Source: Candidatus Altimarinota bacterium (GTDB lineage Bacteria; Patescibacteriota; Gracilibacteria; UBA4473). Taken from it: a stretch of 42,242 nt of DNA. Both the position numbers and the translations under genes were made by a program. The notes beneath the pieces were generated by a model. That model was not told the origin of the DNA. It was given only the letters and a program-made list of their open reading frames with translations, and did not search any database. Location: positions 1-42,242 of the forward strand of contig JAHDHX010000006.1 in NCBI GenBank assembly GCA_020631075.1, given 5' to 3'. Positions within the stretch are counted from its first letter, which is position 1, and each line of letters opens with the position of its first letter. Below, piece by piece: positions 1 through 42,242 of this stretch.

Positions 1-20
1 GGGTCTCCCTCTCCCTCTCT

Positions 21-60
21 CCCCCCTCGACCTAGATGTAGGTCAAGGGGGGCATTTTTA
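21..60 (+). terminator. Rho-independent terminator-like hairpin
   Basis: A 14-bp arm at 21-34 pairs with 39-52 around a GATG loop, with one C-A mismatch. It is followed by CATTTTTATT, which gives a U-tract for + strand transcription. It would end a gene lying left of the window. On the minus strand the mismatch becomes a G-U pair, so it could also act after the csaA-like gene, but there is no U-tract in that direction. Confidence 0.6.
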
Positions 61-64
61 TTCC

Positions 65-415
65 TCACAACACTCTTCCCCCCAGCGGCACTTCCCCCTC
101 TGGCTGCACCAACCGCACGCCACCAGCTTCATCATGCACCCCCAGCACCAGAACCTCACTCATACACTTCCCCACCTGCTTCGGCGGGAAGTTCACCACC
201 CCCAGTACCAGCTCTCCCACCAGTTCAGTCGGCGTGTAATGCACCGTAATCTGCGCCGACGATTGCTTCACCCCGATTTCCTCACCAAAATCAATCTCCA
301 GCTTATACGCAGGCTGACGCGCCTCTGGGCGCACCTCCGCCCTCAGCACCCGCCCCACACAGATTTCCACCGCTATAAAATCCTCCCAAGCGACCATCTT
401 GTTCATTTTTACCAT
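65..415 (-). CDS. csaA: CsaA-like tRNA-binding domain protein
   Basis: 116 residues, or 110 if translation starts at the ATG at 397. The protein is one OB-fold tRNA-binding domain of the CsaA/YgjH family, related to the C-terminal domain of Met-tRNA synthetase. Family-typical stretches are visible: VGRV, PEARQPAYKLEIDFG, KQSSAQIT, a Tyr-Thr-Pro-x-Glu-Leu segment, VVNFPPKQVG and MSEVLVLG. Such proteins bind tRNA-like RNA, and B. subtilis CsaA has been reported to have export-chaperone activity; the role here is not shown by sequence. Three ATGs (415, 406, 397) are possible. The family's usual length and N-terminus favour 397, and the terminator of the upstream tRNA runs to 418, which also disfavours 415. 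No Shine-Dalgarno motif is seen before any of them. Confidence 0.88.
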   Translation of the reverse strand: MVKMNKMVAWEDFIAVEICVGRVLRAEVRPEARQPAYKLEIDFGEEIGVKQSSAQITVHYTPTELVGELVLGVVNFPPKQVGKCMSEVLVLGVHDEAGGVRLVQPEGEVPLGGRVL

Positions 416-417
416 AC

Positions 418-446
418 AAAAAAAGCTCCAAACAGATTATTGGAGC
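418..446 (-). terminator. Terminator of tRNA-Gly, using the tRNA 3' end
   Basis: Read on the minus strand: GCTCCAA, an 8-nt loop, TTGGAGC, then seven T. The 5' arm is the last acceptor base, the discriminator and the CCA of the tRNA plus the next two bases. The tRNA 3' terminus is therefore built into an intrinsic terminator that ends 2 bp before the first possible csaA start. Confidence 0.75.
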
Positions 447-515
447 ACGTGGCGGGAATCGAACCCGCATCATCGGCTTGGAAGGCCGGGATAATAGCCA
501 TTATACGACACGTGC
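441..515 (-). tRNA. tRNA-Gly (anticodon TCC), CCA encoded
   Basis: The reverse complement folds as a 75-nt tRNA. Acceptor GCACGTG pairs with CACGTGC, followed by discriminator T and genomic CCA. The anticodon loop is CTTCCAA (TCC). The T arm is GCGGG-TTCGATT-CCCGC. The first anticodon-stem pair is C-A, a mismatch; the other four pair. The TCC anticodon reads GGA/GGG, so this is not the UCA suppressor-type Gly tRNA of UGA-recoded CPR lineages. Confidence 0.95.
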
Positions 516-535
516 ACCTTGGTCGAAGCTGGGCG

Positions 536-564
536 ATTTTGCTTCCCCCCACCCCCCTTGTCAA
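536..564 (-). promoter_or_regulatory. Promoter of tRNA-Gly
   Basis: Minus strand: TTGACA (564-559), 17-bp spacer, CAAAAT (541-536). This places transcription start about 14 nt before the tRNA 5' end at 515. The -35 matches consensus; the -10 is weak. Confidence 0.5.
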
Positions 565-586
565 AATTTTCCCCAGACATCTTCTT

Positions 587-1630
587 CTATCCAGGCACAT
601 ACACCCCATCTTGCAGGTACTCCGCAGGGTCCACAGGCTCCAGCGCGGTAATGGTCGCCTCACAAATATGCCGAAACTCCGCCGCCGCAGGGCCAAACTC
701 CCCCCCCAGCTTTTCCACCCGCTCCGACAGCTGATACGCAATGTAAAACGACTCGATCGCCCGCACCTGCGCCGCTTTTCCCCCCGCTTTCAGCGTCCGC
801 ATCCCATCAAAAAACTTCTCCATCGCCTCCGACAGCGTCTCCCCCGCGAGCGACTCCGTCTCCGTCGCCCCCGCCGTCATGTCCCGCACCAGCTGCATCA
901 TCTCCATCAGGTGCCGCTCAGACTCATGGTGCTCCCCCGCCGTGAGGTACGACAAAAAGTGCTGCAGATTACCGTGAAACTCAGTCTGCTTCCGCTCCGC
1001 CCAGCTACTGCGTAGTAGTGACAGCTGCCGATGGGTAAAGATCGCCACCTCACGCCGTGTCAACGGTTTATGGGGCCGATACAGCGTGTCATGCGGCAAA
1101 TGCGCTATGTGGTACCGCTTCGCATAAGCAAAAGTCTGCGCATACCAGTCCCCCGCTTCTATGTCCCCCGCCAGGTCATACGTCAGCCGCCGATACCGAC
1201 GCAGGTCTGTCCCCGTCGCTCGGAAGAGCATCGTCAGAAATTCCGCCTTCGTCACCGTCTCACTCGGTCGGAAGTTTCCCCCCATGCGCACTATCCCCTC
1301 CTCCCCCGCATAGCGGACCGCAGGTGCATACCATTGGTCAGTCAGCACATCATCATGCGTCGGCCCCCACGGTTCATCGGGGTCAGGGCTCTGCGTGGGG
1401 TATTCATGCCCCCCCGCCCGCAGCACCGCCACCAGCGCACTGGCCCTGTCCATCGCCCGATTAGGGAGGAAAAGATCCCCCGCAAACGGCCGCATCACCC
1501 CCACATCCGCTAAGTGCTGCATCTCTTCCGCCCCCAGGTCAGTCGGCTGCACATCGGCCAGCGCCTCCACCGTGGCTACCCCCCCCAGCACCCCCACCAT
1601 CATGATCAATATTTGTGTTCCTTTTCGCAT
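587..1630 (-). CDS. SLH-domain surface protein with signal peptide
   Basis: 347 residues from the ATG at 1630. The N-terminus (MRKGTQILIMMVGVLGG...) is a short basic segment, a hydrophobic core and an Ala-rich cleavage region, i.e. a signal peptide. Three S-layer homology-like repeats follow, roughly residues 30-75, 95-145 and 155-205, each with an aromatic/hydrophobic head and a downstream R/K-E-[VA] helix (TKAEFLTMLFR, TRREVAIFTHRQL). The last ~140 residues are mostly helical and unassigned. SLH repeats bind cell-wall polymers, so the protein is probably exported and wall-attached. An upstream TTG at 1639 extends the frame but overlaps the -10 box, so 1630 is preferred. Confidence 0.75.
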   Translation of the reverse strand: MRKGTQILIMMVGVLGGVATVEALADVQPTDLGAEEMQHLADVGVMRPFAGDLFLPNRAMDRASALVAVLRAGGHEYPTQSPDPDEPWGPTHDDVLTDQWYAPAVRYAGEEGIVRMGGNFRPSETVTKAEFLTMLFRATGTDLRRYRRLTYDLAGDIEAGDWYAQTFAYAKRYHIAHLPHDTLYRPHKPLTRREVAIFTHRQLSLLRSSWAERKQTEFHGNLQHFLSYLTAGEHHESERHLMEMMQLVRDMTAGATETESLAGETLSEAMEKFFDGMRTLKAGGKAAQVRAIESFYIAYQLSERVEKLGGEFGPAAAEFRHICEATITALEPVDPAEYLQDGVYVPG

Positions 1631-1638
1631 CACTTCCA

Positions 1639-1667
1639 AACATAATTTGTGTTCAAACTATGGTCAA
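1639..1667 (-). promoter_or_regulatory. Promoter of SLH gene, apparently leaderless
   Basis: Minus strand: TTGACC (1667-1662), 17-bp spacer, TATGTT (1644-1639). Only 8 nt separate the -10 from the ATG at 1630, so transcription should begin at or next to the start codon. Confidence 0.55.
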
Positions 1668-1755
1668 CAATTTTATTCATCTTCCCCCCACAACCCCATT
1701 TTTTTATTTCTATATATGAACCTGAAGCATTTTTTAAGATTCAAAAAAAATACAC

Positions 1756-1783
1756 TTGCACAAATTTTTTATTTCCGTACCAT
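1756..1783 (+). promoter_or_regulatory. Possible promoter of the 3D-domain gene
   Basis: TTGCAC, 16-bp spacer, TACCAT in the AT-rich 208-bp divergent intergenic region (1640-1847). It would give a ~55-nt leader to the ATG at 1848. The match is weak. Confidence 0.3.
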
Positions 1784-1847
1784 CATCTGAATTTTTCAAA
1801 AAAACACCCCAAACACACCTCCTCCTTCCCCAAAAAACCCCCACCAC

Positions 1848-3149
1848 ATGACAACCCCCAAAACCACCATGACCACCCATCCCGCCCAGCGTCTCCTCGC
1901 TCGCCTGTTCTTGGCTTGCGCTTTGACCACCGTCCTCACCCTGCCACTGCCTCTCAACGCTCTATCCCCCTACGCCCCGCCCACCCCAGCCACCGAAACG
2001 ACCAGCAGCCCCACCACCGACGCATCCACGCAGGGCCACTCCCTTCTCCCCCCCGACACCGCCGCCCCGCTGGTCATCCCCACCACAGGGCTCGAGCATT
2101 GGGTCACCGTCACCGCCTACTACTCCCCACTCCCGGGGCAGAGCTGGTACGTCACTGGCTCCTACGAAGGCGACATCCGCCTCAACGGCCAAGGCACCCA
2201 CGCCGCCGACGGCACCCCCGTCTTCCCGGGGCTGCTCGCCGCCGCCCCCCGCATCCCCTACGGCACCACTATCTGTCTGCCGGGGTTCGGCTGCGGCACC
2301 AAGCACGACACCGGCCAAGCCATCGTCAATCAAGGCGACCGCTCCCTCGCCACCTACGATCGGGTTGACGTCTGGGCTGGCTGGGGCGAGCCAGGCCTCC
2401 GTCGGGCCGTCGACTGGGGCGTTCAGAGTGTCCCCGCCACCCTCTTCCCACCCCAGTCAGGCCTGGTTGACTACTTCCCGCTCAACGGCCCTCTCGGCCA
2501 GACTCCCGCGCTCACCACCCCCACCGCTCACTGGTCACAGCAACCCCTGTCCGTCGGCAGCCGTGGCCCCACCGTCCGCCAGCTGCAGTCTTTTCTCCGC
2601 ACAGGTGACCACTTCCACCACGACCTCACTGACTACTTCGGCCCCGTCACCCGCTCCGCCCTGCAGCAGTTCCAACAGGCCCATTCTCTCCCCCAGAGCG
2701 GCACCGCCGACGCCCCCACCCGCCAGGTGATCGCCCAGCAGCTCTCCGCCCTCCCGCGCCCCACGCCCCCCGACCCTCTGCCGTTCACGTCACCCACGGC
2801 CGAGCCCCCCACTCTCCCCAGCACCGACACCCCACCCCTCACCCAGGGCGCCTACGGCTACGAAGTCTACGCCTTACAATACCAGCTCGGCGAGCTCGGC
2901 TTCCTCACCCACGCCGCCTCGGGCTACTTCGGCCAGCACACCCACGCCGCCCTGGTCGCGTTCCAGCTCCACCACGACCTCATCCCCTCGGCGGATGTCA
3001 GCGTCGCGGGCTGGTTCGGCCCACTGACCGCCCGCACCCTCGCCGCGCAGCAGGCCGCCACCCCCACACGGGCCGACTTCACCAACTTCGAATCCACCCT
3101 CCAGTCATCACTCACCCCCAGCACCTCCCCCGAAACCACTCTTGATTAA
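1848..3149 (+). CDS. 3D-domain (RlpA/MltA-like barrel) protein with two peptidoglycan-binding domains
   Basis: 433 residues. Signal peptide in the first ~40 residues (hydrophobic FLACALTTVLTLPLPL). A Pro/Thr/Ser-rich linker leads to a double-psi barrel '3D' domain at about residues 83-185, with the three conserved Asp-containing segments: EGDIRLNGQGTHAADG, KHDTGQAIV and YDRVDVWAG. Two PG_binding_1 repeats follow, at about 225-285 (GSRGPTVRQLQSFL...YFGPVTRSALQQFQ) and 335-405 (YGYEVYALQYQLGELG...GWFGPLTARTL). The 3D fold occurs in lytic transglycosylase-type wall hydrolases, so a secreted cell-wall remodelling enzyme is likely. The ATG at 1869 is an alternative start. Third positions are nearly all C. 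Confidence 0.85.
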   Translation: MTTPKTTMTTHPAQRLLARLFLACALTTVLTLPLPLNALSPYAPPTPATETTSSPTTDASTQGHSLLPPDTAAPLVIPTTGLEHWVTVTAYYSPLPGQSWYVTGSYEGDIRLNGQGTHAADGTPVFPGLLAAAPRIPYGTTICLPGFGCGTKHDTGQAIVNQGDRSLATYDRVDVWAGWGEPGLRRAVDWGVQSVPATLFPPQSGLVDYFPLNGPLGQTPALTTPTAHWSQQPLSVGSRGPTVRQLQSFLRTGDHFHHDLTDYFGPVTRSALQQFQQAHSLPQSGTADAPTRQVIAQQLSALPRPTPPDPLPFTSPTAEPPTLPSTDTPPLTQGAYGYEVYALQYQLGELGFLTHAASGYFGQHTHAALVAFQLHHDLIPSADVSVAGWFGPLTARTLAAQQAATPTRADFTNFESTLQSSLTPSTSPETTLD

Positions 3150-3185
3150 ACCACTACAAGAAATTCTCTTGGCTTCACTCAAATT

Positions 3186-3902
3186 TCAAGACTTAAAATC
3201 CGCCAACACCCTGTCTAAGAAATCAAACAAATACTGATTTATGGCGTCATAATCATGCCCGAGCAGTGTCTGCTCATCTTGGATAAACTGCCCCCCTTCA
3301 TAGGTTTGCAGCTCCGCACCACAGTGCTCTATCATCGCCGTTATCGCCCGTTTATCAAATTCAAAATGACACTGAAATCCATACACCTTGGGCCCATAGC
3401 GCACGATTTGCCGCGGGCACCCCTCACTCTGGGCCAACACGACCGCCTCTTCTGTGAGCCCAGGCATATCACCGTGCCAGTGCCCCACCGCCAAAGTTTC
3501 AGGCCAGCCTTTCAGCCACCGATCCTTCATCCCCGCAGGGGTCAGCTTTATGGGAAACACACCAATTTCACGTTGAGGACTGTGAGCGTGCGCCGCTCCG
3601 AGCGCTTCACCTATAAGCTGCGCCCCCAGACACACCCCCAAGACAAATTTTTCCGCTTGTATAGCTTGCTTAATTAACCGCATTTCCCCCACCGCATCAA
3701 AGTGCGGACACTCACTCTGAAGCGTGGCTGGCGATTGTGGCCCCCCCATGACGATCAACACATCAAACCCCATGGCTTGACCTGGTAGCGTTTCATGCAG
3801 ATAAACCCGAGTGTATGACAGTTCCACCCCACGGCTCTCCGCCCAGGTCACGATAGCCCCCGCCCCCTCAAACGCCTCATGCAGCACCATGTGTATTTTC
3901 AT
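3186..3902 (-). CDS. Class-I glutamine amidotransferase (GMP-synthase-like GATase1)
   Basis: 238 residues from the ATG at 3902. The GATase1 triad is visible: nucleophile Cys91 in GVCLGAQLIGEALG, and His179/Glu181 in YGFQCHFEFD. MGGPQSP near residue 52 is the usual oxyanion-strand motif. The size and organisation match stand-alone GMP synthase-like amidotransferases that release ammonia from glutamine or hydrolyse gamma-glutamyl compounds; no synthetase partner is adjacent. A longer reading frame to 4079 crosses the promoter at 3909-3937 and overlaps the divergent gene, so 3902 is chosen. Confidence 0.85.
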   Translation of the reverse strand: MKIHMVLHEAFEGAGAIVTWAESRGVELSYTRVYLHETLPGQAMGFDVLIVMGGPQSPATLQSECPHFDAVGEMRLIKQAIQAEKFVLGVCLGAQLIGEALGAAHAHSPQREIGVFPIKLTPAGMKDRWLKGWPETLAVGHWHGDMPGLTEEAVVLAQSEGCPRQIVRYGPKVYGFQCHFEFDKRAITAMIEHCGAELQTYEGGQFIQDEQTLLGHDYDAINQYLFDFLDRVLADFKS

Positions 3903-3908
3903 GTGGAC

Positions 3909-3937
3909 AAGATAACAAATGAACCCCCATGTCACAA
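3909..3937 (-). promoter_or_regulatory. Promoter of the amidotransferase gene, leaderless
   Basis: Minus strand: TTGTGA (3937-3932), 17-bp spacer, TATCTT (3914-3909). Six nt separate the -10 from the ATG at 3902, which implies a leaderless transcript. Confidence 0.5.
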
Positions 3938-3980
3938 TAGTGTTCCCCACCCACTTGCAGGTGCACATTCCCCCCATCCC

Positions 3981-3989
3981 TGCTATAAT
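3981..3989 (+). promoter_or_regulatory. Extended -10 promoter of the GspF-N-like gene
   Basis: TGCTATAAT is a consensus extended -10 (TGn-TATAAT). The ATG at 4000 lies 10 nt downstream, so the leader would be at most a few nucleotides. No clear -35 is present, as expected of extended -10 promoters. Confidence 0.7.
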
Positions 3990-3999
3990 GGTGTGATCC

Positions 4000-5169
4000 A
4001 TGCAAAAGTTTGAGTTCCAAGTCGTCGACAGTGCTGGGCAGTCATTGCGTGGCCACCTCTTCGCGTCTGACCAGGCCACCGCCAGTCAGCAGCTCCGCAC
4101 CAAGGGCTACGCCATCCTGTCACTCACCGCGGTTGAGAGCACCCAGTCCGACCTCCAAGCCACCCACGACGACCTCACCTTCCTTTTTCAGGGCACCACC
4201 CCCACCGACCAGACCCTCAAAGGCAGCATCGAAGCCCTCGACCTCTACGCCGCCTACCGCAAGCTACGCCTCGACTACAACCTCAAACTCCAATGGCTCT
4301 ACCCCTCCACATTGGCCATCAGCGACCGCCCCGCCGCCCAGGCCCAAGGCCTTGACCCCAAGTTCGAAGCCAAGCTCCAGTCCGAGCTCGACGACCAGTC
4401 CCCCACCGACCGACCACAAAACGTTGACGAGATCCAAACCCTCATCGCCCAACGCGAAGAAAAAATGGTCGTCCTCAGGCGCGAGATCGAGTCGATCATC
4501 ACCGAGGTTGGCCAACTGCTCAATAAAAACCTCGACTACCTCGACCGCAAACGTGCCCGCGACATCCAGCAAAAACTCGACCTCCTCTCACGGCTTCGTT
4601 CATCCAACGCCGTCAACCACCTCCAGAAGCTCTCCCAGCAGCTCCTCCTCCAGCTGAAGGACGAAAAACTTTTCCTCGAGTCCGCCAAACTCACCACCGA
4701 GCAGCAAGCCGAGCTCCGCACCCGGCAGTCAGAGTTCGTCGTCACCCAAACCCAGCTCAACGCCAAACTCAACGACGGCCTACAAGAGCTCCAGCAGGTC
4801 ATCGCCAAGATCGAAATCAACCCCGAAGACCTTAAGAAAGCCCTCCGCACCACCGCCGCCACGCTCGACCCCACCGAAGTCCTGCTCGACACCACCCACA
4901 AAACCCTCATCACTCTCAGTGTCATCTGGGCCCTCATCTGGCTCAGCGGTTTCATACGGTGGCCGTTTTATGGCCACCAGTGGTTCACCCACTGGGCCAG
5001 CTCACTTTCGCTACTGACCATCACCGTCATCTGCCTGACGGCCTGGGGGGGCTATTGGCTGCATCTGCGTCTGCGTTCCCTGCCACGGTTGCGCCACTGG
5101 GGCGGGCTGGGCCTCTGGGCACTGGCCAGCACCTACCTCATCGCCCAGGTCATCTACGTCATGGTCTAG
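4000..5169 (+). CDS. Membrane protein with tandem GspF-N-like repeats and coiled coil
   Basis: 389 residues. Residues 1-46 resemble the N-terminal segment of type II secretion/pilus platform proteins (GspF/PilC): FEFQVVDSAGQSLRG, then A-S-D-Q-A-T-A-S-Q-Q-L and a GYAILSL end. Residues ~57-105 look like a second, divergent copy (DLTFLF...TLKGSIEALDLYAAYRKL...LKLQWL). Residues ~140-290 are charged and Leu/Gln-rich, a likely coiled coil. Three hydrophobic helices (about 303-325, 335-357, 370-389) anchor the C-terminus. The GspF catalytic-fold membrane domain itself is absent. No function is assigned. The stop codon TAG at 5167-5169 is formed by the left end of the MITE that follows. Confidence 0.7.
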   Translation: MQKFEFQVVDSAGQSLRGHLFASDQATASQQLRTKGYAILSLTAVESTQSDLQATHDDLTFLFQGTTPTDQTLKGSIEALDLYAAYRKLRLDYNLKLQWLYPSTLAISDRPAAQAQGLDPKFEAKLQSELDDQSPTDRPQNVDEIQTLIAQREEKMVVLRREIESIITEVGQLLNKNLDYLDRKRARDIQQKLDLLSRLRSSNAVNHLQKLSQQLLLQLKDEKLFLESAKLTTEQQAELRTRQSEFVVTQTQLNAKLNDGLQELQQVIAKIEINPEDLKKALRTTAATLDPTEVLLDTTHKTLITLSVIWALIWLSGFIRWPFYGHQWFTHWASSLSLLTITVICLTAWGGYWLHLRLRSLPRLRHWGGLGLWALASTYLIAQVIYVMV

Positions 5170-5337
5170 GTAGTGTTAACATAAACGGTCTCGCAACAAA
5201 AATAGGAGATTTTTTGTGAGGGTAGTGCGAGGTTTGTAAAAGGTACCTTCGTACCTTTTACAGTTCTCAATCGCACCCTCGCGAAAAAGATTCATTTTTG
5301 TTCGAGACTTTTTTCAATCTATTACTTCACTTTCACC
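5167..5337 (+). mobile_element. Foldback MITE, copy 1 (right end missing)
   Basis: 171 bp that match 35056-35226 with one visible difference (A/G near 5208). The left end is TA-GGTAGTGTTAACATAA. A perfect central hairpin has arms GTAAAAGGTAC and GTACCTTTTAC around CTTC, and the outer arms also pair imperfectly. The right terminal inverted repeat (last ~19 bp of copy 2) is absent here. It encodes nothing. Confidence 0.85.
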
Positions 5338-5375
5338 TTGTCTCTCGGGGGCGTCAGCCTACACTCCCCCCGACC

Positions 5376-6131
5376 ATGAATTTCTCCCAGATAGCCACCA
5401 GCACCTTCGTGTTTAAGGTCTACAGCCTCTTCCTCGCTCTCGCCTTCGCCTACAGCATCTGGCAGCTCTACACCGACCTCCGCAAAAACGCCCTCGAATA
5501 CGAATACGTCATCCAGCACCTCGTCCGCTGGGTGCTCGCAGGGTTGTTCGCGGGGCGACTGGTCGCGTGGCTGTTCTTGGCCGAGACAGACTCCCTCGAC
5601 CTCTGGTCATTCTTTATGTTCTGGGACGGCGGTCTCCACCTCTTCAGCGCCCTGGCCGCCTTTGCCGCGTTCGCCTACTACGACCTCTCCCAGAGCAAAT
5701 TCTCCGTCGGCCGCTACGCCGACCTCGCCTGCTCACCGCTCTGGCACGGCGTGCTCATCCTCGACCTCGGCGCCTTCCTTACTGGCACCGCCTACGGCAC
5801 CCCCACGGGGTTACCTTGGGGCATCCAATACGAAACCTTCGGCGTCGACATCATCACCCCCGTGCACCCCGTCACCCTCTACGCCTTCATTTTGCACTTC
5901 CTGTTTTTGGTCCTCGTCGAAAAAAACTTCCGCCAGTGGTCCGCCCACCCTTGGCGCACCACCGTCTACTCACTTTTGTTCTACGCCGTCACCGACTTTT
6001 TCCTGCAGTTCCTCCACGCCGAAAAAACCCTTATTCTCTTCGAAACCCTCCGCCTCAGCCAGCTCCTCGACCTCGCGTTGATCGTTTCGCTACTGGGCTA
6101 CACCGCGCTCCAGCGCCGCCAGTCTTCTTAA
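5376..6131 (+). CDS. Lgt-like polytopic membrane protein, catalytic residues apparently lost
   Basis: 251 residues with about seven hydrophobic helices. The architecture and signatures are those of prolipoprotein diacylglyceryl transferase: GGLHLF (family HGG region), GTAYGTPTGLPWGI (family NGE-x-YG-x-PT-x-LPWG) and HPVTLYAFIL (family HPTQLYE). Lgt transfers diacylglycerol to the lipobox cysteine of prolipoproteins in the membrane. By eye alignment the conserved GR-x-GN-x-x-NGE segment reads D-L-G-A-F-L-T-G-T here, so the Arg, Asn and Glu important in E. coli Lgt are not present. The protein may be a divergent or inactive paralogue. Frames starting upstream at 5298 lie in the MITE and are rejected; the ATG at 5376 is chosen. 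Confidence 0.7.
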   Translation: MNFSQIATSTFVFKVYSLFLALAFAYSIWQLYTDLRKNALEYEYVIQHLVRWVLAGLFAGRLVAWLFLAETDSLDLWSFFMFWDGGLHLFSALAAFAAFAYYDLSQSKFSVGRYADLACSPLWHGVLILDLGAFLTGTAYGTPTGLPWGIQYETFGVDIITPVHPVTLYAFILHFLFLVLVEKNFRQWSAHPWRTTVYSLLFYAVTDFFLQFLHAEKTLILFETLRLSQLLDLALIVSLLGYTALQRRQSS

Positions 6132-6147
6132 TTTTATCTACAGCATC

Positions 6148-7797
6148 ATGAAACGGACCTGCATTATATCAGGAAAAGACTTTGAGCTGACGAAAGTAGA
6201 TATTTTATTTTATGAGAAAACCAGAGTTCCTCTCCCTGCACTTTGTCCTGAAGAGCGGCAACGCAGGCGTCTTATGTGGCGTAATGAGCGATCACTTTAT
6301 AAAAGGAAATGTGACGCTACAGATAAAGGAATCATTAGTATTTATCCAACTAGTTCCCCCTTTCCTGTGTATTCCCAAGAATACTTCTCGTCAGATGCTT
6401 TTGATGGTAGAAAATATGGCCAAGAATACCATTTGGAGAGGTCCTTCTTTGAGCAATTTAAAGGACTTCAGAGCCGTTGCCCGCGTAATGCACTGCTAAA
6501 TGTAGGCGGCAAAAACAGTGAATATGTCAACTGTGCGGGGTTTAACAAGACGTGCTATCTGTGCTTTGACCTTGGTCGCTGCCAAGATTGCCTGTACTGC
6601 CGCACTATCTATAACAGCCAAAATCTGGTTGATTGCAGCTACTTAGTGAATGACTGCACATGGTGCTATGAGTGCTTAAGCTGCTCAAAATGCTATGAAT
6701 GCATTCATTGCCTTGATTGCAAAAATAGCAATAATTGTAGTTTTTCCTACGATCTGCGGAGTTGTTCGGACTGCCTATTTTGCTGGAATTTACGGCGGAA
6801 GCAGTATTGCATCGCGAATGTGCAGTATACGAAAGCTGAGTATGAACAGAAAAAAGCTCAATATGATTTTTCATCACGTGAAAATCTAGAGAAATATCGA
6901 ACCTATTTTGCGCAATATAAAAGAGAGAAAATGTTGCACCCTGCGGTTAATTTTCAGCAATGCGAAGACTGCACTGGTGATTACCTTGAGCAATGCAAAA
7001 ACTGTCAAATGTGTTTTGGCACGAGTAAAAGTCAAGATTGTGCATATTTGCTAGACTGTGTGAATGTGATAGACAGTCATGACCTTGATTTTGCGGGCAT
7101 AAAACACACTGAGTTGTGCTATGAGAACCTAGGCTGTTGCAACCTATACCATTGTCGATGGGCTGTGTCGTGCTGGAACTCCAGAAACATAGACTATGGT
7201 GACTATCTGCAAAATTGCCGTGATTGTTTCGGGTGCATCAGCCTCAAAGGTCAGCAATTTTGCATCCTCAACCGCCAATACTCCGAAGCCGAATACCACG
7301 ACCTCAAGCCCAAAATCATCGAGCATATGAAATCTACAGGCGAGTGGGGCCAGTTCTTCCCTGCCACCTTCAGCCCCTTCGCCTACAACGAAACCGTCGC
7401 CCAAGAATACTACCCCCTCACCAAAGAGCAGGCCCTCGCCCGTGGCTACCGCTGGCGCGACCCCGACCAGAAACAATACCAACCCCAAACCGTCACCATC
7501 CCTGACCATATCGCCGACGTCGACGACAGCATTTGCAAAGCACTCCTCGCCTGCGAAGTCACCGGCAAAAACTACAAGATTCAACGCGCCGAACTCAGCT
7601 TTTACCGTAAAATGAGCCTCCCCATCCCCCGCCGCTGCCCCGACCAGCGCCACCGCGACCGCATGGCCTTGCGTAATCCCCGACAGCTCTACGCCCGCAC
7701 CTGCGCCGCCTCGGGCCAGCCCATCCTCACCACCTACGCCCCCGACAGACCCGAGCGCGTCCTCTGCGAAGCCGAGTACCTTAAAGTCGTCGTCTAG
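6148..7797 (+). CDS. Cysteine-rich protein of CPR type, duplicated terminal domain
   Basis: 549 residues. Residues ~1-75 and ~468-545 are two copies of one domain: C-x2-S/T-GK-x-F/Y, then FY-K-x-(8)-P-x-CP-x2-R, RNxRxLYxRxC and a trailing SPFPVYSQEY/EYL-type end. Between them, residues ~115-400 hold dozens of CxxC or DCxxC units spaced every 5-10 residues (for example CLSCSKCYECIHC), resembling stacked metal-binding ribbons. No signal peptide or membrane helix is seen. I know this family as recurrent and uncharacterised in CPR genomes; zinc binding is inferred. The gene is compositionally mosaic: AT-rich codons to about 7210, then C-ending GC-rich codons like its chromosomal neighbours. Confidence 0.8.
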   Translation: MKRTCIISGKDFELTKVDILFYEKTRVPLPALCPEERQRRRLMWRNERSLYKRKCDATDKGIISIYPTSSPFPVYSQEYFSSDAFDGRKYGQEYHLERSFFEQFKGLQSRCPRNALLNVGGKNSEYVNCAGFNKTCYLCFDLGRCQDCLYCRTIYNSQNLVDCSYLVNDCTWCYECLSCSKCYECIHCLDCKNSNNCSFSYDLRSCSDCLFCWNLRRKQYCIANVQYTKAEYEQKKAQYDFSSRENLEKYRTYFAQYKREKMLHPAVNFQQCEDCTGDYLEQCKNCQMCFGTSKSQDCAYLLDCVNVIDSHDLDFAGIKHTELCYENLGCCNLYHCRWAVSCWNSRNIDYGDYLQNCRDCFGCISLKGQQFCILNRQYSEAEYHDLKPKIIEHMKSTGEWGQFFPATFSPFAYNETVAQEYYPLTKEQALARGYRWRDPDQKQYQPQTVTIPDHIADVDDSICKALLACEVTGKNYKIQRAELSFYRKMSLPIPRRCPDQRHRDRMALRNPRQLYARTCAASGQPILTTYAPDRPERVLCEAEYLKVVV

Positions 7798-7881
7798 CCC
7801 CCCCTTTTCAACGTCTAAGCCACCTCTCCACAGCCTCTCTGCAGCTTCACAACCAAACACTCTACCACACAACCTGCTAGG

Positions 7882-7998
7882 CCTAGAACAAAACAACGGT
7901 GAAAAGGGGATCGAGAGTATCGTAAATTACCCTTTTGTTAGGTGTCTCACTATGTGAGGTTAAATAAGTATTTCGATACTGCAAATAATTATGGTGCA
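7882..7998. repeat. att-like repeat, left junction of element 1
   Basis: Copy 1 of a ~117-bp direct repeat. The last 66 bp (7933-7998) are almost identical to 22935-22999 and 30351-30416; the first half is more diverged. It contains two dyads: CTCAC-TAT-GTGAG (7946-7958) and AGTAT-TTCG-ATACT (7967-7980). It ends in TGGTGCA, the same bases that form CCA, discriminator and acceptor start at tRNA-Leu. This is interpreted as a hybrid attachment site. 7798-7881 holds nothing recognised. Confidence 0.75.
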
Positions 7999-8050
7999 GC
8001 AGACGGGTCTAGTACGCACAATGTCTATTGTGTTAACCAAGCATGAGACA

Positions 8051-8083
8051 AAAAGAGACACTATAAAAAAGAGTGTCTCTTTT
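8051..8083 (+). promoter_or_regulatory. Perfect 12-bp inverted repeat at the element 1 left end
   Basis: AAAAGAGACACT (8051-8062) and AGTGTCTCTTTT (8072-8083) are perfect complements around a 9-nt AT spacer containing TATAAA. It is either a bidirectional intrinsic terminator insulating the element from the chromosome or an operator over a -10 box for the downstream gene. The rest of 7999-8183 holds nothing else I recognise. Confidence 0.6.
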
Positions 8084-8183
8084 ACTAAACACTGATCAAA
8101 ATACTTGCTCAAAGGGTGGATTATCAGACGAAATTCTAACTCTTGTTTTGCGTAGAACGTGCGAGAGTGATAAAGTCAAAAAT

Positions 8184-9284
8184 ATGAAGAACAAAGAAAA
8201 AAAATGGCAAAAAAGAGGTGTTATGTCTGCAATGATAGAGAGGGGCGAAATTCCATCTATGAATAGTTTTGCTGAGGATATAAATTCTAATTTTTTGAAT
8301 TCTGTAGATGCTTATAAATCGTCCGATGCTAAATTTTCAGGATTAGATGTCTTTGATGGTAAGTTTGTTAAAGCAAATCTATCCGCTTGTGCAAACATAT
8401 CTGACTCATTTCAGAGTATAAGTTTTAAAAATTTAAGTGTTTTTGATGAATTAAGAGCAATGATTGACATACCTAAAATTCAAAATTGTCTTTCAGCAGC
8501 TACGCTTGATATTAGTCTTTCCGCAGGATTAGAAAATGTGGATTCTAGCTTGATTTCGAACTCTACAATTATGGATGCAGCACATGCAGCCATCAAATCA
8601 CCTTTAATAGAACGATTTAAGGAGCTCAATGATTTTACTACTGGAATACCGAAAAATATTTTCGAAGAAGATGACCGATACAAAGAACTGATTTCTACTC
8701 TAAGGGGAGTAATTCATAATATAGATTTTGCAAACCATGAGTACTGCGTAGATCAGATATCAATAGAGACCGATGAGAGTACTTCGAACAAGACTGAAAT
8801 CTATGTGGGAGAAGAGATAGTAACAGATCGAGATTCTTTTCCAGAGCCTGAGCTAAGTGAAGAAGAGGTTTTAAGACAGCAGATCAAATCTGCTCACGAA
8901 AAAGGGATTGATGTTGTAGGTATTGCACTGGTGACCAGTAAGCAACAGTACCAAGACTTAGTTATTGAAGTAAATATTCTCAACAATGAAATTCGTCACT
9001 GGTCACCTCGAAGAGCATCAACATTCGTAACTTTTCAGGACATGGGACTATTAAAACGCAATAATATAGACTTAAATAATCATGGAAAGATGCTTGTTTT
9101 TTTGGCGACACATCAATCAGTCTTTGAAAAAGAGCAATTGTCCTATCTGTTCCCGAGTAGAGATAGTGTAATAAATCGGTGGAATAAATTTATCGGGGAT
9201 TTTTTGGGGATTGACGAAAGAATGGTTGTTCATCACAAAACCTGTTGTTATAGGGTGAGATGTTTAATACAACAAATTAATTAA
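8184..9284 (+). CDS. Hypothetical protein, first gene of element 1
   Basis: 366 residues from the ATG at 8184; the frame is open upstream to 8073 but that start sits inside the hairpin. ATG 8223 and 8232 are alternatives. I do not recognise the family. The first ~190 residues are Ser/Asn-rich and low in charge. Residues ~205-245 are acidic (clusters such as EPELSEEEVLRQQI). The C-terminal ~115 residues are more globular, with basic and aromatic positions (RHWSPRRAST, INRWNKFIGDFLG) that could be a small DNA-binding domain, but no motif settles this. No membrane segment is seen. AT-rich codons differ from the chromosome. A terminator follows at 9342, so it is probably transcribed on its own. 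Confidence 0.6.
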   Translation: MKNKEKKWQKRGVMSAMIERGEIPSMNSFAEDINSNFLNSVDAYKSSDAKFSGLDVFDGKFVKANLSACANISDSFQSISFKNLSVFDELRAMIDIPKIQNCLSAATLDISLSAGLENVDSSLISNSTIMDAAHAAIKSPLIERFKELNDFTTGIPKNIFEEDDRYKELISTLRGVIHNIDFANHEYCVDQISIETDESTSNKTEIYVGEEIVTDRDSFPEPELSEEEVLRQQIKSAHEKGIDVVGIALVTSKQQYQDLVIEVNILNNEIRHWSPRRASTFVTFQDMGLLKRNNIDLNNHGKMLVFLATHQSVFEKEQLSYLFPSRDSVINRWNKFIGDFLGIDERMVVHHKTCCYRVRCLIQQIN

Positions 9285-9341
9285 TTTTGTGTTTAAAAAA
9301 ATCGCAAAACTCCTGCGTCACCAATCATAAAACTAAAAACA

Positions 9342-9376
9342 AACCCCTTTGTTGAGGGGTTATTTGCATTTTTTAA
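9342..9376 (+). terminator. Rho-independent terminator
   Basis: AACCCCT (9342-9348), 6-nt loop, AGGGGTT (9355-9361), then ATTTGCATTTTTT. It separates the first gene of element 1 from the methyltransferase-terminase operon. Confidence 0.8.
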
Positions 9377-9420
9377 CTATTCGCAAGAGTGAGGAGTAAT
9401 CATTTACAGAGTGATTTCCA

Positions 9421-10776
9421 ATGAAGGATTATGGAGGCATGTTAAAAGATAACCTATCGGAAACGGCAACATCACCATTGATTAACCAGCGCAAAATCAG
9501 AGGACTCAAAATCCCGAAGTACTACGCGCGAAAAATAGATGTGGGCAAAAAAGAGCAACTTCTCAAAAGCATTGAGGTTCATGGATGGAGTCAGCCCATT
9601 GTGGTAAATATGCACCCCAAGCGGAAGAATATCATCATAGATGGGATAGCAAGGTATCGGCTGGCAAAAGAACAAAAGTGGAAAGAGGTCTTGGTGTATG
9701 AAGTTGCAATCAAAGGTGTTGAGACTGAAAAAGCCTTGGCACTTCGTCTAAACCAAATCAAAGGTGAGTGGGATTTCGACGTTCTCAAAACTTTCGACAT
9801 AGAATTGCTCCTCGATACAGGGTTTGATGAAACAGATCTCAGTCAGATTTGGAATGATGTTTTGGGCACAACAGACGATCAGGCAGACATAGCGTCGATG
9901 ATTGCAGAAGCAAAAAAGAATCCTCTTACAAAAGTGGGAGATCTTGTCACATTGGGAAAGCACAAACTACTTTGCGGTGATGCACAGAACGCTAAACATA
10001 TACAACGGCTGATCGGCGAAGCCAGCATCGACATGGTGTATTGCGACCCGCCGTACGATATTGGTCTCAACTACAACACAGGGGTGAGCGGCCAAAAACA
10101 GTATGGCGGAAAAGAACGGGATAGTAGATCGAATGAGGAATTTGAACAATTATTGTATTCTTCATTGAGAAATGCGTTGTCACATACCAAAAATGATGCG
10201 CATATTTTCTACTGGTGTGATCAAAAGCACATAGGGACTCTGCAACGTATGTATGCCGAACAGAAAGTGAGCAACAAACGAGTCTGCCTGTGGGTGAAAA
10301 ATAACTTCTCCCTTACACCCAAAGTGGCGTTTCATAAAGCCTATGAAGCGTGTGTGTACGGCACGATTGGTAATCCCTACCTGGCCGATGGGGTCAACCT
10401 GAATGAAATATTGAACAAAGAAATTGAGATGGGCAATCGGGGGCTAGAGGATATTATCGATACCTTCGATATATGGCTGTGCAAGCGCTTACCGAGTAAC
10501 GAATACCAACATCCCACCCAAAAGCCGATCTCTTTGCATGAAAAGCCCCTGAAGCGGTGTACAAAAATACACGATACCGTGCTGGATTTATTCGGTGGAT
10601 CGGGTTCAACCTTGCTGGCATGTGAACAAATGCAACGCCGAGCCTTTTTGATGGAACAAGATCCTGTGTTTTGTGATGTGATTGTTCGACGCTGGGAAGC
10701 CATGACCGGCGAAAAAGTTCATCGTTCATCTCCAGCTGATCCCACCATTTCTTTATTACGCCCCTCACAATCATGA
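9421..10776 (+). CDS. ParB-like domain / DNA (adenine-N6 or cytosine-N4) methyltransferase
   Basis: 451 residues. Residues ~25-105 form a ParB/sulfiredoxin-like N-terminal domain (IIIDGIARYRLAKEQKW matches the family's GxxRxxAxxxxG region). The methyltransferase follows with motif IV DPPY near residue 208 and motif I DLFGGSGST near 388; the order IV before I is that of beta-class amino-methyltransferases. Such ParB-MTase fusions are common in phages and integrative elements, usually as orphan methylases placed before the terminase genes, exactly as here. The stop overlaps the next start (ATGA at 10773-10776). No Shine-Dalgarno motif precedes the ATG. The methylated site cannot be read from sequence. 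Confidence 0.9.
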   Translation: MKDYGGMLKDNLSETATSPLINQRKIRGLKIPKYYARKIDVGKKEQLLKSIEVHGWSQPIVVNMHPKRKNIIIDGIARYRLAKEQKWKEVLVYEVAIKGVETEKALALRLNQIKGEWDFDVLKTFDIELLLDTGFDETDLSQIWNDVLGTTDDQADIASMIAEAKKNPLTKVGDLVTLGKHKLLCGDAQNAKHIQRLIGEASIDMVYCDPPYDIGLNYNTGVSGQKQYGGKERDSRSNEEFEQLLYSSLRNALSHTKNDAHIFYWCDQKHIGTLQRMYAEQKVSNKRVCLWVKNNFSLTPKVAFHKAYEACVYGTIGNPYLADGVNLNEILNKEIEMGNRGLEDIIDTFDIWLCKRLPSNEYQHPTQKPISLHEKPLKRCTKIHDTVLDLFGGSGSTLLACEQMQRRAFLMEQDPVFCDVIVRRWEAMTGEKVHRSSPADPTISLLRPSQS

Positions 10777-11642
10777 ACACTTCATCCCTTCCAAAACAAG
10801 CCAAGAAAAAATCTACTCCCAACCTGGGAGCAAAACATCAGAGACAGTTTGTTCTCAATGACATCAGACATGGAACAGTCATACAACTCGGCAGACATAG
10901 GCTGCTATGTGGCAGTGCGACAGACAAAGCTCAAGTAGAGTCCTTCCTTCACAATGAAACGATTGATCTCATCTTAACTGACCCACCATACGGAGTCGCC
11001 GTAGTGGAGAGTCAAAAGAGTCTGTCCAATGAAATATCTACATCTGACAAGAACACGAAGCGGACAAAAAGAATGCACAAATCGATAGTGAATGATCAAC
11101 ATCAAACCGCCGATGAATTTGCAGAATTCTCACGACAATGGCTAGCAGTCTGCGCGTCGTACTTAGCGGAGAAGAACAGTTATTACATTTTCAACGCCGA
11201 TCCCCATATTTGCAGTCTGAAGGCAGGGCTTATACAAGCGGGGTACAACTGGAAACAATTACTCATCTGGGCGAAGACGAGTGCGAGTTTGAGTCGGTTG
11301 GATTATCTCTCGCAACATGAACTTATTGCCTACGGCTGGAGAGGAAAGCACTGTTTCAGAAGAACGAATGACAAATCGATACTCATTCAGCCGAAAACCC
11401 AAAAGAACACCCTGCATCCTACCATGAAACCCGTGGGCTTACTCCGTCGACTGATTCTCAACAGCTCGCAGGTAAGTCAAACCATCTATGACCCATTTGG
11501 AGGCAGTGGCAGTACGCTCATTGCTTGTGAGCAAACCCAACGCAGGTGTTTGATGGTGGAACTTGATCCTGAGTATTGTCGGGTCATTTGTCAGCGGTGG
11601 GAGCAGCTCACGGGCGATACTGTTACTTATTCATCTCTGTAA
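10773..11642 (+). CDS. DNA (adenine-N6 or cytosine-N4) methyltransferase
   Basis: 289 residues. Motif IV is TDPPYGVAV at ~69-77; motif I is DPFGGSGSTLIACE at ~240-253, again in beta-class order. The RCLMVELDPEYC segment after motif I is typical of this class. A short N-terminal extension (residues ~15-45, RHGTVIQLGRHRLLCGSA) matches the segment just before the catalytic domain of the upstream enzyme, so the two are related but this one lacks the ParB-like domain. It overlaps the upstream gene by 4 bp and is followed 3 bp later by the small terminase gene. Probably a phage-type orphan methylase that protects element DNA or marks packaging substrate. Confidence 0.9.
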   Translation: MNTSSLPKQAKKKSTPNLGAKHQRQFVLNDIRHGTVIQLGRHRLLCGSATDKAQVESFLHNETIDLILTDPPYGVAVVESQKSLSNEISTSDKNTKRTKRMHKSIVNDQHQTADEFAEFSRQWLAVCASYLAEKNSYYIFNADPHICSLKAGLIQAGYNWKQLLIWAKTSASLSRLDYLSQHELIAYGWRGKHCFRRTNDKSILIQPKTQKNTLHPTMKPVGLLRRLILNSSQVSQTIYDPFGGSGSTLIACEQTQRRCLMVELDPEYCRVICQRWEQLTGDTVTYSSL

Positions 11643-11645
11643 ATC

Positions 11646-12134
11646 ATGCCGAAGAAAACAGCAGCAGTTCGAGAGAAAACGGCAAAAAAAAAGGAGTTAG
11701 TACTCGAACAACTCAAGAAAACACCGATTACACAGGTTGTTTGTGAAAAAGTGGGTATTGCCCGATGTACATTCTATCGCTGGTGCAACGAAGACACAGA
11801 ATTTAAGGCTGAAGTTGAAAGGGCGAGGTCCATCGGATATGGACTTATCAATGATCTGGCGGAATCCCAGCTTGTGAAGAAAATTCATGAGGGGAATATG
11901 ACAGCCATTCTTTTTTGGCTGAAAACACATCATGCAAAGTACAAGACAGGTCTAGAACTCAATGCCTATTTTGGTAAAAATTCAGAACTGAATAAGGAGC
12001 AGAAAACAGTCGTACGAAAAGCATTGAAACTGGCGCAGTCTGTTTTGGTGCGACCAAAGCCGAAGGGAAAGAAAGCAGAAACATCCCAAGAGCATTCAAA
12101 TGTAAAAAATGACATTTCCCCCCCCAACACGTGA
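11646..12134 (+). CDS. terS: Terminase small-subunit-like HTH protein
   Basis: 162 residues. A basic N-terminus rich in Lys precedes a helix-turn-helix at ~25-55 (KTPITQVVCEKVGIARCTFYRW), then W-C-N-E-D-T-E-F-K-A-E-V-E-R-A and a helical segment with GNMTAILFWLK. This HTH plus 'disperse-substrate, single long helix' layout matches small terminase subunits that recognise pac/cos DNA. Its position directly before and overlapping (4 bp) the large terminase gene supports the call. The C-terminus is a Lys-rich tail. It could also be a transcription regulator of similar fold, but the operon context favours packaging. Confidence 0.75.
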   Translation: MPKKTAAVREKTAKKKELVLEQLKKTPITQVVCEKVGIARCTFYRWCNEDTEFKAEVERARSIGYGLINDLAESQLVKKIHEGNMTAILFWLKTHHAKYKTGLELNAYFGKNSELNKEQKTVVRKALKLAQSVLVRPKPKGKKAETSQEHSNVKNDISPPNT

Positions 12135-13627
12135 TGAAAACACTCATAGAAAAAATCGTGTCTGATAGTGGAGTGAGAGAGGCTGTCACTCAGCAAAGTT
12201 TCCTTTGGTTCTTCCATATTTACTTCGCGCACTACGTCACCCACAGCACAGCATCGTTTCACAAAGAGATCTTCGATGTAGCGCAGCAAGCAGACATCCC
12301 ACTCTCGGTGATTCTTGCCTTCCGTGGCTCGGGCAAATCTTCCATCATCTCCATGGCGTATCCACTGTGGGCAATGCTGGGCAGCCAACAAAAGAAATTT
12401 GTGTTGCTGGTGGGGCGAACGCAGCAGCAAGCCTACCAACACCTGAAGAATATTAAGGCAGAGATCGAAACGAATGAAGTGCTGATGCATGATTATGGGC
12501 AAGTATTGCAAACCAATGAACTGGGACAGAAAGCGTTAACATTTCCAAAGATTAAAGCCCGTATTCAGGCCGTGAGTATGGAACAAAGTATCCGCGGGAT
12601 ACGTCATCTGGCAACACGCCCCGATCTTATCATCTGTGACGATATTGAAGACTTAGCCTCAGTGCGTTTCCGTGAACAACGAGACAAAACCTACAACTGG
12701 CTGACGGGTGAGATATTGCCTGCAGGTGACATCAATACCAAAGTGGTGATCATTGGGAACCTTCTTCACGATGACAGCTTAGTACGACGATTTGAAAAGA
12801 AAATTGAGCTGGGTGAGATGTCTGGGTTGGTGCGAAGGTATCCATTTCTGACTGACGTTGGCGAAGCGTTATGGGCAGGAAAGTTTCCTGACGATGAAAG
12901 TATCCAAGCGCATAAGCAAAAAGTGGGTAATCATATAGCGTGGGAGCGAGAGTATTTACTCAACCTCGTCCCTGATGATTACCAATTGGTGCAAGCGGAC
13001 TGGTTCAAATCTTATAGATTTTGGGATGACTATGGTGACCTGACTCGCAGTAATGACGCAACGTTTAAAATCTCGATCGGTGTTGATCTCGCTATCTCAC
13101 AAAGAGACACAGCAGATTACACCACCATTGTTCCCGTGCTGGCAGTGTGGCGTCCAGTGGATGGTTCGAGAGTAAAAAGGCGAGATTATTACATCGGGAG
13201 TGACCGAACACTGGATGTGTATGTACTCCCCCAGGTCATTAACAAGCGGATGACGTTTCTCGAGACCAAAGAAAAGATCAAGGAAATAGTCGACTGGTGC
13301 GAAAGATACTTAGACAAAACACCCACCGTGCAGGTGGAGTCAGTGGGGTACCAACAATCGATGATAGAAGTGCTGGAAGAGGACGGCATAAAGGTGGAAG
13401 GCATGAAGACCCATGGACAAGATAAGCGAGCCAGGCTGGCTTCGGTGAGTCATTTGATTGAAAACGGACAAGTCTGGCTGCCCAGTGACGGAAGCAATAT
13501 CGAAGAACTTATTGAGCAAGTGGTCGGACTAGGCAAAGAATCTCATGATGATCTGGCGGACGCACTGGTGTATGCCTTGAAAGGGATCGGCAAAAAGCCA
13601 GTTCGGTTTATGTATGCCATCATTTAG
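12131..13627 (+). CDS. terL: Phage terminase large subunit (ATPase-nuclease)
   Basis: 498 residues, full length for the family. Walker A is FRGSGKSS at ~65-72. Walker B plus catalytic acid is LIICDDIED at ~165-173. The RNase H-like nuclease starts at GVDLAISQRDTADYT (~316-330), with the final acidic motif DDLADAL at ~472-478. All expected catalytic Asp residues are present, so the enzyme looks intact. TerL pumps DNA into a prohead and cuts it. No portal, protease or capsid gene occurs downstream, which is unusual for a terminase. The gene begins inside the terS stop (4-bp overlap). Confidence 0.93.
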   Translation: MMKTLIEKIVSDSGVREAVTQQSFLWFFHIYFAHYVTHSTASFHKEIFDVAQQADIPLSVILAFRGSGKSSIISMAYPLWAMLGSQQKKFVLLVGRTQQQAYQHLKNIKAEIETNEVLMHDYGQVLQTNELGQKALTFPKIKARIQAVSMEQSIRGIRHLATRPDLIICDDIEDLASVRFREQRDKTYNWLTGEILPAGDINTKVVIIGNLLHDDSLVRRFEKKIELGEMSGLVRRYPFLTDVGEALWAGKFPDDESIQAHKQKVGNHIAWEREYLLNLVPDDYQLVQADWFKSYRFWDDYGDLTRSNDATFKISIGVDLAISQRDTADYTTIVPVLAVWRPVDGSRVKRRDYYIGSDRTLDVYVLPQVINKRMTFLETKEKIKEIVDWCERYLDKTPTVQVESVGYQQSMIEVLEEDGIKVEGMKTHGQDKRARLASVSHLIENGQVWLPSDGSNIEELIEQVVGLGKESHDDLADALVYALKGIGKKPVRFMYAII

Positions 13628-13648
13628 GTTAATTCATCTCGGTTTTCC

Positions 13649-13706
13649 CCTCGACTTACAGCCCCCGCGCAGGCTTTGTATGTGTGTGCTTCATTACTAA
13701 TTCATC
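13649..13706 (+). repeat. Direct repeat leader, copy A
   Basis: 58 bp between terL and the 103-residue gene. The first 39 bp are identical to 14043-14081, the rest similar. It contains GCC and GGC arms around CCCGCGCA, extended by TACA/TGTA with a bulge, so a small hairpin is possible. Both copies sit just before a small gene. Confidence 0.8.
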
Positions 13707-13718
13707 TCCAAAATTACC

Positions 13719-14030
13719 ATGACAATGATCACAGAAATATGCCCCAGTGAACGGAAGAAAATGGGCAAAAAATACATTCAACAGCACATGCCCAAAGGGA
13801 TGCCTGCATGGGTCTGCAATGCCCTCATGAGTATTTCGCAGAAAGAGACATTCCCATTGCCAATGAACGAGACAGAATTCAAACGCTGGAAGTGGAAAAT
13901 GGAGACACTAGCTGAAGTGCGAGCAGAGAATCTGAAAGACTTACTTACAGGCGAAGACGACTATTCTGGACACATTCAAATGCAGCGGTACTGGCAGGCG
14001 GTGCGAAGTGCGCTGACAGAGATGAAATAA
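13719..14030 (+). CDS. Small hypothetical protein downstream of terL
   Basis: 103 residues, basic and helical, with several Trp (AWVCNALM, FKRWKWKMETLAE, YWQAVRSAL). No family recognised and no membrane segment. It follows copy A of the duplicated leader. Its place between terminase and defence genes suggests it belongs to the packaging part of the element, perhaps a structural or regulatory accessory. Confidence 0.6.
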   Translation: MTMITEICPSERKKMGKKYIQQHMPKGMPAWVCNALMSISQKETFPLPMNETEFKRWKWKMETLAEVRAENLKDLLTGEDDYSGHIQMQRYWQAVRSALTEMK

Positions 14031-14042
14031 AAACTGCTTTGG

Positions 14043-14101
14043 CCTCGACTTACAGCCCCCGCGCAGGCTTTGTATGTGTGTACTTCATAACCAAATTCAT
14101 C
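14043..14101 (+). repeat. Direct repeat leader, copy B
   Basis: 59 bp. The identical 39-bp part is 14043-14081; the remainder differs by a few bases. It ends exactly at the ATG (14102) of the next small gene. Confidence 0.8.
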
Positions 14102-14395
14102 ATGACAACGACCAACATGAATAACGTTCCCGTCGACCAAGATGAAGTGCGAGAACGAGCTATCATCGCTATGAAAAAACTCTCCCCGCATCTGCACGCC
14201 ATGTGGCGAAGCGGATCAGAAAGACAACTGCTCAAGCTGTGGAAACGCATACAAATGTGGAAATCTATGAGCTATAGTTCGGTGATTCGCTACCGTGGGG
14301 AAAACCACGAGCTCGCCACGAAGTACCGCAGAGAAGTAACAAAGTTCAAATATATGGCACAGTTAGTAGAGATGGAGATGCAAGAAGAAACTTAA
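14102..14395 (+). CDS. Small hypothetical protein
   Basis: 97 residues from the ATG at 14102; the frame is open back to 14039 but that part is the repeat leader. Highly charged and helical (EVRERAIIAMKKLSPHL, KLWKRIQMWKSM, KYRREVTKFKYMAQLVEME). No family recognised. It shares leader sequence, but no clear protein similarity, with the gene at 13719. Confidence 0.55.
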   Translation: MTTTNMNNVPVDQDEVRERAIIAMKKLSPHLHAMWRSGSERQLLKLWKRIQMWKSMSYSSVIRYRGENHELATKYRREVTKFKYMAQLVEMEMQEET

Positions 14396-14460
14396 GTAAA
14401 ATGTAAGTCAGATCGCTTTACTAGGCTACGTTGTTTATTTGCTCATATTGAATAGAATGT

Positions 14461-17166
14461 ATGAGCATGAGTATTCACAAAGTTGAGCAACGTCTGAAAA
14501 CTATTGTTGAGGATTTTGATAAGCAGGAATTCATTTATGATTTATTGCTCGCTTATAAGGTTCCAAAGTCTACGGTAACACGACTAAAACAAGGCAAAGG
14601 AAATGTGAAACTCAATCTGGCAAAACGAGAAGATCGAATAATTCTGAAGAAGAAACTTTTTTTTCAAGAAATAGAAAGTGGAGACTTGCATGATGTGATT
14701 GATGATTTGCAAAAGGACAAACTTACCTCAGCCCACAAACCACGATTTTTGGTTGTTACAGATCATAAAACCCTCTTGGCAGTTGATCTAAAAACAAGTG
14801 ACACTTTGGATATTCCTATTGAAAAGCTCCCAGCGAATGCCGAGTTTTTCCTACCATGGATGGGCATGGAGAAAGCCTCAGCGTCTAATGAGAACATGGC
14901 AGATGTGAGAGCGTCTGAGCGGATGGCAAAACTGTATGATGAGCTGTGTAATGTAAACGAGGAATGGCTGAAAACACACCTGCACGACTTGAATGTGTTT
15001 TTGTCTCGGTTGCTTTTTTGCTTCTTTGCCGAAGACACCGGTATTTTTCCGGATGAAGTGTTTACTAAATCTATCAAATCACACACGCAAGATGATGGAA
15101 GTGATTTTAATGCGTACCTCGAAAAGCTCTTTGAGATGCTGGATACGCCAGAGGATAATACTGACCGAGATCAGCTGCCGGAGTATCTGAAAAAGTTTCC
15201 GTATGTGAATGGGAAGCTCTTTACCGATAAGCATGAGACACCGCAATTCAATGCGAGGGCAAGACGAATGGTGATAGAGTGCGGAAAGTTGAATTGGAAA
15301 GAGATTAATCCGGATATATTCGGGTCTATGCTGCAGGCGGTGGCACGAATCCGCCAAGGGAATGACGAAGACATAGACGGTAATGATGCGACCAAGCACT
15401 ACACGTCTGTGCCCAACATTATGAAAGTGATCAATCCGCTGTTTCTCGATGAGCTGAATGAGCAATATGAAAAAAGCCAAGATAGCGTAAAAGGACTTGA
15501 AAAACTGCTGATTCGGATGAGTAAGATTCGGATATTTGATCCGGCGTGTGGCAGCGGTAATTTCTTGATTATTGCGTATAAGCGACTACGAGAGCTGGAG
15601 ATAGAAATCGTGAAACGATTACAAGAGCTAGAAAAACATCGTTCGCTCAGGCTGTTTAGTGAGATACGCCTCGATCAGTTCTTTGGGATTGAGATAGATG
15701 ATTTTGCGGTGGAGACGGCCCGTCTGTCTCTGTGGCTGGCAGAGCACCAGATGAACATGGCTCAGCACAAAGCCTTTGGGCAGGCACAGCCCACCATACC
15801 GCTGAAGAAGGCTGGGAACATAGTGCATGCCAACGCCACACGAATAGAATGGGCAGAAGTGTGCCCCAAAAGCCAAGACCATGAGACGTATTTGCTGGGG
15901 AATCCACCATATAAGGGAGCAAGAAAGCAGTCTATAAAAATGAAATCTGATATAGAATTCTGCCTTGGGCACATTAAGGGGTCTGGAAATATCGATTATA
16001 TTGCACCATGGTTCATTAAGGGAGCTGAGTATATTCACCTTCAAGATTCAAAGTGTGCTTTTGTTTCTACTAATTCAATCTGTCAGGGAGTTCAAGTTTC
16101 ATTAGTTTGGTCTGAAGTCTTAAAATTAAATTTAGAAATCTGTTTTGCTCATCAATCATTTAGTTGGTCAAATAATGCGAAAGGTAATGCAGGGGTTACA
16201 GTTGTAATTATTGGTTTAGGAAATACTTCAAATGCTAAAAAGATTATTTTTAATGGAGAAAGAAAGGCTAATGTACAAAAAATATCTCCGTATTTAGTTG
16301 CGGGATCAGATTTATTTGTGACCGACCAATCCAAACCAATAAGTTTACTGCCAATTATGGAGTCAGGAAGTATGAATAATGGGAAGTCATTATTACTCAC
16401 AAAAAGTGAGAAAGATTTAATTCAGGACAATAGAGTTGATAGGTTTATAAAACCAATCATTGGGGGAGATGAATTTTTAAATGGAAAACAGAGGTATTGT
16501 TTTTGGATTTATGATTCAGACCTTGAAGCAGCTGAAAGCATACCTTTTTTAAAGGGAAAAATTGATAATATAAAAAAAGAGAGATTGGATAGTAAGCGAA
16601 AAGCAACACAAAAACTAGCAAATACCCCTCATAAGTTTGCAGAAATTCGACATAAAAATTCATCATATGTATTTATTCCCTTTGTATCATCAGAAAAGCG
16701 TAATTACATTGTAGCTGGATTCTTTCAGGAAGATACAATTCCAATTGCACCGCATCAAACTATCTACGATGCAGAGCCATGGGTATTTGGTGTGGTGTCA
16801 TCACGTATGCACATGACATGGGTTCGAGCCGTTGGTGGACGCATGAAAACAGATATCCGCTACTCATCTACGCTTTGCTACAACACATTTCCCTTCCCAC
16901 CCCTTACCGCACGGCAAAAAGAAGAAATAGAAGATCGGGTGTTTGATGTGTTAGACGAACGAGAAAAATATCCAGAAAAAACCATGGCTCAGCTATATGA
17001 CCCCGACAAAATGCCGGAGGGACTGCTGACAGCTCATCAGAACCTAGATGCCGCCGTGGAGCGAGTGTATCGTTCTCGTCCCTTTGAAAGTGACGAGGAA
17101 CGACTAGAATATCTGTTTGCTCTGTATGAGAAGATGACGGCTACAATTAAATCAGAAACAAAATGA
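14461..17166 (+). CDS. MmeI-like class I SAM-dependent DNA methyltransferase (type IIG-like)
   Basis: 901 residues. The N-terminal ~180 residues match the MmeI-type N-terminal region (EFIYDLLLAYKVPKSTVTRL, then KPRFLVVTDHKTLLAVD and an FFLPWMG segment); a PD-(D/E)xK nuclease site is not evident to me. Helical spacer to ~350. Gamma-class methyltransferase: motif I DPACGSGNF at 360-368 and motif IV NPPY at 481-484. Target-recognition region ~510-790, then a C-terminal FPFPPLT segment and helices. Adenine-N6 methylation is expected. First gene of a four-gene defence-type cluster; its stop overlaps the next start (ATGA). DNA for ~520-770 is visibly more AT-rich than either side, as if the recognition domain had been exchanged. 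The ATG at 14467 is an alternative start. Confidence 0.85.
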   Translation: MSMSIHKVEQRLKTIVEDFDKQEFIYDLLLAYKVPKSTVTRLKQGKGNVKLNLAKREDRIILKKKLFFQEIESGDLHDVIDDLQKDKLTSAHKPRFLVVTDHKTLLAVDLKTSDTLDIPIEKLPANAEFFLPWMGMEKASASNENMADVRASERMAKLYDELCNVNEEWLKTHLHDLNVFLSRLLFCFFAEDTGIFPDEVFTKSIKSHTQDDGSDFNAYLEKLFEMLDTPEDNTDRDQLPEYLKKFPYVNGKLFTDKHETPQFNARARRMVIECGKLNWKEINPDIFGSMLQAVARIRQGNDEDIDGNDATKHYTSVPNIMKVINPLFLDELNEQYEKSQDSVKGLEKLLIRMSKIRIFDPACGSGNFLIIAYKRLRELEIEIVKRLQELEKHRSLRLFSEIRLDQFFGIEIDDFAVETARLSLWLAEHQMNMAQHKAFGQAQPTIPLKKAGNIVHANATRIEWAEVCPKSQDHETYLLGNPPYKGARKQSIKMKSDIEFCLGHIKGSGNIDYIAPWFIKGAEYIHLQDSKCAFVSTNSICQGVQVSLVWSEVLKLNLEICFAHQSFSWSNNAKGNAGVTVVIIGLGNTSNAKKIIFNGERKANVQKISPYLVAGSDLFVTDQSKPISLLPIMESGSMNNGKSLLLTKSEKDLIQDNRVDRFIKPIIGGDEFLNGKQRYCFWIYDSDLEAAESIPFLKGKIDNIKKERLDSKRKATQKLANTPHKFAEIRHKNSSYVFIPFVSSEKRNYIVAGFFQEDTIPIAPHQTIYDAEPWVFGVVSSRMHMTWVRAVGGRMKTDIRYSSTLCYNTFPFPPLTARQKEEIEDRVFDVLDEREKYPEKTMAQLYDPDKMPEGLLTAHQNLDAAVERVYRSRPFESDEERLEYLFALYEKMTATIKSETK

Positions 17167-18293
17167 ATTTAAAAAAATTAAAAGACACAGCTGAAACAAC
17201 GATCTCAAACATAAGAGAAAATGGGCAATATCCTAATGAGAATGATCTGTTTGATTACAAAGAAAAATTAAATATTGGAAAAGAAGAAGATAGTATTGAA
17301 ATATTTATGATAAATTTTGCAAAAGATATTATTTCTTTTTCAAACGCTAATGGAGGAATACTTTTATTGGGAATAAAAGAACAGAATGGAATTAAAAGTG
17401 AAGTTGGCTTAAATAAAAAAGACATTGAAATCTTAAGCTCAGTAGATACTGAACAAATCAACGCTAAGTTTAAAAAAATACTTCAATCCAATGTGGCAAT
17501 AGACATTCAGCCTTTTAATATAGGATCTAAAAATTGCTTCTATATCTTAATTGAAAAAAATACTAGTACTTTAATTCCTGTATCAGATCAAAAAAAATAT
17601 AAGTTAAATAAGGGAGAAATTTGGTATAGAGTTTCAAGTAATAATCTACATGCAAACCAAAATACATCTAATATGGATGAATTCGTAAGATCTAAATCCA
17701 ATGAAAAAAGTAAAGAATTTATGGAAATATGGTCAAAGATATTACCAGAAATGTTCGATATAAATCCAAAAGAAATACTTTTAATTAATCCAATTAAAAA
17801 TCAGGTATATGGATTTAATGCAAAAAATAATTCTTTGTCAGGAAGTAATATAGAAATAGACAAAAGCGAAACAGGAGTATTTAATATAATACTAAATGCT
17901 ATCCATGCAGGAGAAATTGGGAAGATAACAACAAACAAAGGTAAGCCAATTTATAAGATTGTTGGCGAAATAAAAGAGGCCGCACCACACATTATTTTAA
18001 CGAGTTTAGAATCAGAAGCGAAGGCATTATCACATTATAATTTTACTAATGTGCAGCTAAAACAAGTAATCTATTATTTAGGCTGGGTTTCCAATGCTAA
18101 ATTTAAAGTAAGAAATCCTGAGACTACTGAAATAAATGGAAATGAATTTATTTGGATTGAAACAACTGATCACTCAAAACAAACAACAAAAGTTTTCTTT
18201 TCTCCTAAAGCTATAGGTGAGGTCGTAAATATAATAAATAACGTTTCTCTTCATGGAGATATCTTTAATAAAAAACTTAAACCTAAAAATTAA
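17163..18293 (+). CDS. AlbA_2/Schlafen-like domain protein
   Basis: 376 residues. Residues ~28-165 carry the AlbA_2 (divergent AAA_4, Schlafen-related) pattern: D-Y-K-E-K-L near 31, KDIISFSNANGGILLLGI at ~55-72, and a WYRVSSNN strand near 157. The other ~200 residues are unassigned. Proteins of this fold bind nucleic acid and some Schlafen relatives cleave tRNA; here only an accessory nucleic-acid role in the defence cluster can be inferred. It starts inside the methyltransferase stop codon, so it is co-transcribed. The gene is far more AT-rich than its neighbours, which suggests separate acquisition. Confidence 0.75.
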   Translation: MNLKKLKDTAETTISNIRENGQYPNENDLFDYKEKLNIGKEEDSIEIFMINFAKDIISFSNANGGILLLGIKEQNGIKSEVGLNKKDIEILSSVDTEQINAKFKKILQSNVAIDIQPFNIGSKNCFYILIEKNTSTLIPVSDQKKYKLNKGEIWYRVSSNNLHANQNTSNMDEFVRSKSNEKSKEFMEIWSKILPEMFDINPKEILLINPIKNQVYGFNAKNNSLSGSNIEIDKSETGVFNIILNAIHAGEIGKITTNKGKPIYKIVGEIKEAAPHIILTSLESEAKALSHYNFTNVQLKQVIYYLGWVSNAKFKVRNPETTEINGNEFIWIETTDHSKQTTKVFFSPKAIGEVVNIINNVSLHGDIFNKKLKPKN

Positions 18294-18329
18294 AATTCAG
18301 TATGTCGGGATTTCCGAAATACTGAATTT
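18293..18329 (+). promoter_or_regulatory. Strong hairpin between AlbA_2 and helicase genes
   Basis: AAATTCAGTAT (18293-18303) pairs perfectly with ATACTGAATTT (18319-18329). TCGG (18305) and CCGA (18314) extend the stem inside the loop. It is not followed by a T-run, so it is a possible attenuator, RNA-processing site or operator rather than a classic terminator. Confidence 0.6.
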
Positions 18330-18347
18330 AATAATCCAAACTAAACC

Positions 18348-20267
18348 ATGCCAGATTTAGTCCGCAGAACATACGCCCAAACTGGGAAAAGCAAATCTAC
18401 CAACGAACTGGGGATGCGAGAGATGCAAGAACGTGCCTACTCCAAACGTGATGCTCAGTATTTGCTGATCAAAGCTCCGCCGGCTTCCGGTAAAAGCCGA
18501 GCGTTGATGTTTATTGCCTTGGATAAAATCCATAACCAAGGCGTAAAAAAAGCCATTGTGGCTGTACCTGAAAAATCCATTGGCGGTTCATTTGGTCACA
18601 CCGAACTCATGAAATATGGGTTCTTTGCTGACTGGAATCCAGATGACCGGTGGAACCTGTGCACTCCGGGTGGAGAAAAAAGCAAAGTGCAGGCGTTCCT
18701 CAAATTTATGGAAAGTGAAGAAAAGATCCTTATCTGTACGCATGCGACTTTGCGATTTGCCTTTGAGCATATTGATGAAAGCAAATTCAACGATGTACTA
18801 CTGGCAATAGATGAATTTCACCATGTGTCAGCAGATAAGGAGTCAAACATCCTTGGAAGCCTGCTTCATAGCGTTATGACAAAATCAGACGCACATGTGG
18901 TAGCAATGACAGGGTCATACTTCCGTGGGGATGGTGTACCGGTGTTGCTTCCTGAGGATGAAGCTAAGTTTGATCGAGTGACCTATAACTACTACGAACA
19001 GCTCAATGGGTATGAGTACCTCAAATCTCTTGGGATTGGATACCATTTCTATACCGGTCGCTACACAGGTGCAATCCCTGAGGTGCTAGACACCGATAAA
19101 AAAACTATCTTGCACATCCCCAATGTAAACGCTGGAGAGTCTACAAAAGACAAGTACAACGAAGTTGGGCATATTCTTGATAGTATCGGGGTAGTAGAAA
19201 AACAAGACAGTCAGACAGGGGTGATTTACTTAAAGCGTCACACAGATGGAAAAACAATCAAAGTGGCCGATCTAGTGGATGACATGAAGAGCCGTGATCA
19301 TATCATGGAATATCTGCGTAACATTGAAGGTCCAGAAGATATTGATTTAATTATCGCCTTGGGCATGGCGAAAGAGGGGTTTGATTGGCCGTATTGTGAA
19401 CACGCTCTCACGGTGGGCTACCGAGGCTCACTCACAGAGGTTATTCAGATCATCGGTCGTTGTACTCGTGATAGTGACAACAAAGATCACGCTCAATTCA
19501 CTAACCTCATCGCCCAGCCAGATGCCATGGATGATGATGTCGTGGTTGCGGTAAACAACATGCTCAAGGCTATTACTTGTTCACTTCTGATGGAGCAAGT
19601 CATGGCTCCGGTGTTCAAATTTCGAACAAAGCAATCTGATGAGGATAAATCTGAAGCTGGTACGCTAAAAATCAGAGGATTCAAAGAACCAAAAACAGAA
19701 CGAGTGGAGCAAATCCTCGAATCAGATCTTAATGATATTAAGGCAACGATCCTGCAAGACAGTAAAATGCTTAAGGCGCTTCCAGGCAATATTGATCCGG
19801 AGGTCATAAACAAGGTTATGATCCCGAAAATCATTCAGGAAAAATATCCGGAGTTGAGTAATGATGAGATTGAGCAGGTGCGTCAGCATGTAGTGGTGGA
19901 TAGTGTGGTTAAAAATGGTGAAATCAAAACTACCGGAGACAAGAAATTTATCCGGATGGCGGGCAAGTTTGTGAATATTGATGACCTCAATATTGACCTA
20001 ATTGATCGAATTAATCCATTCCAAGAAGCCTTTGAGGTACTATCAAAGTCAGTTACATCACAGACGCTACGAGTCATCCAAGAATCTATTGAAATGACTC
20101 GGATTCAAATGACAGATGAGGAGGCTTTGCTTCTTTGGCCCAAAATCAAAGACTTTGTAAAAACAAAAGGCAAGCACCCAAGTGTATCTTCACCAGATCC
20201 ATTAGAGAAACGAATGGCAGAGGCTGTTATTTACCTCAAACGATTACGACGAGAAGAAAAGATTTAG
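18348..20267 (+). CDS. SF2 DEAD/DEAH-type helicase of defence cluster
   Basis: 639 residues. Helicase motifs are clear: I APPASGKS (43-50), II DEFHH (155-159), III MTGSY (187-191), VI QIIGRCTR (367-374). The two RecA-like domains end near residue 400. The C-terminal ~240 residues are helical and charged, of unknown function. SF2 translocases in restriction-type systems move along DNA and feed a nuclease. The next gene encodes a GIY-YIG nuclease 14 bp downstream, and a methyltransferase lies upstream, which supports a restriction or other anti-phage role. Confidence 0.88.
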   Translation: MPDLVRRTYAQTGKSKSTNELGMREMQERAYSKRDAQYLLIKAPPASGKSRALMFIALDKIHNQGVKKAIVAVPEKSIGGSFGHTELMKYGFFADWNPDDRWNLCTPGGEKSKVQAFLKFMESEEKILICTHATLRFAFEHIDESKFNDVLLAIDEFHHVSADKESNILGSLLHSVMTKSDAHVVAMTGSYFRGDGVPVLLPEDEAKFDRVTYNYYEQLNGYEYLKSLGIGYHFYTGRYTGAIPEVLDTDKKTILHIPNVNAGESTKDKYNEVGHILDSIGVVEKQDSQTGVIYLKRHTDGKTIKVADLVDDMKSRDHIMEYLRNIEGPEDIDLIIALGMAKEGFDWPYCEHALTVGYRGSLTEVIQIIGRCTRDSDNKDHAQFTNLIAQPDAMDDDVVVAVNNMLKAITCSLLMEQVMAPVFKFRTKQSDEDKSEAGTLKIRGFKEPKTERVEQILESDLNDIKATILQDSKMLKALPGNIDPEVINKVMIPKIIQEKYPELSNDEIEQVRQHVVVDSVVKNGEIKTTGDKKFIRMAGKFVNIDDLNIDLIDRINPFQEAFEVLSKSVTSQTLRVIQESIEMTRIQMTDEEALLLWPKIKDFVKTKGKHPSVSSPDPLEKRMAEAVIYLKRLRREEKI

Positions 20268-20281
20268 TGCCTTCATAAACC

Positions 20282-21472
20282 ATGAAAAAAGAAGAATTAT
20301 TGCAATTGATTTCAGAAGATGAATTTGGACTTCTAAATGTTACGTCCAAGAGCAGTGCTATGTCTGAAGACGATCGATTGATTGCTTCTTTTGAGGAGAT
20401 TACTGCTTTTGTAGAAAATACGGGACATGAACCAAAACCCAGCAAGCAAATTAAGGAAAGACGTCTTTATTCACGGCTCAAAGGAATTCGTGGAAACTTA
20501 AAAAATGCAGGCGTATTAATTGAGAGCGGATATGACAAATTCAACCTCCTTGAAGAACAAGCAAAGGAGTTACAAAGCGTCAAAGATATTATGGAAGATG
20601 ATGATCTGGGGATACTTGATGACCCAACAGGTATTTTTAGTATCAAACAAGAAGCCCTTATCCGACATCGAAAATCGGCTGAGTTTGTTGCCCAGAGAAA
20701 GGCATGCAAGGATTTCGATGAATTTGAGCCTCTATTTCTGCAATGTCACCAAGATCTGAAGAATGGCCGTAGACAACTCGAAAGAAATTTTAGAAGTGAT
20801 CAAAAAATACAACAAGGGCGTTTTTGCCTGATTAATGGCATGCTTCTTTATCTTGCAAAGGTCGTTCGAGATAGAAAAGATGTAAAAGGAACGCAAGATG
20901 GTAGGCTTCGAGTGATTTTTGAAAATGGAACGGAATCCAATATGCTTTTAAGAAGTCTGTCTAGAAGAATACGAGCGGAAAATGGGAAAATGATAACAGA
21001 TCCTAACGGGGATTTAGAGACTGAACTTTCAAGAAAAGCAGGATTAATAACAGATAAAGACCAACAAGCAGGGTACATCTATGTTTTGAAATCCTTGAGT
21101 CAAAATGAACAAATAGCGAGCTTAAAAGACTTATATAAAATTGGTTTCACAACTGGATCCGTAGAGTCAAGAATTTCAAATGCAGAAAAAAAACCAACGT
21201 ACCTCATGGCGCCTGTAGCTATTGTGGCAACCTTCAAGTGCTTTAACTTCAATCCTCAAAACTTAGAACAAAAACTTCATGCATTTTTTGGTAAATCTTG
21301 TTTAAATATTGATGTATTTGATAAAAATGGAAAGCGACACTCTCCACGAGAATGGTTTGTTGCACCTTATGAAATAATAAAACAAGTTATAAGTTTGGTA
21401 GTCGAGAACAAAATCAATGATTTTCGATTCAATAAAAAATTAAATCTAATTGAAAGACTAGTCCTCGACTAA
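20282..21472 (+). CDS. T5orf172-type GIY-YIG nuclease
   Basis: 396 residues. The C-terminal ~130 residues are a T5orf172/GIY-YIG domain: GYIYVLKS at ~264, LYKIGFTTGSVESRI at ~283-298, NLEQKLHAFF near 325 and REWF near 355 supplying the late Glu. GIY-YIG enzymes cut DNA through a single metal ion. The N-terminal ~250 residues are helical and charged with no family I recognise; they may contact the helicase or DNA. This is the last gene of the cluster, 55 bp before the recombinase gene. Confidence 0.82.
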   Translation: MKKEELLQLISEDEFGLLNVTSKSSAMSEDDRLIASFEEITAFVENTGHEPKPSKQIKERRLYSRLKGIRGNLKNAGVLIESGYDKFNLLEEQAKELQSVKDIMEDDDLGILDDPTGIFSIKQEALIRHRKSAEFVAQRKACKDFDEFEPLFLQCHQDLKNGRRQLERNFRSDQKIQQGRFCLINGMLLYLAKVVRDRKDVKGTQDGRLRVIFENGTESNMLLRSLSRRIRAENGKMITDPNGDLETELSRKAGLITDKDQQAGYIYVLKSLSQNEQIASLKDLYKIGFTTGSVESRISNAEKKPTYLMAPVAIVATFKCFNFNPQNLEQKLHAFFGKSCLNIDVFDKNGKRHSPREWFVAPYEIIKQVISLVVENKINDFRFNKKLNLIERLVLD

Positions 21473-21494
21473 AGTGGGTCATCGTGACACTAAT

Positions 21495-21516
21495 GTGGGT
21501 AACACTATTTACTCAC
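21495..21516 (+). promoter_or_regulatory. Dyad upstream of the recombinase gene (candidate operator)
   Basis: GTGGGTAA, 5 bp, TTTACTCAC form an imperfect inverted repeat ending 10 bp before the recombinase ATG. The same 22 bp stand before the recombinase pseudogene at 29492-29513, while the DNA further upstream is unrelated. Conservation with the gene suggests self-regulation. Confidence 0.5.
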
Positions 21517-21526
21517 CAGTTTCAAA

Positions 21527-22822
21527 ATGGAAACTTCAAGAAAAAGAGCCGAAGCACCGCTTCGGTATTGTATATACGCCCGCAAGTCGTCTGAAAGTGA
21601 CGAAAAGCAAGCCATGAGCATTGAGGCACAAATACGAGAGATGCAACAAATTGCGGAGCGAGAAAATTTAAATGTCGTTGACGTACGCAATGAAGCAAAA
21701 TCTGCGAAATCTGTTGGCGTTCGCCCTGTCTATAATCAGCTCTTACAAGACATTGAAGATGAAGATATACAGGGCATTATAACGTGGGCACCTGATAGAT
21801 TGAGCAGGAATGCCGGTGATTTAGGCAGGCTCGTCGATCTCATGGACGCAGGCAAACTGCATGAAATACGAACACATGGACAGAATTTTAGGAATAACCC
21901 CAACGAGAAATTCTTACTGATGATACTCTGCAGCCAAGCCAAGCTTGAGAATGATAACAGAGGAAAAAATATTCGACGAGGCATGAGAGCTGCTTGTGAG
22001 AGTGGGAGAAAACCAGGTATGCCAGCATTAGGGTACGCCATTAAAAGAGAAGGATCACGGTATCGTGGTGCTTGTGAAATTGTTCACGACGAAGAGAGAA
22101 TCCATCACATCAAAAAATTGTTTCACCTAATACTCGACAAAGATATGAGCGGACGCGAAGCTTGGCACCAAGTAACCAGTGAAGGTCTAAGAACACGCAA
22201 AGGAAAAGTTCTCACCCGCAGTATGGTGTATCGCATTCTCAATGACACATTCTACTATGGAGAGTTCGAATACCCGAAACAATCTGGAGTTTGGTACAAA
22301 GGCAATCATAAACCAATAATCACCAAAAAACAGTTTTTAGAAGTCAGAAAACGACTCGCAACCTACGAGAAAAGTAAATGGGGTGCCAAAACATTCTATT
22401 ACTCAAAGTTACTTAAATGCGGCAGGTGCGGCTCTGGCATCATCGGTGAAGAACACATAAGAGAACGCAAAAGTGGTGTGAAAAAATATGTGTATTACAA
22501 ATGTTCACGCTATGGAGGAAAGCTACAATGTAACGAACTCTACATTAGAGAGGAAGACCTGATTGATCGAATATCTGAGTATATTGATGCCTATCGTGAT
22601 ATCGACATAAAAGTAAATAGCAAAATCATTCAGCAAATTCAGATGCTCAATGAGATTAATAAAATAGCAGGAATTAGAACTGTTCTAGAGCCAATAGATT
22701 ATATCAAGCAGGTCCTTGTAAATGGAAGCGGCAGACAAAAAGCGCAGTTACTCAAATGCATTGATAAGAAGTTCTTTCTTCAAAATGGTGAAATCTTCCT
22801 AGGGAAGAACGAAGAGAAATAA
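21527..22822 (+). CDS. Large serine recombinase (integrase) of element 1
   Basis: 431 residues, intact. The resolvase/invertase catalytic domain starts with YARKSS, catalytic Ser21, and has the DRLSRN motif near 88-93. A 'recombinase' domain follows at ~165-270 (LGYAI, TRSMVYRILNDTFYYGEF). Zinc ribbon: C-G-R-C at ~298-301, then paired Cys at ~329 and ~337. The C-terminal coiled segment is short. Such enzymes integrate and excise elements between short attP and attB sites. The gene is last in the element, 61 bp from the att-like repeat, a typical integrase position. 29524-30238 is a decayed near-copy. Confidence 0.95.
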   Translation: METSRKRAEAPLRYCIYARKSSESDEKQAMSIEAQIREMQQIAERENLNVVDVRNEAKSAKSVGVRPVYNQLLQDIEDEDIQGIITWAPDRLSRNAGDLGRLVDLMDAGKLHEIRTHGQNFRNNPNEKFLLMILCSQAKLENDNRGKNIRRGMRAACESGRKPGMPALGYAIKREGSRYRGACEIVHDEERIHHIKKLFHLILDKDMSGREAWHQVTSEGLRTRKGKVLTRSMVYRILNDTFYYGEFEYPKQSGVWYKGNHKPIITKKQFLEVRKRLATYEKSKWGAKTFYYSKLLKCGRCGSGIIGEEHIRERKSGVKKYVYYKCSRYGGKLQCNELYIREEDLIDRISEYIDAYRDIDIKVNSKIIQQIQMLNEINKIAGIRTVLEPIDYIKQVLVNGSGRQKAQLLKCIDKKFFLQNGEIFLGKNEEK

Positions 22823-22883
22823 TACGAACATTTCGCAGTTCTTCGCAAATAATCCGAATGCACCTGAATGTGAGGGTTTAGGG

Positions 22884-22999
22884 TCTAGAACAAAACTCAG
22901 GTGAAAAGGGGCTTCAGCACATCAAAAAACACCGTTTTGTTAGGTGTCTCACTATGTGAGGTTAAATAAGTATTTCAATACTACAAATAACTATGGTGC
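22884..22999. repeat. att-like repeat, junction of elements 1 and 2
   Basis: Copy 2 of the repeat. The distal half is nearly identical to copy 3 (30300-30416). It keeps the dyads CTCAC-TAT-GTGAG and AGTAT-TTCA-ATACT. It ends TGGTGC and is then followed by CTAATTAGGG..., unlike the other two copies. The remaining 23000-23131 carries an 8-T run (~23033-23040) but no gene. Confidence 0.8.
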
Positions 23000-23131
23000 C
23001 TAATTAGGGACGCGAACCTATTAGGAGGGTCTGTTTTTTTTACGTTTCACGTTCTGTGATTTATTGCATGCCTTTTAGGAGTTAAGAATTTAAAATCTGT
23101 TGCACTTCTTTTTAGAATCTAGGGCCTTTTG

Positions 23132-23160
23132 TTTGCAAAATAAAATAATAAATTTATAAT
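23132..23160 (+). promoter_or_regulatory. Promoter of the giant gene
   Basis: TTTGCA, 17-bp spacer, consensus TATAAT, in AT-rich DNA. The expected start near 23167 gives a ~25-nt leader to the ATG at 23192, longer than the near-leaderless chromosomal genes. Confidence 0.65.
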
Positions 23161-23191
23161 ATTTAGAAGATTTTATACCTTAAGACAGTCT

Positions 23192-26100
23192 ATGAAAATA
23201 TTAAGAAGAGTTCTGAAAAAACAAAAACGGTATATCTACAAACAGGTACATCAAAAAAAAATCAATTCCATACATGACGATGAAGTCACAAAAGAAAAGG
23301 AACTAGAATTGATTGAAAAAGATGGAGAAAAAGAAATAGCGGGGATAACTTCATCAATAAAGTCCCCAATAAAGCAGCTTATTCAAACTGGATCTGGTCA
23401 AAAAATAGAAGCGTTACAACAATGTACAACCAAAAACATCGAAGCGCTAATAAACGATGATGTAGGGTACACCACAAAAGTGCGATACGCAGAGGATGGC
23501 TCAGTATGGGTAGAGCCAGAACTAGAAAGAGTTCTACGATTATCAGAAAAGGAGCGACTCAGAGAACTACAAAAACGACTGAAGGACAAACCATTTAAAC
23601 TTAATATACAACTCTGGAATGAAGAGACGGATACTCCCACCGATGAAGGGAAAATAGTAATAAAAATACACAAAACAGGAACATGGAACACCGATAGAGC
23701 AGTCGGAAAAACTGGCTATAGCAGACAAGATTTATTGAGAAAACGAGATATGATACTTGTAAAGCTACTGGGCGCCGATGGGACAACTGAACAGCAACTA
23801 GCAACCTGGAAAATACAGAACAGATCGATGGTGAAAATCGCCAATATGATAGTGCAAAACGGATATGCAGGAGAAATACAACCACCGAGTACTCGTTGGG
23901 AAATGTGGACCGCAATACTCAAAGAAAAAGGGCAAGAAGTAGTAGCATTTAACGAATATCGTGACCAAATAGAATCTGTGCCGCTAAGCACAATAGAAGC
24001 GATAAAAAATACTCTCGATATGTGGGACTTCTCAGAAAAATCAGAAGTTATATTGGAAGAATTGGCAAAAATGTCCCCGAAAGATGTCGAAGCTCTGCAT
24101 CATGACGTGTTACAAATTCAAGACTTCTATAAAGAAGAGCATATTCAATGCACAATCAAATCTGGCACAGCCACCATGACACAAGAGTTGTCTGAAAACC
24201 CGCACGGAGGGATGTGGTTCAAGCTACTATTGATTATGGCGCATGAAAACGGAGAAAATATTCCCCCTGGAGTGCTCCAACATCTGTATGAAAATTCAGA
24301 AAAAATAACCCATCTATCTGGTGCAGAAATACCTGACACAGACGCACTCACAGCGGCACAAAAAAATCTACCAGAATCGGAGAAAAGACTCATAAGAGAG
24401 AAACAGTACGAACATTTTATGGTGGCAAACCTTCGAGCGTCTTTACTGATGACGCTGTACGAAAAAGAGGAAGAGCACGGAGCCGAGTTTGAACGATTTT
24501 TTCGAGTGTTCTATCCAAACGATCAAGAGATATTCTCTTACCGCTATGACATCGGACATGGGGAGTCTCTTTATAACTTTTATAAACAGACACAAAGCCT
24601 GGTAAAAAAAGCTGATGCGCTTAATACGCCTGTGAATACACTCCAGACATTATTTTACGAAAAAGATGACACAATAGGTCATATCGTCTGTACGGATGAT
24701 TTTGATATTGCGCTCTTTACCGCTTACAAATCGGATTTGGATCAAGTACCAGATGAAGACTGTCATGGTTCCTACACGACAGAATCACATGCACATAGTT
24801 GCATTGAAGGGTTCTATACCCACCAAAAAAAAATAAAAACGCTGTATAAGAACAACATAAATCGCCTAATCAGGCTAGCAATAATAGATCAGCTGCGTGA
24901 AGGAGAGCTGACCCATGAAGCAACTGCAGAAGTGTCTGAGGACGATATGTTTGGAGAAGAAATACAACGATTTGGTCGCGAACCCTATGGCAGAGCCGTA
25001 CAACAGGTGTTACAAAACCAGTACGAGCAGTCGTGGCCGGGTGAAAAGACCGCGCAAGAAGAATGTAAAAAGTTATGTCTGGAGTTATTTGCGCAAGGAG
25101 GATTTGAAAAACGACGACAAGAATATAAAGCCGCAGACCAAGAAACCCGCGCAGTGCTTGACCGCCTAATGCACCGATCGGAATTGTACCCAGCTGGAAT
25201 TACAGAATTGCTGAAAGGGCTCCAGACCCAACCAGAATTCTTAGCGTTATCATACGACGAAATAGGACAAAAAAGAGAGACCCATCCAAATGATCCAAAC
25301 TGGAAAACCAGGTATTTAGACGATCAAAAAATATTGGCATATAAAAAGGTACCAGATGCAACTATGCTGCTAAGTCACTATGACTATGAATGTGCCTGCA
25401 ATAAAATAATACCAACTGAGACACTGGCAGAACTAAAAAAGCAGCCAAATAAACTCTTAAACCATGTATTAAGCGATCCAATACTGCGAAAATATTTGTT
25501 ACCGCGATATCGGAATGCAGAGCAACACAAAACCAGTGCAAATATTGCCACCCTCAACAGGTATTTAAAGGAAAATAGAGACTTGTTTGAACGGCTGATC
25601 GAGCAGCGGTCACCAGAAAATGATGAAGTAATAGCACTCTTGCTGATCAACGCCGGGGCGCAGAGCCCCCTACGTGTTGAAATGATTAAAGATGACTTTT
25701 TAGACTTTGCAAAACACTGCCTACAACGTGCTCCGAATGCCAGCGAAAGTGCCAACAAAGAATCAATAATAGAACAAATACTAAATTTGTATAAAAAAAT
25801 ACCAGATAATCTACGTATATTTTTAGGGTTTGAAAGCGGAAAAACCATAACAGAAAGAATCGAGAAATTAGAACCAGAAAATAAGGTTCTCGGGAAAGAC
25901 CCCCTTATAAAAGAGCTTACCCATAATGCTTACGCCGATATAATAGCCGACATATCAGCTTTCGAAATTACTGACACAAACCGAAACAAGTTTGAAATGT
26001 TTATCAAAAGTTCTTTGGGCAAAAAAATTTTTGATTTCACAATTAAAAATCCAAAAGCAGTCACAAATAATTGGGACGAAATACAAAATATATATCCAAA

Positions 26101-29100
26101 ATTTTTTGAAGATAACTTAACGGTTTTGTTCGACTACACAATGAAAGAAGATCCTGACAGGGCAGTTAAGAAAATTATTAACCCTTGGAGCCCCGAAAAA
26201 GTCTTGCAGCACTTCAGAAACAGTGTCTTTATGGGGAAGTATCCCTCTAACTCTAAAATCTATATAGCGCTGATACAAAAAATTGGAGCGGATAGTATTT
26301 TAAAATTAATACCTGATGCTTTAGTCTTCCGAATTTATGCAGAACAAAAATCAACACTAACTGAAAAACTAAATGAAACTGATGCTTTTTTCCTGAAATT
26401 ACGTGTAGCACTCAGTGAAGATAATAACTGGCAACCAGAGGAGCTAGTAGAGTATGTATATGGAGAAGAATCTGAAGCCATCGAGCTCAATATCTTGAGG
26501 GACAGATCACTTGCTGAAAAGTATCTGCGTTTTTTCCCCCATGCACATGATAGTGTACCAACAAACAATCAGTTGCTTCTAAATATTGCCACCGACCATG
26601 CTGATTCTTTCATAAGATATTTCCCACATCTAAAATATGCTAACTCAATCACTGGCTATGAAAATATGCTCAAAGAAGCAGCTAGCAAAAGTGCAGAAAA
26701 ATTTTTCAGAAGATTTCCACATCAGCAGCACACAAACATACCCGGCTATAGATCCGCATTAATATCGAGTGGTAAATCCGAGAAAGCTTTCCTCAAAACT
26801 TTCTCACATGCAGAACACTTTCAAAGTCCCGGGTATGAGGAAACGCTGAAAAATGCCGCCCAAAATTCTCCAACAATATTTTTAAAAAAATTCCCACATC
26901 GCCAACTTCATAACAAGTTAAGCTACTATCCAGAATTACTCACGCAGGTGTTTTCACAAATATCAGGGATGAACAATGTCACAGCGGCAGAAATTAAAGC
27001 TGCGTGCAAACTACAATCTGAACCAGCGTTTGAAAATCAAGATATCTTGTCAGAATTTTGTAAGCCTGATACATACCCAAATAATACAATCCTATGGTGG
27101 ATAAGAAATCCGGAACGGCAAGCATTGTTAAGAGATTTGCAATTTTTTCATCCGAAGACACTAGAACTCTACAAACCATCGCCGCTATTTGATTATGAAA
27201 AATACAAGGGATTGAAAACGTACACAGCAACCGAACGTAAACACCTAATTACATGCGCAAAAAAAGTCTGGAACGAGATATACCGACATAAAATAAATTA
27301 CAAATACAATTCACCCATAAATTTTATATTATCAATTGCTGAAAATAAACAAAAAGAGGCTCTCTATGACGAGATATCTCCCTTATATAATGTACAATAT
27401 GACGATAAATACAAAATGAAAGAACTGCACAAGCATGACCAACAATGGATGACAGAATTGCCATCGGCGTTGCTCGAAAGTGTATTGACGTACATGCAAG
27501 AAGCCGAGACTGACAAACACCCACTACCAAAACATCACGAGTTTTTGATTACGTTTGATGGTTGGCTTGAAGCAGAAAAAATTGACCAAACAGACGAAGA
27601 AATAATGAAAATAAAACGGAAGGAGTATGATCAAGGTTTTTCAAAATGGCGTGAACGAAAAAAGTTTTTAGATTTTGTGGAACTCACAAATTATCAGCTA
27701 CAAACACAAGCCGAAGTTGATATCATTAAACGTTTAGCCAAGACACAAAATACTGATGAAGGCGCTCAATTATTTAAATACATGGTAAGCTGTCTTGCGC
27801 CAGAATACACACCTGCTGAGCTGTTGCCAGTATATGAAGTGTATACGAAACGGTTCGGGCTCGCGCAGCTCCCCCTAGTGTTTCGGTACTGTGTAGAGCT
27901 TATGAACGGCACGATAAATCCAGAGATAACAAATATAATAGATCAGGCAGGCGAGAAAGGGATTGACCAACTAAAAACCGTCGTGTTGCAAAACAAACAG
28001 AATCTGATAAATAAAGAAGAGGCGATAGAACCCTCAAAACTGAGTAATCTGGAACTTGAGTCATATAGATATCTGACGCGATTTGATAGTAGTAGCTGGT
28101 CAAGAGGTTATAACTTTCAAGCACTAATACAGGCGTTGTATCAAGGAATAAAAACACAAGAAATTGCTCCGGTAAGCCCAGAGTATCACACACAAGAAAT
28201 ACAACTAAGGGCGACACCCAAAAATGTCGATTTTGAGGTGTTTTTAGTGCCATACAAAAAGCTGACCGCGATGATAGATTATGGCCTCAAACATAAACAG
28301 TTTGAGAACTATCGTGCAGAGGTTGGATCAATATTAGGAACAGACAAAACCCACAAGCAAGCCGCGCTTGACCAAATGACACAACAGCAAGCCACACTCG
28401 AGCAACTGACAACCAGATCTTCGGACCAAGAATCAACACTAAAACAATTAGTGTCTTCAATCCCGCAGTTACGAAAACAAATTTTAAAAAGCGACACACT
28501 AACGCGAAAAATAGAAAAAACGAAAGGTCCGAGTGAACTGGTGGTGGTGTTGTCACAGGCAAAATATCAAACTGCGGAGATGAAACAGCTGATTCAGAGT
28601 CTTATAATCTGGCAGTACATAGAGCAGTATCCAAATATGGAAGAAGAGATCTCACGAATAGTCGCTGAGCCAAAATTACTGATAGAGAACGTACAAACAC
28701 TCAGTGAAATGATAAACCAAAGACTTAAAAACGAACTTTTGGAAGACAAAAGTGTAGGAGCACATCAAGAGGAATCTCTGTTTCCAGAATTAGAAAACAA
28801 ACAACGAGGATATCTACGACAAATGCTAAACACCAACACACTGAAAGACATACAAAAAGCTGTCAGCTTACAAAAAGGCGAATTACTAACTGACTCATTT
28901 GTAATACAGCCCTCGCGTGCGATGATGGGTGAATGCTCCGGGTACATCGGAGATGCTTGCTGGACTACTAATGAACAAATTTTGAAAAACAACCCAGACA
29001 TGACGCCCTATGTGCTCATTAAAGAAAGAGCAACCAATCCGGAACTAATTGGTGCCGGATTACTGTTCGAACGGAGCATAAACAACGGCCAAGATACCGT

Positions 29101-29416
29101 CATGGTGATACGCGGCTTTAATCCACAGTCGAAAGTATTAAGTGATATTTCTGCTGACTCATTTTGTGAAAACCTCTTAGCATATGCAGAGTCCGTAGCA
29201 CAGAAACGTGGATGCAAGTATGTAATCGCTCCGCTTGGCCAAGGAGTTATAAGTAATAGGCCTGAAGTTACATCGTATTTCGTTAATCTTGCACAAAAAA
29301 GATCGAATCAGTCTAAAACAATCGGGAAAAAAATAGCCCTGGATGAAGCACTTAACTTTAATGGATACGACATAACAAACAACTGCGTAGTGATATCTGA
29401 AGTACCTTCGTTCTAG
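23192..29416 (+). CDS. Giant 2074-residue protein of unknown function (element 2 cargo)
   Basis: One unbroken frame of 6225 bp. No signal peptide or membrane helix is seen. The N-terminus is basic (MKILRRVLKKQKRYIYKQ). Residues ~70-1100 are mostly helical and charged, without a motif I recognise. Residues ~1108-1254 hold five ~30-residue repeats with an FPH core. Residues ~1730-1800 are Gln/Leu-rich coiled coil. The last ~180 residues look like a separate compact domain, with MGECSGYIGDACW, LIGAGLLFE, MVIRGFNP and KYVIAPLGQG; the strand-helix pattern faintly recalls GNAT acetyltransferases but no acetyl-CoA loop is convincing. As sole cargo of an integrative element it may be an anti-phage effector or a host-interaction protein; this is inference only. 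Confidence 0.85.
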   Translation: MKILRRVLKKQKRYIYKQVHQKKINSIHDDEVTKEKELELIEKDGEKEIAGITSSIKSPIKQLIQTGSGQKIEALQQCTTKNIEALINDDVGYTTKVRYAEDGSVWVEPELERVLRLSEKERLRELQKRLKDKPFKLNIQLWNEETDTPTDEGKIVIKIHKTGTWNTDRAVGKTGYSRQDLLRKRDMILVKLLGADGTTEQQLATWKIQNRSMVKIANMIVQNGYAGEIQPPSTRWEMWTAILKEKGQEVVAFNEYRDQIESVPLSTIEAIKNTLDMWDFSEKSEVILEELAKMSPKDVEALHHDVLQIQDFYKEEHIQCTIKSGTATMTQELSENPHGGMWFKLLLIMAHENGENIPPGVLQHLYENSEKITHLSGAEIPDTDALTAAQKNLPESEKRLIREKQYEHFMVANLRASLLMTLYEKEEEHGAEFERFFRVFYPNDQEIFSYRYDIGHGESLYNFYKQTQSLVKKADALNTPVNTLQTLFYEKDDTIGHIVCTDDFDIALFTAYKSDLDQVPDEDCHGSYTTESHAHSCIEGFYTHQKKIKTLYKNNINRLIRLAIIDQLREGELTHEATAEVSEDDMFGEEIQRFGREPYGRAVQQVLQNQYEQSWPGEKTAQEECKKLCLELFAQGGFEKRRQEYKAADQETRAVLDRLMHRSELYPAGITELLKGLQTQPEFLALSYDEIGQKRETHPNDPNWKTRYLDDQKILAYKKVPDATMLLSHYDYECACNKIIPTETLAELKKQPNKLLNHVLSDPILRKYLLPRYRNAEQHKTSANIATLNRYLKENRDLFERLIEQRSPENDEVIALLLINAGAQSPLRVEMIKDDFLDFAKHCLQRAPNASESANKESIIEQILNLYKKIPDNLRIFLGFESGKTITERIEKLEPENKVLGKDPLIKELTHNAYADIIADISAFEITDTNRNKFEMFIKSSLGKKIFDFTIKNPKAVTNNWDEIQNIYPKFFEDNLTVLFDYTMKEDPDRAVKKIINPWSPEKVLQHFRNSVFMGKYPSNSKIYIALIQKIGADSILKLIPDALVFRIYAEQKSTLTEKLNETDAFFLKLRVALSEDNNWQPEELVEYVYGEESEAIELNILRDRSLAEKYLRFFPHAHDSVPTNNQLLLNIATDHADSFIRYFPHLKYANSITGYENMLKEAASKSAEKFFRRFPHQQHTNIPGYRSALISSGKSEKAFLKTFSHAEHFQSPGYEETLKNAAQNSPTIFLKKFPHRQLHNKLSYYPELLTQVFSQISGMNNVTAAEIKAACKLQSEPAFENQDILSEFCKPDTYPNNTILWWIRNPERQALLRDLQFFHPKTLELYKPSPLFDYEKYKGLKTYTATERKHLITCAKKVWNEIYRHKINYKYNSPINFILSIAENKQKEALYDEISPLYNVQYDDKYKMKELHKHDQQWMTELPSALLESVLTYMQEAETDKHPLPKHHEFLITFDGWLEAEKIDQTDEEIMKIKRKEYDQGFSKWRERKKFLDFVELTNYQLQTQAEVDIIKRLAKTQNTDEGAQLFKYMVSCLAPEYTPAELLPVYEVYTKRFGLAQLPLVFRYCVELMNGTINPEITNIIDQAGEKGIDQLKTVVLQNKQNLINKEEAIEPSKLSNLELESYRYLTRFDSSSWSRGYNFQALIQALYQGIKTQEIAPVSPEYHTQEIQLRATPKNVDFEVFLVPYKKLTAMIDYGLKHKQFENYRAEVGSILGTDKTHKQAALDQMTQQQATLEQLTTRSSDQESTLKQLVSSIPQLRKQILKSDTLTRKIEKTKGPSELVVVLSQAKYQTAEMKQLIQSLIIWQYIEQYPNMEEEISRIVAEPKLLIENVQTLSEMINQRLKNELLEDKSVGAHQEESLFPELENKQRGYLRQMLNTNTLKDIQKAVSLQKGELLTDSFVIQPSRAMMGECSGYIGDACWTTNEQILKNNPDMTPYVLIKERATNPELIGAGLLFERSINNGQDTVMVIRGFNPQSKVLSDISADSFCENLLAYAESVAQKRGCKYVIAPLGQGVISNRPEVTSYFVNLAQKRSNQSKTIGKKIALDEALNFNGYDITNNCVVISEVPSF
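26513..26955 (+). repeat. Five FPH protein repeats in the giant gene
   Basis: Encodes residues ~1108-1254. Successive units read AEKYLRFFPH, ADSFIRYFPH, AEKFFRRFPH, EKAFLKTFSH and PTIFLKKFPH. Each is followed by a variable segment, often with P/TGYxxxLxxAA, and a new unit begins every 29-31 residues. Two-helix solenoid units are likely. The DNA copies are diverged, so this is an old duplication. Confidence 0.75.
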
Positions 29417-29491
29417 AATGAACCTCAAGAGCTGGGGATGTGTTTGAGTGGTTATCTCCCTCGCCTGAGGCGGGTCATTTGTGACACGAAT

Positions 29492-29513
29492 GTGGGTAAC
29501 ACTATTTACTCAC
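29492..29513 (+). promoter_or_regulatory. Dyad upstream of the recombinase pseudogene
   Basis: The same GTGGGTAA-n5-TTTACTCAC dyad as at 21495-21516, here 10 bp before the ATG of the broken recombinase. Homology with element 1 starts about 20 bp further left, at GGGTCAT. Confidence 0.5.
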
Positions 29514-29523
29514 CAGTTTCAAG

Positions 29524-30238
29524 ATGAAAACACCAAAAACACGTGCTGAAGCACCGCTTCGGTATTGTATCTATGCGCGCAAGTCATCTGAAAGTGACGA
29601 AAAGCAAGCCATGAGCATTGAGGCATAAATACGCGAGATGCAAGCTATTGCAGAGAGAGAAAATTTAAATGTCGTTGACGTACGGAATGAAGCAAAATCT
29701 GCGAAATCTGTTGGCGTTCACCCTGTTTATAATCAGATCTTCCAAGACATCGAAGATGAAGATATACAGGGCATTATAAAGTGGGCCCTCGATAGATTGA
29801 GCAGGAATGCTGGTGATTTAGGCAGGCTCGTCGATGTCATGGACGCAAGCAAACTGCATGAAATACAAACACATAAGAGAACGCAAAAGTGGTGTAAAAA
29901 AATATGTGTATTACAAATATTCACGCTATGGAGGAAAGCTGCAATGTAACGAACTCTACATTAGAGAGGAAGACCTGATTGATCGAATATCTGAGTATAT
30001 TGATGCCTATCGTGATATCGACATAAAAGTAAATAGCAAAATCATTCAGCAAATTCAGATGCTCAATGAGATTAATAAAATAGCAGGAATTAGAACTGTT
30101 CTAGAGCCAATAGATTATATCAAGCAGGTCCTTGTAAATGGAAGCGGCAGACAAAAAGCGCAGTTACTCAAATGCATTGATAAGAAGTTCTTTCTTCAAA
30201 ATGGTGAAATCTTCCTAGGGAAGAACGAAGAGAAATAA
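29524..30238 (+). pseudogene. Serine recombinase pseudogene of element 2
   Basis: Near-copy of 21527-22822 with at least three lesions. Codon 35 is TAA (29626-29628), where the intact gene has CAA. A 581-bp internal deletion joins positions equal to 21871 and 22452 of the intact gene at a shared AACACAT and shifts the frame, removing the rest of the catalytic domain, the recombinase domain and half of the zinc ribbon. A zinc-ribbon Cys has become Tyr (YYKCSR to YYKYSR). The DNA after the deletion is almost identical to the intact copy, so decay is recent or the copies were homogenised. Confidence 0.93.
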
Positions 30239-30299
30239 TACGAACATTTCGCAGTTCTTCGCAAATAATCCGAATGCACCTGAATGTGAGGGTTTAGGG

Positions 30300-30416
30300 T
30301 CTAGAACAAAACTCAGGTGAAAAGGGGCTTCAGCACATCAAAAAATACCGTTTTGTTAGGTGTCTCAATATGTGAGGTTAAATAAGTATATCGATACTGC
30401 AAATAATTATGGTGCA
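30300..30416. repeat. att-like repeat, right junction at tRNA-Leu
   Basis: Copy 3 of the repeat. Its last bases overlap the tRNA-Leu 3' end (30410-30416). The distal part matches copy 2; the last ~25 bp match copy 1. One arm of the first dyad is altered (CTCAA-TAT-GTGAG). The DNA between the pseudogene and this repeat (30239-30299) repeats 22823-22883. Confidence 0.8.
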
Positions 30417-30494
30417 CAAGGAGGGACTCGAACCCTCACGCCCTAGAGCACTAGTTCCTAAGACTAGCGTGTCTACCAATTCCACCACTTGTGC
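30410..30494 (-). tRNA. tRNA-Leu (anticodon TAG), CCA encoded; integration target
   Basis: 85 nt on the minus strand. Acceptor GCACAAG/CTTGTGC, discriminator A, genomic CCA. D-loop with GG, anticodon arm CTAGT-CTTAGGA-ACTAG (TAG), long variable arm (TGCTCTAGGGCGT) typical of class II tRNA-Leu, and T arm GAGGG-TTCGAGT-CCCTC. The gene is intact although two elements lie directly at its 3' side. Confidence 0.96.
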
Positions 30495-30514
30495 AAATCA
30501 ACATTCCCCGCCAG

Positions 30515-30543
30515 ACCTTACCCCCCACGCACCTCACTGACAA
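30515..30543 (-). promoter_or_regulatory. Promoter of tRNA-Leu
   Basis: Minus strand: TTGTCA (30543-30538), 17-bp spacer, TAAGGT (30520-30515), about 20 nt before the tRNA 5' end at 30494. Confidence 0.5.
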
Positions 30544-30556
30544 TCCCTTTTTTCAC

Positions 30557-31087
30557 TCACCACTTGGCGGACTGTTTCTTCATTTGCCGCTTTATCAGAG
30601 ACCAATCATACGGAAACTTGGACGTCTCCCCCGCACGGAGCACCCCCTGCACCGCGCCCCACTCACTCCCCTCTCTGAAGGTAAACCCCGTCCCAAATTC
30701 TTGCACCGGCTGGAAATTCTCTACGAAAATGCCCGCAGGACAGATCGGCACCACCCCGTGCTTCACGCACAGTCTCGCTCTATCATATTCAAGGCTTTTA
30801 CCCGAAAAAATTCCCCCCACATTCTTCCAGAGCCGTTGTACATTTTCTGGGGTGTTTTCATATATTTTCAGCCAACCGTTCCCACTTTCATACTGCAGCA
30901 AATCAGCATATTGCCGTTCATCAGGCGCCAGCAAATGCCAAGCAATCCCCATTTCCGCCCCCGCTTGCAAGAAAGACCACCATCTGTCTGACAGCTCACC
31001 CTCCACGATCATCCCCACAGGGAATGCCTCCTCAAGGGCACAAACAGCTTCTAGCTTCGACGATGCTGGCGCGAGTTTTGGCGTCAT
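30557..31087 (-). CDS. Hypothetical protein next to tRNA-Leu
   Basis: 176 residues, soluble, with many Trp and Glu. No family recognised; segments such as DRWWSFLQAGAEMGIAWHLL and LKIYENTPENVQRLWKNVGG give no motif. Base use follows the chromosome (C-rich + strand), so it is host DNA, not element. TATACC lies 7 nt upstream of the ATG (TTTATACC-ATAAAAA-ATG), consistent with a leaderless transcript. Divergent from the exonuclease gene. Confidence 0.7.
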   Translation of the reverse strand: MTPKLAPASSKLEAVCALEEAFPVGMIVEGELSDRWWSFLQAGAEMGIAWHLLAPDERQYADLLQYESGNGWLKIYENTPENVQRLWKNVGGIFSGKSLEYDRARLCVKHGVVPICPAGIFVENFQPVQEFGTGFTFREGSEWGAVQGVLRAGETSKFPYDWSLIKRQMKKQSAKW

Positions 31088-31240
31088 TTTTTATGGTATA
31101 AATTCAACTGTTCACCCCTCACCCTCCCCTTCCCACTGCGCCACCCTTGGGCTTCCCCTCTGCCCTAGGCGCTTGTCAGACTTCTGCGTATTATACCCAA
31201 GATCCACAGCACTCAGCAACTCACTTTCCCTCTATTTCTC

Positions 31241-32200
31241 ATGTTTTCCGCTCCACCACGCCCTCTACTCATCATCATCGACGGCAACGCACTCATGCAC
31301 CGCAGCTTCCACGGCTTCCACCGCGGGTTCATCCCCCAGTGGCAGGGCCAGCCCGTTTCGATGGTCTACGGCTTCGCGAGCACCCTCATCACACTCTTGC
31401 GCACCTACGGCCCCGACTGCCACTTTTTGATCACCTTTGACACTCCCATCCCCACCTTCAGGCACCGCGCTGACGAAGGCTACAAAGCCCAGCGCAGCTC
31501 CGCCCCCGACGATTTCTATATCCAAATCCCCCTCCTCAGAGACTTCCTCAACACCACCCAGCTCCCCCACTATCGGCTCGACGGCTACGAATCCGACGAC
31601 CTCATCGCTACCGCCGCCACCCAGTTCGCCGACACCCATCACATCATCATCGCCAGCTCCGACCACGACCTCCACCAGCTCATCACCCCCACGACAGCCT
31701 GCCTGCCCCTCACGCGGGACCTTTCAGCGCAGGCCCTCCTCTTTCCCCCCGACATCCACACCAAGCTCAGCCTCAGCCCCAGCCAGGTCATCGACCTCAA
31801 AGCCCTCACTGGTGACAGCTCCGACAACTACAAAGGTGTCCCTGGTATCGGGCCTAAGACCGCCACCCAACTCCTCCAGTCATACCACACCCTGGAGGGA
31901 ATTTACCAAAACCTCGACCAAATTCGCCCCCAGCTCGCTACAAAGCTCACCACTCACCGCACCACGGCAGAGCACTGCCAGTTCTTAGCCACCCTCGACC
32001 GCCACTGTCCGCTTACGGAAGACTTCAAACCCACCATGCTCAAACCAGAACCAACCAGAAACGCCCTAGAAAAATTTCATTTCCAGTCTCTCGCCCGCCG
32101 CCTACAGAGTGCCTATACAAAAAGTGAACAAATCAATAATAATGATCAAAATAAATACTCAAAAAAAGACGAACCTGAAAACCAAATGAGCCTTTTTTAG
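31241..32200 (+). CDS. Stand-alone 5'-3' exonuclease (PolA N-terminal type)
   Basis: 319 residues, the length of the DNA polymerase I 5'-nuclease domain without the polymerase. Metal-binding acidic clusters are visible: IIIDGNALMHR near 10-20, LITFDTP, GYESDDLIATAA (~109-120), SSDHDLHQLI (~132-141) and LTGDSSDNYKGVPGIGPKTA, which carries the helix-3-turn-helix DNA grip. It would remove RNA primers and 5' flaps in replication and repair. The C-terminus is a Lys/Asn-rich linker ending in QMSLF, which fits the bacterial sliding-clamp binding consensus QLxLF. Start at ATG 31241; no Shine-Dalgarno. Confidence 0.9.
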   Translation: MFSAPPRPLLIIIDGNALMHRSFHGFHRGFIPQWQGQPVSMVYGFASTLITLLRTYGPDCHFLITFDTPIPTFRHRADEGYKAQRSSAPDDFYIQIPLLRDFLNTTQLPHYRLDGYESDDLIATAATQFADTHHIIIASSDHDLHQLITPTTACLPLTRDLSAQALLFPPDIHTKLSLSPSQVIDLKALTGDSSDNYKGVPGIGPKTATQLLQSYHTLEGIYQNLDQIRPQLATKLTTHRTTAEHCQFLATLDRHCPLTEDFKPTMLKPEPTRNALEKFHFQSLARRLQSAYTKSEQINNNDQNKYSKKDEPENQMSLF

Positions 32201-32507
32201 ATAAAAATACCAGCAAGGATTTTTCCAAAAACAGCAGGAGAAAAAAGCAATCATCCACTCAGGCAAATACAGCGATCACATGAAGAAAATTCTCACCAAA
32301 AATTAACACTTTACAACAATAAACATGAGTAATAATTGTGTTAATTCTTTTTCAAATTTCATCTACACAATCTCAAATACAAACCTCTACAAAAACAAAT
32401 AATCGAACACATAACCCGAACAAACCCAATTCCCCCGACAAATTCTATTGTCCAACCACTTTTCAAGTCCTACCGTGACTAAGAAAACATTCAACCCCAC
32501 ATTTCAC
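32201..32507 (+). other. AT-rich intergenic region upstream of ftsA
   Basis: 307 bp, much more AT-rich than its surroundings and without an open reading frame. It holds an inverted repeat AATTAACAC (32301-32309) / GTGTTAATT (32338-32346) with a 28-nt loop, perhaps a regulator site or the end of the exonuclease transcript. TTCTATTGT near 32444-32452 is a poor -10 candidate for ftsA. No convincing full promoter is seen. Confidence 0.4.
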
Positions 32508-33737
32508 ATGGCCCAGTCAAACCTCTTGGTCGCGCTCGACATCGGCTCCTCCAAAATCCGCACCATCGTCGCCACCCAAGAAGACAAACGCCACGGCCTC
32601 AAGATCATTGGCGTTGGCATCTCTCCCTCCAATGGTATCCGCCGTGGGCAGGTCACCGACATCGAGGAAGCTGTCGCCAACATCACCGCCGCCCTAGAGG
32701 ACGCCGAACGCATGGCCAATGAGCCCATTCATCGCGCATACGTTTCGCTCAGCGGCCCCCATATTGAGACGTTTAACTCCAAAGGCGTCATTGCCATCAG
32801 CGGACAAAACGCCGAAATCACCGAGGATGACGTCGACCGCGTCCTCGAAGCCGCCCGAGCGGTCTCCCTCCCCGCCAACCGCGAGATCCTCCGCATCATC
32901 CCCAAGACCTTTTCCGTCGACTCTCAGCAAAGCGTCAAATACCCCGTCGGCATGACGGGCATCCGCCTTGAGGTCGAAGCCCACATCATCGCAGGGCAAA
33001 CAGGCGCCATTAAGAATCTAGAAAAATGCCTCTACCAAACAGGCATCGACGTCGAAGAAATTATCCCTTCCAGTCTCGCCTGCGCGGAGGCCGTTCTCGA
33101 CAAACGCCAAAAGGAACTCGGCGTGGTGCTCATCGAAGTCGGCGCCTGCTCGACCAACGTCGCCGTGTTTGAGGAAGGCACCGTCATCCACTCCGCAGTC
33201 ATCCCCGTCGGGGGCGAGCACGTCACAAATGACATCGCCATCGGCACCCGCAGCGCCGTCGACACCGCCGAAAAAGTCAAAATCGAATACGGCTCCTGCC
33301 TCCCAGATGAGATAAAAGACCGCGAACAAATCGACCTCTCACAGATTTCAAAGACCGACGACCACACCGTCACTAAGAAGCAAATCGCCAAAATAATCGA
33401 AGCCCGCTACCACGAGATCTTCACCATGGTTCGCGACGAGCTCTCCGCTATTGGCCGCGAAGGGATGCTACCCGCTGGGGCTGTTCTTTGCGGTGGCGCG
33501 GTCAAGATGCACGGCACCCTCGACCTCGCGCGTGAGCTCTTAAACCTCCCCGTCCAGATCGGCTTCCCGCGTGACATCGAAGGCATAACCGATCGCGTCG
33601 ACGACCCCAATTTTGCCAACGGCATCGGATTGCTCCATTTCGCCAACCGCTACGGCGTTGAGGGCTCCTTTATGAGCTTCAACTTCGGCGGTGCCTTCGG
33701 CGGCATCAAATCCTTCTTCCAGCGCTTCCTGCCCTAG
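32508..33737 (+). CDS. ftsA: Cell division protein FtsA
   Basis: 409 residues from the ATG at 32508, where MAQSNLLVALDIGSSKIRTIV gives the phosphate-1 motif of the actin fold. SHS2-type 1C domain at ~80-165, second phosphate motif LIEVGACSTNVAVFEEG (~208-224), adenosine motif LCGGAVKMHG near 330. The last residues GGIKSFFQRFLP form the amphipathic helix that holds FtsA on the membrane. FtsA is an ATP-binding actin homologue that tethers FtsZ. ftsZ follows 77 bp downstream, the usual partnership. Frames from 32448 add an unrelated N-terminus and are rejected. Confidence 0.95.
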   Translation: MAQSNLLVALDIGSSKIRTIVATQEDKRHGLKIIGVGISPSNGIRRGQVTDIEEAVANITAALEDAERMANEPIHRAYVSLSGPHIETFNSKGVIAISGQNAEITEDDVDRVLEAARAVSLPANREILRIIPKTFSVDSQQSVKYPVGMTGIRLEVEAHIIAGQTGAIKNLEKCLYQTGIDVEEIIPSSLACAEAVLDKRQKELGVVLIEVGACSTNVAVFEEGTVIHSAVIPVGGEHVTNDIAIGTRSAVDTAEKVKIEYGSCLPDEIKDREQIDLSQISKTDDHTVTKKQIAKIIEARYHEIFTMVRDELSAIGREGMLPAGAVLCGGAVKMHGTLDLARELLNLPVQIGFPRDIEGITDRVDDPNFANGIGLLHFANRYGVEGSFMSFNFGGAFGGIKSFFQRFLP

Positions 33738-33814
33738 TCATTGATTGAGACAAAGCCGTCTCCCCCTCCAGACACTTACTCACACCTTCTTCACTTCCCT
33801 CCCCCCTCCTTCCT

Positions 33815-34978
33815 ATGAAAGACCTCCTCCAATCCGCCCTCGAAGCCAAAAAGAAAGGCGACCGCAGCAAGAAAGACGCTCCCACACCTGCTGCTTCTAG
33901 CCGTGAGTTCACCCCCGCCATCGCCCCCGTGGCCAACATCAAAGTCGTCGGCGTCGGTGGCGGCGGCTGCAACGCCGTCGATCGGATGGTCAGCACCGAC
34001 TTCGCCAACGTTGAATTCATCACCATCAACACCGACGCGCAGGCCCTCTACCACTCAGGCGCCGAAGCCAAAGTGCACATCGGGCGTGAGGCCACCCGCG
34101 GGCTCGGTGCTGGGGCCAACCCCGACGTCGGCAAGGCCGCCGCCGAGGAATCATCCGAAGAAATCAAATCCGCCCTCAAGGGCTCCGACATGGTGTTTGT
34201 CACCTGCGGGCTCGGGGGAGGCACGGGCACGGGCGCGGCGCCCGTGGTGGCGGGCATCGCACGTGAGCTTGGCGCCCTGACCATCGGTGTCGTCACCCGC
34301 CCCTTCTCGTTTGAGGGTCAACTCCGCGCCAAAAAAGCCGCCAGCGGCTTCGAAGAACTCAAGAAAAACGTCGACACCCTGATAGTCATCCCCAATGACC
34401 GCATCCTGTCAATCATAGACCGCAAGACCCCCATCACCGACGCCTTCGCCGTCGTCGACGAAGTCCTCCGCCAAGGGGTCCAAGGCATAGCCGATCTCAT
34501 CACCCTCCACGGGATCGTCAACGTCGACTTCGCCGACGTCCGCTCCATCATGAGCCAAGCTGGCACCGCTTTGATGGGCATCGGCTACGGCGCTGGTGAA
34601 ACCCGCGCCGTCGACGCCGCCCGCGCCGCGATCGAGTCCCCCCTCCTTGACCAGTCTATCGACGGCGCCAAGGGCATCCTCTTCAACATCACTGGTGGCG
34701 AAGACCTCTCTATGTACGAAGTCGACGAAGCCGCCAAAATCATCACCGAGGCCGCCGACCCCGAAGCCAACATAATCTTCGGTTCGGTCATCAACCCCAA
34801 CTACAACGGCGAAATGAAAGTAACCGTCATCGCCACGGGCTTCTCAGACGAAGAAAAGAAAAAACCAGGGCACGCCTCCCTCATGCGTCAGAGCTTCAGC
34901 CTGGACAAAAAACCCACCACCAGCCCAGAGTCAGACCTCGAAACCCCCGCCTTCCTGCGGAATAAGCTCCGACGTTAG
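33815..34978 (+). CDS. ftsZ: Cell division protein FtsZ
   Basis: 387 residues. The GTPase domain starts at ~42 ([17 protein letters not shown]), with tubulin signature [13 protein letters not shown] at ~132-144 and the T7-loop region [22 protein letters not shown] (~240-262) carrying the catalytic Asp. A ~30-residue N-terminal extension is Lys/Ala-rich. A short linker leads to the conserved tail [12 protein letters not shown], the peptide that binds FtsA and other division proteins. FtsZ polymerises into the division ring. Codons nearly all end in C. Confidence 0.97.
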
Positions 34979-35005
34979 TTGTAGGAAACTACCAACATAA
35001 ACTTT

Positions 35006-35035
35006 ACAAAGACCTCTGCCAACAGAGGTCTTTGT
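35006..35035 (+). terminator. Hairpin terminator after ftsZ
   Basis: ACAAAGACCTCTG and CAGAGGTCTTTGT pair perfectly (13 bp) around CCAA, 27 bp after the ftsZ stop. The T-run is within the stem (TCTTTGTGT), so termination strength is uncertain. Confidence 0.65.
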
Positions 35036-35055
35036 GTATGGCGAATAACAATAAC

Positions 35056-35245
35056 TAGGTAGTGTTAACATAAACGGTCTCGCAACAAAAATAGGAGGTT
35101 TTTTGTGAGGGTAGTGCGAGGTTTGTAAAAGGTACCTTCGTACCTTTTACAGTTCTCAATCGCACCCTCGCGAAAAAGATTCATTTTTGTTCGAGACTTT
35201 TTTCAATCTATTACTTCACTTTCACCGTTATGTTAACACTACCTA
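35056..35245 (+). mobile_element. Foldback MITE, copy 2 (complete)
   Basis: 190 bp with TA at each end (probable target duplication) and terminal inverted repeats GGTAGTGTTAACATAA / TTATGTTAACACTACC. The interior is an imperfect palindrome centred on GTAAAAGGTAC-CTTC-GTACCTTTTAC. It encodes nothing. TA target and short TIR fit elements mobilised by IS630/Tc1-mariner-type transposases; no such transposase is in the window. It lies between the ftsZ terminator and argS. Confidence 0.9.
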
Positions 35246-35297
35246 AAAACACAACCCAAGTTGCCCCCCTTCCCCCCTCGCCCTATCCTCCTGCTCG

Positions 35298-36986
35298 ATG
35301 AAAACTCTCCTCCAGCAATACCTCCAACAGCACTACCACCCCACCGACACGGGCCTGATAGAAATGCGCCCCGTCCCCAAAGGCCAAACAGGCGACCTCG
35401 CCTTGAGTTTTTTTGCCCTAGCCAAGCGTGATAAAACCTCCCCCGTCCAGCTCGCCCAACAGGTACAGTCCAGCCTCGCTGACTGCGATCTGATCGCCGA
35501 GAGCACCATCGCTGGCCCCTATCTCAATGTCACCTTTGCTCCAGCCGTATTTTTCACCACCGCGCTGCAAACCCCCCTCACCGTGTCCGACCGGGCGGGC
35601 GAGGTCATCACCGTCGAGTACTCCAGCCCAAATACAAACAAACCCCTCCACCTCGGCCATATGCGCAACCACGCCCTCGGGCTCTCCGTTTCGCGCCTAC
35701 TCGCCGCCAACGGCGCCACCGTCCACCCAGTCTGCATTGTCAATGACCGCGGAGTGCATATCTGCAAATCCATGCTCGCCTACCAGCGACTCGGCCAAGA
35801 CGAAACCCCCACCGACACAGGCGAGAAGCCTGACCACTTCGTCGGGCGGTACTACGTCGCCTACGAAAAGCTCTCCAAACAAGACCCCACCCTCGAAGCC
35901 GAAGTCCAAGCCATGCTGGTGCAGTGGGAAGCAGGCGACCCAGAGGTGGTTGCCCTCTGGCGCCAGATGAATGACTGGACGCTCAGCGGACACACCGCCA
36001 CTTACGCCCGCCAAGGGGTCGAATTCACTAAACAATACTTTGAATCCGAAACCTACCTCGCGGGCAAAGACATCGCCCAGACAGGGCTAAAAAGTGGCAC
36101 CTTTTACCAGCGCGAAGACGGCGCCATCTGCATCGACCTCCAAGCCCAAAACCTCGGCCAAAAAGTGATCCTCCGACCCAACGGCACGTCTGTGTATGTC
36201 ACCCAAGACCTCGCCCTGGCCGTCCAGCGCAAGGCCGAATTCAACACCACCGAGATGATCTACGTCGTCGCCGACGAGCAAAACTACCACTTTCAGGTAC
36301 TCTTTGCCTCTCTCTCTGCCCTGGGGTTGATCTCCGCCGAGCACCTCACCCACCTCGCCTACGGCCTCGTTAATCTCCCCGACGGCCGCATGAAGTCCCG
36401 CGAAGGCAACGTCGTCGACGCCGACCACCTCATGGACGAGCTCTCCGCCAACGCCCTCACCCAGATCACCGCCCGTCACCCCGACCTCCCAGTCGAGCAG
36501 GCCCACACCCTCGCCGAGCAGATCATGAACGCCGCCTGGAAGTTTTACCTCCTCACAGTGTCCCCACGCAAAACCATGACCTTCGACGCTCAGCAGTCCA
36601 TCGCCTTTGAGGGCGCCACTGGCCCCTACCTGCAATACGCAGGTGTCCGCCTCCGTTCCATCTTCCGCAAAGCCGAGCTCGACATCAGTGGCCGCCTCAC
36701 TCCCGAGGTGGAGTTTTTCACCTCAGCCGAAAAACCCCTCGGCGTCAAAATCCTCGAATTTCCATCCGTGCTACGCCGCGCCGCCGACCAGCACAACCCC
36801 ACCTACCTCACCACCTACCTCCTCGAGCTCGCCCAAGCCTGGTCCAGCTACTACGCTGGCCACTCCATCTTGCAGGCCGAAACCGACGGCCTACGGCTCG
36901 CCCGCCTGGCCCTCGCACAGAAAGTCTACACCGTGCTGGAGCAAGGCCTCTCCCTTTTGAGTATCGAGATCCCCGAACGAATGTAG
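35298..36986 (+). CDS. argS: Arginyl-tRNA synthetase
   Basis: 562 residues, usual length. N-terminal additional domain (~1-95), then the class I catalytic core with HLGHMRN (HIGH motif, ~118) preceded by VEYSSPNTNKPLH, and GRMKSREGNVV near 360 in the KMSKS position. The DALR anticodon-binding domain at the C-terminus ends in IEIPERM, like most ArgRS. It charges tRNA-Arg with arginine. Separate transcription is likely because the MITE and the ftsZ terminator lie upstream. Confidence 0.96.
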   Translation: MKTLLQQYLQQHYHPTDTGLIEMRPVPKGQTGDLALSFFALAKRDKTSPVQLAQQVQSSLADCDLIAESTIAGPYLNVTFAPAVFFTTALQTPLTVSDRAGEVITVEYSSPNTNKPLHLGHMRNHALGLSVSRLLAANGATVHPVCIVNDRGVHICKSMLAYQRLGQDETPTDTGEKPDHFVGRYYVAYEKLSKQDPTLEAEVQAMLVQWEAGDPEVVALWRQMNDWTLSGHTATYARQGVEFTKQYFESETYLAGKDIAQTGLKSGTFYQREDGAICIDLQAQNLGQKVILRPNGTSVYVTQDLALAVQRKAEFNTTEMIYVVADEQNYHFQVLFASLSALGLISAEHLTHLAYGLVNLPDGRMKSREGNVVDADHLMDELSANALTQITARHPDLPVEQAHTLAEQIMNAAWKFYLLTVSPRKTMTFDAQQSIAFEGATGPYLQYAGVRLRSIFRKAELDISGRLTPEVEFFTSAEKPLGVKILEFPSVLRRAADQHNPTYLTTYLLELAQAWSSYYAGHSILQAETDGLRLARLALAQKVYTVLEQGLSLLSIEIPERM

Positions 36987-37041
36987 CCAAAGCCATACTT
37001 CTTTTAATACAGCAGTATCAAGCCACAGCAACTGCGCTACT

Positions 37042-39375
37042 CTACGCACTCTTCTCACCCACGGTCAGATACTCAGGAATGAATTTCCCAGATAGAATTT
37101 CACCTCGCCCCCGCAGCAACGGCAAGTCACTCACCGCAATTTTTCCCACATAGAGCTCTGCCAGGTTCCCTCCCCGCGCCACAAAACGCTCTATGTCCAG
37201 CAACCCACGGAAATACAACGAATCCTTGGTAAACACTCCCCCGCGACTGGTGTCACGCAGCCCGCGTTTGGCTTTCAGGCAATGCTTCCACGCCAGTTCT
37301 GGCGGCAGTTCATACGTCTCCCTCAGGGTCAGGTATAAATCCCGAAACCCCATGTCCCGCCCCAGATAAATCGCCACCACGTGCAACGCAGGGCTGAGAT
37401 ACTTCCACCCCAGCGCCAGCCCCAGCTGGTTTTGGTTATACACCGCCAGTCCTTCCTCTGTCTGCAAGTACCCCGCCGTCCCCCGACGCAGCAGCGCATA
37501 CGGCTGGCGTCGTCCATTTTCATACCGAAACACATGGGTCGCCACCTCGTGCGCCATCAGCGCCCGCAGTCGGTTTCGGCGAAAGGTCGCCCCCGCCTTA
37601 AAGAGGATCACGTTGCGTTTGGTCACCTGCATATCGGCCACCGTGTTGTCGATCACTTTCAGCTGCCAGTGCCCCAATTTATACTGCCGTAGGTACGCCT
37701 CCGTCGCCTTCATCGCTTGCTTCAGCGACCACTCCTCACTGTCATCTGCCACCAGCGGGCGACTACTGGCCAGTCTCTCGCTGGCCCGACGGTGCACATT
37801 CCCCGTCACCGTGCCATACACCGCTTCCGCCGCCGCCGCAAAACCCTCCGTGCCCACCATTTCTATCATCGTCAAGGTATGCTCTATCTCTCGTACCTTA
37901 CGGGCATAAAGGGGCACCAAAGGATGGTCAAACTCTAACGGCAATTTTTTCAGGTCACGACGCAAACCGTCGATGTCTAAGCTCCGCTCCCGATACACCC
38001 ACTGCGGGTCAAACCCACCCCCACCGAGGAAAAGCTCCCGCTGCTCTTCTATATTTTGCGGGTTGATGTGACTCAGCACTTTAATCTCTTTGGCTATTTC
38101 TTCAAGTTTTTCGTCTAAACTCGTCAGACGCTTACTCTGCGTCTGTTCTCGCATCAGGGTCGGCGCTGCCAGTGGCTTGCGCGGGTCGAGGTAAAATTGC
38201 CCCAGCTCACGCAGGCTCAGCCTCATCCCCACCCCCGGGGGCAACTCGGCGATCTCCACCGGCAGTTTGAGACGCTCGCCCCCCAGCGCAATGTCCGCAA
38301 TCGGCTTGCTGTACCCCTCTACATTGATCTGGTGCCCCCCAGGTTCGAGGCTCATCTGCGCCAGCAACGTCAACGTCTTGCCCTCGTTGTACAGCTCTAT
38401 GTACTCCTCTGGCCCCACCACTGGTCGGTCCAGGGTTGACTCCGCTTCCCCCCCCGCTCGCTGCCGAAACAGTTGCTGCGCTATCTGCACCCCTTCCTCC
38501 GCCGAGTGGATGGTCAAATCTTCCACCTTGTTGAGCCGCGCTTTGAGCGGCACCTTATTCGCGATCTGGATTTTAAGCCCCGCCCGCGCGTTGAGTTCCA
38601 GCACCTTCACCCCCTGCGGGGTCAGCACCATGTCCACCCCCAGATAGCCAATGTCACTGAGCGTCTGCACCCGACTCGCCGTCAGCAGCACCTCCTGCCA
38701 GTGCGGCACCGTGAATCCCACCGCACTCACACCGTTGGGCATCTTTCGTATATATTTTTTATAATACGCCCCCCCGGTCGTTTGGCCCGTGGCAATGTCA
38801 ACCCCCAGTGCCACCGCCCCCAGCTCCATATTCGCTTTCCCCTCTGACTCATACGTCGGCACCCGCACCATCGCCAGCACTGGCACTCGGTTAAAGACAA
38901 TCACGCGGATATCAGGCAAACCCACCTCACAGAGTGTCGCCAGCTCACGGTGCATCTCCAGCCGCTCTTCGATGATCACCCTATCCCCCACCCCACTTAT
39001 CGAATACTTCCCCTCCAAGATCTCTATACAGTGGCGAAACATCTGGTCACGGCTCACCTTGCGGCCACTGGCCGTCACCCACCCCGTTGGTGTCCCTTCG
39101 GTTATGACGAGGATCCCCCCACCCCCAAACCCCTTGTTCGGTTTCAGCACAAAGCTCTCTGGCAACGCATCCCAAAACTCTGGTGTCAGCTGTTGGTACT
39201 TACTCACCACGTGGTACAGCTTCGCCACCCCCACCCCCCGCGACTCCAGAAACTGCTTCGTGTAAAGCTTATTATCCGCAAACCGCTTTGATTCTGGTGA
39301 ATTATAACGCGAGATATACTGCAGATTACGGGCATTCATGCCCAAAATCCCCGAAGCCTGTCGCCAGAAACTCAT
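37042..39375 (-). CDS. Fusion of ATP-grasp (alpha-L-glutamate ligase-like) and QEGLA-type metallopeptidase (DUF1704/MATCAP-like)
   Basis: 777 residues. Residues ~1-300 are an ATP-grasp ligase of the RimK-related 'alpha-L-glutamate ligase-like' group: FVLKPNKGFGGGGILVI at ~75-91, RVIIEERL near 132, DIRVIVFN, and the metal-binding end GVDMVLTPQGVKVLELNARAGL (~243-264). A linker follows to ~400. The C-terminal ~370 residues match the QEGLA-motif family (TIGR02421/DUF1704): HEVATH at 609-614 (HExxxH zinc site) and TEEGLA at 639-644. Human MATCAP tyrosine carboxypeptidase belongs to this family. In other bacteria the two parts are separate genes next to a 7TM transglutaminase-like gene, matching the upstream neighbour here. 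Starts within the neighbour's stop (ATGA). Probable peptide-bond-forming and peptide-trimming enzyme. Confidence 0.85.
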   Translation of the reverse strand: MSFWRQASGILGMNARNLQYISRYNSPESKRFADNKLYTKQFLESRGVGVAKLYHVVSKYQQLTPEFWDALPESFVLKPNKGFGGGGILVITEGTPTGWVTASGRKVSRDQMFRHCIEILEGKYSISGVGDRVIIEERLEMHRELATLCEVGLPDIRVIVFNRVPVLAMVRVPTYESEGKANMELGAVALGVDIATGQTTGGAYYKKYIRKMPNGVSAVGFTVPHWQEVLLTASRVQTLSDIGYLGVDMVLTPQGVKVLELNARAGLKIQIANKVPLKARLNKVEDLTIHSAEEGVQIAQQLFRQRAGGEAESTLDRPVVGPEEYIELYNEGKTLTLLAQMSLEPGGHQINVEGYSKPIADIALGGERLKLPVEIAELPPGVGMRLSLRELGQFYLDPRKPLAAPTLMREQTQSKRLTSLDEKLEEIAKEIKVLSHINPQNIEEQRELFLGGGGFDPQWVYRERSLDIDGLRRDLKKLPLEFDHPLVPLYARKVREIEHTLTMIEMVGTEGFAAAAEAVYGTVTGNVHRRASERLASSRPLVADDSEEWSLKQAMKATEAYLRQYKLGHWQLKVIDNTVADMQVTKRNVILFKAGATFRRNRLRALMAHEVATHVFRYENGRRQPYALLRRGTAGYLQTEEGLAVYNQNQLGLALGWKYLSPALHVVAIYLGRDMGFRDLYLTLRETYELPPELAWKHCLKAKRGLRDTSRGGVFTKDSLYFRGLLDIERFVARGGNLAELYVGKIAVSDLPLLRGRGEILSGKFIPEYLTVGEKSA

Positions 39376-40955
39376 TCTTCGCTGGTCCCTTCATCAAACA
39401 GTGCCCGAAACTTCAGGTACTCACTCAACCGCAACCCAGTGTATTGCCCCAAAGCATAGTTGAGTATAATCGGCGCTAAGATCCACTCTGGTTTTGACAG
39501 CACCAGACTCTTCACCAAAGGCCACGTCACGAGCAGATACCCCACGATCGCCACCAACACAGTTTCCCCCGCCGTGATGGCCGCCTTTTTGACTCCACCC
39601 GTCGACTGCGCCGCCAAGAATTTCTCCGACACCGTCGCCATCACCAGCATGGGGAAGATCGCCAGCGACAGGTCAAGCGATGTCCCGATAGCGACCGCCA
39701 GCGCCAGCACCAGAAAGAACGACAACGCCAGCACACTGAGCGTTAAGCTCACCTTGGGGATGTACAAAATCTCCACCCGAGCAAACACCAGACGGATCAG
39801 GAGACTCACCGCCAAGATTACCGCAAAGACCAATAAGCCAAATTCCAGCCCCAGCACGAGGAAGCTCACCCCGAGCATCAAGGGCGTAAACACCCCAAAG
39901 GTCGACACCCCCACAAACTGCCGAAAAAAGGAAATCACCACCGCAATAAACGGCACCGCTAAGAGCAGATAGACGACGTTCTGCGAGATTCCATTCGCCA
40001 CAAAGTGCGACAACAAACGAGAAATAACCAAGAGCGGATTCGTTTTCAGTCGCTCATCGACGACCAGATACTCTATCCCCCGCTCTGTCAGCGAGTCCTG
40101 CAGGCTCAGTCTATCCCCCGTGCGAAAGATCGCCCCCAAGGCGTCACTCCGCGTCAGCAAGATCGCCGCTGGCCCCACCGTCGCAAAGACAGGCTGCACC
40201 AGCTTCTGCGCTTGGCTGAGAGGAGTTTCCGTCAGCGCCACCCACAGCTTCCCTTTCGGGTCAAACTTCGCTTCGGTGCTCGTCCGCTGCCACAGTTGCC
40301 CAAACGCCTGCGCATCGTCCAGCGGCCCCGCCGCCCAGATCACCGTGTCACTCTCCCGCAACGTTTCCCAGTTTTCTTGATACAACCGTTCATACGCCTC
40401 TTCCGTGCTAAACCCCGAAGCCCCCACCGGCACCTCCAGCTGTCGCAGCCAAAACCCCATCGACTCCGCTTGGTCGATAAGGTTTCGCTGCGCAGTGTCT
40501 GCCCCCGCCGTAATGATCACCCCCCGACGGTTATACACCGTCACCACTCGCTTCACGGACTCAGCAAAGTCCCCCTGCGTCACCCGCAGCGTCACTTCAT
40601 AGCGCCCAGGCGCGGTGTAGACATATTCCACATTTTTTCCACTTTCCACACCTTGTCCCACCCCGAAATCCCACTGGTACTCCACCGTCCCCGCGGCCGG
40701 GTTTTCCACCGTGGTGTTCCCCGCATCAAACACCATGCCTTCCCCGAGCCGCACATAGTCATTCGCCGTGATCGACGGCCGCACCGCCCGCGACTTCGCC
40801 GTCACCGCAAAGGCTTCTGACGCCACTCGCCGTTGTGATTCCAGTGTTGGCGGTGTTTCTATTTCTGCCTCATCCGCCTGCGCACACACCCCTCCCCCCT
40901 CCAGAGAGAAGGACAAGACCAGTCCCAGCCAACACAGAGTTTTCCACCGTTTCAT
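39372..40955 (-). CDS. Signal peptide, PKD-like and 7TM (transglutaminase-associated) membrane protein
   Basis: 527 residues from the ATG at 40955. Signal peptide at 1-26 (KRWKTLCWLGLVLSFSL). PKD-like beta domain at ~58-145, with AGTVEYQWDFG and YTAPGRYEVTLRV. An alpha/beta domain of unknown type at ~147-310. Then about seven membrane helices at ~325-505, with GVSTFGVFTPLMLGVSF and ALGQYTGLRLSEYLKFR, signatures of the 7TM region usually fused to an inactive transglutaminase domain (PF14402). That domain is not recognisable here; PKD plus the alpha/beta domain take its place. It is co-transcribed with the downstream ATP-grasp/peptidase fusion through a 4-bp overlap, so it is probably its membrane partner. 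A GTG at 40958 is an alternative start. Confidence 0.8.
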   Translation of the reverse strand: MKRWKTLCWLGLVLSFSLEGGGVCAQADEAEIETPPTLESQRRVASEAFAVTAKSRAVRPSITANDYVRLGEGMVFDAGNTTVENPAAGTVEYQWDFGVGQGVESGKNVEYVYTAPGRYEVTLRVTQGDFAESVKRVVTVYNRRGVIITAGADTAQRNLIDQAESMGFWLRQLEVPVGASGFSTEEAYERLYQENWETLRESDTVIWAAGPLDDAQAFGQLWQRTSTEAKFDPKGKLWVALTETPLSQAQKLVQPVFATVGPAAILLTRSDALGAIFRTGDRLSLQDSLTERGIEYLVVDERLKTNPLLVISRLLSHFVANGISQNVVYLLLAVPFIAVVISFFRQFVGVSTFGVFTPLMLGVSFLVLGLEFGLLVFAVILAVSLLIRLVFARVEILYIPKVSLTLSVLALSFFLVLALAVAIGTSLDLSLAIFPMLVMATVSEKFLAAQSTGGVKKAAITAGETVLVAIVGYLLVTWPLVKSLVLSKPEWILAPIILNYALGQYTGLRLSEYLKFRALFDEGTSEE

Positions 40956-40963
40956 CACCTTGC

Positions 40964-40991
40964 AGTATCACCTTTCACTGCCTGCTGTCCA
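40964..40991 (-). promoter_or_regulatory. Promoter of the 7TM/ATP-grasp operon
   Basis: Minus strand: TGGACA (40991-40986), 16-bp spacer, GATACT (40969-40964). Eight nt lie between the -10 and the ATG at 40955, again almost leaderless; AAGGTG directly before the start is too close to be a normal Shine-Dalgarno. Confidence 0.45.
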
Positions 40992-41097
40992 GTTTTCCAC
41001 AAGACAGCAACTGACAATTGTGTGCCCCCTCGCCAAAACCACCACCATGCACTACACTTTTGCTGACAACTCCCTCTCCTGTAGCCCCTCCCCTCCT

Positions 41098-41529
41098 ATG
41101 CTCGTCCGCTGCCACCGTATCGACAAATCCCTCCCCCTCCCCAGCTTCGCCACCGCTGGGTCGTGCGGGTTTGACTTCTACGCCCGCCATGACACCACCG
41201 TCCCCCCAGGGCAGATTGCCCTCATCCCCAGCAACCTCATCATCGAGTGCCCCGAAGGCTACGCCCTTCTCATCACTCCCCGCTCTTCCCTCCCGCGCAA
41301 GACAGGGCTCACGTTTCCGCATTCCATCGGCGTCATCGACCGTGACTACTGCGGCCCTGATGACGAGATCATGCTCCAAGTACACAACTCCACCAATCAG
41401 CCCATCACCGTCGAGCGCGGCACTCGCCTCGCCCAGGGGCTCTTTGTCGCTGTGGCCCAGCCACAGTTTGCAGAAACCGCCCTCACCACCCAGACCTCAC
41501 GGGGCGGATTTGGCTCCACTGGGGCATGA
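41098..41529 (+). CDS. dut: dUTPase (dUTP diphosphatase)
   Basis: 143 residues from ATG 41098. All five trimeric dUTPase motifs are present: AGSCGFDFYA (1), PRSSLPRKTG (2), GVIDRDYCGPDDE (3, catalytic Asp), RGTRLAQGLF (4) and RGGFGSTG (5, C-terminal arm). It hydrolyses dUTP to dUMP, keeping uracil out of DNA and supplying thymidylate synthesis. The ATG at 41047 would add 17 residues without family similarity; 41098 fits the family N-terminus (LVRCHRIDKSLPLPSFAT). The stop TGA overlaps the tilS start (ATGA). Confidence 0.93.
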   Translation: MLVRCHRIDKSLPLPSFATAGSCGFDFYARHDTTVPPGQIALIPSNLIIECPEGYALLITPRSSLPRKTGLTFPHSIGVIDRDYCGPDDEIMLQVHNSTNQPITVERGTRLAQGLFVAVAQPQFAETALTTQTSRGGFGSTGA

Positions 41530-42242
41530 AGCCCCACCACCCCGTCCCCCCACCAGAGAGCGTCCGCCGTTGGGTCAAGCGATACCCACAACCCACTGAC
41601 CGCCTCCTCGTGTGTGTCTCGGGCGGGGCTGACTCTGTGTGTCTCCTGCATTGCTTGGTGCAGTGCTGGCCCACCACCCAGTTGCGCGTGTTTCATTTCG
41701 ACCACGCCAGCCGCCCCCATTCCGCCACCGACGCCCAGTGGGTCCGCGACCTAGCGGCTGAGTGGGGCCTTCCCTCCGTGACGCACCGCGCCACTACCTC
41801 CCCCACCCGCAACCGCGAAGCCAGCTGGCGGACCGCTCGCCACGCCGCTGCCCAAGCCACTGCGCAGGCACACGACTGCCAGCACGTCCTGACAGCCCAC
41901 CACGCGACTGACCTCGTCGAAACGGTCTACTTCCGTCTCACTAAGGGCACTGGCCTCAGTGGCCTCAGTCCCTTTCACCGTCCCAGCAAGCCGCTCTATC
42001 ACACCACCCGCGCGCAGATCGAATCCCACTGCCACACCCACCAGCTCCCCTTTCTCCACGACCCGTCCAACGACTCCCTGCAATTCCAGCGCAACCTCCT
42101 CCGCCACCAAGTCATCCCCCACCTCCGCACCATCACCCCCAACCTCGAAACCATCGCCCTGCGTCTCGCTGACCACAGCCACAATGTCTGCGATTTTTTA
42201 GCCCAGCACACCCCCACTGGGCTCACTCTGCCATTGACTGAC
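41526..42242 (+). CDS. tilS: tRNA(Ile)-lysidine synthetase, 3' end beyond the window
   Basis: 239 codons are visible with no stop before the window end. The PP-loop signature SGGADS is at residues 32-37, preceded by RLLVCV as in the family. A further TilS hallmark is TAHHATDLVETVYFRLTKGTGLSGL (~118-142), followed by R-A-Q-I-E and the DPSNDSLQFQRNLLRHQVIP segment near 180-199. TilS attaches lysine to C34 of tRNA-Ile(CAU), changing its decoding to AUA. It starts in the dut stop codon, so the two are translationally coupled. Only the N-terminal catalytic domain can be seen. Confidence 0.93.
   Translation, partial: MKPHHPVPPPESVRRWVKRYPQPTDRLLVCVSGGADSVCLLHCLVQCWPTTQLRVFHFDHASRPHSATDAQWVRDLAAEWGLPSVTHRATTSPTRNREASWRTARHAAAQATAQAHDCQHVLTAHHATDLVETVYFRLTKGTGLSGLSPFHRPSKPLYHTTRAQIESHCHTHQLPFLHDPSNDSLQFQRNLLRHQVIPHLRTITPNLETIALRLADHSHNVCDFLAQHTPTGLTLPLTD

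What the first reader, a model, noticed from the sequence alone, without database searches (positions are those of the whole stretch)
9421..13627. Complete DNA-packaging cassette without any capsid gene
Two methyltransferases, TerS-like and an apparently catalytically intact TerL form an overlapping operon as in tailed phages, yet no portal, protease, capsid or tail gene follows; defence genes do. This suits a phage satellite that redirects a helper's capsids, or a decayed prophage whose terminase is kept for another use. Satellites usually carry TerS alone, so a full TerS-TerL pair is notable.
Basis: partly seen in the sequence, partly recalled or inferred. Interest (0 to 1): 0.7.

Follow-up and report, generated by a model that had tools for sequence, protein, structure and literature searches.

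The report
Capsid-less terminase mobile elements in Patescibacteria
The DNA-packaging genes found here without any shell genes are not a decayed virus but one member of a widespread family of small mobile elements in Patescibacteria that carry a virus packaging motor plus an integrase, and most likely package themselves into another virus's particles.

Summary
Confirmed and enlarged. Window 9421-13627 encodes two DNA methyltransferases, TerS and a motif-intact TerL in a tight operon; no portal, protease or capsid gene follows. The cassette lies in a 15.0-kb unit (7880-22881) bounded by 141-nt repeats, with its own serine recombinase, in tandem with a 7.4-kb derelict unit, at the 3' end of tRNA-Leu. 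The module recurs across Patescibacteria. In the final count of 108 TerL loci (known phages and some others set aside beforehand) 97 have a methyltransferase, 99 TerS, 77 a downstream same-strand recombinase of one family, and 1 structural genes (an ordinary prophage). The smallest units are MTase-TerS-TerL-recombinase, about 4.5-5.1 kb; one is 92.6% identical in Falkowbacteria and Uhrbacteria with different flanks. Element TerLs form one clade apart from phage TerLs (SH-aLRT 91, after 12 rows were dropped) and are under purifying selection (dN/dS 0.02-0.10). So it is an old mobile-element lineage, not a decaying prophage. Best mechanism: a phage satellite that brings its own terminase and methylase and borrows helper capsids. 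Integration and conservation are well supported; excision, packaging and helper use are inferred. My literature searches found no description of it.

The parts
7880..8020 (.). left att-like 141-nt repeat of unit A
   Evidence: repeat D3 with copies at 22882 and 30298; 0 of 26 control loci as good
8073..9284 (+). 403-aa ORF before the cassette, unknown; position conserved, family variable
   Evidence: no Pfam or useful PHROG match; no relative among upstream ORFs; AlphaFold2 model useless, pLDDT 33.5
9421..10776 (+). DNA methyltransferase 1 with ParB-like N-terminus
   Evidence: N6_N4_Mtase 9.9e-25, ParB_N 9e-6; phrog_498 1.9e-86
10773..11642 (+). DNA methyltransferase 2
   Evidence: N6_N4_Mtase 5e-29
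11646..12134 (+). terminase small subunit (TerS)
   Evidence: phrog_309 1.3e-8 and other TerS families
12131..13627 (+). terminase large subunit (TerL), ATPase and nuclease motifs intact
   Evidence: phrog_38 2.2e-71; motifs
13644..13700 (+). 57-nt leader-like repeat, copy 1
   Evidence: repeat D4; conserved in C7 elements
13719..14030 (+). small ORF, unknown, related DNA elsewhere in the genome
14038..14094 (+). 57-nt leader-like repeat, copy 2
14102..14395 (+). small ORF, unknown (upstream start 14039 possible), 87% identical to one in a C7 element
14461..17166 (+). MmeI-type IIG restriction-methylation enzyme (cargo)
   Evidence: MmeI_Mtase 4.8e-102; PADLOC REase_MTase_IIG 6.7e-297
17163..18293 (+). 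Schlafen/AlbA_2 protein (cargo)
   Evidence: PF04326 3.5e-13
18348..20267 (+). DEAD/ResIII helicase (cargo)
20282..21472 (+). T5orf172/MUG113 protein (cargo)
21527..22822 (+). large serine recombinase of unit A
   Evidence: Resolvase 4.8e-22, Recombinase 1.4e-12, zinc ribbon 1.4e-9
22882..23022 (.). middle att-like repeat between units A and B
23192..29416 (+). 2074-aa ORF of unit B, unknown
   Evidence: only LPD25 at 0.0058, below its cut-off
29481..30238 (+). broken recombinase of unit B (start and end remain, middle missing, one stop)
   Evidence: 87% and 98% fragments of the intact one; repeats D1, D2
30298..30438 (.). right att-like repeat, overlapping the tRNA-Leu 3' end
30410..30494 (-). 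tRNA-Leu (tag), integration target
   Evidence: ARAGORN; synteny with the exonuclease gene in 7 of 9 relatives

Best explanation
It is a member of an old family of small integrative elements of Patescibacteria whose core is DNA methyltransferase - TerS - TerL - large serine recombinase, with variable, often defence-type cargo and no virion genes. Probable cycle: the recombinase inserts the element, often at a tRNA 3' end, and excises it (integration strongly supported, excision inferred). When a tailed phage infects or is induced, the element's methylase marks its DNA, and its TerS-TerL cuts that DNA and drives it, probably as a concatemer, into procapsids made by the phage (inferred). The particle delivers it to a new cell (inferred; transfer between lineages is supported). 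It is thus a phage satellite that brings its own packaging motor instead of retargeting the helper's.
For: Repeat-bounded unit at tRNA-Leu with own recombinase. Same module in 5 loci of 3 genomes, then in most of 108 loci: MTase 97, TerS 99, downstream recombinase 77, all three 69, structural genes 1, an ordinary prophage; structural models do ring in phage loci. One TerL clade. TerL dN/dS 0.02-0.10; motifs kept in most. 5.1-kb unit shared at 92.6% by L085 and L088 with different flanks. TerL-TerS, TerL-recombinase and TerL-MT1 distances correlate, 0 of 999 permutations each. Nearest downstream tRNA opposite in 30 of 31 loci. Elements and an ordinary prophage in one genome (G493: L225, L226, L227). 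Defence-type cargo, as in satellites.
Against: No packaged or excised form was seen; none of 27 short contigs has terminal repeats. Own genome has no HK97 capsid or portal gene, so no resident helper by these models. Carriers have HK97 capsids elsewhere only slightly more often: 3 of 35 against 7 of 341, p 0.056. Some members have a TerL without nuclease (L020, L024, L050) or a split or partial one (L037, L046). Sizes vary widely, and no pac site or replication gene was identified. The clean TerL clade needed 12 rows dropped.
Confidence: 0.55

Rival explanations
1. The terminase no longer packages. It works as a DNA-cutting and translocating motor inside the cell, either processing the element's own DNA for movement or replication, or, with the methylase as self-marker, cutting or jamming incoming phage DNA as a defence.
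For: No capsid genes in the elements and few in carrier genomes. Methylase plus nuclease is reminiscent of restriction-modification. Cargo is defence-rich. Some members keep only an ATPase-like TerL.
Against: Both ATPase and nuclease motifs are conserved under purifying selection together with TerS, the full set for packaging; the module also sits in phages next to TerL and portal (MT1 in 13 of 35 phage loci).
Confidence: 0.25
2. Decayed prophages: several phages lost their virion genes, and the packaging genes remain as relics.
For: TerL and methylase are phage-like; some TerLs are broken; unit B is derelict.
Against: One TerL clade, low dN/dS, constant gene order with one recombinase family that is absent from 35 phage loci, recent movement as a unit.
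Confidence: 0.07
3. The elements encode their own unusual shell, for instance in the ORF upstream of methylase 1 or in cargo, that the models do not recognise.
For: Same-strand ORFs lie at a fixed place upstream of methylase 1 in 68 of 92 loci and most are unassigned; the window's ORF could not be folded.
Against: They fall into several unrelated families, one with a C-terminal Cys pattern like a zinc finger (my reading); 24 of 92 loci have none. No portal candidate is seen, which a terminase needs.
Confidence: 0.05

Closest known systems
Phage-inducible chromosomal islands (PICIs/SaPIs)
   Same: integrated, small, no capsid genes, redirect packaging; some carry TerS (PMC10690885 passages)
   Different: carry TerS alone at most and use the helper's TerL; here a full TerS-TerL pair with methylases; known from other phyla
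Capsid-forming PICIs (cf-PICIs)
   Same: carry both TerS and TerL (PMC10690885 passages)
   Different: also encode capsid, protease, portal and connectors; none found here
P4-like satellites and PICMIs
   Same: small integrative elements without capsids; PICMI is minimal (PMC10803314 passages)
   Different: P4 uses the helper's terminase; PICMI has no recognised terS
Tycheposons and VEIMEs
   Same: integrative elements proposed to travel in virions (named in PMC10803314 and PMC11389934 passages)
   Different: primary papers not read; marine; whether any has a capsid-less TerS-TerL pair is unchecked
Tailed phages of the L004/L148 type (IMG/VR)
   Same: TerL about 40% identical to L004; methylase 1 upstream in 13 of 35 phage loci; likely source of the module
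   Different: portal, protease and capsid follow TerL; the elements' recombinase family is absent

Membership tests
Phage satellite (general) | integrated element with integrase and borders | tested here: met
   att-like repeats, tRNA-Leu target, serine recombinase
Phage satellite (general) | no complete set of virion genes | tested here: met
   0 structural hits in 94 loci; 1 of 108, an ordinary prophage
Phage satellite (general) | packaged in a helper's particles | not testable with these tools
   needs particle sequencing; no helper identified
PICI | TerS without TerL | tested here: not met
   TerL adjacent to TerS
Capsid-forming PICI | own capsid, protease and portal with TerS-TerL | tested here: not met
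   none in window or family loci
Tailed prophage | portal and major capsid downstream of TerL | tested here: not met
Decayed prophage | relaxed selection on the retained genes | tested here: not met
   TerL dN/dS 0.02-0.10 between relatives; the window's own TerL has no close relative for the test
Integrative mobilizable or conjugative element | relaxase/oriT or conjugation genes | tested here: inconclusive
   no relaxase named for window ORFs or in the shown part of the cargo tallies; oriT not searched

The most novel reading that the evidence does not exclude
A single ancient lineage of 'motor-only' mobile elements, as small as about 4.5-5 kb (methylase, TerS, TerL, recombinase), has spread through much of the Patescibacteria; its TerL is detectable in roughly a tenth of sampled genomes. 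It either rides in phage capsids with its own terminase or has turned the terminase to a wholly non-viral job such as DNA transfer or defence. Either way it would be a kind of mobile element defined by a packaging motor without a package.
Probability: 0.6. Interest if true: 0.9.

Novelty: new variant of a known kind. Interest (0 to 1): 0.82.

Why it matters
It would show that the terminase pair alone, with a methylase and a recombinase, can be a stable mobile element over deep time, and that in ultra-small bacteria such elements are commoner than detectable HK97-capsid prophages (TerL relatives in 38 of 379 genomes, HK97 capsids in 13 of 379). It gives a gene marker for finding the missing helper phages and the carriers of defence genes in Patescibacteria, and a natural test of whether a satellite's TerL can dock on a foreign portal. 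It also warns that 'terminase present' does not mean 'prophage present' in these genomes: element contigs sit in IMG/VR as viruses.

Tried and rejected
Pfam TerL_ATPase PF03354 does not ring in the own genome; this TerL is matched by another profile (Terminase_6C), so that search was uninformative. A genome-contig scan with the single window TerL found nothing; the 21-row alignment A5 found 287, of which 80 were kept.

The first TerL tree (98 rows: 47 of 102 element rows, 14 of 52 undetermined, 37 of 37 phage rows) needed 6 changes for elements and 4 for phages. After dropping 12 rows (11 TerLs not assignable to element or phage, among them L062 and L127 from genome contigs, and the degenerate L050 TerL) the split is clean, SH-aLRT 91. 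The clean split depends on that dropping; no AU test was run.

Long att repeats as a general feature: of 27 loci only window, L074 and L101 beat all 26 controls; L086 and L055 were matched or beaten by 1 and 2; three gave no hit. No repeats at the ends of the L085/L088 unit. Terminally redundant contigs: none of 27. The empty-site search with the left neighbour failed because that gene is multi-copy; the right neighbour worked.

Upstream ORF as hidden capsid: families unrelated to each other, window ORF not foldable; no fold search was made with that poor model. PHROGs and Pfam tallies of 100 cargo proteins show only the first 25 of 103 and of 96 families, so a single stray head gene among cargo is not excluded by them. 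One TerS pair (L033/L035) has dN/dS 0.61 but dS only 0.02, uninformative. The fourth DNA match in the own genome (C49) has no terminase or recombinase gene in the 20 kb fetched.
Full report
OBSERVATION. The four genes are as reported: two N6/N4 methyltransferases (the first with a ParB-like N-terminus), TerS and TerL, in one overlapping + strand operon at 9421-13627. TerL aligns over its length with terminases of viral contigs and keeps the ATPase and nuclease residues. A profile of 21 element TerLs matches two solved terminase proteins, weakly and over the ATPase part only (4bij 3.8e-6, 8dgc 1.8e-5). Downstream come two small ORFs, an MmeI-type IIG restriction enzyme, a Schlafen/AlbA_2 protein, a helicase, a T5orf172 protein and a large serine recombinase. 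The genome has no HK97 capsid (PF05065) and no portal (PF04860).

THE ELEMENT. The island is A+T-rich with reversed GC skew. Three copies of a 141-nt repeat lie at 7880, 22882 and 30298; the last overlaps the 3' end of tRNA-Leu. They delimit unit A, 15,002 bp, which holds the cassette, cargo and an intact recombinase, and unit B, 7,416 bp, which holds a 2074-aa ORF and a broken copy of the same recombinase. In 7 of 9 family relatives examined tRNA-Leu lies by the same exonuclease gene (5 of 7 in the window's relative orientation by my reading of the coordinates, or fewer if the two with like strands are counted strictly), and similarity to the window stops at or near the tRNA 3' end, which marks the insertion point. 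The own genome carries related loci on contig C7: a methylase-methylase-TerS operon with a short ATPase-only TerL near one end and a TerL-like fragment at the other, each with serine recombinases. Cargo of the first includes type III restriction, GmrSD and UmuC-type proteins.

THE FAMILY. Five loci in three genomes share methylase 1, methylase 2, TerS and TerL (window, L020, L021, L022, L024). In L021 the recombinase follows TerL directly. A class-wide search with a TerL profile found matches in 30 of 353 genomes, and 28 stretches were fetched. In a clustering of element loci only TerS/TerL, the methylases and the recombinase recur in most (25 to 28 loci); the next cluster is in 8 and the rest in at most 6. 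A scan of genome contigs kept 80 of 287 relatives, nearly all titled as Patescibacteria groups or unnamed bacteria, with one Omnitrophota and one Pacearchaeota bin. A phylum sample gave 38 of 379 genomes. In the first joint count of 94 non-redundant loci, 85 have a methylase, 85 TerS, 67 a recombinase after TerL on the same strand, 0 structural genes (L044, L045, L047, L051, L052 and the four C7 pieces were left out, L045 being an ordinary phage). With further loci there are 108: 97, 99 and 77; 69 have all three; 1 has structural genes, the prophage L227 (L048 left out too). Structural models built from L004 hit the phage loci of the viral set, so the test can ring, but they are tuned to L004-like phages and could miss distant capsids.

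CORE AND CARGO. Of 67 elements with methylase 1 and a recombinase, 30 have no ORF of 60 aa or more between TerL and recombinase; the shortest methylase-to-recombinase span is 4,517 bp. Seven loci carry two TerLs in tandem, both with motifs. Cargo between TerL and recombinase (100 ORFs) is rich in ResIII/DEAD helicases, N6 methylases, MmeI and type I restriction parts and superinfection-exclusion-like proteins (only the top 25 families are shown). Upstream of methylase 1 there is a same-strand ORF in 68 of 92 loci, of several unrelated families, one with a C-terminal Cys pattern like a zinc finger (my reading).

EVOLUTION. Nei-Gojobori dN/dS of TerL is 0.024 for each tandem copy in L033/L035, 0.041 for L035/L029 and at most 0.104 among the listed pairs with a value. 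In a tree of 86 TerLs the 49 element rows are one side of a branch (SH-aLRT 91) and the 37 phage rows the other, after 12 rows were dropped from a first tree that was not clean. Over 68 loci, distances of TerL correlate with TerS (r 0.71), recombinase (0.47) and methylase 1 (0.29), 0 of 999 permutations reaching each. L085 (Falkowbacteria) and L088 (Uhrbacteria) share 5,117 bp at 92.6% that span methylase, TerS, TerL and recombinase, with unrelated flanks but for a 74-nt piece. Wrong binning could mimic a cross-phylum move, but different flanks show movement in any case. L033/L035, in different genera, share 7.9 kb at 92%.

INTEGRATION SITES. The nearest tRNA downstream of the recombinase is on the opposite strand in 30 of 31 loci, against 160 of 274 downstream ORFs; an earlier set gave 26 of 27 (p 4e-7 against one half). 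Four of 71 have a tRNA within 300 nt of the recombinase end; from the tRNA density in that call about 0.75 are expected (my arithmetic). Long direct repeats are not general, as expected of serine integrases, whose shared core is short (general knowledge).

MECHANISM. Strongly supported: integration as units, mobility, conservation of the packaging pair. Inferred: excision, marking by methylation, cleavage and packaging of element DNA into procapsids of a helper. Methylation as a packaging mark has a precedent in phage P1 pac (recalled, not looked up). HK97 capsid genes occur apart from the element TerL in 3 of 35 carriers, against 7 of 341 other genomes (p 0.056). The 3 genomes whose only TerL lies within about 9 kb of a capsid gene (G226, G504, G558) were taken out of the 38. 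Not all of the 35 loci were opened, so a few may be phages with other capsids.

KNOWN SYSTEMS. In passages of PMC10690885 some SaPIs carry TerS, and cf-PICIs carry TerS, TerL and capsid genes. In PMC10803314 (passages) no terS was recognised in the PICMI. The review PMC11389934 (passages) says terminase genes suggest mobilisation by phages and lists families, none of this kind in the passages seen. PMC4936722 (passages) describes a Pseudomonas satellite without structural genes. Papers on Patescibacteria phages and islands (PMC13059738, PMC6509639, PMC12455944, PMC7739484; passages) report prophages and unspecified islands; PMC6509639 mentions a Saccharibacteria phage lacking an identifiable capsid (Dudek 2017, not read), a lead. 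PMC12324425 (passages) is another small marine element, without terminase. Searches listed no description of a capsid-less TerS-TerL element; most subscription papers are outside that library.

VERDICT. Real, conserved, mobile, and unlike the satellite families compared. Filed as a new variant of phage satellites by how it probably works; membership in PICI and cf-PICI was tested and not met.

Noticed in passing
window 13644-13700 and 14038-14094: A 57-nt leader-like repeat precedes each of two small ORFs and is conserved (with a constant TTTGTATGTGTGT-type core) before related ORFs in both C7 elements; could be a regulatory or packaging signal.
   Followed up: partly
window 23192-29416: A 2074-aa ORF of unknown function forms nearly all of unit B, which shares the recombinase end and att repeat of unit A but has a broken recombinase.
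   Followed up: no
L026, L028, L029, L031, L032, L033, L035: Two full-length TerL genes in tandem in one cassette, in two branches of the tree and both under purifying selection.
   Followed up: partly
L020 10052-10930, L024 6731-7582, L050 9645-11099: TerL-like proteins that have lost the nuclease domain or its residues while methylases and TerS stay intact; perhaps an ATPase-only variant.
   Followed up: partly
window 6148-7797: The Cys-rich 549-aa protein left of the island belongs to a family with up to 22 matches per genome in this bacterial family (G005).
   Followed up: no
L048, L049 (G081, G096): Elements of the family whose TerL frame contains many TGA codons (10 and 18), so the element follows an alternative genetic code, as known for some Gracilibacteria (code recalled).
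   Followed up: no
G000:C49:4595-4980: A further 86% copy of the DNA around the small ORF 13719-14030 lies on another contig without terminase or recombinase genes in the 20 kb fetched.
   Followed up: partly

Follow-up and report, generated by a model that had tools for sequence, protein, structure and literature searches.

Here we show that a cluster of four co-directional genes in a 42,242-nt stretch of DNA from a Candidatus Altimarinota bacterium (hereafter, the window) is built on a conserved core of three genes, encoding an MmeI-family methyltransferase (M), an SF2 helicase (H), and a T5orf172/GIY-YIG nuclease (T), and that the remaining gene, an SLFN_AlbA_2 gene (A) lying between M and H, is outside the conserved set. 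As judged from domains and gene order, the locus belongs to the DnmA-YeeB-YeeC kind, and we consider it likely that it represents a three-subunit restriction-modification-type defence system of that kind, accompanied by one guest gene. The three-gene core is already known, and the fresh point of the locus is the slot that receives the guest, in which such systems carry exchangeable genes that are for the most part linked to defence.

The four open reading frames are intact and uninterrupted, all lie on the forward strand, and together span exactly positions 14461-21472, as described in a previous sequence-only reading of the window, whose domain predictions were confirmed by Pfam. M (14461-17166, 901 aa) is an N6-adenine DNA methyltransferase of the MmeI family that includes a target-recognition domain (TRD) of its own, A (17163-18293, 376 aa) carries PF04326, H (18348-20267, 639 aa) is YeeB-like with DEAD, ResIII, and Helicase_C domains, and T (20282-21472, 396 aa) is YeeC-like with MUG113 and T5orf172 matches. 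The start of A overlaps the stop of M by 4 nt, as ATGA, and because the two genes are also co-directional, A is probably co-expressed with M. H and T are separated by 14 nt, while the gap between A and H contains a near-perfect 33-nt hairpin on the forward strand (18295-18327; -17.5 kcal/mol by RNA folding, z -5.7), found at this single site in the genome, which could be a terminator, an operator, or a scar of guest insertion. Scans for sigma-70 promoters and terminators returned sites no more frequently than in shuffled sequence.

A search anchored on H recovered 80 loci, one of them archaeal and the others spread over many bacterial phyla, and the addition of loci found by methyltransferase-anchored searches brought the number of H-containing loci to 95. 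T lies directly downstream of H in 94 of them and is also visible in the extended sequence of the 95th (L092); only two of the 94 have more than 150 nt between H and T. M is located upstream of H on the same strand in 81 of the 95 loci; in the remaining 14, the upstream sequence is no longer than 2.4 kb or contains just a fragment of M, with M placed downstream in L044. Because this order recurs across unrelated phyla, in about 95 loci, the grouping of M, H, and T is not due to chance. The sequence-only reading had named rare co-occurrence of the genes elsewhere as grounds for rejecting its idea; M, H, and T are instead nearly always found together, with A outside the conserved set.

M retains all five domains of the MmeI family (Pfam: methyltransferase 5e-102, TRD 2e-71, N-terminal 7e-27, spacer 4e-26, C-terminal 1e-24) and aligns over residues 91-899 with the solved structure of MmeI (5hr4) at 597 bits. 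The methyltransferase motifs DPACGSGNF (360) and NPPY (481) are present, and at the position of the N-terminal PD-ExK nuclease site the ExK is absent, with FFQEIESG in its place. MmeI itself, a Type IIL/IIG enzyme, shares the methyltransferase, TRD, spacer, and C-terminal domains with M, but combines them with a PD-ExK nuclease in a single chain and lacks H-T partners. An alignment of 100 M proteins showed the D...ExK site of MmeI_N in 22 of the 24 that lack H-T neighbours, whereas none of the 75 with such neighbours retains it. A tree calculated from the methyltransferase domain only, leaving out the N-terminal columns, separates the solo from the H-T-associated class at a single branch (SH-aLRT 99), and both apparently solo proteins lacking ExK (L097 and L111) nest on the H-T side. 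In L097, extension of the sequence revealed H-T behind a 7-kb slot, while the M of L111 sits at a contig end in an assembly without H. Overall, methyltransferase-anchored searches recovered the M-H-T order again and found H-T with every ExK-less M but this one. Conversely, an H homologue was missing from 23 of 24 genomes selected for a solo or unpaired M, and in the 24th H was beside a second M locus.

The association between absence of ExK and presence of H-T has a Fisher value of 5e-20, yet this value is not a count of independent events, because the association reflects a single evolutionary split. On these alignments, the clade of the MmeI family to which M belongs has lost its N-terminal PD-ExK nuclease. 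Earlier work, from 2009, had already noted the nuclease loss in a set of MmeI homologues (cited in PMC7261158); the present analysis extends the test to about 100 sequences. Given that H and T are present where ExK is absent, cutting has very probably moved from M to H and T. This clean split, with the nuclease kept in solo enzymes and lost in company with H and T, amounts to a testable claim about conversion of a one-chain enzyme into a multi-subunit one. Among the domains of M, conservation is lowest in the TRD (mean identity 0.40 vs 0.545 for the methyltransferase domain), as would be expected where the target motif changes. No relatives of M were found in a viral-contig scan. The same genome also encodes a second, solo MmeI-type enzyme with an intact ExK (L109, G000:C7:56000-72000), together with a single H.

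H and T both look functional from their conserved residues. H matches DEAD (1.2e-8), ResIII (6e-6), and Helicase_C (4e-5), and the motifs APPASGKS, DEFHH, TGSYFRGD, and QIIGR.TRDS are conserved in 95 homologues, with Walker A, DEAH-type, motif III, and motif VI residues at least 90% identical. Relatives of H in phage records amounted to two short fragments. T is matched by MUG113 (1e-13) and T5orf172 (4e-12), with the GIY-YIG domain at its end, where 29 homologues share G264, Y267, K286-I287-G288, R297, E329, and W358 without exception and where the AlphaFold model has pLDDT mostly above 90 (residues 261-390). Fold searches with T gave weak small-barrel matches for residues 161-242 (Z up to 6.4), with no GIY-YIG protein among the matches listed; the GIY-YIG assignment is based on Pfam and the conserved residues.

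The sequence-only reading knew of no named system with this gene set. The core has in fact been published, as dnmA-yeeB-yeeC, with a Type I-like restriction-modification system proposed (PMC7261158, PMC9973331), and it is this that places the window locus in a known kind; PADLOC-DB 2.0.0 nevertheless holds no model for the three-gene system and names only M, as Type IIG (985 bits, against 115 for DrmMI). In Bacillus subtilis, DnmA lacks a nuclease motif and produces GACGm6AG, with YeeB and YeeC encoded after it (PMC7261158), and synteny of the three genes is conserved (PMC9973331); later papers trace the first description of the cluster to Morgan 2009. The window contains the corresponding elements, an ExK-less MmeI-family methyltransferase followed downstream on the same strand by a helicase and then a T5orf172/GIY-YIG protein, in the same order and likewise on mobile DNA. 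This likeness rests on domains and order, with the B. subtilis proteins compared by their published description; the B. subtilis control genome does match the MmeI_Mtase and MmeI_N profiles. The window copy differs in having the AlbA_2 guest between M and H, and B. subtilis YeeB and YeeC differ in being reported without C-terminal stretches and without activity. In practice, defence-gene tools recognise such a locus as nothing more than a Type IIG enzyme, which leaves helicase and nuclease nameless in a set that is very widespread.

We propose that the TRD of M would recognise an asymmetric DNA motif, at which M would methylate one adenine (m6A) and so mark the DNA of the host. Where the mark is missing, M would be expected to recruit H, which may move along the DNA using ATP, and T would then cut by means of its GIY-YIG domain, with H and T together standing in for the PD-ExK nuclease lost by the clade of M. 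Should the core be defeated, the AlbA_2 guest may act as a backup or guardian effector. This proposal draws on the gene content, order, and conservation computed here, on the ExK loss with its matching clade split, and on slot variability and mobile context; from relatives come the formation of m6A by DnmA (PMC7261158), on which we base the predicted m6A activity of the window M, and the phage phenotype of deletions in Vibrio crassostreae (cited in PMC9973331). The earlier suggestion of a restriction-like arrangement on a mobile element, in which methylation, translocation, and cutting fall to different subunits, is supported. Counting against the proposal, cleavage by H and T is reported in no paper that we found, and L111 combines an ExK-less M with an assembly that has no H.

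Work on B. subtilis led its authors to conclude otherwise, namely that the methyltransferase is an orphan serving gene regulation and that its neighbours are idle relics. DnmA methylates 99.7% of its sites and alters expression of some genes, the cluster restricts neither plasmid uptake nor three phages, and deletion of yeeB or yeeC has no effect on those phages (PMC7261158, PMC9973331). We regard this as an improbable account of the window locus, where H and T are intact, with active-site residues that are conserved across phyla, and belong to a pair that stays together in nearly all loci, unlike relics. Furthermore, the V. crassostreae deletions are described, in a citation within PMC9973331, as giving higher sensitivity to some phages.

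The preferred defence reading resembles Type I restriction-modification (HsdM-HsdS-HsdR) in that modification and ATP-dependent translocation reside in separate parts. It differs in that specificity lies inside the methyltransferase chain, through the TRD of M, and in that helicase and nuclease are two proteins, the latter GIY-YIG rather than PD-(D/E)xK; Pfam found neither HsdS nor HsdR, with its fused PD-(D/E)xK nuclease and helicase, in the cluster. Exclusion in the manner of BREX or DISARM, with methylation marking self and H and T blocking replication rather than cutting, is quite unlikely: PglX and DrmMI are among the distant relatives of M, and Schlafen backup effectors are found at BREX loci as well (PMC12839542), but neither PglZ nor BrxC nor DrmA/B/C was found among the window genes scanned with Pfam, and conservation of the T active site favours cutting over a replication block.

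In 45 of the 81 loci with M upstream of H the slot between them is filled, and in 36 M is directly beside H. Clustering of slot proteins from the 80 helicase-anchored loci, with one representative of each cluster identified by Pfam and some members being fragments or perhaps loosely joined, gave RhuM-like guests in 15 loci and an AlbA_2 + HATPase_c_4 cluster in 14. AlbA_2 proteins are thus among the two commonest guests, and not the unusual partner that the sequence-only reading took A to be. Fic, Bro-N, YhcG, AAA_13 (PrrC-like), OLD-like AAA_15, KAP, Abi_C, AIPR, PDDEXK_4, and HTH-M78 peptidase proteins also occur in the slot, and several of the guests are phage-defence candidates according to PADLOC. 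Some slots, those of L020, L030, L035, and L153, contain at least three guests at once and reach about 7 kb, resembling a small defence island within one operon.

A itself matches SLFN_AlbA_2 (PF04326) at 3.5e-13 and 50.6 bits, against a cut-off of 25.3, with nothing further by Pfam and no recognisable match for its C-terminal half. Its base composition (GC 27.1%, GC3 18.6%) is very different from that of M, H, and T (GC 36-43%, GC3 28-43%). Searches of plasmids, of viral contigs, and of 59 related genomes returned no close relatives, and none of the 80 helicase-anchored loci contains a close homologue. The alignment of A to other slot AlbA_2 proteins is too weak to place catalytic acidic RNase residues, and the predicted fold of A alone has a pLDDT of 33. 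That A might be an essential subunit of a true four-gene system, as its overlap with M and probable co-expression could suggest and as the earlier reading had it, is very unlikely in light of the empty slots, the different occupants found elsewhere, the absence of close homologues, and the deviating GC; slot statistics and GC led us to reject it as a conserved subunit.

That A is a guest, separately acquired into a variable slot, is well grounded, because slot variability, base composition, the lack of close relatives, and the sharing of guest families with Type I and BREX loci all point the same way. On two plasmids, RhuM, KAP, and AlbA_2/RecG-like genes lie in or beside Type I hsd operons, and a survey of HEPN proteins recorded PrrC, RhuM, and Fic/Doc with restriction-modification operons (PMC3710099). 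A 2026 BREX survey described Schlafen-type genes beside BREX cores and read them as backup effectors (PMC12839542); these resemble A in accompanying a methylation-based defence core, but possess a C-terminal histidine-kinase-like domain and a wHTH, neither of which Pfam finds in A. Association with defence loci is not general in the AlbA_2/RecG-like family, since its relatives on rhizobial plasmids sit among metabolic genes and not beside restriction-modification genes. A is most likely a Schlafen-type backup or guardian effector, such a role being an inference.

More tentatively, the M-H slot might be a docking place for tripwire genes (AlbA_2, PrrC-like, RhuM, Fic, YhcG) that fire only when a phage disables the ATP-dependent multi-part restriction core, with M-H-T, Type I, and BREX loci trading guests from a common pool; we hold this to be possible rather than probable. 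In the open-access literature we found no description of an M-H slot with rotating guests, which is weak evidence of novelty. For those searching for backup defences, the slot supplies guest genes as an ordered list, and several of these genes also occur in Type I operons.

The cluster is the cargo of a 15-kb recombinase-borne element in a tRNA-Leu gene. The adjoining integrase of the earlier reading proved to be a large serine recombinase (21527-22822, forward strand; Resolvase, Recombinase, and Zn_ribbon_recom by Pfam), placing the cluster on a mobile element. GC content, about 58% in the chromosome, drops to 32-48% from about 6-8 kb to 30.4 kb of the window. Within this region, a repeat unit of roughly 120 bp, att-like and ending in tRNA-Leu 3' sequence, occurs in three direct forward-strand copies, at 7880-8000 (ending in TGGTGC), 22882-22999 (85% identical to the left copy), and 30298-30416 (87% to the left copy), the last overlapping the 3' end of tRNA-Leu(TAG) on the reverse strand (30410-30494). 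The arrangement reads as two integrative elements in tandem at one tRNA-Leu attachment site, with the left repeat starting the first and the middle repeat ending the first and starting the second. Element 1 (15 kb) contains methyltransferases, terminase genes, M-A-H-T, and the serine recombinase, and element 2 (7.4 kb) consists mainly of a 2074-aa open reading frame, accompanied by a broken recombinase.

In element 1, the stretch 9421-13627 encodes a ParB_N-methyltransferase fusion, a second N6_N4 methyltransferase, and small and large terminase subunits (11646-13627, forward strand, PHROG), with no recognised capsid genes nearby, and could be a phage remnant or a satellite-like element. The 2074-aa frame of element 2 (23192-29416) has no Pfam match above the cut-off (weak LPD25), and is followed by a broken version of the element 1 serine recombinase (29524-30235). 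Two more pairs of related serine recombinases occur in the genome (G000:C7:17302-19929 and 175273-178084), located at low-GC edges. In same-class relatives (G319, G328, and G334) the recombinase frames contain many in-frame TGA codons, which suggests that TGA is recoded in their class.

Follow-up and report, generated by a model that had tools for sequence, protein, structure and literature searches.

On what does a single polypeptide act that joins an ATP-grasp ligase to a zinc carboxypeptidase, and what relates it to the membrane protein encoded beside it? The two genes lie on the minus strand of the window, the 42,242-nucleotide stretch of DNA from Candidatus Altimarinota bacterium analysed here, and all coordinates below refer to that strand. 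Our analysis suggests that in this Candidate Phyla Radiation bacterium one protein both writes and erases a reversible glutamate tag, with the adjacent 7TM protein as the probable substrate of the fused enzyme.

A ligase and two peptidase folds in one chain

The fused protein, composed of an ATP-grasp ligase, a degenerate retropepsin, and a MATCAP carboxypeptidase, is encoded by one unbroken ORF (37042..39375) in the ORF list of the window and comprises 777 aa, its three-domain composition being supported by Pfam and by homologues. The RloC-type ligase domain (residues 16-285; 38521..39330) belongs to PF14397 (ATPgrasp_ST), which it matches with 199.5 bits against a cut-off of 31.4. Among all ligase models, TIGR02291 (RloC-like ligase) scores highest by a wide margin; its 245.5 bits fall under the equivalog cut-off of 314.2, placing the domain outside that equivalog. 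Alignment of 78 fusions reveals no variation at ligase residues K40, K78, E136, D155, R157, D248, E260, and N262 (78/78).

The carboxypeptidase domain (residues 455-755; 37111..38013) belongs to PF08014 (MATCAP; 146.5 bits, cut-off 27) and lies outside the QEGLA subfamily TIGR02421 (158.9 bits, equivalog cut-off 338.65). Comparison of its predicted model with human MATCAP (7z5g) yields a Z score of 26.6 over 285 residues, with an rmsd of 2.7. The zinc motif HEVATH (residues 609-614; 37534..37551) and the motif of the third zinc ligand, TEEGLA (residues 639-644; 37444..37461), retain H609, E610, H614, E641, and G642 in 78/78 fusions. A further motif, KRG...D(T/S)...FTKD..Y (residues 703-721; 37213..37269), in which K703, R704, G705, and Y721 are equally invariant (78/78), is common to the fusion and human MATCAP, as is TEEGLA in the alignment to 7z5g. 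The fold and the HExxxH plus EEG zinc site are thus those of MATCAP, and by identity and zinc site this is an intact MATCAP/QEGLA zinc carboxypeptidase domain with predicted activity. The preliminary description had recognised an ATP-grasp enzyme fused to such a peptidase, with HEVATH and TEEGLA intact, and both observations hold.

The linker between ligase and carboxypeptidase forms a third domain (residues ~315-403; 38167..38433), which that description missed. Identified by per-member Pfam scans together with an AF2 model (pLDDT ~94), it adopts an RloA/RimB-like retropepsin fold and is predicted to be inactive. Its VIA fold matches are RloA2 (9g59, Z 10.7), Lpg0085 (2pma, Z 10.6), and RloA (9g58, Z 10.4), so that it stands nearer to RloA2 and RloA than to the foamy virus protease (Z 8.0) or Ddi1 (Z 7.0). 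At the sequence level, Pfam aspartyl-protease families match up to 8/35 homologous linker domains; PF05618 matches neither the 777-aa protein nor anything else in its genome (one homologous domain reaches E 0.093), and a search of the linker against solved structures by sequence alone found nothing. In the alignment of 78 fusions, the window protein has S-L-E (residues 342-344; 38344..38352) where the catalytic D-[T/S]-G motif would stand. The motif is gone in 75/81 three-domain proteins and intact in 35/37 two-domain ligase-retropepsin proteins of other Patescibacteria. The earlier idea that ligation and trimming reside in one chain fits the invariant ligase and zinc residues (78/78) and the deglutamylase activity of the human MATCAP proteins, which shorten glutamate chains (PMC10499314); the two-part architecture behind it gives way to a three-domain fusion with a degenerate retropepsin linker.

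At least 78 further full-length loci, from independent assemblies of Gracilibacteria, Peregrini-/Peribacteria, and Magasanikbacteria, encode this fusion, and MATCAP is carried by 118 of the 145 genomes of the class, mostly in frames of ~770-850 aa. An assembly join, raised earlier as a way in which the fusion could prove spurious, is ruled out by these independent full-length loci, as is a chance fusion. As to whether the fusion is common in all bacteria, which had also been considered, it is common within part of Patescibacteria, is found in none of 124 matching records of a plasmid collection, and is absent from a phage collection and a viral-contig collection, the scan of the latter returning no relative.

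The membrane partner and its encoded glutamates

The partner gene (39372..40958) shares 4 bp (39372-39375) with the fusion gene and encodes 528 aa, composed, from ORF and Pfam analysis, of a signal/anchor, a PKD domain, an α/β domain, and a 7TM domain. The PKD domain (residues 56-143; 40530..40793) matches PF18911 with 47.8 bits and the PKD domain of ColG (4aqo) with Z 14.2. The α/β domain (residues 146-308; 40035..40523) displays a Rossmann-like order of secondary-structure elements in the AF2 model, and its family is unassigned: ANF_receptor matches weakly in 3/54 homologues, which is a lead only, a PDB profile search gave nothing significant, and a fold search with the whole model was taken up by PKD matches. 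The RloB-type 7TM domain (residues 325-520; 39399..39986) scores 107.1 bits against PF14402 (cut-off 25). The inactive transglutaminase PF14400, present in Legionella RloB, matches none of 54 partner proteins at E ≤ 0.1, in keeping with the initial reading of a PKD-bearing partner that lacks the transglutaminase. The positive-inside charge pattern predicts a cytosolic C-terminus.

Linkage of the two genes is close, with the partner directly upstream of the fusion gene in 71/80 loci, often with an overlap of 1-4 bp; in five species with an unlinked partner, the protein is still encoded elsewhere in the genome.

The partner of the window ends in an encoded Glu-Glu (residues 527-528; 39375..39380), the proposed glutamylation acceptor, a feature that had gone unnoticed in the preliminary description. 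Across fusion-bearing rows, the last residue is glutamate in 80/80 and the last two are EE in 74, the tail comprising one to five glutamates. Terminal glutamate is found in only 5/36 partners where the two-domain protein is present and in 6.7% of 682 neighbouring ORFs, and Legionella RloB ends in ARS. Along the tail, entropy falls from ~3 bits across positions -8 to -3 to 0.48 bits at the next-to-last residue and 0 bits at the last. With the EE-tail prediction fixed beforehand, held-out genomes were then examined, and 34 of 37 unseen partner tails (27 of them from genomes read with UGA as glycine) end in EE. The three exceptions are G026, whose ligase has degraded motifs (L029), and G126 and G143, in which an intact fusion accompanies a partner without a glutamate tail.

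On the best ligase tree, two changes suffice to account for the fusion, and a single origin is compatible; the association between fusion and tail therefore rests on few independent events, and a tree-aware sign test of fusion versus Glu tail comprises 1-3 independent pairs, too few to reach significance. The two-domain relatives keep the ligase and mostly lack the tail, so their ligase must have another acceptor.

Proposed glutamylation of the partner and competing readings

RimK extends the C-terminus of S6, and the retropepsin RimB trims this tail and also binds and stimulates RimK (PMC11957791); RloA cleaves polyglutamate, and loss of rloA is suppressed by deletion of rloB or rloC (PMC12239564). 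We give somewhat better than an even chance to the proposal that the fusion and its partner constitute a module for reversible C-terminal glutamylation that descends from such an Rlo/Rim-type system. The ATP-grasp domain would ligate glutamate, probably as poly-α-glutamate in the manner of RimK on S6, onto the encoded -Glu-Glu of the partner, whose C-terminus would face the cytosol, the compartment of the ligase. The MATCAP domain of the same chain would take off C-terminal glutamates and so set tail length, and the retropepsin domain, presumably once a glutamate-tail protease, may persist, its catalytic motif lost, as a scaffold or an activator of the ligase. The PKD and α/β domains, on the extracytoplasmic side, would presumably act in sensing or binding at the cell surface, and through the state of the tail this would be coupled to the cell interior. 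The computations show the domain identities, the intact ligase and zinc sites, the lost aspartic site, the linkage of the genes, and the near-invariant terminal glutamate; which amino acid is added, to which acceptor, in which direction regulation runs, and what physiology results are the elements of this scheme that we infer.

In another reading, the polyglutamate made by the ligase is free or attached to a small molecule and serves as an osmolyte or a polymer of the envelope; the 7TM protein would handle or export it, MATCAP would break it down, and -EE would be only a docking or regulatory element. Free poly-α-glutamate is also a product of RimK, stimulated by RimB (PMC11957791), and the rlo operon has osmotic and envelope-related phenotypes (PMC12239564); this reading nevertheless does not predict a 0-bit terminal residue next to variable positions, and export would face competition from a carboxypeptidase located in the cytosol on the same chain as the ligase. 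We consider it unlikely. Less plausible still is a cycle without chains, in which MATCAP trims the encoded -EE of the partner, or of other proteins, and the ligase puts residues back singly, an on/off switch of one or two residues resembling tubulin detyrosination and retyrosination. In its favour, the encoded tail is short, and human MATCAP takes off both chains and single C-terminal residues (PMC10499314), but RimK, the closest characterised ligase, is processive (PMC11957791).

That the fused enzyme modifies FtsZ or a different cytosolic protein, for example S6, with the membrane partner only an anchor or sensor, is very improbable. It draws on the analogy with tubulin, the substrate of the human homologue, and on ftsA and ftsZ, which in the window lie a few kb from the fusion; across 80 relatives, however, neither gene is found within 6 kb of the fusion. 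FtsZ, which ends in NKLRR in the window, and the S6 of this genome, which ends in DAKTSL with no terminal glutamate, are both rejected as substrates. Finally, the frequent 1-4 bp overlap could mean that the terminal Glu codons exist as the ribosome-binding site (GAG/GAA) of the fusion gene, but this scarcely credible explanation is refuted as a general one by terminal E where the genes are more than 60 nt apart (18/18 fused loci) or unlinked (5/5), by codons that are mostly GAA with a Shine-Dalgarno core in just 29/79, and by terminal E in only 4/27 two-domain loci with gaps ≤15 nt.

The 2025 rlo and rim papers state bacterial C-terminal polyglutamylation as known only on S6 and leave open the physiological substrate of the RloA/RloC pathway (PMC12239564, PMC11957791), for which the nearly invariant -Glu-Glu of the adjacent membrane protein provides a concrete candidate acceptor. 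The series from separate through two-domain to three-domain proteins traces the retirement of an aspartic glutamate-tail protease in favour of a MATCAP-type zinc carboxypeptidase, and supports glutamate trimming as an ancestral activity of the human tubulin-trimming family. We regard as evenly poised the fuller proposition of a bacterial counterpart to the tubulin code, in which a membrane protein is reversibly polyglutamylated at its C-terminus and the ATP-dependent writer and metallocarboxypeptidase eraser share one polypeptide. On this view, the fused retropepsin eraser died, a MATCAP-type enzyme replaced it, and the acceptor gained its nearly invariant -Glu-Glu. If true, the natural protein substrates of bacterial C-terminal α-glutamylation, so far S6 alone, would include a second class.

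Comparison with known systems

The known neighbourhood was initially taken to be one of separate ATP-grasp, QEGLA peptidase, and 7TM-inactive transglutaminase genes. The closest known system is instead the rlo operon, which combines a secreted retropepsin, a 7TM inactive transglutaminase, and an ATP-grasp enzyme (PMC12239564); the Sinorhizobium QEGLA belongs to another setting, as a separate gene beside a glutathione-synthase-like ATP-grasp enzyme, unlike the fusion here. With RloA-RloB-RloC of Pseudomonas and Legionella, our locus shares an ATP-grasp of the TIGR02291/PF14397 type, the PF14402 7TM domain, and an RloA-fold retropepsin. The retropepsin of the rlo operon is an active, secreted protein of its own, whereas its counterpart here is joined to a cytosolic ligase and has lost its motif; the fusion adds a MATCAP carboxypeptidase, and the 7TM protein carries PKD and α/β domains in place of the inactive transglutaminase, plus a Glu-Glu tail.

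RimK-RimB and RimBK likewise couple a ligase to a glutamate-tail retropepsin, in one chain in RimBK, and RimK-RimB performs the C-terminal polyglutamylation of a protein with an encoded terminal glutamate, a feature that the -EE of the partner reproduces; the same reaction is proposed here. RimBK places its active protease N-terminally (PMC11957791), whereas here the retropepsin follows the ligase and is dead, setting the fusion apart from RimBK; our locus also includes a metallopeptidase, and its likely acceptor is found in the membrane in place of S6. The peptidase shares with MATCAP/TMCP (KIAA0895, KIAA0895L) and bacterial QEGLA the fold, the zinc site, and the KRG..DT..F.KD..Y motif, but is fused to its presumed antagonist, a ligase, in a setting with no tubulin. 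In its workings, the proposed module resembles eukaryotic TTLL versus MATCAP/CCP in the tubulin code, where an ATP-dependent glutamate ligase and a metallocarboxypeptidase work against each other at a C-terminal tail; here, with no claim of system-level homology, writer and eraser would share one polypeptide and act on a bacterial membrane substrate.

Gene pair and distribution of the fusion

The genome bearing the window (1.46 Mb, 50 contigs, 96% completeness) has Candidatus Gracilibacteria as its nearest named relatives, for which the in-frame UGA codons found in some members of its class are expected. The partner gene (39372-40958) and the fusion gene (37042-39375), both on the minus strand, overlap by 4 bp, with the partner upstream. 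The 528-aa partner is a membrane protein composed of an N-terminal hydrophobic segment, a PKD domain, an alpha/beta domain and a 7TM domain (PF14402), and the 777-aa fusion carries an ATP-grasp ligase (PF14397) and a MATCAP/QEGLA peptidase (PF08014).

The preliminary description of a ligase-peptidase fusion beside a PKD-7TM partner is confirmed. Matches to the whole 777-aa query were obtained in 52 of 60 relatives, and a scan of GTDB contigs revealed 80 loci, of which 78 are full length; this recurrence rules out an artefact. By title, these loci belong to Gracilibacteria, Peregrinibacteria, Peribacteria, Magasanikbacteria, Uhrbacteria and Parcubacteria; two titles read Nitrospirota and Kiritimatiellales, which probably reflects mislabelling of the bins. 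Within the class, MATCAP is present in 118 and the 7TM domain in 111 of 145 genomes. The partner gene lies directly upstream of the fusion in 71/80 loci and is encoded elsewhere in the genome in five species. In one clade (loci L070, L087, L101 and L111), the unlinked fusion instead sits near leuD/leuA leucine-biosynthesis genes. A stop or frameshift breaks the fusion in G002:C18, G013:C20, G015:C5 and G035:C4 (L028), reflecting either assembly error or decay. The plasmid collection yielded 124 records matching ligase or peptidase, none covering 80%, and no fused form. As far as the open-access literature goes, the fusion is apparently unreported.

Elsewhere in the window, a 22-kb stretch (8000-30000; GC ~0.33-0.48, against flanks of 0.52-0.62) resembles an integrated mobile element, encoding a terminase, an MmeI-type restriction-modification protein, two DNA methylases, Schlafen/AlbA_2, a helicase, T5orf172 and a serine recombinase. 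At its end lies a 2,074-aa ORF (23192-29416) that no Pfam family matches at E <= 0.001.

The middle domain and its evolutionary series

The ~110 residues between ligase and peptidase, overlooked in the preliminary description, form a separate domain. Pfam scans of homologous linkers detected gag-asp_proteas in 8/35 (best E 2.6e-4) and Asp_protease_2 in seven, with weak matches to RVP and PF05618. In fold searches with an AlphaFold2 model of residues 296-777 (pLDDT 93.8), the C-terminal part matched human MATCAP (Z 26.6), and the linker matched RloA2 (9g59; Z 10.7, 84 residues, 2.4 Å), Lpg0085 (2pma; Z 10.6) and RloA (9g58; Z 10.4), ahead of foamy virus protease (Z 8.0) and Ddi1 (Z 7.0). The model thus identifies the linker as a predicted RloA-type retropepsin domain that has lost its catalytic motif: D-[T/S]-G is S-L-E in the window protein and intact in only 6 of 78 aligned fusions, in contrast to the ligase and zinc-site residues, which are invariant in all 78.

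A survey of 286 Patescibacteria genomes, with 40 loci inspected, revealed a graded series. One genome of the class, reading UGA as glycine, encodes PKD-7TM protein, ligase and retropepsin as three separate genes, the retropepsin having an N-terminal anchor and a DTGA motif. In many other Patescibacteria, a two-domain ligase-retropepsin protein adjoins the 7TM gene, and its motif is intact in 35/37. MATCAP is a separate neighbour of the two-domain protein at seven loci (L128, L136, L139, L143, L144, L150 and L160), including both that lack the motif (L143 and L144). In the three-domain form, the motif is lost in 75 of 81 rows. The simplest reading of these sequences is that a zinc peptidase replaced an aspartic one. 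Fusion maps as two changes on the best ligase tree; independent origins are few, and a single one is conceivable.

A 921-aa ligase-retropepsin protein (L157:3911-6673) keeps an active DTG and carries ~460 extra C-terminal residues of unassigned kind. In genome G122, a long Glu-rich segment (residues ~40-240) precedes the PKD of the RloB-like partner (L115:2872-5070), and the operon also encodes an intact RloA-type retropepsin; this partner may itself serve as a retropepsin substrate.

The partner's glutamate tail

The partner ends in Glu in 80/80 fusion-bearing rows (79 genomes, one species counted twice) and in Glu-Glu in 74, versus terminal Glu in 5/36 partners of two-domain proteins and a background of 6.7% among 682 neighbouring ORFs. 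In the fused set, entropy is 0 bits at the last residue, 0.48 at the next and 2.6-3.5 at positions -3 to -8. These codons are not merely a ribosome-binding site: terminal Glu persists in 18/18 loci with gaps >60 nt and in 5/5 unlinked genes, and the codons are mostly GAA, with a Shine-Dalgarno core in only 29/79. The same tail was predicted in writing for recoded class members before 40 more partner genes were fetched; 34 of 37 unseen tails end in Glu-Glu. Of the three exceptions, G126 and G143 have fusions that appear intact, and the third, G026 (L029:4380-6896, L200), has an ATP-grasp domain that has lost the glycine-rich and ELNARAG motifs and a partner ending in DDEEV, a pattern that would fit drift of the tail alongside a dead ligase. 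Charge distribution places the partner C-terminus in the cytosol, on the ligase side.

A putative writer-eraser and its precedents

RimK adds glutamates to the S6 C-terminus; RimB takes them off again, besides binding RimK and stimulating it, and RimBK hybrids occur naturally (PMC11957791). RloA cleaves polyglutamate, and its loss is suppressed by deletion of rloB or rloC (PMC12239564). In humans, MATCAP proteins remove residues from C-termini and make chains of glutamate shorter (PMC10499314). Taken together, these precedents point to the C-terminus of the partner itself as the most likely site of a glutamate tail that the fusion would both extend and trim. The ligase domain would lengthen the tail, glutamate being the residue expected from the family, and the MATCAP domain of the same chain would shorten it; the dead retropepsin may be retained as a ligase activator, RimB's second role, or as a tail holder. 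In two-domain relatives, the ligase works beside a 7TM protein mostly without a glutamate tail, and the acceptor may therefore differ. The earlier proposal of ligation and trimming in one chain is partly supported and can be refined: the three-domain fusion is probably an Rlo-derived writer-eraser, with its likely substrate encoded by the adjacent gene.
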